From Akkermansiaceae bacterium (GTDB taxonomy: Bacteria; Verrucomicrobiota; Verrucomicrobiia; Verrucomicrobiales; Akkermansiaceae): a stretch of DNA of 44,756 bases. Below the pieces are notes generated by a model. The model was not told the origin of the DNA. It searched no databases and saw only the letters and a list, made by a program, of their open reading frames with translations. The first letter of the stretch is position 1, and every line of letters starts with the position of its first letter. The translations under genes were made by a program, and so were the position numbers. Positions 1 to 44,756 of the stretch are shown here, one piece after another. The DNA is taken from contig CAIVSK010000079.1 of assembly GCA_903908495.1 (NCBI GenBank), positions 1 through 44,756 of the forward strand, given 5' to 3'.

Positions 1-196
1 ACGTCGGCACGTTGTGCATTGGGCGGTTTTTGGAATGATACCGCACACTTCACAGGCCAAAGAAGACGCTTGACGTTTTGACGTCATGGTTATCCCAAGA
101 AACGAGCCACTGTTTATCTCGACGAAGACCTCCACAAACCTCTCTGAAGGGGCTCAAGCAACGTGGCCAAATATGAATTGCTGCTCAGGCCGGTGG
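1..196. other. Window edge, no gene recognised
   Basis: I see no supportable coding region here. It lies downstream of the 4-hydroxyproline epimerase, which reads leftward and stops at 197. A short inverted repeat, GACGT-TTTG-ACGTC (about 72-85), sits in it and could be an operator for something outside the window, but nothing else supports that. Confidence 0.4.
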
Positions 197-1141
197 TTAG
201 AATCCGTGCCGGAACGGATCGGCCGGATCGAAAAAATAGGTGCTGGAGGCATTGACCCAGGCGCGGCTCGAGACGCGGGGAATGATTTTGCCGTCGGCCA
301 GCGGCTCGAAGGTGGCGTGGAAAACCGTGTCGAGAATGCCCGCCTGCCGCCACACCTGGCCGGAACGGAGCTTGTCGGCGGCGTGCAGGCAGGCGAGCTT
401 GGCGCTGGTGCCCGTGCCACAGGGGGAGCGGTCGTACGCGTTGCCAGGGCACAGCACGAAATTGCGGCTGTCGGCCACGGCCGGATCGGCTGGCGGACCA
501 AACACCTCGATGTGGTCGATTTCCGCAGCGTCGTCGCCGGTGATGCCCTGCTCTGCGAGGCAGCGGCGCACGTCGCGTGCAAATTGGCTGAGCGCGTCGA
601 GATGGGCGATGGCCACCGGCGGTCCCTGGCCGTCGATGAGAAAAAACCAGTTGCCCCCCCAGGCGACGTCGCCGCGCACGCTGCCCCAACCAGGAACCTC
701 AACCACCACCGCCGTCGCTTGCCGGTAGCTCGCCACATTGGTCACTTCGACCGATCCATCGCTGCGTAAATCGGCCAGCACCACGCCCACAGGCGTGTCG
801 ATGCGGTGCATGCCCGGATGGATTTTCCCCAAATGGGCGAGAGTCACGGCCAGACCGATGGTGCCGTGAACGCACATATTGAGGGTCGACATGTTGTTGA
901 AAAAAATCACACCGCAGGCGCAATCCGGTTCATCGGGCTCACACATCAGGGCACCGACCACCGCGTCGTGGCCGCGCGGCTCGCGGCACACCGCGCCGCG
1001 CAGCCAAGCGTGCTCGTCGCGCAGGCGGCGGGCCCGCTGCGCCAGCGTGCCGCTGCCAAGGTCCGGCCCGCCGGCGACGACCACCCGGGTAGGCTCGCCG
1101 CCAGTGTGGCTCTCGATGATCTGAACTGGCAGCTGACTCAT
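197..1141 (-). CDS. 4-hydroxyproline 2-epimerase / proline racemase family
   Basis: The 314-residue product belongs to the proline racemase family, PLP-independent enzymes that invert the alpha carbon of proline or hydroxyproline using two cysteines. Both are present: Cys90 in the motif NMCVHGTIG and Cys241 in SPCGTGTSAK. The sister trans-3-hydroxyproline dehydratases carry Thr at the second position, so an epimerase or racemase is favoured. The N-terminal ESHTGGEPTRVV motif is also typical. Hydroxyproline epimerase is favoured over proline racemase by general resemblance only. I chose the ATG at 1141; a GTG 15 bases upstream is also in frame, and neither has a strong ribosome site. It is divergent from the phosphofructokinase gene. 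No other hydroxyproline catabolic gene is adjacent, so it looks isolated here. It is probably cytoplasmic because no signal peptide is visible. Confidence 0.88.
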   Translation of the reverse strand: MSQLPVQIIESHTGGEPTRVVVAGGPDLGSGTLAQRARRLRDEHAWLRGAVCREPRGHDAVVGALMCEPDEPDCACGVIFFNNMSTLNMCVHGTIGLAVTLAHLGKIHPGMHRIDTPVGVVLADLRSDGSVEVTNVASYRQATAVVVEVPGWGSVRGDVAWGGNWFFLIDGQGPPVAIAHLDALSQFARDVRRCLAEQGITGDDAAEIDHIEVFGPPADPAVADSRNFVLCPGNAYDRSPCGTGTSAKLACLHAADKLRSGQVWRQAGILDTVFHATFEPLADGKIIPRVSSRAWVNASSTYFFDPADPFRHGF

Positions 1142-1263
1142 GATTTCATAAAGCACAGCTTTGTTGCCTTGGCAAGCGGTCCGGCTGGCAAAAAATGCCG
1201 GCGCGGCACAGTTTATCTATCCGCGCTTGCATCCCGGACCGGCTTGAGCATGCTGGTGGCCCC

Positions 1264-2487
1264 ATGAACCCGCTGAAAGGAAAAGTTCTCGTCGCGCAGG
1301 GCGGTGGCCCGACTCCGGTCATCAATCAGAGCCTTGTCGGGGTGGTGCTCGAGGCCCGCAAATTCGCCCAGGTCACCTCGATTTACGGTGCAGTGCACGG
1401 CGTGCGCGGCATCGTCAAGGAGCGCTTCGTGGACTTGACCCGTGAAACCAGCCACAATCTCGAACGGGTGGCCGATACCCCATCCTCGGCCCTGCTGTCG
1501 ACCCGCGACAAGCCCGATGAAGACTACTGCGCCCGCATGTTCAAAGTCATGCAGGCCCACGACGTGCGCTATTTTTTCTACATCGGCGGCAATGACTCGT
1601 CCGACACGGTGCGCATCATCAACGAGCAGGCCCACGCCGCCAACTATGAGCTGCGCGCCATCCACATCCCCAAGACCATCGACAACGATCTGGCGGAAAA
1701 CGACCACTGCCCGGGCTTTCCCTCCGCGGCCCGCTACGTCGCGCAGGCGTTCATGGGCGTCAACCTCGACAACCGCGCCCTCGGCGGCGTCTATATCGGT
1801 GTCATCATGGGCCGCCATGCCGGCTTCCTCACCGCCGCCTCCTCGCTCGCCCAAAAACACTCCGATGACGGCCCGCATCTCATCTACATGCCGGAGCGCG
1901 CCTTCGACACCACCCGTTTTCTAGGCGACGTGGAGCGCGTCATCTCGACCCATGGCCTGTGCACCATCGCGGTGTCCGAAGGCATTGCCGATGCCAGCGG
2001 CCAAGCCATGATCACCCAGTTGATGCAAACCTCGGAACGCGACGATCACGGCAACGTGCAACTCTCCGGCACCGGCGCCCTCGGCGACCTGCTCAGCGAT
2101 ACTCTCCGCCGCGAACTCAAACTCAAGCGCGTGCGTGCCGACACCTTCGGCTACCTGCAACGCTGCTTCATCGGTTGCCGCTCCGACCGCGATGCCCACG
2201 AAGCCCGCGAGGTCGGCGAAAAAGCCGTCCAGTTCGCCATGTGGGACAACGTCGATGGCTCGGTGGTCATTCGCCGCCCGGTGCTCGATTACAGCGTGGA
2301 CTACGCCCTGGTCCCCTTGGAAAAGGTCGCCGGCAAGACCCGCCACATGCCCGATAACTTCATCAATGCCGAGGGCAACGGCGTGACCGCCGACTTCCAC
2401 AGCTATTGCCGCCCGCTGCTAGGCTCCGGCGTCCCCGAGTCCCACCGCCTGCGCGCCCCGGCGGTGGCGAAAATTCTCGATGTCTAA
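1264..2487 (+). CDS. PPi-dependent 6-phosphofructokinase
   Basis: This 407-residue phosphofructokinase converts fructose 6-phosphate to fructose 1,6-bisphosphate. Visible motifs are the N-terminal nucleotide-site loop AQGGGPTPVINQS (about residues 11-23), IGGNDSSDT (107-115), the catalytic PKTIDND (136-142) and MGRHAGF (182-188). In ATP enzymes the second and third motifs read GGDGS and PGTIDND. A Lys in PKTIDND marks the pyrophosphate-using type, so PPi is the probable phosphoryl donor and the reaction would be reversible. The start is the ATG at 1264, which begins directly before the conserved strand; the upstream in-frame extension to 1195 has no family resemblance. A family II pyrophosphatase lies about 21 kb away in the same window, which would compete for the same PPi pool. 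The stop TAA is followed after 27 bases by a small membrane protein gene. Confidence 0.9.
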   Translation: MNPLKGKVLVAQGGGPTPVINQSLVGVVLEARKFAQVTSIYGAVHGVRGIVKERFVDLTRETSHNLERVADTPSSALLSTRDKPDEDYCARMFKVMQAHDVRYFFYIGGNDSSDTVRIINEQAHAANYELRAIHIPKTIDNDLAENDHCPGFPSAARYVAQAFMGVNLDNRALGGVYIGVIMGRHAGFLTAASSLAQKHSDDGPHLIYMPERAFDTTRFLGDVERVISTHGLCTIAVSEGIADASGQAMITQLMQTSERDDHGNVQLSGTGALGDLLSDTLRRELKLKRVRADTFGYLQRCFIGCRSDRDAHEAREVGEKAVQFAMWDNVDGSVVIRRPVLDYSVDYALVPLEKVAGKTRHMPDNFINAEGNGVTADFHSYCRPLLGSGVPESHRLRAPAVAKILDV

Positions 2488-2514
2488 CGATCAGTACGAA
2501 CTCACAAAATTCTC

Positions 2515-2718
2515 ATGCATCCGTTTTTTTCCCGCAACATAGGCACCGGCGGGCGCTTCATGCGCGGTCTGGGCGGCCTGGCCCTGCTGGCAATCGCATT
2601 CCAGTGCCACCCGGCGTGGCTGAGCGGGACTATCACTGGGGCGGGCGTGTTCCTGGCGTTTGAGGCACTGCTCGGCTGGTGCGTGCTGCGCGCCTGCCGG
2701 ATCAAGACCCCGCTGTGA
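2515..2718 (+). CDS. DUF2892-like small membrane protein
   Basis: This is a small protein of 67 residues. It begins NIGTGGRFMRGLGGLALLA after six residues, followed by two hydrophobic stretches (about 21-35 and 40-60) and ends GWCVLRACRIKTPL. The order 'short polar start, two membrane helices, Gly-aromatic-Cys near the end' matches DUF2892 inner-membrane proteins, where the C-terminus usually reads GxCPLxxxxGxxT. Function in that family is not established. It starts 27 bases after the phosphofructokinase stop and could be co-transcribed. No good ribosome site precedes the ATG. The family assignment rests on pattern resemblance only. Confidence 0.6.
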   Translation: MHPFFSRNIGTGGRFMRGLGGLALLAIAFQCHPAWLSGTITGAGVFLAFEALLGWCVLRACRIKTPL

Positions 2719-2769
2719 AGCTTCCATCCGATGCATGAAGACACCAAGCCAATCCGGGGGAATCCAATC

Positions 2770-4233
2770 ATGAGTCGCGGCACCGGCCTCGCCTTGCTTG
2801 TTAGCTTGTGCCTCGCTGCTCCCAGCGGTGCCGCTCCACCGGCGTTTTTCGCGATGGATACCGGCACTTGCGACGCGACCCACCAAACGCCCGCGGCGCA
2901 GGTGGCATTGGTCAAGGAACTTGGGTTCGATGGCATCGGCCCCACCTACACCACGCCGGAGGCCCTGCGCGACATGCTCGCTGCGGTGGACCGCGAGCAC
3001 TCGAAGTTGATTGCGCTATACGTGCCGCTGGATCTCAGCGCCGCCATGCCTATCAGCCCGGCGATCCTCGATGCGGTCAACCAACTGCGCGGCCGCGATG
3101 CGATCCTGTGGCTGTTTGTCACCAGTACCGCCCACCAGCCGTCCGATCCGGCGGGCGATGCCCAAGCCGTGCCGGTGCTGCGCGAGGTGGCGGCCTTGGC
3201 TGCACCCGCGGGCTTGCGGATCGCTCTCTATCCACACGCCGGAATGTGGATCCAACGGGTTGACGATGCGCTGCGCGTGGCGCGCCAGGTGGAGCGCAAG
3301 AACCTTGGCGTCACCTTCAACCTCTGCCACTGGTTGATGGTTGATGGCACCGACCTCGATGCCAGGCTCCAGGCCGCCCTGCCCTACTTGTTTGTGGTGA
3401 CCCTCAATGGTGCCGATGTGGGCGCCAAGGATTGGGGGAAATTGATCCAACCCTTGGATAGCGGCACTTTTGAGGTGAGCCGGGTGCTGGCAAAACTCAG
3501 CGAGTTGGGGTTTGCCGGGCCGGTGGGCTTGCAACACTACGGCATCCCGGGTGACGCCCGCGCCAACCTGCAACGCTCAATGAACGCCTGGCAGCGCTTG
3601 CAGGCCACACCCCTGATGCCACCCGGCCAAGCGCTGGCCGCGTGGCAGCCCGCCCCCGGCTGGAGCGAGGTCGGCTCCGTAAGCATCGACCCGCAAAATC
3701 CCGCCGTCCTGCAAACCCAGCCCGGTACCGGGGTGGTCGTCTCGCATGGCAGCGGTGGCTATTTGCTCACCAAGGAGAACTTTGCCGACGTCGCGCTGCA
3801 CGTCGAATTCCTGATCCCACAACACTCCAACTCCGGCGTCTACTTCCTCGGCAGCCACGAACTCCAAATCTACGATAGCTTCGGCGTCGCCACCGACCAG
3901 TACCCCGGCATCGAGTGCGGCGGCATCTATCCGGAATGGCGCGACGATGCCAATATCCGCGGCCATTCGCCCCTGGTCAATGCCAGCAAGCCGCCCGGCG
4001 AGTGGCAGTGCTTCGATGTCATTTACCGCGCGCCGCGCTTCGACTCCGCCGGCCACAAAACCCGCAACGCCAGCTTCGAAAAAGTCAGCCACAACGGCAC
4101 CACCGTGCAGGAAAACATCGAGTTGCTAGGACCCACCCGCGTCGGCCTCCCCGAGCAAGCGCGCGGCCCGCTGCGCCTGCAGGGCGATCATGGCCCGGTG
4201 GCCTATCGCAACCTGCGCGTGCGTCCGATCTAA
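2770..4233 (+). CDS. Secreted TIM-barrel (xylose-isomerase-like) fused to DUF1080 domain
   Basis: The product is 487 residues. A signal peptide (about residues 1-20, hydrophobic core ALLVSLCLAAPSGA) is followed by a sugar phosphate isomerase/epimerase-like TIM barrel (about 30-275; landmarks KELGFDGIG, VTFNLCHWL, GPVGLQHYG). The C-terminal half (about 300-487) is a DUF1080 domain (PF06439, 3-keto-disaccharide hydrolase/concanavalin-like), with HSNSGVYFLG, ELQIYDSFG, YPGIECGGIY and GPLRLQGDHGPVAYRNLRVR. Members of DUF1080 have been linked to cleavage of 3-keto-glycosides, and isomerase-like barrels of this kind often sit near them. A single secreted polypeptide could therefore bind and convert an oxidised sugar, but that is inference. 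The start at 2770 is chosen because it opens the signal peptide; a longer form from 2731 has a polar leader. It is probably periplasmic. The downstream gap carries a palindromic repeat. Confidence 0.85.
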   Translation: MSRGTGLALLVSLCLAAPSGAAPPAFFAMDTGTCDATHQTPAAQVALVKELGFDGIGPTYTTPEALRDMLAAVDREHSKLIALYVPLDLSAAMPISPAILDAVNQLRGRDAILWLFVTSTAHQPSDPAGDAQAVPVLREVAALAAPAGLRIALYPHAGMWIQRVDDALRVARQVERKNLGVTFNLCHWLMVDGTDLDARLQAALPYLFVVTLNGADVGAKDWGKLIQPLDSGTFEVSRVLAKLSELGFAGPVGLQHYGIPGDARANLQRSMNAWQRLQATPLMPPGQALAAWQPAPGWSEVGSVSIDPQNPAVLQTQPGTGVVVSHGSGGYLLTKENFADVALHVEFLIPQHSNSGVYFLGSHELQIYDSFGVATDQYPGIECGGIYPEWRDDANIRGHSPLVNASKPPGEWQCFDVIYRAPRFDSAGHKTRNASFEKVSHNGTTVQENIELLGPTRVGLPEQARGPLRLQGDHGPVAYRNLRVRPI

Positions 4234-4546
4234 CGATTATTGCGGAGCGTGGCCTGGATTCAGGCGGAGTCATTCCGGCGGGCAGGATGCCGGTGCCACC
4301 GTGGCGCGGGCATCCTGCCCGAGACCGTTTACTTGGCACCTAACGGGGCGAGGAGTGGGGCCCCCGCAATCGTTCCAGATTTGGATTGATGATGGTCGAT
4401 TCCAGATTTCCCGGGCCCTCAGCCGTTTTGGGTCTCGCACGAGTTCAGGTGTCCCGAGGCCTGGATCATTGGCCGGGGCTGATTGGCTTTGACCCCGGCC
4501 AAATCGGGCTTAGCATGGCGTTCACTCAACCGCCACCCCATCTATC
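4234..4546. other. Gene-free gap with two hairpins
   Basis: I find no coding region in this 313-base gap. It holds a long REP-like palindrome (4279-4321, listed separately) and a second hairpin with 8-base arms GGCCGGGG (4471-4478) and CCCCGGCC (4493-4500). The second hairpin sits about 46 bases before the Old Yellow Enzyme start and could act as an attenuator or a terminator without a U-tract. No convincing promoter was found by eye. Confidence 0.6.
4279..4321. repeat. REP-like palindromic element
   Basis: Perfect 13-base arms, CGGGCAGGATGCC (4279-4291) and GGCATCCTGCCCG (4309-4321), enclose a further near-palindrome (GTGCCAC / GTGGCGC with one wobble), so almost the whole 43 bases can fold into one hairpin. 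It lies just after the DUF1080 gene. I see no second copy in this window. The form resembles intergenic REP elements, but only a genome-wide search can show it is repeated. Confidence 0.6.
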
Positions 4547-5605
4547 ATGTCCGATCCCCTCTTCACCCCGCTCCAAGCCGGAGCCTTGCTTCTTCCCAAC
4601 CGTTTGGTCATGGCACCGCTCACCCGTTGCCGGGCCTCTGCCGGGCGTGTGCCCAACGCGCTGATGGCCGAGTACTATGTCCAACGGAGTTCGTTCGGGC
4701 TGATTTTGTCGGAAGCCACCTCGGTCTCGCCGCAGGGTGTCGGCTATCCAAATACCCCGGGCATCTGGTCGGCCGAGCAGGTGGCGGGTTGGAAGCTGGT
4801 CACCGCGGCGGTGCATCAGGCGGGCGGCCGCATTATGCTGCAACTCTGGCACGTCGGGCGCATCTCCGATCCGTCCTATCTGGATGGGGCGCTGCCGGTG
4901 GCGCCCAGCGCGATTGCCGCAGCCGGGCATGTGAGCCTGCTGCGGCCGCTGCAGGATTTCGTCACGCCGCGCGCGTTGGAGTTGGAGGAAATTTCCGGTA
5001 TCGTCGAGGACTACCGCCGCGCCGCCGAAAATGCCAAAGCCGCCGGTTTCGACGGCGTCGAGATCCACGCGGCCAACGGCTATCTGATCGACCAATTTCT
5101 CCAGGACTCAACGAACAAACGCAGCGATGCCTACGGCGGCCCGCTGGAAAACCGCGCGCGGTTTTTGTTGGAGGTGACCGACGCGGTTGTTTCGGTGTGG
5201 GGTGCGGAGCGGGTGGGCGTGCATCTTGCGCCGCGGGGCGACGCCCATGACATGGGGGATTCCAACATCTCCGGGGTGTTCCATCACGCCGCTCGCGAAC
5301 TCGGCAAACGCCAACTCGCATTCCTCTGCGCCCGTGAATCCCACGACCAGCCGGCGCTTGGGCCTGCTCTCAAGCAAGCCTTTGGCGGGGTGTTTATCGC
5401 CAACGAGAATTTCACTGCCGAGGGCGCGCGGGAAGCCATCCGCAGCGGTGCCGCCGACGCCGTGGCGTTTGGCAAGGCAGCCATCGCCAACCCCGACCTC
5501 GTCGCCCGCCTGCGCAGCGGTGCCGCGCTCAACCGCCCCGATCCGGCGACTTTCTACGGCGACGGGCCGGAGGGTTACACGGACTATCCGGCCCTCGCGG
5601 AATAG
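4547..5605 (+). CDS. NADH:flavin oxidoreductase, Old Yellow Enzyme family
   Basis: This is a 352-residue FMN-dependent ene-reductase resembling N-ethylmaleimide/xenobiotic reductases. Family features are PNRLVMAPLTRCRA (17-30), the FMN-site LWHVGR (100-105) and the substrate-binding and catalytic motif HAANGYLIDQFL. In this motif His174 and Asn177 would bind the electron-withdrawing group of the substrate, and Tyr179 would donate the proton. SDAYGGPLENRARF follows, as usual. The C-terminal GAADAVAFGKAAIANPDLV corresponds to the phosphate-binding loop, where many homologues have FGR; here it is FGK. It reduces activated C=C bonds or nitro compounds with NAD(P)H, and the true substrate is unknown. 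Length is normal and no signal peptide is visible, so it is cytoplasmic. It is flanked by gaps and a convergent gene, and looks monocistronic. Confidence 0.9.
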   Translation: MSDPLFTPLQAGALLLPNRLVMAPLTRCRASAGRVPNALMAEYYVQRSSFGLILSEATSVSPQGVGYPNTPGIWSAEQVAGWKLVTAAVHQAGGRIMLQLWHVGRISDPSYLDGALPVAPSAIAAAGHVSLLRPLQDFVTPRALELEEISGIVEDYRRAAENAKAAGFDGVEIHAANGYLIDQFLQDSTNKRSDAYGGPLENRARFLLEVTDAVVSVWGAERVGVHLAPRGDAHDMGDSNISGVFHHAARELGKRQLAFLCARESHDQPALGPALKQAFGGVFIANENFTAEGAREAIRSGAADAVAFGKAAIANPDLVARLRSGAALNRPDPATFYGDGPEGYTDYPALAE

Positions 5606-5699
5606 GCCGGGTGAGGCCAAGCCAATGCAGCGCGTTGGCGTCAAGCCAGGGTCAAACAAATCATCGCAAGCAACGTCCGATTCTCGAGAAATCCTATTC

Positions 5700-5713
5700 G
5701 CCGGAATTCCGGC
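5700..5713. repeat. Perfect 14-base palindrome between convergent genes
   Basis: GCCGGAATTCCGGC is a perfect palindrome in the 167-base gap between the Old Yellow Enzyme gene and the convergent Pro/Ala-rich protein gene. With no loop or T-tract it is not a standard terminator. Its role is unknown. Confidence 0.35.
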
Positions 5714-5772
5714 AAAGCCTCGCTGCGGCTCTTGACGCCGCCGCATCCGCGCTCCGGACCGGTGGCTGTGAC

Positions 5773-6681
5773 CTACTTCGGTGCCCGCATGGCATCCTGG
5801 ATCGAGTACTGCTCGGCGACGGTGGCTTGGTATTGAGCGAGCTGGGCGGGTGTGAGGATGTCCTTGAGAAGATTGAGGCGCGCATCGAGCTCGCGGCGCT
5901 GGCTGGCGATGAGCTTGGTTTGGAGGGCGGCGGGGTCTTCAGGCACTTGGCCAGCGGTGAGCTGGAGCAGGGTTTGGATCGATTGGGTGGATGGGGTCGG
6001 GCCACCGACCGGCAACACCGACGAATCCACCACCAAGGCGAAGGCCGGGGGCATGGCGGCGAGTTCGTCAGCACTGGCTTGGCGCAAATGCCCGAGCACC
6101 TTGGCGCGTTGCTCGGCGGATAAATCCGTCACTTCGCTCAGGTTCGCCAGTTCGCGCTGGGCGGTGGTCTCGCTGCGGTTGTCGCGCTCACGCTTGCGCA
6201 GGGCCTCAAAGGCGGCGCTTTGTTCCGGCGTGAGCAAACTAGACAGGCCTTGCTCGAGGGCCGCGCCGCGGGCGGCAAACTGCCCGAGCACGGTGGTGGC
6301 TCCGGCAGCGGGTGCGGGTGGGTCGGGGGTGGCGGCTTTCTGGCTGTCAGCGATGAGCTGCACCAGATCCGCCTGCTGGGTTTCGGATAGGCCGAGGGCC
6401 TCGATGAGGCGCAGCATCTTGGCCGCATTTCTGGTCCCGTGGGTGGCATCCGAGCGCCCCGCGACAGGGGTCGGCGGCTCGAGGTGCGGGCCGGGGGCGG
6501 TTTGGGCGGGAACCTCGGACGGGGCGGTGGCTGCGGGCGATGGCTTGGCGGGGGTGGGACGGACCGGGGTGGCGGCCAGCGACGACGGGGGGCTGACCGG
6601 AGCGGCCACCGGCCGGAGCAACCCGCCGAGGCCGAAGCCGATGGTGGCGGTGAGCAGTGGAAGCACGAGGGAACGTTTCAT
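5773..6681 (-). CDS. Pro/Ala-rich membrane-anchored hypothetical protein
   Basis: I do not recognise this 302-residue protein. It starts MKRSLVLPLLTATIGFGLGG, an uncleaved anchor or signal sequence, followed by about 70 residues rich in Pro, Ala and Ser that look like a flexible periplasmic linker. The rest is predicted mostly helical and charged. It contains two LTPEQ-like turns (SSLLTPEQSAAFEAL and DILTPAQLAQYQ), reminiscent of the LTxxQ pattern of Spy/CpxP periplasmic proteins, but the similarity is too weak for assignment. I chose the ATG at 6681 because it opens the hydrophobic segment; the longer GTG-started frame overlaps the end of rpe. It lies 49 bases downstream of rpe on the same strand and may be co-transcribed with it. 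Confidence 0.65.
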   Translation of the reverse strand: MKRSLVLPLLTATIGFGLGGLLRPVAAPVSPPSSLAATPVRPTPAKPSPAATAPSEVPAQTAPGPHLEPPTPVAGRSDATHGTRNAAKMLRLIEALGLSETQQADLVQLIADSQKAATPDPPAPAAGATTVLGQFAARGAALEQGLSSLLTPEQSAAFEALRKRERDNRSETTAQRELANLSEVTDLSAEQRAKVLGHLRQASADELAAMPPAFALVVDSSVLPVGGPTPSTQSIQTLLQLTAGQVPEDPAALQTKLIASQRRELDARLNLLKDILTPAQLAQYQATVAEQYSIQDAMRAPK

Positions 6682-6730
6682 GGGGCTGGCAAGTGAGCGG
6701 CGCGCGGGCGGGTTTTGGCGTGAAAAACAC

Positions 6731-7390
6731 TCACGCATTGCGGATTTGCGCGATCGCCAGAGCCATGTCGGGCGCACGGAAGGTCGACGAGCCCGCCACC
6801 ATCACGTTGGCCCCGGCCGCCGCGCAGCGGGCGGCGGTGACGCCATCGATGCCGCCGTCCACTTCGATGTGGAAACCCAGGCCGCGGGCGGCTCGCGTGG
6901 CTGCCACCACCCGGATTTTCTCCAAAACGTCCGGCATGAATGCCTGGCCGCCGAAGCCCGGCACCACGGTCATGCACAGCAGCAAGTCGATTTGGTCGAG
7001 AAACGGCAGCACGCTCTCCACTGGGGTGGCGGGATTGAGGGCCAGTCCGGCCTGACAGCCGGTTTGGCGGATACGGCGCAGGGTTTCAGCGACGTCGTGG
7101 CTGGCTTCGACGTGAACCGTGAGCATGTCGGCCCCCGCCGCCAGAAAACGGGGCAGAAAATGGTCAGGCCGGGAAATCATCAGGTGCACATCCAAAAACA
7201 ACGTGGTGGCATCACGGACGCTGCGAACGAGCTCCGGACCAAAGGTGATGTTGTCCACAAAGTGCCCGTCCATCACGTCGAGGTGCATCCAGTCCGCCCC
7301 GGCGCGGCCGGCCCGCGCGACTTCCTCGCTGATCTTGGCAAGGTCGGCGGCAAGGAGGGACGGGGCAACGATTCGGGCGGGTTGGAGCAT
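6731..7390 (-). CDS. rpe: Ribulose-phosphate 3-epimerase
   Basis: This 219-residue TIM-barrel enzyme interconverts D-ribulose 5-phosphate and D-xylulose 5-phosphate in the pentose phosphate pathway. The family signature is complete: APSLLAADLA at the start, WMHLDVMDGHFVDNITFG (35-51) with metal and catalytic residues His36 and Asp38, DVHLMI with His69, VPGFGGQ (143-149), and EVDGGI with the second catalytic Asp178. VAGSSTFRAPD forms the phosphate-binding end. One small deviation is MTVVPGFGG, where most homologues have MSVNPGFGG. Length is typical. It is cytoplasmic and transcribed leftward, upstream of the Pro/Ala-rich protein gene. Confidence 0.95.
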   Translation of the reverse strand: MLQPARIVAPSLLAADLAKISEEVARAGRAGADWMHLDVMDGHFVDNITFGPELVRSVRDATTLFLDVHLMISRPDHFLPRFLAAGADMLTVHVEASHDVAETLRRIRQTGCQAGLALNPATPVESVLPFLDQIDLLLCMTVVPGFGGQAFMPDVLEKIRVVAATRAARGLGFHIEVDGGIDGVTAARCAAAGANVMVAGSSTFRAPDMALAIAQIRNA

Positions 7391-7483
7391 GTCGGCGCTG
7401 ATTCGAGCCGTGATCCGGCCCGCTGACGATGAAAATTTTCCACCAGGGTGCCGGCGATCGCCGAATCGCCGAATCGCCAGGGC

Positions 7484-7520
7484 AAAAAAATCCCGGCAGG
7501 ATCGAAACCATGCCGGGATT
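7484..7520 (-). terminator. Rho-independent terminator of the TIGR04073 gene
   Basis: Read on the minus strand, AATCCCGGCA and TGCCGGGATT form a perfect 10-base stem with a 12-base loop, followed by a run of seven T. It begins 19 bases after the stop of the gene at 7540-7971. This is the clearest intrinsic terminator in the window. Confidence 0.9.
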
Positions 7521-7539
7521 GGAAAGAGTGGATTGAAAA

Positions 7540-7971
7540 TCAGAAGGACTGCGCGCGACCGTAGCGGTAGTACGTTTCAAAGCCGAGTTCCGGCGGGAAC
7601 TCGGAGAGGCCGTCGGCGACGTTCATCTGGATGCGGTTGTCTTCGCCACAGCGCTCATAGGGCTGCTTGTAGGTGCCGCGATAGGTCGGGCAGGTGAAGG
7701 TGAACAGCTCGTAGAAGCCGTAGCCAAGGCGGCGGAGGGCACGATTGGTGCCATCGACCACGCCATAGGACCAAGCGCCCTTGCGACCGAACTCGTCATC
7801 CTTGCGGACCATCTGCTCGGGGATTTCCATGAACCCGTAGAGGATGTTGCTGAATGCGCGACCGAGCTTGCGGGTCGAGGTGTATTGCGAGCCAGGAGGT
7901 GCCTGAATGTCTGCGGCCGCAAAGCCGGCAAGAGCAATCAGAGATGAAGCGATGAGGACGAGTTTTTTCAT
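7540..7971 (-). CDS. Exosortase system-associated protein, TIGR04073 family
   Basis: This is a small 143-residue secreted protein. A signal peptide (MKKLVLIASSLIALAGFAAA, 1-20) precedes the mature domain, which carries the TIGR04073 pattern: RKLGRAFSNILYGFMEIPEQM, a central GAWSYGVVDGTNRALRRLGYGFYELFTF and a late Pro-Tyr-containing tail (PPELGFETYYRYG). TIGR04073 proteins are found in genomes with exosortase/PEP-CTERM sorting, but their function is unknown. No exosortase or PEP-CTERM tail is visible in this window. The gene appears monocistronic, with its own terminator at 7484-7520. Two conserved-looking cysteines in the mature part (TFTCPTY, ERCGED) might form a disulfide. Confidence 0.82.
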   Translation of the reverse strand: MKKLVLIASSLIALAGFAAADIQAPPGSQYTSTRKLGRAFSNILYGFMEIPEQMVRKDDEFGRKGAWSYGVVDGTNRALRRLGYGFYELFTFTCPTYRGTYKQPYERCGEDNRIQMNVADGLSEFPPELGFETYYRYGRAQSF

Positions 7972-8034
7972 GCCGAGGGAACGTTAAGAGGGGAAGGGCC
8001 GACTTGGCAACGGAATTTTGCGGAAATTTTGCGA

Positions 8035-9630
8035 TTAAAGTTCAAAGCTCAGAACCCGCAGGATTCCAGGGGTCTGGCGCAGGTTTTCCAGCAGGCTGAC
8101 GGGCGGTTCGGAGTCCACCTCGATGACGGTCACGGCGCGACTGCGGTCGCTGGTGCGGCTGAGGGCCATGTTGGCGATATTGACCGCGGCGGTGCCGAGG
8201 GAGGTGCCGACAGTGCCGACGATGCCGGGGCGGTCGTCGTTTTCGACGAACAGGAAGCGGCCGCGCGGGTTGGTTTCGACGTAGTGACCGGCGATGTGGA
8301 CGATTCGCGCGGCATTGCCGAAGAAGGTGCCGGCCACGGTGCAAGCATCGCCGCCCTTGATGGCGGAGACTTCGATCAACTCGGTGCAGTTGGTGGCCAG
8401 GGCGGTGGTGGCCTCGCTGACGGCGATGCCGTGAGCCTTGGCGATGGCGGGGGCGTTGACCAGATTGACCTGCGCCTCATTGTGGGCGCTGGCCAGGTAG
8501 CCGGTAAGCACGGTGCGGGTGATCAGCTCGGTATCGAGTTCGGACACCGGGCCGAGGTAGGAAACGCGGATCGAGTCGCACTGCTCGGGGGCGATTTTGG
8601 AGAGCAATTTGCCCAGCGAGTTGGCGAGGTTGAGGTACGGGCCGACGCTCTCGAGCGTGTGGCTGTCGAGGTTGGGCATGTTCACCGCATTGCGGATCTC
8701 GCCGCTGACCAGGAAGTCGCGGATCTGATAGGCCACTTCAGTGCCGACGTTTTCCTGGGCCTCGGCGGTGGATGCACCGAGGTGCGGGGTGAATACACAT
8801 TTTTTTGCCGTCAACAATGGAAACTCGGCCGTCGGGGGTTCGGTTTCATAAACATCGAGGGCGATGCCGGCGAGGTGGCCGGCATCCAACTGGGCCTTGG
8901 CGGCAGCTTCATCGACGAGGCCGCCGCGGGCGCAGTTGATGATGAGGGCGCCGGGATTCATCAGGCCGATGCGTTCGGCGTTGAGCAGGTGCTTGGTTTC
9001 TGGGGTCAGCGGAATGTGCAGCGTGACCACGTCGGCGGCACGCAGGGCGTCGTTGGCGGATTCGGCCAAATCGACTTTGAGCGACTGGGCGCGGGCGGCG
9101 GTGAGGAACGGGTCGTAGGCGACGACGCTCATGCCGAAGGCTTGGGCGCGTTTGGCAAACTCGGTGCCGATGCGGCCCATGCCGATGATGGCGAGGCGTT
9201 TGCCGAACAATTCGATGCCCTCGAACGACTTGCGGTCCCATTTGCCGGCGATCATCGAGGCGTGGGCCTGGGGGATGTTGCGGGCCAGCGACAGCATCAG
9301 GGTGAAGGCGTGTTCGGCGGTGGAAATCGTGTTGCCGCTGGGCGTGTTCATCACCACCACGCCGTGCTCCGTGGCGCTGGCGCGGTCGATGTTGTCCACC
9401 CCGACGCCGGCGCGGCCGATCGCTTTGAGGTTTTTGGCAGCGGCAAACACCGCAGGGGTCACCTTGGTTTGGGAACGAATCACCAAGCCGTGATAATCGC
9501 CGATGATGGCGAGCAATTCCTCGGGTTTGAGCCCGGTTTTCACATCCACTGCAATCTCAGGGGTGGAACGCAGGGCTTCCACGCCTTTTTCTGAAATGGG
9601 GTCCGACACAAGCACTCGATAGGTTGCCAT
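8035..9630 (-). CDS. serA: D-3-phosphoglycerate dehydrogenase (long, ACT-containing form)
   Basis: The 531-residue enzyme performs the first step of serine synthesis, oxidising 3-phosphoglycerate to 3-phosphohydroxypyruvate with NAD. The substrate domain comes first, then the Rossmann fold with IIGMGRIGTEFAKRA (GxGxxG at 150-155), catalytic Arg235 in NCARGG, Glu264 within YETEPP and His283 in TPHLGAST. The C-terminal part holds the intervening ASB domain (about 310-445) and a regulatory ACT domain (about 455-531; VENDDRPGIVGTVGTSLG), as in the type found in Mycobacterium and Bacillus. Feedback control by serine is possible through ACT but cannot be shown from sequence. I chose the ATG at 9630 (MATYRVLVSDPIS) over a GTG 21 bases upstream. 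Confidence 0.96.
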   Translation of the reverse strand: MATYRVLVSDPISEKGVEALRSTPEIAVDVKTGLKPEELLAIIGDYHGLVIRSQTKVTPAVFAAAKNLKAIGRAGVGVDNIDRASATEHGVVVMNTPSGNTISTAEHAFTLMLSLARNIPQAHASMIAGKWDRKSFEGIELFGKRLAIIGMGRIGTEFAKRAQAFGMSVVAYDPFLTAARAQSLKVDLAESANDALRAADVVTLHIPLTPETKHLLNAERIGLMNPGALIINCARGGLVDEAAAKAQLDAGHLAGIALDVYETEPPTAEFPLLTAKKCVFTPHLGASTAEAQENVGTEVAYQIRDFLVSGEIRNAVNMPNLDSHTLESVGPYLNLANSLGKLLSKIAPEQCDSIRVSYLGPVSELDTELITRTVLTGYLASAHNEAQVNLVNAPAIAKAHGIAVSEATTALATNCTELIEVSAIKGGDACTVAGTFFGNAARIVHIAGHYVETNPRGRFLFVENDDRPGIVGTVGTSLGTAAVNIANMALSRTSDRSRAVTVIEVDSEPPVSLLENLRQTPGILRVLSFEL

Positions 9631-9953
9631 AGGCGGACGAAGATAAACCACCCCTGCTAGTGTGACAAGAAATTGGTTGAAAAATCCCCGGCGAATCTCC
9701 GACCTTTTCGTTAGCCCCCGCTCACGGCCCCCGTCAAACCGGGTGGCGTCGAACCGGGTGGCGTCGAACCGGGTGGCGTCGAACCGTCCCCGCGTGGGCC
9801 AATCTTTGCGTTGGACAAGAAATCATGAAAGACCCAAAACCAAGCAGAAGGGGATTGGGTGAGATCTCGGGAGACAACACGGAAACGCCACTGTCGGACT
9901 GTGGCAAGGCTGGTGAGCAAGCCGGGCAAGAAGTGGGTGACCATGTGTCGGCG
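9631..9953. other. Gene-free stretch with a triplicated 15-mer
   Basis: This stretch between the serA start and the displaced ubiE fragment has no reading frame that resembles a known protein. It contains the tandem repeat at 9741-9785. Base use is looser than in the neighbouring genes, consistent with decayed or acquired DNA beside the toxin-antitoxin scar. It must also contain the serA promoter, which I could not pinpoint. Confidence 0.5.
9741..9785. repeat. Three perfect tandem copies of a 15-mer
   Basis: GGGTGGCGTCGAACC occurs three times without interruption (9741-9755, 9756-9770, 9771-9785). A fourth, degenerate half (GTCAAACC) precedes it. There are no spacers, so it is not CRISPR. 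It is probably a slippage product about 110 bases upstream of serA. Confidence 0.85.
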
Positions 9954-10069
9954 CTATTTGCTAGCTTGATAGAGGGTGACCACGCCGCCGGTGAGGGGGG
10001 TGGCGGTGGCTTGGCGCAAGCCGCAGGATTCCAGCAATTTGGTCATGGCCACACCGGCGGGAAACGTTT
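9954..10069 (-). pseudogene. Displaced second copy of the ubiE 3' end
   Basis: Bases 9966-10069 align without gaps to 10467-10570, the 3' end of the intact ubiE. By my count there are 12 mismatches over 104 bases. Read leftward in the ubiE frame, the copy encodes [19 protein letters not shown] and onwards, ends LYQASK and has its own TAG stop at 9954-9956; intact ubiE ends LYQSQK. It is therefore the natural C-terminal end of a closely related ubiE allele, not a random duplication. At its inner end (10069/10070) it is cut off abruptly and joined to the toxin remnant. The two copies flank a toxin-antitoxin remnant of about 400 bases like direct repeats around an integrated element. Confidence 0.85.
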
Positions 10070-10221
10070 TCCCAGCGCTTTTTTTAGGCTACGTTTCCGG
10101 CGCTCCGCTCCACGTCGTGGCGGCGTGCGACGAAACAAGTGGGCAAGTGTTCATCATCACGGCCTACGAGCCATCGCTGGAAATTTTTGAAACCGACTAT
10201 CGAACCAAACGCCAACCATGA
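10066..10221 (+). pseudogene. DUF4258-like toxin remnant (C-terminal half)
   Basis: The sequence encodes a C-terminal segment reading FPALFLGYVSG, APLHVVAACDET, VFIITAYEPSLEIFETDY and a basic tail. This matches the second half of small DUF4258 proteins, which are typically about 80-95 residues and are found upstream of zinc-finger antitoxins. The N-terminal half, which carries the His/Arg-rich segment in that family, is missing. It is replaced at about 10066-10070 by the displaced ubiE fragment in antisense. An in-frame ATG at 9976, inside that fragment, would give a chimeric 81-residue protein, so expression of a hybrid cannot be excluded. The stop TGA overlaps the antitoxin ATG (ATGA at 10218-10221), as in an intact toxin-antitoxin operon. 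The family call is from pattern recognition and needs a profile search. Confidence 0.6.
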
Positions 10222-10445
10222 ACCCGAGCAATCCCATCTGCCCGCTCTGCGGCGGAACTAAAACGGCAGGCACCACCACCTTCACCGCAGACTTGGGGAG
10301 CGGGGTCGTCGTGGTGCGGCGTGTGCGTGCCACCGTATGCTCGCAATGCGGCGAAGAGTGGATCGACGACACGGCGGCCCGTCCCGACGTTCATCACTCG
10401 TCAATCATCAGGGCCTTGTACCATCGGCCGGTGTTGCTGGCTTGA
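10218..10445 (+). CDS. YgiT-type zinc-finger protein (putative antitoxin)
   Basis: The 75-residue protein begins with a four-cysteine zinc-binding module, CPLCGG (residues 8-13) and CSQCGEEW (41-48), separated by a beta-rich segment (TTTFTADLGSGVVVVRRV). This is the layout of the YgiT/MqsA N-terminal domain in antitoxins. It overlaps the toxin remnant by four bases (ATGA), consistent with translational coupling. After about residue 54 the sequence (PDVHHSSIIRALYHRPVLLA) does not resemble the usual helical tail of the family. The C-terminus may have been altered by the same rearrangement that placed it ten bases from the convergent ubiE stop. With its partner truncated, it may now be an orphan antitoxin. 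Confidence 0.65.
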   Translation: MNPSNPICPLCGGTKTAGTTTFTADLGSGVVVVRRVRATVCSQCGEEWIDDTAARPDVHHSSIIRALYHRPVLLA

Positions 10446-10454
10446 GAGCCACGC

Positions 10455-14629
<4,175 letters not shown>

Positions 14630-14865
14630 CGCTGGTGGAGGTGGTGATGTCGCCCGATGTCAGCGCATTGGGGGAAGCGCGATGGTGTCGCACACTGGGC
14701 GGAGGCCAGTCTATACTCGCAAATTCGAATCAAGCAACAAAAAACCCCCGATCGGCAGGCAGGCGGTGCCGCGGGAATGGCTCGCCAGGGGGGCGGGCTG
14801 CCTGCAAATGCGAAAAAATGCGAGATTTCGCTACTTTTTTTGCATTCCGGTGGTTTTATCCCCGC
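14630..14865. promoter_or_regulatory. Divergent promoter region, helicase / subtilase
   Basis: This 236-base gap separates divergently transcribed genes and must hold both promoters. A possible -10 hexamer, TATACT, lies near 14713 on the plus strand, without a good -35. The in-frame extension of the protease through this region (to 14635) encodes no signal peptide and is not credible protein. No operator was identified. Confidence 0.3.
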
Positions 14866-16482
14866 ATGCCACGTTCTCGCACAATTCTTTTGGTGGTCGG
14901 TTTTGGTCTGACCGCGGTGGGTGGGTACTGGCTGGCGCGCAGCGCCGCCCCTGCCAGGGCCGCAAGGGTGGAGGTGGCCGTGCCGGCCGCACCGGGCACT
15001 GGCGCACCCGAGCAGGAGATCGCTTTCCGGCACGGTGAGCGACCGGAGTTCCGGAGTGACGGGGACGCTCTCAAAGCGGGGGCGTTGCCGGGGCAGCGGG
15101 CCTTGGTTTTCAAAGATCGCGCGGCACTGGAGCGGTTTCTGGCCAAGGCCGGCGGGCGGATCCGCATCCTCGGGCGGATCGATTCGCTCAATGCCCTGCA
15201 AGTCGGCTTTTTGAATCCGGACGATCTGGCCGGCCTGTTGGACGGGACGGAAGAGCCATCGATGATTTATCCGGCCTACGTGCCCAATCCCAAACCCGGG
15301 ATCATTCAAAACGGGGTGGTGGCCGTGGGCAACAAGTTGCTCAGCGTGGTCGGCATTACCACCGACAACTCGAACTGGGGCAAAGGAGTGCTGGTGGCCG
15401 TGCTGGATACCGGGGTGAGCCCCAACTCCGCCTTTGGCGGCAAGGTCATCAATTCGATCAACCTGGTGCCCATGCCCGCCGATCTGGCGAATTGGAACGG
15501 CCACGGCACTGCGGTTGCCTCGCTGATCATCGGCAATGATCAGCTCACGCCCGGGGTGGCACCAGGCGCGGATATCCTCTCGGTGCGCATTGCCGATGAT
15601 CTCGGCCAATCCGATAGCATGCTCATCGCCAAGGGCATTGTCACGGCGGTGGATGCCGGCGCCCCCATCATCAGTATCTCGCTCGGTAGCAGCGGCGACA
15701 GCCCGATCGTGCGCAGCGCCATCGACTATGCCAACAAGGCGGGCGTGGCCATCGTCGCATCCGCCGGCAACGAGGGCATGGCGCAGCTGGCCTATCCGGC
15801 AGGTAACACCGGCGTCATTGCCGTCGGCGCGGTGGATGCCAACGGCACGGTGATGGCCTTTTCCAACAGCGGCAACACGCTGGCGGCCGCCGCTCCCGGC
15901 TATCTGGTCAATGCCGCCTGGACCGGCGATCAGGCGGTGGGATTCACCGGCACCTCGGCCAGCGCGCCGATCATGGCCGGGGCGATCGCCGCAGCCATGA
16001 GTAGCGGCGGCTCGACGCTGCGCAGTCCCGGCGACGCGATGAACCTGGTGCTCGCCAATCTCAACGACGTCGGAGCGCCCGGACCCGATGCCGCCACGGG
16101 TGGTGGCACCGTGGATGTGGGACGGGTGATGAATGCGGGCACACCGGGCATTTATGACGCGGCGGTGGCCTCGAATTACATCATCCCGCCGAGCGCGGAA
16201 GTTCCCTATCCGCAGTTGCAAGTGGTCATTCAAAACCGCGGCACGGAAATGTTGGTCAATGCCGGGGTGCTGGTGACCACGGCGGGCGGAACGGTGCCGC
16301 TCAATATCACCACCCTCATGCCCGATGCCATTCAGACGTTCACCCTGCCTCTGCCCAGTTCGAGCTGGAATTCCACCTCCCCGCTCACCATCGATTCATC
16401 GGTGTGGCTGACCGGCGGCAGGACCGATTCGAATCCGACTAACAACAGGCGGGTTGAAACCTACGTGCCGCCCGCCAATTGA
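14866..16482 (+). CDS. Secreted subtilisin-like (S8) serine protease
   Basis: The 538-residue protein begins with an N-terminal hydrophobic segment (MPRSRTILLVVGFGLTAVGG) that is a signal peptide or anchor. A region of about 130 residues follows, probably a propeptide (FKDRAALERFLAKAGGRIRI resembles an inhibitor-I9-like fold). The catalytic triad is Asp181 in VAVLDTGVS, His213 in NGHGTAVASL and Ser364 in GTSASAP, with oxyanion Asn302 in SAGNEG. The catalytic domain ends near residue 430. The remaining part (about 435-538) contains a CARDB-like beta domain (VVIQNRGTEMLVNAGV, TDSNPTNNRRVETYV), a type often used for extracellular binding. It is predicted to act outside the cytoplasm, and its substrate is unknown. 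The start at 14866 is chosen because it precedes the signal sequence. tRNA-Leu follows 145 bases downstream. Confidence 0.92.
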   Translation: MPRSRTILLVVGFGLTAVGGYWLARSAAPARAARVEVAVPAAPGTGAPEQEIAFRHGERPEFRSDGDALKAGALPGQRALVFKDRAALERFLAKAGGRIRILGRIDSLNALQVGFLNPDDLAGLLDGTEEPSMIYPAYVPNPKPGIIQNGVVAVGNKLLSVVGITTDNSNWGKGVLVAVLDTGVSPNSAFGGKVINSINLVPMPADLANWNGHGTAVASLIIGNDQLTPGVAPGADILSVRIADDLGQSDSMLIAKGIVTAVDAGAPIISISLGSSGDSPIVRSAIDYANKAGVAIVASAGNEGMAQLAYPAGNTGVIAVGAVDANGTVMAFSNSGNTLAAAAPGYLVNAAWTGDQAVGFTGTSASAPIMAGAIAAAMSSGGSTLRSPGDAMNLVLANLNDVGAPGPDAATGGGTVDVGRVMNAGTPGIYDAAVASNYIIPPSAEVPYPQLQVVIQNRGTEMLVNAGVLVTTAGGTVPLNITTLMPDAIQTFTLPLPSSSWNSTSPLTIDSSVWLTGGRTDSNPTNNRRVETYVPPAN

Positions 16483-16627
16483 GGCCGGCCGCAGTGGTTG
16501 CACCGATGGCTCGCGGATAGTTCCAGGAGGAAACCGGGAAAAGCGCGCCTTGTCTCAAGGCTGCGCTGGACGTTGGAGCACAATCCGCTACAGTAGTGGC
16601 GGCGTTGCCCGACGCCGTGGAACAAAT

Positions 16628-16710
16628 GCCGCCGTGGCGGAATGGTAGACGCTGCGGATTTAAAATCCGTTGACTGCAAAGTCGTGGGGGTTCGAGTCCC
16701 CCCGGCGGTA
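16628..16710 (+). tRNA. tRNA-Leu (UAA anticodon)
   Basis: The 83 bases fold as a class II tRNA. The acceptor stem is GCCGCCG paired with CGGCGGT, with one G-T pair at the end, and the discriminator is A. The D arm has GCG/CGC. The anticodon loop TTTAAAA on the stem GCGGA/TCCGT gives anticodon TAA. The long variable arm GAC...GTC and the T arm GGGGG-TTCGAGT-CCCCC complete it. CCA is not encoded. A T-run follows immediately (from 16711), which may serve in termination. Confidence 0.95.
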
Positions 16711-16746
16711 TTTTTCCAACCTGCCCGAACGCCGCTTTTCAAACCC

Positions 16747-18162
16747 ATGTCAAACCCGGTTCTCAACTATTTTTCGGAGTTCAAAGTCCTCAAGAGTGCG
16801 TCCAAGGATTTCTGGCTAACCAATGCGATCCAGTTTTTCGATGGCCTGGCGTATTTCTCGATGGTCACGGTGCTGACGATCTATCTGACCACCAATTGCG
16901 GGTTGAACGATGTGGATGCTGGCAAGTGGTTTGGCATTTACATGCTGTTTGTCACCTCCTTCATGTTTGGCGTCGGCTCGATCTGCGACGTCATGGGCAT
17001 CAAGAAAAGCTACTTCGTGGGCTTTGGCTTGTTGGCGATCTCCCGCCTCGGTCTCGGGGTGGCACCCGTGTTCCTTCACGGCGATGCCCTGCAGTGGGTG
17101 GTCAAGGGCACCTTGCTGGTCATGTCGCTGGGCACGGCCTTCATCACGCCGGTGACGATGACCTCGCTGCGGCGCTACACCACCAAGGCGGTGCGGGCGA
17201 CGGGCTTCAACGTCTATTACCTGATGATGAACATCGGCGCGATCATTGCCAACGCACTCATCGTGGACGGCTTCGCCAAAATCTGGGGCGACGTCGCCGG
17301 CAAGCTCGCGATTTTGGATTTCGGCTTCCTGATGTCGCTGTGTGCGGTTGGCTGCGTGTTCTTACTGCGCGAAGACAACTATGCCGAGGAGAGTGAGCGG
17401 GCCAGCGGCGCGAACGACGCCAGGCGGCCGCTGGCTATTTTGTTAGAAGTGTGGCAGGAGCGGGCCTTTCAGAAGCTGCTGTTGTTCCTCGCTCTAACCA
17501 TCGGAGTGCGGCTGATCTTCACTCACCAAATGCTGGTGTTCCCGAAGTATTACACGCGGGTGATTTACACCGATTTCGAGCTGGGCCTGGCCAGCTCCAT
17601 CAACCCCTTGATCATCGTGTTGGGCCTGATCGCCGTCATTCCCATCATCAACCGGTTCCCCACCGTCAGGCTCATCATTATCGGCATGGCCATTTCGGCA
17701 TTTTCACTGGTGTTCTTGGCCTTGCCACTGGAGTGGGTGATGCGGCTGCCGGGAATCCACAACGTCACCCAGGCATATCTTTTGGTCATCGTCGCCCAGA
17801 TCGTGGTGTTCGCGTTTGGCGAACTCATCTTCATGCCGCGCTTCACCGAATACATCGCCTCGGCCTCGCCGCCGGACAAGGTTTCTTCCTACATGGCGCT
17901 GGCCGCCATGCCGATGTTCATCGCCAAACCCATCAACGGTTTCGTCAGCGGCATCCTCATCTCCAAGTATTGTTATGACGGAATCCGCCCGAAAATCGAC
18001 ACCGGCAATATTGCTTTCGCGCAGTCGCCTGAGTTCATGTGGGTCATCTATCTGATTTTGGCGGCCCTCAGCCCGCTGGCGGTCATCGCGCTGCGCAATT
18101 TCCTCACTCACCAGGCACCGGCACCCGCCGCCGCAACCCCCAAGGAAGGCAGCCCGTCATGA
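16747..18162 (+). CDS. MFS transporter, POT/PTR-like
   Basis: The 471-residue polytopic membrane protein has about 12 hydrophobic segments. The N-terminal part (FWLTNAIQFFDGLAYFSMVTVLTIYL) resembles the first helix of proton-coupled oligopeptide transporters, in which the ExxER motif lies in this helix; here the segment has no acidic-acidic-Arg motif. Further POT-like features are GFNVYYLMMNIGAIIANALIVDG and GELIFMPRFTEYIASASPPDKVSSYMA. The substrate may be a peptide, but the missing ExxER makes another solute equally possible. The start is the ATG at 16747, just past the tRNA; the longer open frame runs through the tRNA and is rejected. Its stop overlaps the ATG of the ankyrin protein gene (ATGA), so the two are translationally coupled. 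Confidence 0.85.
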   Translation: MSNPVLNYFSEFKVLKSASKDFWLTNAIQFFDGLAYFSMVTVLTIYLTTNCGLNDVDAGKWFGIYMLFVTSFMFGVGSICDVMGIKKSYFVGFGLLAISRLGLGVAPVFLHGDALQWVVKGTLLVMSLGTAFITPVTMTSLRRYTTKAVRATGFNVYYLMMNIGAIIANALIVDGFAKIWGDVAGKLAILDFGFLMSLCAVGCVFLLREDNYAEESERASGANDARRPLAILLEVWQERAFQKLLLFLALTIGVRLIFTHQMLVFPKYYTRVIYTDFELGLASSINPLIIVLGLIAVIPIINRFPTVRLIIIGMAISAFSLVFLALPLEWVMRLPGIHNVTQAYLLVIVAQIVVFAFGELIFMPRFTEYIASASPPDKVSSYMALAAMPMFIAKPINGFVSGILISKYCYDGIRPKIDTGNIAFAQSPEFMWVIYLILAALSPLAVIALRNFLTHQAPAPAAATPKEGSPS

Positions 18163-18833
18163 GTAAATACCGGCTTATTCTGATCGACACATTGATCCTC
18201 TGCATGGTTTCCACCGTGCTCGCGGTGGTCTTCAACTTCACCGTCGACAAGCTCAAAGGGGAGGTGAAAAAGGACGACCCCATCGTCATCGCCATCATCC
18301 AGGCAGATGCCAAGGAGGTCGAGAAACTCGTCCAAATGGGCGCGGGCGTCACCAATGAGACCGACGAGCTGGGGCGGACTGCCCTGATGCGCGCGGCGTT
18401 TGCCAATTATTTCGAAACGCGCCCCGCGCCCCGGGATGCCCCGGCAACCATCCTCCGCCAGACCGACGACAAGCGTGTGGCCATGGTCGGGATGCTGGTG
18501 GAGCATGGCGCGCGCCTCGATACCCGCGATCGCGACGGTTGGAGCGCCCTGATGTGGGCGTCGTGGAGCGGGTTGACCGAGGTGGCGGCCAAGTTGTTGG
18601 ATCTCGGCGCGTCCCCTGAGTTTGCCGACCGTCAAGGCCACACCGCGCTCATCATCGCGGCGCGGCGCGGCAACGCCGAAATCGTCGAGGCCCTGCTCGC
18701 CAAGGGCGCGGATCCGGCGGTGAGAAACCGCGCCGGAGAATCCGCCCTCGATGCCGCCGGAGCGGGCATGGCCCAGTATCCGGACAACGCGTCGGGCTTC
18801 ACCGCGATCATTGCGCGGCTGGCGCTGCATTGA
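18159..18833 (+). CDS. Membrane-anchored ankyrin-repeat protein
   Basis: The 224-residue protein has one N-terminal transmembrane helix (LILIDTLILCMVSTVLAVVFNF, about 5-26). A charged linker follows, then about four ankyrin repeats: DELGRTALMRAAFANY, RDRDGWSALMWASWSG, ADRQGHTALIIAARRG and VRNRAGESALDAAGAG, with the intervening VEALLAKGADP-type helices. Ankyrin repeats bind proteins. The four-base overlap with the transporter gene suggests that this protein works with, or regulates, the transporter at the membrane; that is inference. Topology (ankyrins inside or outside) is not certain. The insertion between repeats one and two (about residues 85-115) is unusually long and Pro/Arg-rich. No terminator is obvious after the stop. 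Confidence 0.85.
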   Translation: MSKYRLILIDTLILCMVSTVLAVVFNFTVDKLKGEVKKDDPIVIAIIQADAKEVEKLVQMGAGVTNETDELGRTALMRAAFANYFETRPAPRDAPATILRQTDDKRVAMVGMLVEHGARLDTRDRDGWSALMWASWSGLTEVAAKLLDLGASPEFADRQGHTALIIAARRGNAEIVEALLAKGADPAVRNRAGESALDAAGAGMAQYPDNASGFTAIIARLALH

Positions 18834-19076
18834 CGCGGGTGCTAAGTATGCCCTGGCGGCAGCAAGATGTATCGGCGCACGCTTGCGAGAGAAAATGTGT
18901 GGGGCAGTGAGGTCTAACAGCTTCTGGTCCGGCACCCGCGGGTCTTCACTACTGACGCGCCCGCTGCCACCGAGGCAGCAGAGAATGACCAAGGTCCGCG
19001 CGACTTGGCGGGCCCCGCGGAGTCCCGCGAGCGGAGTTCCACTGGCTGGCAGACCACGGGACTCTAGGAGACGGGC

Positions 19077-20228
19077 CTACAGATCGAAGAAGCGTTTGGC
19101 CTTTTGGAAAAACCCTTCCTGCATGGGTGAGTTGTGGTCGCCGATGGAGGCGGCGAAGGCGCGGAGTTTGTCTTGTTGCTCGCTGTTGAGGCGGGTGGGG
19201 ACTTCGACTTGGACGCGGACGTGGAGATCGCCGCGGCGTTTGCTGGAAAGGGCGACGATGCCCTTTTCGCGCAGGCGGAAAACCGTGCCACCCTGGGTGC
19301 CGGCCGGGATTTTGATGGACGAGCGGCCGTCGAGGCAGGGCACTTTGAGTTCGCCACCGAGGGCGGCGACGGTGAATGGGAGGGGGACCTCGCAAAACAG
19401 GTCGGCACCATCGCGCTCAAACACATCGTGATCGCGGACGTGGAGAAAGACGTAAAGGTCGCCGGCGTCGCCGCCGCGCACGCCGGCATCGCCGTTGCCC
19501 GAGGAGCGCAGGCGGGTACCGGTGTCCACTCCGGCGGGGATCCGCAGTTTGATGCGGCTGGGGCGCTGGACGCGGCCATCGCCGCGGCAGACCGGGCAGG
19601 GGTCGGCGATGGTTTCGCCGGCGCCGCGGCACTCTGGGCAGGTGGTTTGCTGGAGGAAGATGCCGGCTTGGCGGGTGACGACGCCGCGGCCGCCGCAGGA
19701 CTGGCAGGTGCGGACGCCGCCGCTGCCCTTTGACCCCTTGCTGGCGCAGGCGTCGCAGGGGACGTTGCGTTCGATCTCGAGTTCTTTTTCGACGCCGCTG
19801 GCGGCTTCCTCGAGGGAGATTTCGAGGTCGTAGCGCAGGTCGCTGCCGCGTTGTTTGCCAGAGCGTTGCTTGCTGCTGCGGCCGCCGCCGCCGAAAAATT
19901 CCTCGAAGCCGCCGCCGAAGGCGCTGCCGAACACTTGCGAAAACATGTCCATCGGGTCATGGAAGCCGCCGCCGCCGCCCCCACCGCCGCTCATGCCGCC
20001 GGCGAAGGCGGCGTGGCCATAGCGGTCATAGGCGGCCCGTTTATCGGCGTCGCTGAGGGCTTCGTAGGCTTCGCCGAGTTCCTTGAATTTATCTTCCGCG
20101 GTGTGGTCGCCGGGGTTTTTATCCGGGTGGAATTTGACCGCGAGCTTGCGGTAGGCTTTCTTGATTTCCTCCGGCGAAGCGTCTCGGGATACGCCCAGAA
20201 TTTCGTAATAGTCGCGTTTGGCTGGCAT
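19077..20228 (-). CDS. dnaJ: Chaperone protein DnaJ
   Basis: This is a full-length 383-residue type I Hsp40 co-chaperone, which delivers unfolded clients to DnaK and stimulates its ATPase. The J domain (about 5-70) has HPD at 34-36. A Gly-rich stretch with runs of Gly (GGGGGGGGF near 80-88) follows. The zinc domain contains the four cysteine pairs: [20 protein letters not shown] and CPVCRGDG. The first pair deviates from CxxCxGxG, reading CDACASKG. The C-terminal substrate domains and dimerisation region are complete. It starts 3 bases after the grpE stop, so grpE-dnaJ form an operon. dnaK is not in this window. No CIRCE element is visible upstream of grpE. Confidence 0.96.
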
Positions 20229-20231
20229 AAC

Positions 20232-20819
20232 TCAGGCTTCCTCTTCTTCCGTTGGGGTTTGGGCGTCGGCGGGCGGGAGTTTGGAGACCACCACGCCGGC
20301 GGGGCGCAACAGGCGGTCGCGCAAGCGGAAGCCGCGGCGGGTCATCCGCAGGATCCTGCCTTCCTCGCCGGCGCCGCAGGCCTCCTCGGCGACGGCGTCA
20401 TGAACGTTGGGGTCGAAGGTGCCGGTGTTGGGGATGTCCTCGACGCCTTGGGAGGTGAGGAATTCGTTGAGCTGGCGGCGGACCATGTCCATGCCGATGA
20501 AAATCATTGATTGGGGGTCCTGGGCGGCAGCTAGCATGCCCATGTCGAAGTTATCGATGACCGGCAGGAGCTCCTCGAGCAAGCGCTGGTTGGCATAGCG
20601 GATGGCGTCCTCGCGTTCGCGGGCGCTGCGTTTGCGCAGGTTGTCCATCTCGGCGGCGGTGCGGAGGGCGATTTCGCGCCATTTGGCGGCTTCCTGCTCG
20701 AGTTCTTCCCACGGGTCGGGGCCCTCGGCGGCAGGGGGCGTGGCACCGGGGCGGAGGTCCACTTCGGTGGCGTCGTCGGAGGGATCGGCGATGGGAGAGG
20801 GGTCGGCGTCGGCGTGCAT
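20232..20819 (-). CDS. grpE: Nucleotide exchange factor GrpE
   Basis: The 195-residue protein has an acidic disordered N-terminus, a long coiled-coil (WEELEQEAAKWREIALRTAAEMDNLRKR, about 45-90) with the family signature around AEMDNLRKRSAREREDAIRYA, and the C-terminal beta wing (FDPNVHDAVAEE, GFRLRDRLLRPAGVVVS). GrpE releases ADP from DnaK and acts as a heat-sensitive dimer. The start ATG at 20819 gives a typical length; the longer frame to 20951 is not conserved-looking. It overlaps no gene and leads dnaJ by 3 bases. It is divergent from the PTS EIIA gene. Confidence 0.95.
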   Translation of the reverse strand: MHADADPSPIADPSDDATEVDLRPGATPPAAEGPDPWEELEQEAAKWREIALRTAAEMDNLRKRSAREREDAIRYANQRLLEELLPVIDNFDMGMLAAAQDPQSMIFIGMDMVRRQLNEFLTSQGVEDIPNTGTFDPNVHDAVAEEACGAGEEGRILRMTRRGFRLRDRLLRPAGVVVSKLPPADAQTPTEEEEA

Positions 20820-21029
20820 GCCGGAAAGGTGTAGCCATGGAGGCGCTGGCGTCAACCCTTGGCCGCAAATTGGTGGAAAGGGCCATGGCTTGCCGGAAAC
20901 AGGGGGCGCTGGCGAATCAAGCCGTGAATAGGCCGTGAATCGGCTTGCCAAGTCTGCCGCGGGACGCTAATTCCCCAGACCGTTCGCGCATACGCAGGTT
21001 CGAGCGGCGCATTTTCCCGGCTATCACAC

Positions 21030-21512
21030 ATGAAGTTGATCCAGTTGCTCAGTCCCAGCCAGATTCTCCTCGACCTACAAGCGGTGGAGCGGTGGCCGGC
21101 GATTGTCGAATTAGTCGATACCTTGGTGAGTGCGGGCAAGTTGGCGGCGGAGCTGCGTGACGAGGTGCTGGAGGCGCTCAAGACGCGGGAGGACTTGGTG
21201 AGCACCGGAATTGGTTCCGGGGTGGCCATTCCGCATGCGTTTTCGGAGCGGATTGACCAGGTGGTGGCGGTGGTGGGGCGTTCGATGAGCGGGATTGATT
21301 TTGAAGCGCTGGACCAGATTCCGGTGACTTTTGTGATTTTGTTCATCGTGCCGCAGACGAACTACCACCTGCACCTGCACACGTTGTCGGCGATCGCGAA
21401 GATGTTCAACAACAGTGAAATCCGGCGGCGTTTGGCGGCGGCGGAAACTGCAGAGGACATCCTGTCCATCCTCGAGGCCAAGCCGCCCGGTCCAGCGGCC
21501 GTCGGTGCCTGA
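21030..21512 (+). CDS. PTS EIIA domain protein (fructose/nitrogen type)
   Basis: This 160-residue single-domain protein is of the PTS_EIIA_2 family (PtsN/FruA-like). The phosphorylatable histidine is His69 in STGIGSGVAIPHA. Other family features are the N-terminal LSPSQILLDLQ and the later QTNYHLHLHTLSAIAKMFNN. No membrane EIIC or EIIB partner is adjacent, so a regulatory PtsN-like role (nitrogen PTS) is more likely than sugar uptake. It lies 43 bases upstream of argS on the same strand. The start ATG at 21030 is the natural N-terminus of the domain. Confidence 0.88.
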   Translation: MKLIQLLSPSQILLDLQAVERWPAIVELVDTLVSAGKLAAELRDEVLEALKTREDLVSTGIGSGVAIPHAFSERIDQVVAVVGRSMSGIDFEALDQIPVTFVILFIVPQTNYHLHLHTLSAIAKMFNNSEIRRRLAAAETAEDILSILEAKPPGPAAVGA

Positions 21513-21555
21513 GCCAACGTGATCCCATTGCCCATTGCCCTGCCCCACCCCATCC

Positions 21556-23301
21556 ATGACCCTCCTACAGGAACTTGAATCCCGCCTCGCCGCCGCCCTC
21601 ACCACCGTGCTGGGCGAGCCTGCTGCGGCGGCTGTGACGGCAGCGGCCGATTTGCGCTTCGGTGATTACCAATCCAACGCGGCGATGGTGCTCGCGAAGC
21701 AGCGCAAGGCCAATCCGCGGGCGCTGGCGCAAGAGATCATCGACCAGTTGGACCTCACGGATCTGGGGAGCGCCGAGATTGCCGGTCCCGGGTTTTTGAA
21801 TTTCAGGATTTTGCCCAGTGCGTATGCGGCGCGGGCGGCGGCCTTGATCCGCGATGAGCGGCTCGGAGTGCCGGCCAGTGGTGCCGGCCGCACGGTGGTG
21901 GTGGATTTTTCCGCGCCCAACGTTGCCAAGCCGATGCATGTGGGGCACATCCGCTCCACCATCATCGGTGATTCATTGGCGCGGATCGCGCGCTTTTTGG
22001 GGTTCAAGGTGATCGCCGACAACCACATCGGCGATTGGGGAACCCAGTTCGGGATGATTCTGGTGGGCTGGAAAACCCTGCTGAATGCCGAGGCACTGGA
22101 AGCCGATCCCATCACCGAGTTGGTGCGCGTGTACCGCGACATCAACGCCGCCACCCAGGCCGATCCCACCCTGCTCGAAACCTGCAAAACCGAGCTGGTC
22201 AAGTTGCAGGCGGGCGATGCGGAGAATCTCGCCATCTGGCGCCAGTGCATCGAGCTTTCCAAGCGCGGGTTGCAGAAAATCTATGCCCGTCTCGACGTGA
22301 CCTTCGACCACTGGCTCGGCGAGAGCTATTACAATGAGCGGCTGGCCGGTTTGGTCGATGAGTTTCTCGAGCAGGGCATCGCCCGCGTGAGCAACGGCGC
22401 GGTTTGCATCTTTTCGGACGGCAGCCAGCCGCCCGCCGACGATCCGTTCATGGTCCACAAGGAAGACGGCTGGACCGATAATCCGGCGATCATCCGCAAG
22501 GCCGACGGAGGATTCCTCTACGCCACCACCGATCTGGCCACCATCCAATTCCGCATCGACGAGTGGCAGGCCGATCACGTTTGGTACGTCGTGGGCGTGC
22601 CGCAGCAACTCCATTTCCGCCAGCTCTTCGAAGCCGCCGCGCGCTGGGGCAAGACCGGCGATTTCCGCCACATCGGGTTTGGTTCCATCCTCGGCGACGA
22701 CCGCAAGTTGATGAAAACCCGCTCCGGCGACAACGTCCAGTTGTCCGATGTGCTGGCCGAGGCGGTGGAGCGCGCCGCCGCCGTCATCGCGGAAAAAAAC
22801 CCGGGTTTGCCTGCCGAGGAGGCCGCGGTGATTGCCGAGACGGTGGGCATCGGTGCGGTGAAATTCGCCGAGCTCTCGCAAAACCGGCTCACCGATTACG
22901 TGTTTTCCTGGGACCGCATGCTCGCCCTGTCCGGCGATACCGCGCCCTATCTGCAATATTCCCACGTGCGGATCCGCTCGATTTTCCGCAAGCTCGAGGA
23001 GCCGTTCGACGCGGCCGCCTGCGCGATCGTGCTTGGCGAGAGCGAGGAAATCCACCTGGCGCGCTTGTTGGTCCGTTTCGGCGAGGTGGTGCCGACGATT
23101 TTGGAGGATTTCCGCCCGAACCTGCTGGCCAACTACCTGCTGGAACTGGCGCGCGCCTTTCATTCGTTTTTCGAGGCCTGTCCGGTGCTCAAGACCGCCG
23201 AGCCGCTGCGCTCCAGCCGCTTGGCGCTGTGCGAGCTAACGTCCCGGACGCTGCAGCAAGGCCTCTCGCTCCTCGGTATCAAGGTGCCGGATAAAATGTG
23301 A
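21556..23301 (+). CDS. argS: Arginyl-tRNA synthetase
   Basis: The 581-residue class I synthetase charges tRNA-Arg. An Arg-tRNA-synthetase N-terminal additional domain (about 1-85, including FGDYQSNAAMVLAKQ) precedes the Rossmann core with HVGH (128-131, the HIGH motif) in SAPNVAKPMHVGHIRST. The KMSKS region is LMKTRSGD, the usual relaxed form in ArgS. The C-terminal DALR anticodon-binding domain contains YLQYSHVRIRSI and YLLELARAFHSFFE. The start ATG at 21556 gives MTLLQELESRL. It is followed after 11 bases by the pyrophosphatase gene, which is functionally sensible because aminoacylation releases PPi. Confidence 0.96.
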   Translation: MTLLQELESRLAAALTTVLGEPAAAAVTAAADLRFGDYQSNAAMVLAKQRKANPRALAQEIIDQLDLTDLGSAEIAGPGFLNFRILPSAYAARAAALIRDERLGVPASGAGRTVVVDFSAPNVAKPMHVGHIRSTIIGDSLARIARFLGFKVIADNHIGDWGTQFGMILVGWKTLLNAEALEADPITELVRVYRDINAATQADPTLLETCKTELVKLQAGDAENLAIWRQCIELSKRGLQKIYARLDVTFDHWLGESYYNERLAGLVDEFLEQGIARVSNGAVCIFSDGSQPPADDPFMVHKEDGWTDNPAIIRKADGGFLYATTDLATIQFRIDEWQADHVWYVVGVPQQLHFRQLFEAAARWGKTGDFRHIGFGSILGDDRKLMKTRSGDNVQLSDVLAEAVERAAAVIAEKNPGLPAEEAAVIAETVGIGAVKFAELSQNRLTDYVFSWDRMLALSGDTAPYLQYSHVRIRSIFRKLEEPFDAAACAIVLGESEEIHLARLLVRFGEVVPTILEDFRPNLLANYLLELARAFHSFFEACPVLKTAEPLRSSRLALCELTSRTLQQGLSLLGIKVPDKM

Positions 23302-23312
23302 CCTTTCTTCCC

Positions 23313-24989
23313 ATGTCCCCGTTCTACGTCATAGGCCACAAAAACCCCGATACCGACTCGATTTGCGCGGCCATCGGCCATGCCGCCTTGCTGCGGATCA
23401 CCGGCGAGCAGCCCGCCGCGATTGCCGCACGTTGCGGTGATCTGTCCCAGCGCACCGCCTGGGTGCTGGCGCGTGCCGGCATGCCGGAGCCGCAGCTCGT
23501 CACCGATGTGCGCACCAGCGCAGGCATGATCTGCCACCGCGAAATTGTCCAAGTCCATCAGGCCGACACCTTCCTCACCGCCCACCGGCGGATGCTTGCC
23601 GCCGGGGTGCGCAGCATGCCGGTGGTCGACGATGCCGGCAGCGTCTGCGGCGTGCTCAACTACATGGACCTGTTGAGTCTGTTGCTGCCCGCCCAAACCG
23701 ATGGCATCAGCGTGCGTACGGTCCACGTGTCTTTGTCGAAGCTGGCGGACACCCTGGAGGCGGGTTGCCGCGGCGCGGCCCTGCCGCCCGCCGACCACGA
23801 GGAAGACTTGATTTTACTCGTCGGCGCGTCGTCCCAGAACTCGGTGGAGGACCGCCTCCGGCTGGCGATCCTGGAAGGCAACGTCGGCCAATTTCTAGTC
23901 ATCTGCGGGGATCGGCCGATTGTCCAACGCTGCGCCATCGACTATGGCGTGCGCGCCCTGCTGGTCACAGGCGATAATCCGGTGTCCAAAGCCATCTGCG
24001 AGTTGGCCGTCCGCAAGGGCGTGATGCTGCTGTGCTGCCATCAGGACACGGCCAGCGCCTCCACCCTGATGCGCTGCTCGCGCACGGTGCGCCACGTCAT
24101 GCACACCGGGTTTCTCACCGTGCCCGCCTCCGAGCCGGTGTCACGCTTGCGCAAGCGGCTCAGCGCCGTGGACCAAACGATGTTTCCCGTCAGCGATTCG
24201 AGTGACGGCAAAATGATCGGTGTTCTCACGAAATCCGACCTGGTGGATCCGCCCCGGGTGCGGTTGGTCTTGGTCGATCACAACGAATACGCCCAAGCCG
24301 TCACCGGCATCGAGGAGGCGGAAATCACCGAGGTGATCGATCACCACCGGCTTGCCGGCGATCTGGTTTCGCGCGAACCCATTCGCTATCTGAACGAACC
24401 GGTGGGCTCGACCTGCACGCTGGTGGCGCGCAAGTTTTTCCACCGCCAACTGCCACCCGAGTCGGGAGTGGCGATGTGTTTGTGCGCCGGGATCATTTCC
24501 GACACGCTGTGCCTGACCTCGCCGACCACGGTGTCGCTTGACCGCGAAATGCTCGGCTGGCTGGCGGAGTTTGCGGCGATCGACCCCGCGGCCTTTGCCG
24601 AGGAGTTTTTTGGCGTCGGTTCGTTGATTGTCACGGGAGCGGCCGAGGAAATTCTCAATGCCGACCGCAAGGAGTTCACCGAGGAGGGTTTTGCGGTGAG
24701 CATTTCGCAAGTGGAGGAGCGCGGATTGCGCGGATTCGCCGCCCGCCGCCAGGAGCTCGAAATCGCCTTGCGCGCCCTGGTGGCGGCCCGCCGCTTCGAT
24801 CTGGCGGTGCTCGCCGTGACCGATATCGTGGGTCATCACAGCTTGGTTCTGGCCATCGGCCAAGAGGCGATTCTGGCCAAGATGCCTTTTGAGCGCCTCG
24901 ACGAGTCACTGTTCGACGCGCCCGGTGTGGTCAGCCGCAAGAAACAAATTTTCCCCGCGGTGAGCGACGCGTTGCATCACGCGAGGTGA
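23313..24989 (+). CDS. Family II Mn-dependent inorganic pyrophosphatase with CBS-DRTGG-CBS insert
   Basis: The 558-residue DHH-DHHA2 phosphoesterase hydrolyses PPi to two phosphates. Metal-binding residues are in GHKNPDTDS (His9, Asp13, Asp15), LVDHNE (about 320) and the DHH motif IDHH (about 340). The DHHA2 substrate motif SRKKQ is near residue 540. Between the first motif and the rest, about 240 residues are inserted. The first CBS domain (TAHRRMLAAGVRSMPVVDDAG), a DRTGG domain (near 155-250) and the second CBS (PVSRLRKRLSAVDQTMFPVSD) follow in order. In studied relatives these bind AMP, ADP or diadenosine polyphosphates and control activity. The start at 23313 is the first ATG next to the metal site; a GTG at 23298 would add five residues. 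It is coupled to argS, 11 bases away. Confidence 0.92.
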   Translation: MSPFYVIGHKNPDTDSICAAIGHAALLRITGEQPAAIAARCGDLSQRTAWVLARAGMPEPQLVTDVRTSAGMICHREIVQVHQADTFLTAHRRMLAAGVRSMPVVDDAGSVCGVLNYMDLLSLLLPAQTDGISVRTVHVSLSKLADTLEAGCRGAALPPADHEEDLILLVGASSQNSVEDRLRLAILEGNVGQFLVICGDRPIVQRCAIDYGVRALLVTGDNPVSKAICELAVRKGVMLLCCHQDTASASTLMRCSRTVRHVMHTGFLTVPASEPVSRLRKRLSAVDQTMFPVSDSSDGKMIGVLTKSDLVDPPRVRLVLVDHNEYAQAVTGIEEAEITEVIDHHRLAGDLVSREPIRYLNEPVGSTCTLVARKFFHRQLPPESGVAMCLCAGIISDTLCLTSPTTVSLDREMLGWLAEFAAIDPAAFAEEFFGVGSLIVTGAAEEILNADRKEFTEEGFAVSISQVEERGLRGFAARRQELEIALRALVAARRFDLAVLAVTDIVGHHSLVLAIGQEAILAKMPFERLDESLFDAPGVVSRKKQIFPAVSDALHHAR

Positions 24990-24993
24990 CGGG

Positions 24994-27366
24994 TCAGTTG
25001 GCGGGGCGGGTATCCAACGTGATGGAGGCGGGCGTGAGTCCCGGCGCGGTGGCGCGGAGGGTGATGGTGCCGGTGGCGGCGGAGGCATGCACGGCGGCCT
25101 CGCACTCGCCTTGGAATGCTTTGCGCTGGCTGGCTTGGAACGATTCGTGGCTGGAATTGTCGGCGCTGTCGACCGCGGCGATGACGCCGGGGCCGCTGAG
25201 TTGAAAGCTGATCAGGTTGTTGGCGGTGGGCACGAGCACGCCGTTGGCATCCACCACCGCCGCCGAAACAAAGGCAAGCTCGTCCCAGACCGGCGCGATT
25301 TTCGAGCGATCGGAGGAGAGTACGATGGTGGCCGCCTTGCCGGCGCTGCGCAGCTCATCGGTGGCGGCGGGTTGGCCATGGTTGCTGGCCACCGCGCGCA
25401 AGGTGCCCGGCTCAAACGGCAGCATCCAATTGCGCGGCGCGGCATTTGCATTGAGCGGCTTGGTGCCCAGCGACTTGCCGTTGAGAAACAACTCGACCTC
25501 ATCACAATTCGAGTAGACCTCGACGTTTTCCACGTGCGCATCGAGCTTGCGCGGCGTCCAGTCGGCATACTGCACCTGAGTGTGGCGCTCTTCCCCGCCG
25601 TAGCCCGGGTCATCCGGCATCACATCATTGGGTGCTACGCGGCGCACGATCCGGACCATTGGCCGCTCACTCCACCAACTCTGCCGCTCAAACGCCATCG
25701 GCTTGACGCTTGCGGTGCGGGTCAGCAGGCCCGCCGCATGGCCGATGACCGGCCAGCTGCGGGCCTCGCCGAGGTAATCCACGCCGGTCCACAGGAACTG
25801 CCCGCAATACGTGGGGTGGTCGCGCAAGGCGAGCCAAGTCTGCCTGTCGTGGCCCTGCTCGGTGCCGAGGATCTTGCGTTCCGGTTTGGCGCGCTGGGCG
25901 GCGAGCAATTCCGCGTCGCGATAGTTGGTGCCGATCACATCGAGCATGTCGGCCAGGCCGTTGTCGTAATCATGGCTGACGTTCGGGCGAAACAAGGCCT
26001 GGGTGACCGGGCGGGTGGGGTCGCCGGTGTGGCAAATGTCCACCAACCCCCGCAAAACCCCCTTGGCCCGGGCCTCGTTGGTCGTGTCGTGGATTTCATT
26101 GCCAACACTGTACAGCACCACGCTGGGATGGTTGCGGTCGCGCCGAATCGTGTCGGCCGCATCCCGCTTCGACCAGTCGGTGAAAAATAAACTGTAGTCG
26201 TACGGCTTTTTCCGAACCGTCCAGCAATCGAAGAACTCATCCATGACCAGAAACCCCATGCGGTCGCACAGGTCGAGAAAGTCAGGCGAGGGCGGATTGT
26301 GGGCGGTGCGGATTGCGTTGCAGCCGACCTCGCGCAAGGTCTTGAGGCGGCGTTCCCACACGGCGTTCGGGACGGCGGCCCCGAAGGCGCTGCCATCGTG
26401 ATGCAGGCAGACGCCTTTGAGGACCACTTTTTTGCCGTTCAGGAGGAACCCGGCGTCTGCCGTGAAAGTGGCCTCACGGATGCCGAACGGCACGGTTTCC
26501 TCATCGACCGTCTTGGCGGATTCAATAATCCGAACTGCCACCCGGTGCAGGTCAGGGTGCTGCACATCCCACAACCGTGGGGCCCACGGCATCGCGATAT
26601 CAAGCGTCGCGTCGCGGCCCTGTTTGGCGGGCACCTCGATGGACGGCGACTCCGCGGAGCACGCGTAGCTGCCGTCCGGGGCTGAGCCGGGGGGGCCGTA
26701 GACCGTCGCCACCAGGGTGACCCGGCGCGGGGCGGCCGAGTCGTTGAGCACGCGGGTGGCCACGCGAATGGTGGCTCGATCATGGCCGATGGCCGGGGTG
26801 GTCACAAAAGTCGCGTGCCGTTCGAGGTGCAGCGCATCGGTCAGCACCAGCCGCACATGGCGGTAAATTCCCGCGCCGGAGTACCAGCGCGACGCGGGTT
26901 GGGCGGAAGTGTCGGCGCGCACGGCGATGACATTGGTGGCGTCCGGGCCCACATTGAGGTGCGGGGTCAGGTCGTAGCCGAAGCTCACGTAACCCAGCGG
27001 GCGGGTTCCAAGCGGGTGGCCATTGATCCACACCTCGCTGTTTTGCATCACGCCGTCGAACTCGATCCATACCCGCTGGTCCCTGAGGGCCGGCGGCAGC
27101 ACGAAGCGCTTCCGATACCAAGCCACGCCGGAGGGCAGGAACGCGCCCGCGCCGCCGGTCTTGTTGGTCTCCGCAAACGGTCCGGCAATGCTCCAATCGT
27201 GGGGCACGGCAAGTTGCCGCCAGCCGGAATCGTCGAATTGCGGCTGCTGGGCCGCTGCCACATCGGCCTGCAGGAAGCGCCAGTCCGCATCGAAGGATTG
27301 CGTGAGGCGGGCATCCGCAGCAGCCACTCCCAGGCAAGCCGTGATCATCATCTTGAGCAATCGCAT
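24994..27366 (-). CDS. GH2 beta-galactosidase, secreted
   Basis: The 790-residue protein has a signal peptide (1-18, ending near VAAADA), then a GH2 sugar-binding domain (SGVAWYRKRF, DGVMQNSEVWINGHPLG), an immunoglobulin-like domain (about 180-300), and the TIM barrel. The barrel carries the acid/base Glu424 in YSVGNE and probable nucleophile Glu503 in GTEQGH. MDEFFDCW and RTAHNPPSPDFLDLCDRMG are typical of the group. After it come a DUF4982 domain (VEVYSNCDEVELFLNGKSLG) and a GH2 C-terminal beta-sandwich (LAFVSAAVVDANGVLVPTANN). In this locus the likely job is removal of beta-galactosyl side chains of rhamnogalacturonan-I. The ATG at 27366 is preceded by GGAG with good spacing, one of the few clear ribosome sites here. 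It is divergent from the GH43 gene across a gap with inverted repeats, suggesting shared control. Confidence 0.92.
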   Translation of the reverse strand: MRLLKMMITACLGVAAADARLTQSFDADWRFLQADVAAAQQPQFDDSGWRQLAVPHDWSIAGPFAETNKTGGAGAFLPSGVAWYRKRFVLPPALRDQRVWIEFDGVMQNSEVWINGHPLGTRPLGYVSFGYDLTPHLNVGPDATNVIAVRADTSAQPASRWYSGAGIYRHVRLVLTDALHLERHATFVTTPAIGHDRATIRVATRVLNDSAAPRRVTLVATVYGPPGSAPDGSYACSAESPSIEVPAKQGRDATLDIAMPWAPRLWDVQHPDLHRVAVRIIESAKTVDEETVPFGIREATFTADAGFLLNGKKVVLKGVCLHHDGSAFGAAVPNAVWERRLKTLREVGCNAIRTAHNPPSPDFLDLCDRMGFLVMDEFFDCWTVRKKPYDYSLFFTDWSKRDAADTIRRDRNHPSVVLYSVGNEIHDTTNEARAKGVLRGLVDICHTGDPTRPVTQALFRPNVSHDYDNGLADMLDVIGTNYRDAELLAAQRAKPERKILGTEQGHDRQTWLALRDHPTYCGQFLWTGVDYLGEARSWPVIGHAAGLLTRTASVKPMAFERQSWWSERPMVRIVRRVAPNDVMPDDPGYGGEERHTQVQYADWTPRKLDAHVENVEVYSNCDEVELFLNGKSLGTKPLNANAAPRNWMLPFEPGTLRAVASNHGQPAATDELRSAGKAATIVLSSDRSKIAPVWDELAFVSAAVVDANGVLVPTANNLISFQLSGPGVIAAVDSADNSSHESFQASQRKAFQGECEAAVHASAATGTITLRATAPGLTPASITLDTRPAN

Positions 27367-27513
27367 TGGATCTCCTTTTCGCATACCGTTGTGTTCATCG
27401 GCGCGGCCGAGGGATTCGCAAAGGGCGAAGTCGTATTACCGTCCCATCGCTTGTGGGGATCCATGAATTCACAGCAATTCAGGCAAATCCTTCCAAAATT
27501 GTGAAATCCATGG

Positions 27514-27544
27514 TGGTCATGGCGGGTATATCGCCTCCTGACCA
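27514..27544. promoter_or_regulatory. Inverted TGGTCA repeat, candidate operator (outer)
   Basis: TGGTCA (27514-27519) and TGACCA (27539-27544) are perfect inverted arms. They enclose GGCG (27521-27524) and CGCC (27532-27535), so this is an imperfect 31-base palindrome centred on TATAT. It lies in the divergent gap between the GH2 and GH43 genes. It could bind a dimeric regulator; the response regulator at 37149 is a natural candidate, but that is inference. Confidence 0.5.
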
Positions 27545-27555
27545 TATTTTGGTCA
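27539..27555. promoter_or_regulatory. TGACCA-N5-TGGTCA palindrome, candidate operator (inner)
   Basis: TGACCA (27539-27544), five bases, TGGTCA (27550-27555). It shares its left arm with the 31-base palindrome, making three half-sites in 42 bases. It lies 43 bases upstream of the GH43 start. Three half-sites at this spacing are more consistent with an operator than with chance, but this is not tested. Confidence 0.5.
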
Positions 27556-27597
27556 CGGCCGAAAATTTTCAATCACGCACAGCTCCCCATTCCAGCC

Positions 27598-28596
27598 ATG
27601 AACCGAATCCCGCCACCTGTCGCCGTCGTCGCTCTCGCCTTGTTATTTTGCAGCCCGGGCCATGCGCAGGGCATCTGGGGTGGTGCTGCGGACCCGAGTG
27701 CGGTGAGCGGCCACAACGGGGACACCGGCACCTATGCGTTTGCCACCGGCAGGGGTGTGAAAATCATCCACAGCACCGACCTGAAGAAATGGGACGCGGC
27801 GGGGCGGGTATTCGCCGCGGATGTGCCGGCCTGGGCCAAGAAGGCGGTGCCCGCCGCCGACGGGATTTGGGCCCCGGACATTTCCTTTCACGATGGCCTC
27901 TACTATCTCTACTACTCGGTTTCCAGCTTCGGCAGCCAGCACTCCGTCATCGGACTCGCCGTCAATCGCCGGCTCGAACCCGGCAACCCCGACAACCATT
28001 GGGACGACCGCGGCCTGGTGCTCGAGTCGTTTCCCGGCAAATGCGATTATAACGCCATCGACCCGGCGATGTTTGTCGCGGCCGATGGCCACTGGACCCT
28101 GTTTTTCGGCTCGTTCTGGGGCGGCATCAAGGCGGTGGCTCTCGACGCGAAGACCGGCAAGCCCGCATCTGACAAGCCGGTCATCCTCCCCATCGCCAAG
28201 CGCGCGGCGGACGTGCCGGAGGCACCGATCGAGGGGGTCTATGTGATCAAACGCGACGACTGGTATTACCTGTTTGCCTCCTGGGACCATTGCTGCAACG
28301 GCGCCGCGAGCGATTACAAGGTGGTGGTGGGACGTTCGCACAACGCCCTCGGGCCGTATCTCGACCAATCCGGCAAGTCGATGCTGGATGGTGGCGGCAC
28401 CCCGATTTTGATCAGCGACGAGCACTGGGCCGGTCCCGGCCACAACGGGATACTGCAGACCGAACACGGCGATTTCATCGTCCATCACGCCTTCCGCCGC
28501 GACCAACCAAAGCTCGGAAGATTGTTCCTGATCCGTCCCCTCACCTGGTCGGCCGCCGGCTGGCCAAGCTGCGGCGAGCCGCTCAACAAGCCGTGA
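27598..28596 (+). CDS. GH43 arabinan endo-1,5-alpha-L-arabinosidase, secreted
   Basis: The 332-residue protein has a signal peptide (1-23, LALLFCSPGHAQ) and a single five-bladed beta-propeller. The three catalytic carboxylates of family GH43 are visible: Asp32 in GGAADPSAV (base), Asp155 in YNAIDPAMF (pKa modulator) and Glu212 in APIEGVYVI (acid). WAPDISFHDGLYYLYYS and GPGHNGILQTEHGDFIVHHAF are also typical, including the His near the metal site. It would cleave arabinan side chains of pectin outside the cytoplasm. The start ATG at 27598 gives a good signal sequence. It is divergent from the GH2 gene, and the intervening TGGTCA repeats suggest joint regulation. Confidence 0.93.
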   Translation: MNRIPPPVAVVALALLFCSPGHAQGIWGGAADPSAVSGHNGDTGTYAFATGRGVKIIHSTDLKKWDAAGRVFAADVPAWAKKAVPAADGIWAPDISFHDGLYYLYYSVSSFGSQHSVIGLAVNRRLEPGNPDNHWDDRGLVLESFPGKCDYNAIDPAMFVAADGHWTLFFGSFWGGIKAVALDAKTGKPASDKPVILPIAKRAADVPEAPIEGVYVIKRDDWYYLFASWDHCCNGAASDYKVVVGRSHNALGPYLDQSGKSMLDGGGTPILISDEHWAGPGHNGILQTEHGDFIVHHAFRRDQPKLGRLFLIRPLTWSAAGWPSCGEPLNKP

Positions 28597-28648
28597 TGCC
28601 CCCAATATGGGTGATTTCTTCGTGGATGCCGCCCATCCCGACAAGCGG

Positions 28649-29194
28649 TCAGGAGGAGGCGCCCTCGATAATAATCTCATCGGATTCATCGAGCGGCACG
28701 ATGTAGTGAAACGCCGGAGGTGGACCGAGCTTCTTTGTGAGAACGCTCAGGATTAGCATGCATCTGGCCTCGCTGTCATTGGGGCCCGCGACAAACAGGG
28801 GCTTGCCATCGCTGCCAAATACAAAGGTCTCGGCACAGTCCTTGGGATCGATGCCGCCCATGACCCGCGCCGCTTGCTTGTAATCCCGATGGGGCGCAAA
28901 ACCCAGCCGGCGGGCATAAGCCACGCTTGCTTCAATCAATTTGCGCCCCCATGCGCCGGAATGCTCGGTGGCAGGGTCGCCAGTGACACTGCAGCAGGCT
29001 CGTTCCACCACGTCCGCCAGCTCCGTCTCGTGACATTGGAGGAAGTACGCATTTTTCACCCCTTGGCAGAAAACGTCCACCAGGAAGACCCCGGCCTCCA
29101 CCCGTCCGGCGGATTTGTAGCGGGCGATGACCACGCCACCGAGCCCGGATTCAAACAGACAGGATTGGCAAAACGTCGTTGGTGGTTGAGTCAT
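28649..29194 (-). CDS. Conserved hypothetical protein, unknown function
   Basis: I do not recognise this 181-residue protein. It has a cysteine-rich start (FCQSCLFESGLGG), a central region reading ARYKSAGRVEAGVFLVDVFCQGVKN, which looks like a conserved core, and a C-terminal part (SEARCMLILSVLTKKLG, PPPAFHYIVPLDESDE). There is no signal peptide or membrane helix, so it is probably cytoplasmic. It has about eight cysteines, which is high for such a protein and might mean metal binding. It lies 82 bases downstream of the PL4 lyase gene on the same strand and could be co-transcribed, but nothing else ties it to pectin degradation. Base composition is slightly less GC-rich than its neighbours, a weak sign of transfer. 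Confidence 0.7.
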   Translation of the reverse strand: MTQPPTTFCQSCLFESGLGGVVIARYKSAGRVEAGVFLVDVFCQGVKNAYFLQCHETELADVVERACCSVTGDPATEHSGAWGRKLIEASVAYARRLGFAPHRDYKQAARVMGGIDPKDCAETFVFGSDGKPLFVAGPNDSEARCMLILSVLTKKLGPPPAFHYIVPLDESDEIIIEGASS

Positions 29195-29276
29195 ACGCGC
29201 GGATTCTAAAACCCTGGAAATCCGCTAGTCGAAGCAAATAATGATTTGCAGGAGACTCCGATTCATAAACCCGGCC

Positions 29277-31136
29277 TCAGTCCGGCACTTCCAGCGAGAG
29301 GTAGTCGTACATGACGTGGAATTGGGGGGATTGGGTGCGGGTTTGGACGAGGGTGATGGTGTTGGCACCCTGATGCAGGTTGGCGGCGGGGATGGTGATG
29401 CGATTGAAGCAGTACTTGGCGTGAATCGACTCGCGCAGCAAGGCGTTGCCGCCCTGAACGGCGGGGGTGCAGGTGGCCACCGGGTGGTCCTCGGAGTTGG
29501 CGAAAACGTCGAGGCGGGCACCCTCCGCGGAGGCGAAGGCAAGGGTGAGGGTGGCGGCGGCGCCCGGCAGGTGCTCGAGTTGGAAGTGGATCCGCCATTT
29601 CCAAGGGGTTTGGCCTTTCGGCCGGGCCGGATAGCCGGATTGGGCGTAGTTCCAATCGCGCGCCGGATCACTGCGGCCAATGGTGAACTCCAGCGGATTG
29701 GGCCACTCGTCAGCGAAACGGGTCCATAAATAGCCTTGGAAATAGTCGTTGCCGTGACGAAACTCCGCCGCGCTCCGGTCCGGCGTGCCGATTTCCCACA
29801 CCAAGCGGCCACGGTCGCGGACGATCTGCCATGTCAGATCGCCGAGTTGGGTGGTGGCCGCCGCCGCCACGGTCACCTTGGCGCGGCTGAATTCGTCCAC
29901 CGCGCCGTTGGTGAAGGCATACAAGGTGTAGCTGCCGGGGCGGACGTGCGGGATGCTGAAGGTGCCGTCGGCGGCGGCACGGGTCCAGTATTGGTAATGC
30001 TTCGACTCAAACTGCCAGTTGCCGCCAGCCTCCGGTTGCGCCACGCCGACCCAGGCCCCGCCGCCGGCGAGTGCCGGTTTGGCGGCATCGTGTACCAGCA
30101 GGCGGCCGCTGACGCTGCCGCGGCCGCTGGCCGGCGGGTATGCCGCTTGGCCGGTGAGCCAGGCGTATGGCCAGGCGCTGTGCTCGACCTCGGCGCGGCG
30201 TTTGGCGTCGAGGGTTGCCGCGGCGGGGCCGCCGTCGGCTTGGTTGAGATAGAGCAGGAACGGTCCGTAGAGTTTGCGCCAGGACTCGCCGGCCGCGATG
30301 GCCAGGGTCGAGCCGTTGTAGTGGTTCATGCCGAAGTGGACGTGGAGAATGCGGTCGGCGGATGTTAGATCCTGCTTCGTCGGCCCGTCGTTGAACCATT
30401 CGTGCGAACCAAAGACCATCCACGCGCCGAGGCCGTTGCGGGTGCCGGCGTGGCCCCAGAACGGGGTCGTCTGATAGTTGGCATTGTAGTCGTATTTGCA
30501 CTCGAACTTGCCGCCGCGGATGCCGCTGCCGAGCTTGACGATTTCCTTGATGCCGGTGGCCTCGGCGTGGGCCACGTCACTGGCTGTGGGCATCTGGCGC
30601 GAGCGCAGGGCATCGACGGCAATGGTGTCCAGCAGATCATCCGGCAGCTTCCACACCATCCGCCACTCGCCGATGCGGGTGGCCGGATAGCTCGCCGGAT
30701 GCTCGAGGATGACATAAGTGTAGAGGCCGGTGTCGCCCCGACGCAGCACGTAGTGGACCTCGATATCCACCGCCTGGTGCTGGGCCGGGCCTTTTTGGCG
30801 CAGGGCCACATCGACCAGGTCGTCGTTGCGGGTGGTGACTGACAGCGTGCAGCCGGCGGGCACTCGGTAATTAGTGCCGCCATCCATGCTGAAATACGCG
30901 CCGCTGCGGCCTTGGCGCACGAACTCGCTGCCGCGGAACCGCAGCGAGCGCAGCGTGGCACTGGCCTTGGTGATGGTGGCGGTGAGCGCCCCGTTGGCGA
31001 GCACCAGCGTATCACCGCGCTCCACCAGGGTGACGGGTGGCGCTGGCGCGGACGGCGCCGAGGCGGCGAGGGCGGCGCTGGCGAACGGAGCGAGGGCGAG
31101 GGCGAGGGCGAGGATGGAGGTGGGGAAGGTATGCAC
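29277..31136 (-). CDS. PL4 rhamnogalacturonan lyase (RGL4-like), secreted
   Basis: The 619-residue protein has a signal peptide (1-25, LALALALAPFASAALAA), an N-terminal beta-sandwich catalytic domain (to about 330), a fibronectin-like/carboxypeptidase-regulatory domain (SGRLLVHDAAKPAL, SIPHVRPGSYTLYAF), and a C-terminal CBM-like jelly roll (LTLAFASAEGARLDVFAN, YDYLSLEVPD). This three-domain order is that of fungal and plant rhamnogalacturonan lyases. Candidate catalytic residues by motif comparison are the Lys of CKYDYN and the His of MNHYNGST; GESWRKLYGPFLLYLNQ is also conserved. It cleaves the rhamnose-galacturonate backbone by beta-elimination, producing unsaturated ends for GH105, whose gene starts at the window end. 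It is divergent from the fused esterase gene. Confidence 0.88.
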   Translation of the reverse strand: MHTFPTSILALALALAPFASAALAASAPSAPAPPVTLVERGDTLVLANGALTATITKASATLRSLRFRGSEFVRQGRSGAYFSMDGGTNYRVPAGCTLSVTTRNDDLVDVALRQKGPAQHQAVDIEVHYVLRRGDTGLYTYVILEHPASYPATRIGEWRMVWKLPDDLLDTIAVDALRSRQMPTASDVAHAEATGIKEIVKLGSGIRGGKFECKYDYNANYQTTPFWGHAGTRNGLGAWMVFGSHEWFNDGPTKQDLTSADRILHVHFGMNHYNGSTLAIAAGESWRKLYGPFLLYLNQADGGPAAATLDAKRRAEVEHSAWPYAWLTGQAAYPPASGRGSVSGRLLVHDAAKPALAGGGAWVGVAQPEAGGNWQFESKHYQYWTRAAADGTFSIPHVRPGSYTLYAFTNGAVDEFSRAKVTVAAAATTQLGDLTWQIVRDRGRLVWEIGTPDRSAAEFRHGNDYFQGYLWTRFADEWPNPLEFTIGRSDPARDWNYAQSGYPARPKGQTPWKWRIHFQLEHLPGAAATLTLAFASAEGARLDVFANSEDHPVATCTPAVQGGNALLRESIHAKYCFNRITIPAANLHQGANTITLVQTRTQSPQFHVMYDYLSLEVPD

Positions 31137-31238
31137 GGCGGTGACACTATAACGTTTGTTAGGGTGGCTGGGTTGCGCGTCGCGGCTTACTCCATTTGGG
31201 TAGCTGACAAGGCGGCAGTTGCGGGGCAGGCTGTGGCC

Positions 31239-33449
31239 ATGTCGTCACGTATTCCTGCTATTGCCGGCCTCGTCCTGTGGGCGATGGCCGTGATTTGTTG
31301 GGCAAATCCGGTGTTGTATCTCATTGGGGACTCGACGGTGCGCACCGGCACTGCGGGCCAGCAAGGGTGGGGCGACGCGTTGGTGCCCGCATTTGATCCG
31401 GCCAAAATCGAGGTGATCAACCGCGCGATCGGGGGGCGCAGCAGCCGGACTTACCTAACCGAAGGGCGGTGGGACGCGCTGCTGGCCAACCTCAAGGCCG
31501 GGGATTTCGTGCTGATGCAGTTTGGTCACAACGACGGCGGGCCCTTGAACGACGAGCGTTGCCGGGCGTCCATCAAGGGCAATGGCGACGAGTCGGAAGA
31601 CATCGTCCGCAAGCCGGATGGCAAGCCGGAAACGGTGCACAGTTACGGCTGGTATCTGCGCAAATACGCCAGTGAAGCCACCGCCAAGGGGGCCATTCCG
31701 ATCGTCATCTCGCCGATTCCGCGCAACATCTGGAAGGATGGCAAAGTCACCCGCGAGGAGCAGGGCCTGAGCCTCTGGGCCAAACAAGCGGCGGCGCAGC
31801 AGGGCGCTTTGTTCATCGATTTCAACCGGATTCTGGCGGATCGGTTTGATGCTCTCGGCCAGGCAAAAACCGCCGGGCTGTTTGCCGGGACGGATCACAC
31901 CCACACGGCCCCGGCAGGAGCGGAGTTCAATGCGGCGGCCATGATTGGCGCGCTGCGGACGCTGGCGGGCTGCCAGCTCGCCAAGTGTTTGTTAGATGCG
32001 CGGCTGTGGCTGCCGGCGGTGTTTGGAGACCACATGGTGCTGCAGCGCGACAAGCCGCTTGCGGTGTGGGGGATGGCGCTGCCGGGCGCGGCAGTGGTTG
32101 TGAAACTGGCGGGACACACCGCCACCAGCCGGGCGGACGACAAGGGTGCTTGGAAAGTGGAGTTGGCGGCGCTGGCGGCGGGCGGGCCCTATCAGCTAGA
32201 AGTGGCGGCCGGGGCGGAGGCGCGGAGTTACGCGGATGTGCTGATGGGGGATGTGTGGCTGTGCTCGGGGCAATCGAACATGGATTTCACGCTGGCCAAG
32301 ACGGCGAAGCGCTCATTTTCCGGGGCAGCGGACTGGGACAAGGAGGTGGCGGCGGCGGATCATCCGCAGCTGCGGATGTTCAGCGCCGAGTGGGCGATGA
32401 ATGAACGACCGCAACGCGAGCTGGCGGGGGCGTGGGTCGCTTGCTCGCCGCAAACCGCCGGCGAATTTTCCGCGGTGGCGTATTATTTCGGCCGCAGCCT
32501 GCAGCAGCAACTCAAGGTGCCGGTGGGCCTGGTGACCAGTGCCTATGGCGCGAGCACGATCGAGGCGTGGATGCGCGAGGAATGCTTGGCGGCGCATCCG
32601 CAATTCAGCGACTTGCTACATGCCATGGGAAAGAAGGCCCTGGCGTATCGCGACGATCCGAAGTTTTTCCTCGATTACGGCAACGCGCTGGCCAAGGCCG
32701 GCCGCGGCCGCGCGCCCAAGAATCCCGATCCATTTCGCGACCAGCACAACCCGAGCGTGCTGCACAATGGCATGATTGCGCCGCTGGTTCCCTATGGCAT
32801 CCGCGGCGTGATCTGGTACCAAGGTGAGTCGAATTTAAACACCCGCAAACTCTATCCGGATCTGCAGGAGGTCCTCATCGGGGATTGGCGCCAGCAGTGG
32901 AATGATCCGGCACTGCCGTTCTATTTCGTGCAGCTTGCCGCCTACAAGGCACCTGCGGCCCAACCGTCCGGCGGCCAGTTGCCCGAGATGCGCGAGGCCC
33001 AGGCCAAGGCGCTGGCGCTGCCCCACACCGGCATGGCCGTCACCATCGATATCGGTGATGAAAAGGACGTGCATCCCCGCAACAAGCTCGACGTCGGCAA
33101 GCGGCTGGCCCGCCTCGCACTGACCGATGCGTATGGTCAGGCCGGCGAAGCGAGTGGCCCGGTGCTGCGCGGGCAGGAGCTGCAAAACGGCCGCATCCGC
33201 TTGCGCTTCGACCACGCCGAGGGCGGGCTGGTGGCCAAGGGCGGGCCATTGCGGCAGTTTGCCATTGCGGCGGCCGATCGCAAATTCGTCTGGGCCGAGG
33301 CGGTGGTGGAGGGCAACAGCGTGATGGTTTCCAGCCCCGCCATCGGCAAGCCGGTCTTCGTCCGCTATGCATGGGCCGACAACCCGGCGGGTGCCAATTT
33401 ATATAACTCCGCCGGCCTCCCCGCAGCCCCTTTCCGCAGCGACCCATGA
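31239..33449 (+). CDS. Two-domain esterase: rhamnogalacturonan acetylesterase + sialate-O-acetylesterase-like
   Basis: The 736-residue protein joins two SGNH-type esterases. After a signal peptide (1-22), the first domain (about 25-245) is CE12/RhgT-like. It has Ser32 in GDSTV, the GGRSS loop (65-69), Asn98 in FGHND and Asp219/His222 in DHTHT. The second domain (about 255-736) starts with LWLPAVFGDHMVLQRDKPL, the usual mature start of sialate-O-acetylesterase-like (SASA/DUF303) proteins. It carries nucleophile Ser346 in CSGQSNM, the GVIWYQGESN motif, and probable Asp/His in DEKDVHP (about 607-612). Both active sites look complete. A single secreted protein may remove acetyl groups from different positions on pectin. 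The open frame extends far upstream, antisense to the lyase gene; the ATG at 31239 is chosen because it opens the signal peptide. Its stop overlaps the next start (ATGA). Confidence 0.85.
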   Translation: MSSRIPAIAGLVLWAMAVICWANPVLYLIGDSTVRTGTAGQQGWGDALVPAFDPAKIEVINRAIGGRSSRTYLTEGRWDALLANLKAGDFVLMQFGHNDGGPLNDERCRASIKGNGDESEDIVRKPDGKPETVHSYGWYLRKYASEATAKGAIPIVISPIPRNIWKDGKVTREEQGLSLWAKQAAAQQGALFIDFNRILADRFDALGQAKTAGLFAGTDHTHTAPAGAEFNAAAMIGALRTLAGCQLAKCLLDARLWLPAVFGDHMVLQRDKPLAVWGMALPGAAVVVKLAGHTATSRADDKGAWKVELAALAAGGPYQLEVAAGAEARSYADVLMGDVWLCSGQSNMDFTLAKTAKRSFSGAADWDKEVAAADHPQLRMFSAEWAMNERPQRELAGAWVACSPQTAGEFSAVAYYFGRSLQQQLKVPVGLVTSAYGASTIEAWMREECLAAHPQFSDLLHAMGKKALAYRDDPKFFLDYGNALAKAGRGRAPKNPDPFRDQHNPSVLHNGMIAPLVPYGIRGVIWYQGESNLNTRKLYPDLQEVLIGDWRQQWNDPALPFYFVQLAAYKAPAAQPSGGQLPEMREAQAKALALPHTGMAVTIDIGDEKDVHPRNKLDVGKRLARLALTDAYGQAGEASGPVLRGQELQNGRIRLRFDHAEGGLVAKGGPLRQFAIAAADRKFVWAEAVVEGNSVMVSSPAIGKPVFVRYAWADNPAGANLYNSAGLPAAPFRSDP

Positions 33450-34276
33450 GCCGGCGCCTGTTCGTATCACTGGTTGCCGCCACCCTGGCGGCTGGCGGCC
33501 GGCTGGCTGCCGCGGAAGACCCGCGGCCCGTGGTGGATGCGTCCACCGTCGCGGTGGAAACCGCTGCCAACCGCGCGCTGCCGACCTTGCATCTCGTCGG
33601 CGATTCCACCGTGCGCAGCGGCGGCAAGGCCGGCATGTGGGGGTGGGGTGAGCGCATCGCGCCGTTTTTCGATTCTCACAAAATCAACGTCGTCAACCAC
33701 GCGATCGGCGGCCGCAGCGCCCGTACCTTTTTCACCGAAGGCCGCTGGCAGAAAGTGGTCGATGTCCTCCAGCCCGGCGATTTTGTCATCATTCAGTTCG
33801 GCCACAATGATCTGGGTCGCATCGGCGATCCGGCGAACAAAGGCCGCGCCGATGGCAGCGGCACCGGCGATGGCACCGTGGCCGACACCCGGCCCGATGG
33901 CAGCACGGAACTCGTCCACACCTTCGGCTGGTACATGGCAAAGTTCGTGACCGAGGCCCAGGCGAAACACGCCGGGGTCATCCTGTGTTCGCCGATCCCG
34001 CACTTGCAGCGCTGGCAGAGCGGCCGCGACTTCGAGAACATCGCCCGCTGGGATGCGGAGGTCGCCACCACTCACCACGCGCTCTTCATGGATCTGACCC
34101 AGATCATCACCGACGCCTACAAGCAAGCCGGCAAGGACAAGGTGGCGACGTTCTTCGCCGACACCGGCACCCACACCAGCGACCTCGGCGCGCAGTTCAA
34201 CGCCGCCTGCGTCATCGCCGGCCTGCGCCGCCTGCCCAACCCGCCGCTGGCCGGATTCCTGTCCGCCAAGGACTGA
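33446..34276 (+). CDS. Rhamnogalacturonan acetylesterase (CE12-like)
   Basis: This is a 276-residue SGNH hydrolase with a signal peptide (1-23). Active-site motifs are Ser54 in GDSTV, GGRSART (88-94), Asn121 in FGHND and Asp239/His243 in DTGTH. It removes acetyl groups from rhamnogalacturonan galacturonate so the lyase can act. It is closely similar along its length to the first domain of the upstream fused esterase (shared IGGRS-RT, TEGRW and QFGHND), so the two are tandem paralogues. Translation is coupled by the 4-base ATGA overlap. Compared with the paralogue, it has an insert rich in Gly/Asp (about 130-150). The sensor kinase gene starts about 60 bases after its stop. Confidence 0.9.
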   Translation: MSRRLFVSLVAATLAAGGRLAAAEDPRPVVDASTVAVETAANRALPTLHLVGDSTVRSGGKAGMWGWGERIAPFFDSHKINVVNHAIGGRSARTFFTEGRWQKVVDVLQPGDFVIIQFGHNDLGRIGDPANKGRADGSGTGDGTVADTRPDGSTELVHTFGWYMAKFVTEAQAKHAGVILCSPIPHLQRWQSGRDFENIARWDAEVATTHHALFMDLTQIITDAYKQAGKDKVATFFADTGTHTSDLGAQFNAACVIAGLRRLPNPPLAGFLSAKD

Positions 34277-34332
34277 CTGGCTGGAGGGGTGGGAAAAATT
34301 GGCCTTGCCAAGGGCCGGTGAGCGCGCCGATT

Positions 34333-37143
34333 GTGCATTCCAAGCTATTGCATACCAGGCATCCATCCAGAGCACTCATTTTCGCGTTGCTGATATTGTG
34401 GGCCGGCGCGGCGGCGATTTCGGCGCAAGCCGGGGCGTTGGTGCGGGTGTGGCAGTCGCAGGACGGCTTGCCGGGCAACGTGGTCCGCTCGGTGGTGCAG
34501 GCCAGCGACGGCTACCTGTGGGTGGCCACGGCGGAGGGGATTGCGCGTTTCAATGGCTTCGAGTTCGAGTCGGTCGAAGCCGGCAGCGAGTCGAGCCGGC
34601 ATCGGCTGGCGTTTTCGCGGCTGTTTGCCTGTTCGGGCGGGCGGGTGTTTGCGGCGACCTATCAAGGCGGGCTGTTTGCCGCGGGCGGCGGGAAGTTGAG
34701 CCGGATTCTGGCGAATATGCGTGACCCCCAGCCGCGCCAAGTGACCCAGTTGGTGGAGGAGGCGGGCGGCGCGGTGCTGATCAAGCGGGGTGAGGAAGTC
34801 AGCCGCATCGACGCCAAGGGTGGGATTGCCCGCCTGCCCGCATCGGAAGAACTCGAAGCCGCCTTCGCGGCGGACCTCAAGCAGCGGGTGGCCGGTGGCA
34901 GGAGCGTCGATGCCAATAGCGGCTTGGTGCTGAGCGACCGGATGGGCCGGGTCTGGCGCGCGGGTGCCGGCGGTGGTCTGACCGTTGCGCTCGGCGGCGA
35001 AGCGGAGGTGCATGTGGAACTGCCCCAATGCGGCCGCGCCTTCGCGGTCAATGAATTGTTGGAAGACAGCGAGGGGAATTTGTGGGCGGCCACTCACGTC
35101 AACGGCTTGGTGCGGGTCCGGTTGGCGCGCGTCGAGGTGGTCGATTCCAACGCCGGGCAGGGTGAACCCGCGGTTTCCGCCTTGCTGGAGGACCGGGCGG
35201 GCACTTGGTGGCTTGCCAAGCGCCGCGGCGGGCTGGACCAGCGGCGGGCGGGGGTCACGCGCCATATCGGTTTGTCGAGCGCGCGCAATCCGCGGCCGGC
35301 GGCGGCCCTGTTTGAAGACCAGCGCGAGCGGCTGTGGGTGGCGACGCAGGATGGCAGCGTGTTTCGCTACGATGCGGGCGTGTTCCAACCGCAGTTTGGC
35401 AAGTCCCAGATTCCCTCCAAGGTGCGCTCCATCACGCAGGATGCCAGTGGCGTGTTGTGGTTTGGCGGCTCGCAGGGGTTGGCCAGCTTGACCGGGGACA
35501 CGGTGCGCCAGCTCGGCAGGGAGGATGGGGTGGAGGACCTCGATTTGACCGTCATCCAGGCCTTTCCCGGCGGTAAAATCATCGCCGGCAGCTCGACCGG
35601 GACTGTTTTGTTAGGTAATGCGGGCGGCTTTCGCAGCATAGCAGCGCCGGAGGTTCTGAAGCACAGCTGGATTTCGGGCATTCTGCCGCTTACGGCCAGC
35701 CAGACCTGGGTATCCACCCTTGGTGGTGGGCTTTTCCTGTGGGATGGGGCACGCTGGACGGGTTTTGACGCCAACGACGGGCTGCCGGACGCGCGGCTCA
35801 CCTGTGTGTTGGATGATCCCGCGGGGTTCCTGTGGTTGGGGTCGTTGGGTGGCATCATCCGGGTGGAACGCCGCGAATTGCTGGCGCACAGCCAGCACCC
35901 CGAGTCCGCCGTGCGATGGCTGCGCCTCGATCACAGCGACGGCCTGCTGTCGCGCGAATGCATCGGCGGCTTTCAACCGGCGGGGTGGCGGGGGCGGGAT
36001 GGATTGCTATGGTTTGCCACCGGTAGCGGCATTGCCCGGGTGCGGCCGGAGGTGGTGGAGGCCAATCCGGTGGCACCGCCGGTGTATTTGCAGAACGTCA
36101 GCGCCAATGGCATGATCAAGGTTGGCGCGGGTGGCCCGGTCACCACCGCGCCGGGCCGCGCCCGTCTCGAGTTCCATTTTGTCGGCATCAGCCTCAGCGC
36201 GCCGGAAAAAATCACCTACCGCGCCCGGCTCGCCGGACTCGACGATGCGTGGCGGGAACTCGGCAGCCAGCGCGTCGCCGCCTTTGAAGCGGTGCCGCCG
36301 GGACGCTACACGTTCGAGGTGATGGCGATCAATGGCGACGGTCTGCGCAGCGAGGCCGCGGCGCGAATGGCGGTGGTGATTCCGCCGCAACTGTGGCAGA
36401 CGGCATGGTTTTACATGGCTGCGGGCGGGTGCGTGGTCCTGCTGGCTACCGGCAGCGGCTGGCTCGCCGCTCGAATGCGCCTCAAAGGCCGGATCCAGGC
36501 ATTGAAAGTCCGCCAGGCCGCGGCGGGCGAGCGCACCCGCATCGCCCGCGATTTGCATGACGAACTGGGTGCCAGTCTAACCGAGATTTCAATGCTCGCC
36601 GCGCTCGCCGCCGAGGATGCCGCGCAATCCGAACTGCGGCCCCAGCTCGACCAACTTTCGGTCAAGGCGAAACACGTCGTCGGCAATTTGGATGAAATCG
36701 TCTGGGCGGTCAATCCGCGCGAAGACACCCTGCGCTCGCTGGTCGACTACCTCGCGGCCTTTGCCCGCGAGTTTCTCGATATCGCCCGCATTCCGCTGCG
36801 GCTCGACGTCGCCCGCGAGATTCCCGCCTATCCGCTCGCCACCGCGCAGCGCCATGGCTTGTATCTGGTCACCCGCGAAGCGCTCAATAACATCGTCAAA
36901 CACGCGGCGGCCACCCAGGTCATGCTCGGCATCGCGGTGACCGACCAGCGGTTGGAAATCAGCATTGCCGACGACGGCCGCGGCTTCGAGCCGGACGAGG
37001 TGGTCGGCGGCGATGGCCTCGGCAACCTGAAACAGCGCATGCACCAAGCCGGCGGCGAGTGCCGGATCGAATCGTCGCGCGGCCACGGCACCCGCGTTTT
37101 TCTGAGTTTCCCCTTGCCGGGTTCCACCAAACCTGTTTCCTGA
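34333..37143 (+). CDS. Sensor histidine kinase with Reg_prop propeller and Y_Y_Y domain
   Basis: The product is about 936 residues. A signal or anchor segment (ALIFALLILWAGAAAISA) leads into a periplasmic two-component-regulator propeller of about seven or more blades (repeats such as DGYLWVATAEGIARFNG, EGNLWAATHVNGLVRV, SGVLWFGGSQGLASL and DGLLWFATGSGIARV). A Y_Y_Y domain (TYRARLAGLDDAWRELG), a transmembrane helix (near 690-710), a HisKA_3 dimerisation domain with phospho-acceptor His742 in RDLHDELG, and a HATPase_c domain (EALNNIVKHA, ADDGRGF) follow. The propeller likely senses a pectic oligosaccharide. The response regulator follows after 5 bases. No ATG is available near the signal sequence; in-frame GTG codons at 34318 and 34333 and TTG at 34348 are options. 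I give 34333, so the start is uncertain by about 15 bases either way. Confidence 0.9.
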   Translation: MHSKLLHTRHPSRALIFALLILWAGAAAISAQAGALVRVWQSQDGLPGNVVRSVVQASDGYLWVATAEGIARFNGFEFESVEAGSESSRHRLAFSRLFACSGGRVFAATYQGGLFAAGGGKLSRILANMRDPQPRQVTQLVEEAGGAVLIKRGEEVSRIDAKGGIARLPASEELEAAFAADLKQRVAGGRSVDANSGLVLSDRMGRVWRAGAGGGLTVALGGEAEVHVELPQCGRAFAVNELLEDSEGNLWAATHVNGLVRVRLARVEVVDSNAGQGEPAVSALLEDRAGTWWLAKRRGGLDQRRAGVTRHIGLSSARNPRPAAALFEDQRERLWVATQDGSVFRYDAGVFQPQFGKSQIPSKVRSITQDASGVLWFGGSQGLASLTGDTVRQLGREDGVEDLDLTVIQAFPGGKIIAGSSTGTVLLGNAGGFRSIAAPEVLKHSWISGILPLTASQTWVSTLGGGLFLWDGARWTGFDANDGLPDARLTCVLDDPAGFLWLGSLGGIIRVERRELLAHSQHPESAVRWLRLDHSDGLLSRECIGGFQPAGWRGRDGLLWFATGSGIARVRPEVVEANPVAPPVYLQNVSANGMIKVGAGGPVTTAPGRARLEFHFVGISLSAPEKITYRARLAGLDDAWRELGSQRVAAFEAVPPGRYTFEVMAINGDGLRSEAAARMAVVIPPQLWQTAWFYMAAGGCVVLLATGSGWLAARMRLKGRIQALKVRQAAAGERTRIARDLHDELGASLTEISMLAALAAEDAAQSELRPQLDQLSVKAKHVVGNLDEIVWAVNPREDTLRSLVDYLAAFAREFLDIARIPLRLDVAREIPAYPLATAQRHGLYLVTREALNNIVKHAAATQVMLGIAVTDQRLEISIADDGRGFEPDEVVGGDGLGNLKQRMHQAGGECRIESSRGHGTRVFLSFPLPGSTKPVS

Positions 37144-37148
37144 TTGCC

Positions 37149-37826
37149 ATGTCGCTCTCCCGCGAATCGGTCACTGAAGTCGCCATCGTCGAGGACAATG
37201 CCGCGCTGGGGGCTGGGCTGCGCAAAATCGTCGAGTCCGCGTCGGATTTCCGCTGCGTCGGCGTCTGGTCCCGCGCCGAGGAGGCGTTGAAAAAAATCGA
37301 TGCATTCCGGCCGCAGGTGGTGTTGATGGACATCAATCTGCCCGGCATGTCTGGCATTGAGGCGACGGCCCGTCTCAAGCGCCATTTGCCGGAGATTCAA
37401 GTGATCATGGTCACGGTTTATCGCGATCACGACCAGATATTCGCCGCGCTCAAGGCCGGGGCCGCTGGCTATCTGCTCAAGCGGTCGACTCCAGAGGAGG
37501 TGCGCCAGGCGATCCGCGACGTCCGCGCCGGCGGTGCCCCGATGACTGCGGAAATCGCCCGCCGGGTCGTCGAAGCGTTCCACCAGCCGGCCAAGGCCGC
37601 CGCGGCGGACATCGACGCGGTGAAGCTTTCCAAGCGCGAAACCGAGCTGCTCGAATTGCTCGCCAAGGGGCTGGCGAACAAGGAGATCGGCGACCGTTTG
37701 ACCATCAGCGTGGAAACCGTGCGGGTCCATCTGCGGCGGATTTATGACAAACTCCACGTCCACTCCCGCACCGAGGCCGCGATGAAGTTCCGCGACTCGA
37801 AGGAAGGTTCTTCCGGCATGCTTTGA
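37149..37826 (+). CDS. NarL/LuxR-type response regulator
   Basis: The 225-residue protein has an N-terminal receiver domain with acceptor Asp61 in VVLMDINLPGMSG and the conserved Lys in YLLKRSTPEE. The C-terminal LuxR helix-turn-helix (about 160-220) reads LSKRETELLELLAKGLANKEIGDRLTIS and then VETVRVHLRRIYDKLHV. It starts 5 bases after the kinase stop and is clearly the partner of the HisKA_3 kinase, as is usual for NarL-type systems. It probably controls the surrounding pectin genes, and the TGGTCA repeats at 27514-27555 are possible targets. The start ATG at 37149 precedes the receiver domain; the longer frame inside the kinase gene is rejected. Confidence 0.93.
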   Translation: MSLSRESVTEVAIVEDNAALGAGLRKIVESASDFRCVGVWSRAEEALKKIDAFRPQVVLMDINLPGMSGIEATARLKRHLPEIQVIMVTVYRDHDQIFAALKAGAAGYLLKRSTPEEVRQAIRDVRAGGAPMTAEIARRVVEAFHQPAKAAAADIDAVKLSKRETELLELLAKGLANKEIGDRLTISVETVRVHLRRIYDKLHVHSRTEAAMKFRDSKEGSSGML

Positions 37827-38052
37827 AATCCGGGGTGGCACCGGACCATGCGCCGGAGGGCGGCCTGTCCCCAAGCCCGTGCCCCCCTCCACAACGCGGC
37901 CGCATGCCTCCCCGGCAGGCGTGCAGCGAGTACTCCGGTTGGGGTATCGACGATTTCGGACGGCGGGGCGATAACTGCTATCGTAATTATGGAAGTGCCC
38001 GCCGGCATTTCCAAGCCCGTTCCAATACACCCAGTCAAAACCCCGTCCATTC
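37827..38052. promoter_or_regulatory. Promoter region of the PATR protein gene
   Basis: This 226-base gap has no gene. Near 37969-37983 is a short inverted repeat CGATA-ACTGC-TATCG, and AT-richer bases follow (TCGTAATTATGG), possibly a -10 region. A TGGTCA site, as in the GH2/GH43 gap, is not present. The low-GC patch stands out from the flanking coding sequence. Confidence 0.35.
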
Positions 38053-41000
38053 ATGAAGCCCTCACGCCTCTCGCTCCGCACCTCCGCGCTCTTCCACGGC
38101 CGTTTATGCTCCGCCGCTACCCTTGTCATCAGCCTTTGTGCTTCATCCCTCGCCTCGGCGACGAGCGCGACTTGGCTGGCCTCTCCGGTGGACGGGACCT
38201 GGAACAGTGCGACGAACTGGTCGGTGGCAGCTTTCCCGAATGGCACCGGGGATTCCGCCACCTTCAATGTCGCCTCGACCTTTGGCGGCAGCTCGAGCCC
38301 GGTCACCCCATCCGTGGCGGTCACCATCCAGAATATGAACTTCGCAGCGGCGGCCGGTCCCTATGTGGTGGGCGTCAATGGTGGTTCTGCGATCATCGTC
38401 CGGGGGGGCGGATCTGGTGGCACCCCGTCCTATGGCAATAGCATCAACATCGCCGCCGCGGTTACCAACTCGCAAGTCGTGGCAGCTCCGATCTCTTTCA
38501 GCGCTCCCTCAAGCACGACGATTGGCTACACTTTCAAGAACGACTCGACCACCGCGGCGGCGACGCTCACGCTTTCCGGTGCGATCACGGCCAATACCGC
38601 CACCAACCGCTCCACCGCAATCAGCCTCGACGGGGCCAACACGGGCAACAATACGCTCAGCGGCGTCATCACCACGAGCCTCGCCACCAGCGGTGTATCT
38701 AACATCGTCCTAAAGAAAGAAGGCGTCGGGACCTGGATTCTTGCGGGTGCGAACGTCTTCAGCGGTGCTAACATAACAAGCACAGCTGGAACCCTCGGCA
38801 TTCAAGTGAATGCGGGCGTCCTGTCGATCCAGAACAACCAAGGCCTCGGGACGAGCGGGACGGCCAACAATCTGCAAACCTGGGTCAATAGCGGTGCCAA
38901 GCTCGAACTCGCTAACAACATTACCTTGGACAACGGTGTCTCGCTCAATCTCAGGAGTGGTGGCACGATCCGTTCTTCAGGGTCCACCACCACCAACGGC
39001 CGCATTACCCTCGGCGCGATCGCCGCGACCTCGGCCACCCTGTCAACCGTCGGCTCCGGCGATGTCTTCACCATCGGCAATGCCGCGAATGATTTCACCG
39101 GCGGGCTGAGCGACACTGTGACTCACATTGCAGGCCCCGGCACCGTGATGTTGGGCCAGGCCAGCAACTACGCCGGCACCGTGTCGGTGGATGCCGGCAC
39201 CCTTCATCTGGGCAATGCCACCGCGCTCGGCACGGCCACCAGCGCAGGCATCGGCTTCGGCTCCGGTTCGACCGGCAAAGTGTGGCTCGATGGCATCAGT
39301 CTGACTGTGGCCACGCTCAACACCAACGCCGCGGTCGGCACTCCGGTCATTGAAAATAACAACAGCACTGCTGCAACTCTGACGGTGAGCAGCACCTCAG
39401 GCACCAGTACCTATGCCGGCATCCTGCAGGACGGCGCGGCGGGCACCCTCGGTCTAGCCAAATCTGGCGCGAACACCCTCAGCCTTGCCGGAGTCAATAC
39501 CTATACCGGCACCACCGCCGTGACTGGCGGCATCCTCCAGGTGACCGGTTCACTTGCCTCTTCCGCGGTGACCCTTGGCAGCAGCTCGACGCTGGCGGGC
39601 ACCGGCACGCTGGCGGGATCCGTCACGGTCGCTTTGGGCTCAACGGTCGCCCCGGGCAGCGGCGGCATCGGCACCCTCAGCGTGGGCGGGCTGACTCTCA
39701 ATTCGGGCTCGCTCCTGGCTTACGACATCGCCAGCACCGCCTCACACGATCAAATCAACGTCACCACCAGTGGCGCGCTAACCATCAATGGCGGGGCCGT
39801 TACCCTCAATGGCGGGGCGAATTTCTCGGCCAATGGGGTGTACAACCTGATTGGATACAGTGGTGCCATCGGCGGTTCGGGGGTCGGCGCGCTGTCGCTG
39901 GCCAACTCGCCGGTGGTCGGTAAAACATATACCTTCGGCTCGGCGGGCGGATTCGTCACCTTGACGGTCGCCGACTCAGCCGCCGCCGTGAACTATTGGA
40001 ATGCCGATAGCGACGGCTCGTGGGGCACGGGAGCCGACTGGTCCGTGGGTTCCGCCCCCAATACGGCGGGTACCTTTGCCGCCTTGGGGGGTGGTGGTAC
40101 CCCGATCACCGCGCCGCGTACCATCACGGTGGCCTCCGCCTACACCGTCGGAACCTTGTCGTTCAATAATGCCACTTCCGCCTACACGCTCGCTGATGGC
40201 GGCGGTGGCAGCCTCATTCTCGACGGCGACAGCGCCAGCGCCTCGGTCACCGCTACGGCGGGCAGCCATGGCATTGCCGTGCCGCTGGTCACCAACAGCT
40301 TCGGGGCCACCTTCTCGACCGTTGGAGCGGCTGACACGCTGACGGTCTCGGGTGTGATCAGTGGCAACGGCAAGCTGACCAAAGGCGGCAACGGCACCCT
40401 CGTCCTCACCGGTTCGAACACCTATCTGGGAGGCACCGCGATCTCTGCCGGCACCGTCACGGTCAATAGCAGCACCAGCCTCGGTGATGCCAGCGGGGCG
40501 GTCTCCATCGGCGCCGCCACCTTGAAGGCCACGGCCAGCATCTCTTCGCTCCGGGCGTACCAACTGGGCGACGCCGCCACTACCCTGGCGGTGGATGCCG
40601 CTGCCACCCTGACCCTCAACGGAGTGATTGCCGACGGCAGTGCCGCCGGTACCCTCAATAAAACCGGCGCAGGCACTCTGGCCCTCACCGGAGCCAACAC
40701 CTTCACCGGTGGCACGCTGGTCAGCGCTGGCACGCTCAGCGCCAATGGCGACGCCGCTCTCGGCGCGGTGGCCACCCTGACCCTCAACAGCGGCACCAAG
40801 CTGCAAGCCGGCGCTGCCTTCGCCCTCGGTGCCGCCCGCGGTGTGGTGCTGGCCGGTGGCAGCGTCGCGGTGGACACCAATTCCTACGCCATCAACCTTA
40901 CAGGCGCGGTGAGCGGCAGCGGAGCCCTCGACAAAACCGGCACCGGCACCCTGACCTTGAGCGGCACCAACACCTATGCCGGTGGCACGCTCGTCGATGG

Positions 41001-42942
41001 CGGCATGCTGGTTATTGGCAATTCGATTGTGGGAGGCATCACCCTGGCCGATGCCACGACGCTGAGTGTGCCCACCGGCGGTATCGGCAACGCCATCACC
41101 CTGTCCGGAACCAACGCGAATGCGACCTTCCTCGCGGCAGGCGTTTCCAACGGCTCGACCGGCTCCGTCTCGGGATCCGCCGATCAAAAGCTCACTCTCG
41201 GTGGAACGACACAGGTCAGTTTCGGGGCGACCACCAAGCAATTCCAAGGATTGCTTGGAACCGTGGCGATCCCGACGGGGGCCACCTTGCGCTTCGGTGC
41301 CACGAGTCTCGCCAACGGTGGCGACTCCACCACGTTTGACGTCAATGGCTTTTTGACCACCCGCAACAATGGCAACGTGGCGCTGGGCGCTCTCACAGGT
41401 GCCGGAACCGTCACCATGGGCGTGGCCGGTAGCGTGGGTCAGCACGTGACCTACACGATTGGCGCCAAAGCGATCACCGCCCTGTTTTCAGGCGTGATCG
41501 CCGACGGCAACACCGCCAACGGACAACTGGTGGCCGTTACCAAAACGGGCGCGGGCATCCAAACCCTCACCGGCGCCGATACCTTCAGCGGCGGCCTGTT
41601 TGTCAATGCCGGCATTCTCCAGTGCCGCGCCCAATCGCTGGGTGCGGGGTCCGTCGCGGTCACTGGCGGCCACATCGAGCTGGGTTGGTTTGAGACCCCC
41701 ACCGCGACCTACACCAGCGCCAACCCCGTCACGATCAATGGCGGCGGCCTCTATGCGTGGGATGCCTATCAGCATCTGAGCGGCACCATCGCCATTGGTG
41801 CCAGCGGCGGCAGCCTCGGTTCGTCCTTCAACAATGCGGGTGCCGACACTAACAAAGGCCTGTTTGTCGACGGAGTCCTGAGTGGCACCGGAGCCCTCAC
41901 GGTCCAGCAGACGTATGGTGGCACCAACGCCTGGGAAACCTCGATCGTTTTCCTAACCAACAACGCCAACACCTATGCGGGCACCCTGAGCGTCAACGCC
42001 AACAGCGGCGGGGGCGTCTATGTAGCCCTCGACGCGGCCAACGCGCTGGCCAGTGCCACGCTTAACCTAACCGGCAGCCCCGGTGGTGCCAAACAATTCG
42101 GCAACAGCCAGCTGGTGTTCACCACCAATCTGGGCGGGGCGGCAACGCTGGGTGCCCTCACCGGCAGCGGCGACGTCGCGCTGAGCGAGTATGATCCAAG
42201 CGCACACACCGTGGCGGCCACCCCGGTGGCGCTCACCGTCGGCGGCAACAACGCCACCACGACCTACAGCGGGATCCTGAGTGGTGGCGGCAGCCTGACC
42301 AAGTCCGGAACCGGCGCGCTGACCCTCGGCGGTGCCAACACCTATACCGGCGACACCACGGTCACCGCGGGGATTCTGGCGGTCAACGGCACCTCGCTCG
42401 CCGATTCCGGCAAGCTGGTCATCACCGGCGGCCAGGTCCAAGCCACCGGCACTGAAACCGTCGCCTCCCTCTACTTCGGTGCGGTGCAACAAGTCGCCGG
42501 GACCTGGGGCGCAACCGGCTCCGGCGCGGCAAACATCAATGACACCTGCTTCGCCGGGACCGCCGGGGTGGTGTTGGTGACCAGCGGCAGCGGCCCGGCG
42601 AACTACGCCAGCTGGGCCGCAACGCACGGGGTGACCGGTGGATTGACCGCGGATTCGGACCACGACGGGATCTCCAATGCCGTGGAATACGCGCTCAACC
42701 TCAACTACGCGGGGTCTGATGGCAGCGTCGGAACTCTAACCCGCAACACGCTCTCATTCACCAAGCGCGCCGAGGCGGTCGCCAACGGAGACGTCACCTA
42801 CACCATCGAAGCCTCGATCGACATGGTGACTTGGGCACCGGTGACACCTGAAGTGGACAATGCCACCACGATATCGTACAATCTGCCCGCCGGCATGAGC
42901 ACGGTGTTTGCGCGTCTCAACGTGACCATTGCCACCCCCTGA
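38053..42942 (+). CDS. Large autotransporter-associated beta-strand-repeat (PATR) protein, secreted
   Basis: The 1629-residue protein has a signal peptide (about 1-36) and at least seven PATR units (PF12951), beginning near residues 220, 468, 775, 868, 959, 1162 and 1415. Each follows the pattern L-x-K-x-G-x-G-T-L-x-L-T-G-x-N-T-Y-x-G-G. Two further modules (near 36-70 and 648-681) share W..DG.W....WS...PN, suggesting an internal duplication of the first 600 residues. The predicted fold is a long beta-helix. The C-terminus has a Ca-binding-like DSDHDGISNAVEYALN segment and a small beta domain, and no autotransporter beta-barrel or PEP-CTERM signal is visible. It could be an adhesin or a surface carbohydrate-binding protein for pectin; this is inference from context. 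A hairpin terminator follows. Confidence 0.88.
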   Translation: MKPSRLSLRTSALFHGRLCSAATLVISLCASSLASATSATWLASPVDGTWNSATNWSVAAFPNGTGDSATFNVASTFGGSSSPVTPSVAVTIQNMNFAAAAGPYVVGVNGGSAIIVRGGGSGGTPSYGNSINIAAAVTNSQVVAAPISFSAPSSTTIGYTFKNDSTTAAATLTLSGAITANTATNRSTAISLDGANTGNNTLSGVITTSLATSGVSNIVLKKEGVGTWILAGANVFSGANITSTAGTLGIQVNAGVLSIQNNQGLGTSGTANNLQTWVNSGAKLELANNITLDNGVSLNLRSGGTIRSSGSTTTNGRITLGAIAATSATLSTVGSGDVFTIGNAANDFTGGLSDTVTHIAGPGTVMLGQASNYAGTVSVDAGTLHLGNATALGTATSAGIGFGSGSTGKVWLDGISLTVATLNTNAAVGTPVIENNNSTAATLTVSSTSGTSTYAGILQDGAAGTLGLAKSGANTLSLAGVNTYTGTTAVTGGILQVTGSLASSAVTLGSSSTLAGTGTLAGSVTVALGSTVAPGSGGIGTLSVGGLTLNSGSLLAYDIASTASHDQINVTTSGALTINGGAVTLNGGANFSANGVYNLIGYSGAIGGSGVGALSLANSPVVGKTYTFGSAGGFVTLTVADSAAAVNYWNADSDGSWGTGADWSVGSAPNTAGTFAALGGGGTPITAPRTITVASAYTVGTLSFNNATSAYTLADGGGGSLILDGDSASASVTATAGSHGIAVPLVTNSFGATFSTVGAADTLTVSGVISGNGKLTKGGNGTLVLTGSNTYLGGTAISAGTVTVNSSTSLGDASGAVSIGAATLKATASISSLRAYQLGDAATTLAVDAAATLTLNGVIADGSAAGTLNKTGAGTLALTGANTFTGGTLVSAGTLSANGDAALGAVATLTLNSGTKLQAGAAFALGAARGVVLAGGSVAVDTNSYAINLTGAVSGSGALDKTGTGTLTLSGTNTYAGGTLVDGGMLVIGNSIVGGITLADATTLSVPTGGIGNAITLSGTNANATFLAAGVSNGSTGSVSGSADQKLTLGGTTQVSFGATTKQFQGLLGTVAIPTGATLRFGATSLANGGDSTTFDVNGFLTTRNNGNVALGALTGAGTVTMGVAGSVGQHVTYTIGAKAITALFSGVIADGNTANGQLVAVTKTGAGIQTLTGADTFSGGLFVNAGILQCRAQSLGAGSVAVTGGHIELGWFETPTATYTSANPVTINGGGLYAWDAYQHLSGTIAIGASGGSLGSSFNNAGADTNKGLFVDGVLSGTGALTVQQTYGGTNAWETSIVFLTNNANTYAGTLSVNANSGGGVYVALDAANALASATLNLTGSPGGAKQFGNSQLVFTTNLGGAATLGALTGSGDVALSEYDPSAHTVAATPVALTVGGNNATTTYSGILSGGGSLTKSGTGALTLGGANTYTGDTTVTAGILAVNGTSLADSGKLVITGGQVQATGTETVASLYFGAVQQVAGTWGATGSGAANINDTCFAGTAGVVLVTSGSGPANYASWAATHGVTGGLTADSDHDGISNAVEYALNLNYAGSDGSVGTLTRNTLSFTKRAEAVANGDVTYTIEASIDMVTWAPVTPEVDNATTISYNLPAGMSTVFARLNVTIATP

Positions 42943-42972
42943 TACTCACCTAACAATATCGCGGTTCTGTCA

Positions 42973-43000
42973 CGGAGCGCCGGCTGCAGCCAGCGCTCCG
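42973..43000 (+). terminator. Hairpin after the PATR gene
   Basis: Arms CGGAGCGC (42973-42980) and GCGCTCCG (42993-43000) form a perfect 8-base stem, with a further GGCTG-CAGCC fold inside. TTTACTC follows, a short U-tract. It ends the large PATR transcription unit, 19 bases before the DUF4861 start. Read-through is likely because the U-tract is weak. Confidence 0.6.
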
Positions 43001-43018
43001 TTTACTCATCTAACCACC

Positions 43019-44188
43019 ATGCATCCCTGTCTCAAGCCCGCCGCAGTCGCGGTTCTGGTTGCCCTGCCCGCCCTGGCAGGCGCTGCCCGCATCGATATCC
43101 GTGCCGCCAATCCGCTGCCACTGGCCCGCAGTGGCCAGACCCTGGAAATATCCGCGAAGGAGTTGGCACCCCTGCACGCCAAAAACCTCAACTTGATCCA
43201 CGTGACGGATGCGCGGGGCGATGAGTTGATTTGCCAGGCCATCGATACCGATGGCGACGCCCTGCACTCCTTCGATGCGGTGATTTTCCAAGCGGACTTC
43301 GCTGCGGGGGAAACTCTAACGTTCAGTGTGACGGTGGGTGCGAAACAGGTCTATCAAAAAGACCGGTTCAAGGCATTCAGTCGGTTCGTGCGGGAGCGAT
43401 TCGATGATTTCGTCTGGGAGAACGACCGCGTCGCCCACCGCGTCTACGGCCAGGCGCTGGAGACTTGGCAGGGCGAACCGCTCACCAGCAGCACCGTGGA
43501 TATCTGGTCGAAACGCACGCCGCGCATGGTCGTCAACGATTGGTATCTGGCCGACGACTATCACGTCGATCACGGCGAGGGGGCCGATTTCTATTCCGCG
43601 GGCATGAGCCGCGGCTGCGGCGGCAGCGGCGTGTGGGCTGGCGAGCGCTTGTGGGTGTCGCACAATTTCATCAATTCGCGGGTGCTCGCCAATGGCCCGC
43701 TGCGGGTCCTGTTTGAACTTGAGTACGCCCCATTTCCCGTCAACGGTGCGAGTATCGGCGAAACCAAACGCATCGCGCTGGACGCCGGCCAACAATTCAG
43801 CCGCTTCGAAAGCCACTATCATCCCGCCGTGGCCGCCCCCCTCGAGCTCACCGCCGCGGCGGGGCTGAAGAAGGTCAAAAACGAGCAGGTTGAACTCAAT
43901 GCCGCCCAAGGCTGGCTCGCCAAATGGGAAGCCATGGAAAACCACGCCGGCTCGCAAGGCGTGGCGTTGATCACCGCGCCCGCCGTCTTTGCCAGGCAGA
44001 CTGAGGATGCGCTCAACCACCTCGTCCTGATCCACCCGGATGCCAGCCAAGTCGCGACCTATTGGGCCGGATTCTGTTGGGATAAGGCCGGCCGTTTCAC
44101 CGATGCGCAGGCCTGGAACCGCCACGTCAGCGAGTTCGCCAAGGGGCTGGCAGCGCCGATTCAACTCAAACTCACCCTGCTGCCATGA
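43019..44188 (+). CDS. DUF4861 family protein, secreted
   Basis: The 389-residue protein has a signal peptide (1-22, ALPALAGAAR). The body is a beta-rich DUF4861 domain: FRFVRERFDDFVWENDRVAHRVYG-like spacing appears as RFVRERFDDFVWENDRVA, with WSKRTPRMVVNDWY and GMSRGCGGSGVW as landmarks. In other genomes this family is found among pectin-degrading genes, but I know of no firm activity for it. The close coupling to the GH105 gene (ATGA overlap at 44185-44188) suggests a role in processing unsaturated rhamnogalacturonan fragments. The start ATG at 43019 gives a clean signal sequence; the longer frame from 42929 is rejected because it overlaps the terminator hairpin and is not conserved-looking. 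Confidence 0.85.
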   Translation: MHPCLKPAAVAVLVALPALAGAARIDIRAANPLPLARSGQTLEISAKELAPLHAKNLNLIHVTDARGDELICQAIDTDGDALHSFDAVIFQADFAAGETLTFSVTVGAKQVYQKDRFKAFSRFVRERFDDFVWENDRVAHRVYGQALETWQGEPLTSSTVDIWSKRTPRMVVNDWYLADDYHVDHGEGADFYSAGMSRGCGGSGVWAGERLWVSHNFINSRVLANGPLRVLFELEYAPFPVNGASIGETKRIALDAGQQFSRFESHYHPAVAAPLELTAAAGLKKVKNEQVELNAAQGWLAKWEAMENHAGSQGVALITAPAVFARQTEDALNHLVLIHPDASQVATYWAGFCWDKAGRFTDAQAWNRHVSEFAKGLAAPIQLKLTLLP

Positions 44189-44756
44189 CCCACATGCCTC
44201 CTCACCTCGCAACAAATCCATTCATCGCCATTGCCGCCTTGCTCATGGCGGTGCTCGCGCTGCCAGTGGCGGCGCAAGTCCCCGCTGCCAGGTGTTTCTC
44301 GGAGTGGCCGGCGGGCACCTCGCCGACGGAGGTAGGCAAGCGCATCGCGGAAAATGTCATGCCGCGCCAGTTGCGCTGTGAGACGCGGCCGGAGAAAGCC
44401 CCGCTGGGGGTGATCTATCCGGAAGCGATCAGCTGGTATGGCGCGCTGACGTTTGCCCGCCTGGCCGGCGATACCGCTCTGGGCGAGAGGATCGTTAGGC
44501 GGGTGATGCCCATTCTCACGGAACCGGACGCGCTGCGGATCAATCGCAGCGCGCATGTTGACTATCGGGTCTTCGGCGCGGTGCCGCTGGAGATCTTCCT
44601 GCAGACCAAGGACCCGCGCTGCAAGGCGATGGGGCTGGGCCTGGCCGACGCCCAATGGGAGAAGACCACCGCCGACGGCATCACCGCGGAGGCCCGCTAT
44701 TGGATCGATGACATGTATATGATCCCGCTGCTGCAAGTCCAGGCGTTTCGCGCCAG
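44185..44756 (+). CDS. GH105 unsaturated rhamnogalacturonyl hydrolase (partial)
   Basis: The gene runs off the right edge of the window, so only the first 190 or so codons are seen. By my translation it begins MTHMPPHLATNPFIAIAALL, a signal peptide ending near VAAQ. Further landmarks are PLGVIYPEAISWYGALTF, AHVDYRVFGAVPLEIFLQT and ARYWIDDMYMIPLLQVQAF. The WIDDMYM motif is the catalytic Asp region of families GH88/GH105. The enzyme would remove the unsaturated galacturonate that the PL4 lyase leaves at the non-reducing end. It overlaps the DUF4861 stop by four bases (ATGA), so the two are translated together. Confidence 0.85.
   Translation, partial: MTHMPPHLATNPFIAIAALLMAVLALPVAAQVPAARCFSEWPAGTSPTEVGKRIAENVMPRQLRCETRPEKAPLGVIYPEAISWYGALTFARLAGDTALGERIVRRVMPILTEPDALRINRSAHVDYRVFGAVPLEIFLQTKDPRCKAMGLGLADAQWEKTTADGITAEARYWIDDMYMIPLLQVQAFRA

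Follow-up and report, generated by a model that had tools for sequence, protein, structure and literature searches.

Acetyl groups block the breakdown of pectin, and proteins that carry several esterase domains are known elsewhere. In a 44,756-nucleotide stretch of an Akkermansiaceae genome (contig CAIVSK010000079.1, assembly GCA_903908495.1; hereafter the window), one gene appears to join two such domains, which raises the question of which esters its product removes and whether both active sites serve the same polymer. A preliminary description had read the gene as a CE12-like domain joined to a sialate-O-acetylesterase-like one, and suggested that the protein attacks acetyl esters of two kinds on a single polymer.

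Here, we delimit the two domains and their active sites, trace the join through related genomes, and propose, at a probability of roughly 0.7, that the product is a secreted enzyme that deacetylates pectin at two active sites on a single chain.

Domain structure and active sites

The ORF translation holds 736 codons open in one frame, within which Pfam recognizes a GDSL domain (residues 29-206) and a SASA domain (residues 520-627; Table 1). Sequence searches of the PDB matched residues 26-244 to the Aspergillus RGAE 1deo, and two stretches of the C-terminal half (residues 250-735) to three solved bacterial CE20 enzymes. An AlphaFold2 model computed from 18 aligned fusions (the window's and 17 relatives, with the further relative L191 left out) reached a pLDDT of 84.7 and a pTM of 0.80. 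Its residues 255-736 superpose on the CE20 enzyme XacXaeA (7kmm; Z 43.0, 2.0 Å, 419 residues), and the C-terminal half likewise on 9h4u (Z 42.9, 447 residues aligned). The claim of two apparently complete esterases on one chain is borne out by the sequence, the model, the conserved active sites, and 18 relatives.

Table 1. Coordinates of the fusion gene, its parts, and its neighbors in the window.
Feature	Positions	Strand	Remarks
CE12-CE20 fusion gene	31239..33449	+	736 aa, ATG start, TGA stop
Probable signal peptide, residues ~1-22	31239..31304	+	hydrophobic core judged by eye; low model confidence at residues 14-21
CE12 (GDSL/SGNH) domain, residues 25-245	31311..31973	+	Pfam, PDB sequence search, alignment, model superposition
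CE12 catalytic codons	S32 31332-31334, N98 31530-31532, D219 31893-31895, H222 31902-31904	+	
Linker, residues ~246-253	31974..31997	+	alignment of fusions, model
CE20 domain without ancillary domain, residues 254-736	31998..33446	+	Pfam, PDB search, alignment, superposition
CE20 catalytic codons	S346 32274-32276, D610 33066-33068, H612 33072-33074	+	
Second, separate CE12 gene	33446..34276	+	276 aa; its ATG overlaps the fusion's stop (ATGA)
PL4 rhamnogalacturonan lyase	29277..31136	-	619 aa, divergent to the fusion; Pfam; start codon uncertain
GH2 glycosidase	24994..27384	-	796 aa; Pfam
Sensor kinase frame (two-component propeller, Y_Y_Y, HisKA_3)	33985..37143	+	true start probably after 34276
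LuxR-type response regulator	37059..37826	+	Pfam
Strand-repeat protein	38053..42942	+	1629 aa, mostly autotransporter-type strand repeats
DUF4861 protein	42929..44188	+	downstream of the strand-repeat protein

The N-terminal half contains SGNH Blocks I, II, III, and V with their Ser, Gly, Asn, and Asp-x-x-His, and the residues S32, G66, N98, D219, and H222 are unchanged in all 18 aligned fusions. Model residues 24-255 take the fold of the Aspergillus aculeatus RGAE 1deo (Z 31.1, rmsd 1.8 Å, 224 residues), with which the GDST, GRSxR, GHNDGG, and DHTHT blocks line up. RGAE is a single-domain chain of 233 residues, whereas the window's CE12 is joined to a CE20 in a bacterium. Ahead of this domain, the hydrophobic core points to a probable signal peptide, and the fusion protein would be secreted. 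Between the matched domains lie 5-15 residues across 20 same-order fusions, the length for the window itself depending on where the query was cut. The preliminary description placed the join where the second domain's mature sequence begins; the junction does lie at about residues 246-253 and the CE20 match opens at positions 17-25 of the deposited chains, close to their N-terminus, which would correspond to a mature start.

In the superposed model, the C-terminal half is an SGNH domain flanked by N- and C-terminal beta-sandwiches, as CE20 requires, and it holds both the GQSNM serine (S346) and the D/N-x-H block (D610, H612). With XacXaeA (7kmm), Fl8CE20_II (9h4u), and PpCE20_II (9ega) it shares the fold, the GQSNM, YQGES/YQGET, and DxH motifs, and 40-44% identity over aligned residues, but all three carry an ancillary beta-sandwich insert that is absent from the window's CE20, the one fused to a CE12; here, 47 residues (457-503) face positions 218-406 of the 9h4u chain. 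The catalytic domain is uninterrupted, as in SIAE-like CE20s. Animal SIAE (8f9o-8f9r) has the CE20 fold without the insert (Z 36.8-37.6) and sets a precedent for a Ser-His dyad, but it is 31-32% identical, serves sialic acid in vertebrates, and lacks a CE12. No sialic acid genes were recognized among the 18 window proteins scanned. The CE12 assignment therefore stands beside a revised one for the second domain, for which CE20 (XacXaeA type) without ancillary domain is, as judged from sequence and model, the better name; we dropped "sialate O-acetylesterase".

Both catalytic sets named in the preliminary description are present and, D610 aside, kept throughout the 18 aligned fusions: S346, E530, and H612 are unchanged in every one, while D610 is Asn in one (L047). 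None of 135 CE20 rows departs from S346 or H612; at position 610, 114 of them have Asp and 18 have Asn. The available part of PMC12313940 describes a water-mediated triad with natural Asp/Asn exchange for CE20s that have an inserted ancillary domain, this domain forming part of the substrate cleft and helping to hold the water; it notes reports of Ser-His dyads for the eukaryotic CE20 sialic acid esterases that lack the insert. Because the ancillary domain is absent, the window's CE20 has no partner for the triad as that text presents it, and because 47 residues stand where the insert would be, a Ser-His dyad is the likelier guess over a full triad. The model cannot decide between the two, since loop 605-611, which contains D610, has a pLDDT below 50.

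Occurrence and ancestry of the join

We searched for the fusion through its CE12 half, and the genome counts given here rest on CE12 matches within the stated E-value limits. Among 260 genomes of the family Akkermansiaceae, 30 have a match at E 1e-60 or better; 19 of the 260, the window's included, carry CE12-CE20 in one frame and in this order, and two carry the reversed CE20-CE12. In nine of the 30 matching genomes the CE12 stands alone, near a CE20, or with another partner. The window's fusion shares 51-70% identity with the 17 same-order relatives aligned to it; the eighteenth, L191, is 68% (CE12) and 66% (CE20) identical. The arrangement also occurs in one of the 345 genomes in the class of the Bacteroidales genome L068. 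At a limit of E 1e-55, eight of these have a CE12, with 11 matches in total; we opened every one, and G1071 (L198) encodes CE12-CE20 in a 745-codon frame.

Elsewhere in the order and phylum (386 and 387 genomes), we did not see the fusion in the loci opened, which covered part of the matches: 30 of 55, of which 26 in the family, plus 23 further loci, with G133, for example, left out. These loci carried 1500 bases of flank, and the very long frames L152, L160, and L165 were seen in part. A scan of named organisms with the fusion alignment returned at least 80 CE20 loci, none with a same-frame CE12 among the matches listed; both of its patterns lay in the CE20 half, and it gives no measure of the frequency of the fusion elsewhere. 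No description of the CE12-CE20 architecture was found in the literature searched, a scope that took in few subscription papers and preprints. CE12-CE20 is a new arrangement, modest in kind, of known pectin-digesting families.

The 18 fused rows group as a single clade in the CE20 tree (SH-aLRT 97; 99/96 for eight of them in a more careful tree). That careful tree held 39 hand-picked rows chosen after the quick one: eight of the 18 fused, eight neighbors (two of them reversed), 22 others, and L198. Adjoining the fused clade are the reversed pair and L014, whose frame is cut by a contig end, and the clade around the reversed pair otherwise consists of unfused CE20s from Verrucomicrobiota, a Rhodanobacteraceae, and a Bacteroidales genome. 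The CE20 of L198 falls outside the fused clade in the 39-row tree (100/100 split; p-AU 0.0004 against one clade). A single clade is not rejected in the 136-row quick tree (p-AU 0.597), whose search was poor, since the one-clade test, by keeping the group in one piece, arrived at a better tree. As L198's CE20 lies outside the fused clade, the CE20 half gives support for two joins or more.

The reversed order is possibly a third, separate join on the tree evidence. Eight fused and three reversed-branch rows make up one side of a branch in the CE20 tree with support of 78/40, and fused and reversed-branch rows are separate in the CE12 tree, with p-AU 0.056 against one clade. The CE12 of L198 cannot be placed outside the fused clade with confidence either (p-AU 0.080). 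The fused CE12 clade comprises 23 rows, of which three have no CE20 in frame (L052, L055, and L059) and two have another SGNH partner (L058 and L064). Partners have therefore been lost, exchanged, or gained within it, and the CE12-CE20 pairing is not obligatory.

Gene neighborhoods of fused and unfused pairs

A divergent PL4 lyase, a GH2 glycosidase, a second CE12, and a sensor-regulator pair lie close to the fusion in the window (Table 1); a GH2 also adjoins the unfused CE20 in L069 and L068. Relatives frequently carry other lyases. In the 17 relatives' loci surveyed (G753 was left out), a PL1-like lyase domain, identified by matching the solved structure of pectate lyase 9buj, is present in 11. 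Ten of these have it as the N-terminal part of a 1624-2036-residue frame directly downstream of the fusion on the same strand, and PATR strand repeats occur in ten of ten such giants; the PL1 domain of L183 is in a separate frame that lies past a giant one. Downstream of the fusion in L174 is a PL11-PATR protein. L177, L184, and L186 (three of the 17) have neither PL1 nor a PATR giant, and the L182 locus is cut by a contig end. Pfam recognizes GH106 in L174 and the unfused locus L190, and six further loci have it by clustering with these two.

The giant frames downstream of CE12-CE20 that combine PATR repeats with PL1 (L171-L173, L175, L178-L181, L185, and L187) or PL11 (L174) range from 1624 to 2051 aa. 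At the corresponding position, L176 encodes a PATR protein of 1716 aa (2357-7504, reverse strand), with an N-terminal part that has no Pfam match at E 1e-5. We considered the window's own strand-repeat protein as a counterpart of the relatives' PL1 giant and rejected this: it shows only strand repeats and weak local similarity to the giants of two relatives, and Pfam and NCBIfam recognized no catalytic or barrel domain in it.

Unfused kin also place the two families together. L069 combines GH2, CE20, GH29, GH2, CE12, GDSL, and PL10; L068 includes SusD, CE20, GH2, GH28, CE12, and a sulfatase; and L073 holds a CE12-CE12 protein, a CE20, GH29s, and GH28. A CE12 frame lies within 10 kb of the unfused CE20 in three of five same-clade loci as against none of 75 others among the matches listed (p 1.2e-4), for a clade chosen after seeing the tree and with flanks of differing length. 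All 80 listed CE20 loci were placed, 79 by their own tree row and L069's gene as L015; L107 and L109, of the same CE20 clade, have no CE12 in the locus. Five scanned neighbors of the two reversed fusions include no pectin enzyme, and L198 adjoins SusD, TonB-plug, and fasciclin genes, among which none was recognized either.

The CE12 gene of the L069 pectin locus (9185-10138, forward strand) lacks the Block V Asp, reading GAGPHTS, and may be inactive or use a dyad. In L190 (G032; 7401-9941, reverse strand), an unfused CE12 and CE20 are adjacent in the same order and strand with 15 bases between the frames. This pair is unlikely to be a forerunner of the fusion, because both genes fall outside the fused branches and its CE12 is of the DxxxH type described below.

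Proposed function and its alternatives

In the mechanism that we propose, the CE12 half would act like rhamnogalacturonan acetylesterase and strip acetyl from galacturonate in the backbone of pectin, and the CE20 half, through Ser346-His612, would take a second class of acetyl from the same pectin, at another position or on a side-chain sugar. The short linker would hold both sites on one molecule, and deacetylation would make the chain accessible to the lyases of neighboring genes (PL4 in the window; a giant PL1 or PL11 in many relatives). The gene, its two conserved sets of active-site residues, the repeated pairing, and the pectin genes nearby are observed; secretion, catalysis, the esters cleaved, and any kinetic advantage of the fusion are our inference.

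That the same families are joined in two phyla and in both orders, and that some unfused kin are co-located, argues for both halves acting on the same polymer. For the "one polymer" of the preliminary description, support is indirect, coming from the pectin genes around the fusion and several unfused kin and from the pairing being met again in the opposite order and beyond the phylum; "two kinds of acetyl ester" on it is plausible. As the loci hold both RG-I enzymes (PL4, PL11, and GH106) and homogalacturonan lyases (PL1 and PL10), the probable substrate is best called acetylated pectin. The CE20 half could instead act on a non-pectin substrate, given that the available part of PMC12313940 records CE20 activity measured on xylan and xyloglucan and a link to pectin by gene neighborhood only. 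If our reading is right, a natural CE12-CE20 protein would tie one CE20 branch to pectin, and the fusion could be used as it stands for two-site deacetylation of pectin in biomass work.

The strongest competitor, which we regard as a real but lesser possibility, is that both halves deacetylate the same type of residue (galacturonate O-2 versus O-3), or the same ester in RG-I versus homogalacturonan. The mixture of enzymes for the two polymers fits this reading as well as ours, with PL4 in the window, PL1 in 11 of 17 relatives, PL11 in L174, and PL10 in L069, and the best NCBIfam match of the CE12 half is the pectin acetylesterase PaeY, a weak match of 43.7 bits where the cut-off is 1000. The closest solved CE12, 1deo, is in contrast an RG-I enzyme.

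The fusion might also be a neutral join of neighboring genes, kept as harmless and without functional coupling, which we consider unlikely. Adjacent, unfused genes as in G032 offer a parallel, though they come from other branches, and the fused CE12 clade has members that lack a CE20 or have another partner; against this, the join has outlasted a divergence of the sequences to 51-70% identity, and the pairing also exists in the other order and beyond the phylum. Less probable still is a CE20 half that has been converted or weakened and chiefly binds or positions substrate for the CE12. The missing ancillary domain and the poorly modeled loop 605-611 would fit such a protein, but the invariance of its catalytic residues and the reported Ser-His dyads of insert-free eukaryotic CE20s speak against it. 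Finally, a missed stop or frameshift near residue 250, which the preliminary description named as a refutation, is excluded, and an assembly artifact in a draft genome of 432 contigs has a negligible chance, because 18 other family genomes carry both domains in one open frame in the same order.

A two-site pectin deacetylase would have a further candidate partner in the window's second CE12, in which Block V reads ADTGTHT, that is, DxxxH. Across 73 CE12 domains, the Block V Asp is in the canonical column (H-3) in 48 and one residue further from the His (H-4; DxxxH, mostly ADx[GH]THT) in 22; two read DNLH with an alignment gap (L153 and L156), and the one in L069 has no Asp. The extra CE12 gene of fusion-bearing genomes is DxxxH in 13 of 13 fetched (genes in L209-L222), with no additional CE12 gene listed for five other such genomes. 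CE12-CE12 tandems of other Verrucomicrobiota resemble the fusion in having two esterase domains per chain but differ in the second, which is a DxxxH CE12 (13 of 13: L151, L154, L158-L163, L165-L167, L169, and L073) rather than a CE20; all 12 of their first domains in the set have the Asp in its canonical column. Three proteins depart from this pattern: L058 and L064 have as second domain a distant SGNH (28-29% identity), and L201, a tandem from Bacteroidia, is DxxH in both domains. We found no description of the DxxxH type in the literature searched, including the available part of PMC9487903.

We tentatively suggest that CE12 and CE20 form a coupled pair for acetylated pectin, joined at least twice (in Akkermansiaceae and in a Bacteroidia lineage) and possibly three times if the reversed order is separate, and that the DxxxH CE12 would complete a three-site set, with a different acetyl position for each site.

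The neighbors of DxxxH CE12 genes were also considered as a pectin locus, which was rejected: ten neighbors in five genomes are LeuA, amylase, transporter, or DUF proteins or have no match. Other domain combinations occur as well. CE12 is joined to PL11, a GH88-family domain with GH43, GH35, polysaccharide deacetylase, or GH10 in L152, L202, L165, L062, and L067, and four frames of 1012-1218 codons (G047:C16, G050:C14, G043:C4, and G053:C84) have two CE20 matches each and are probable CE20-CE20 tandems.
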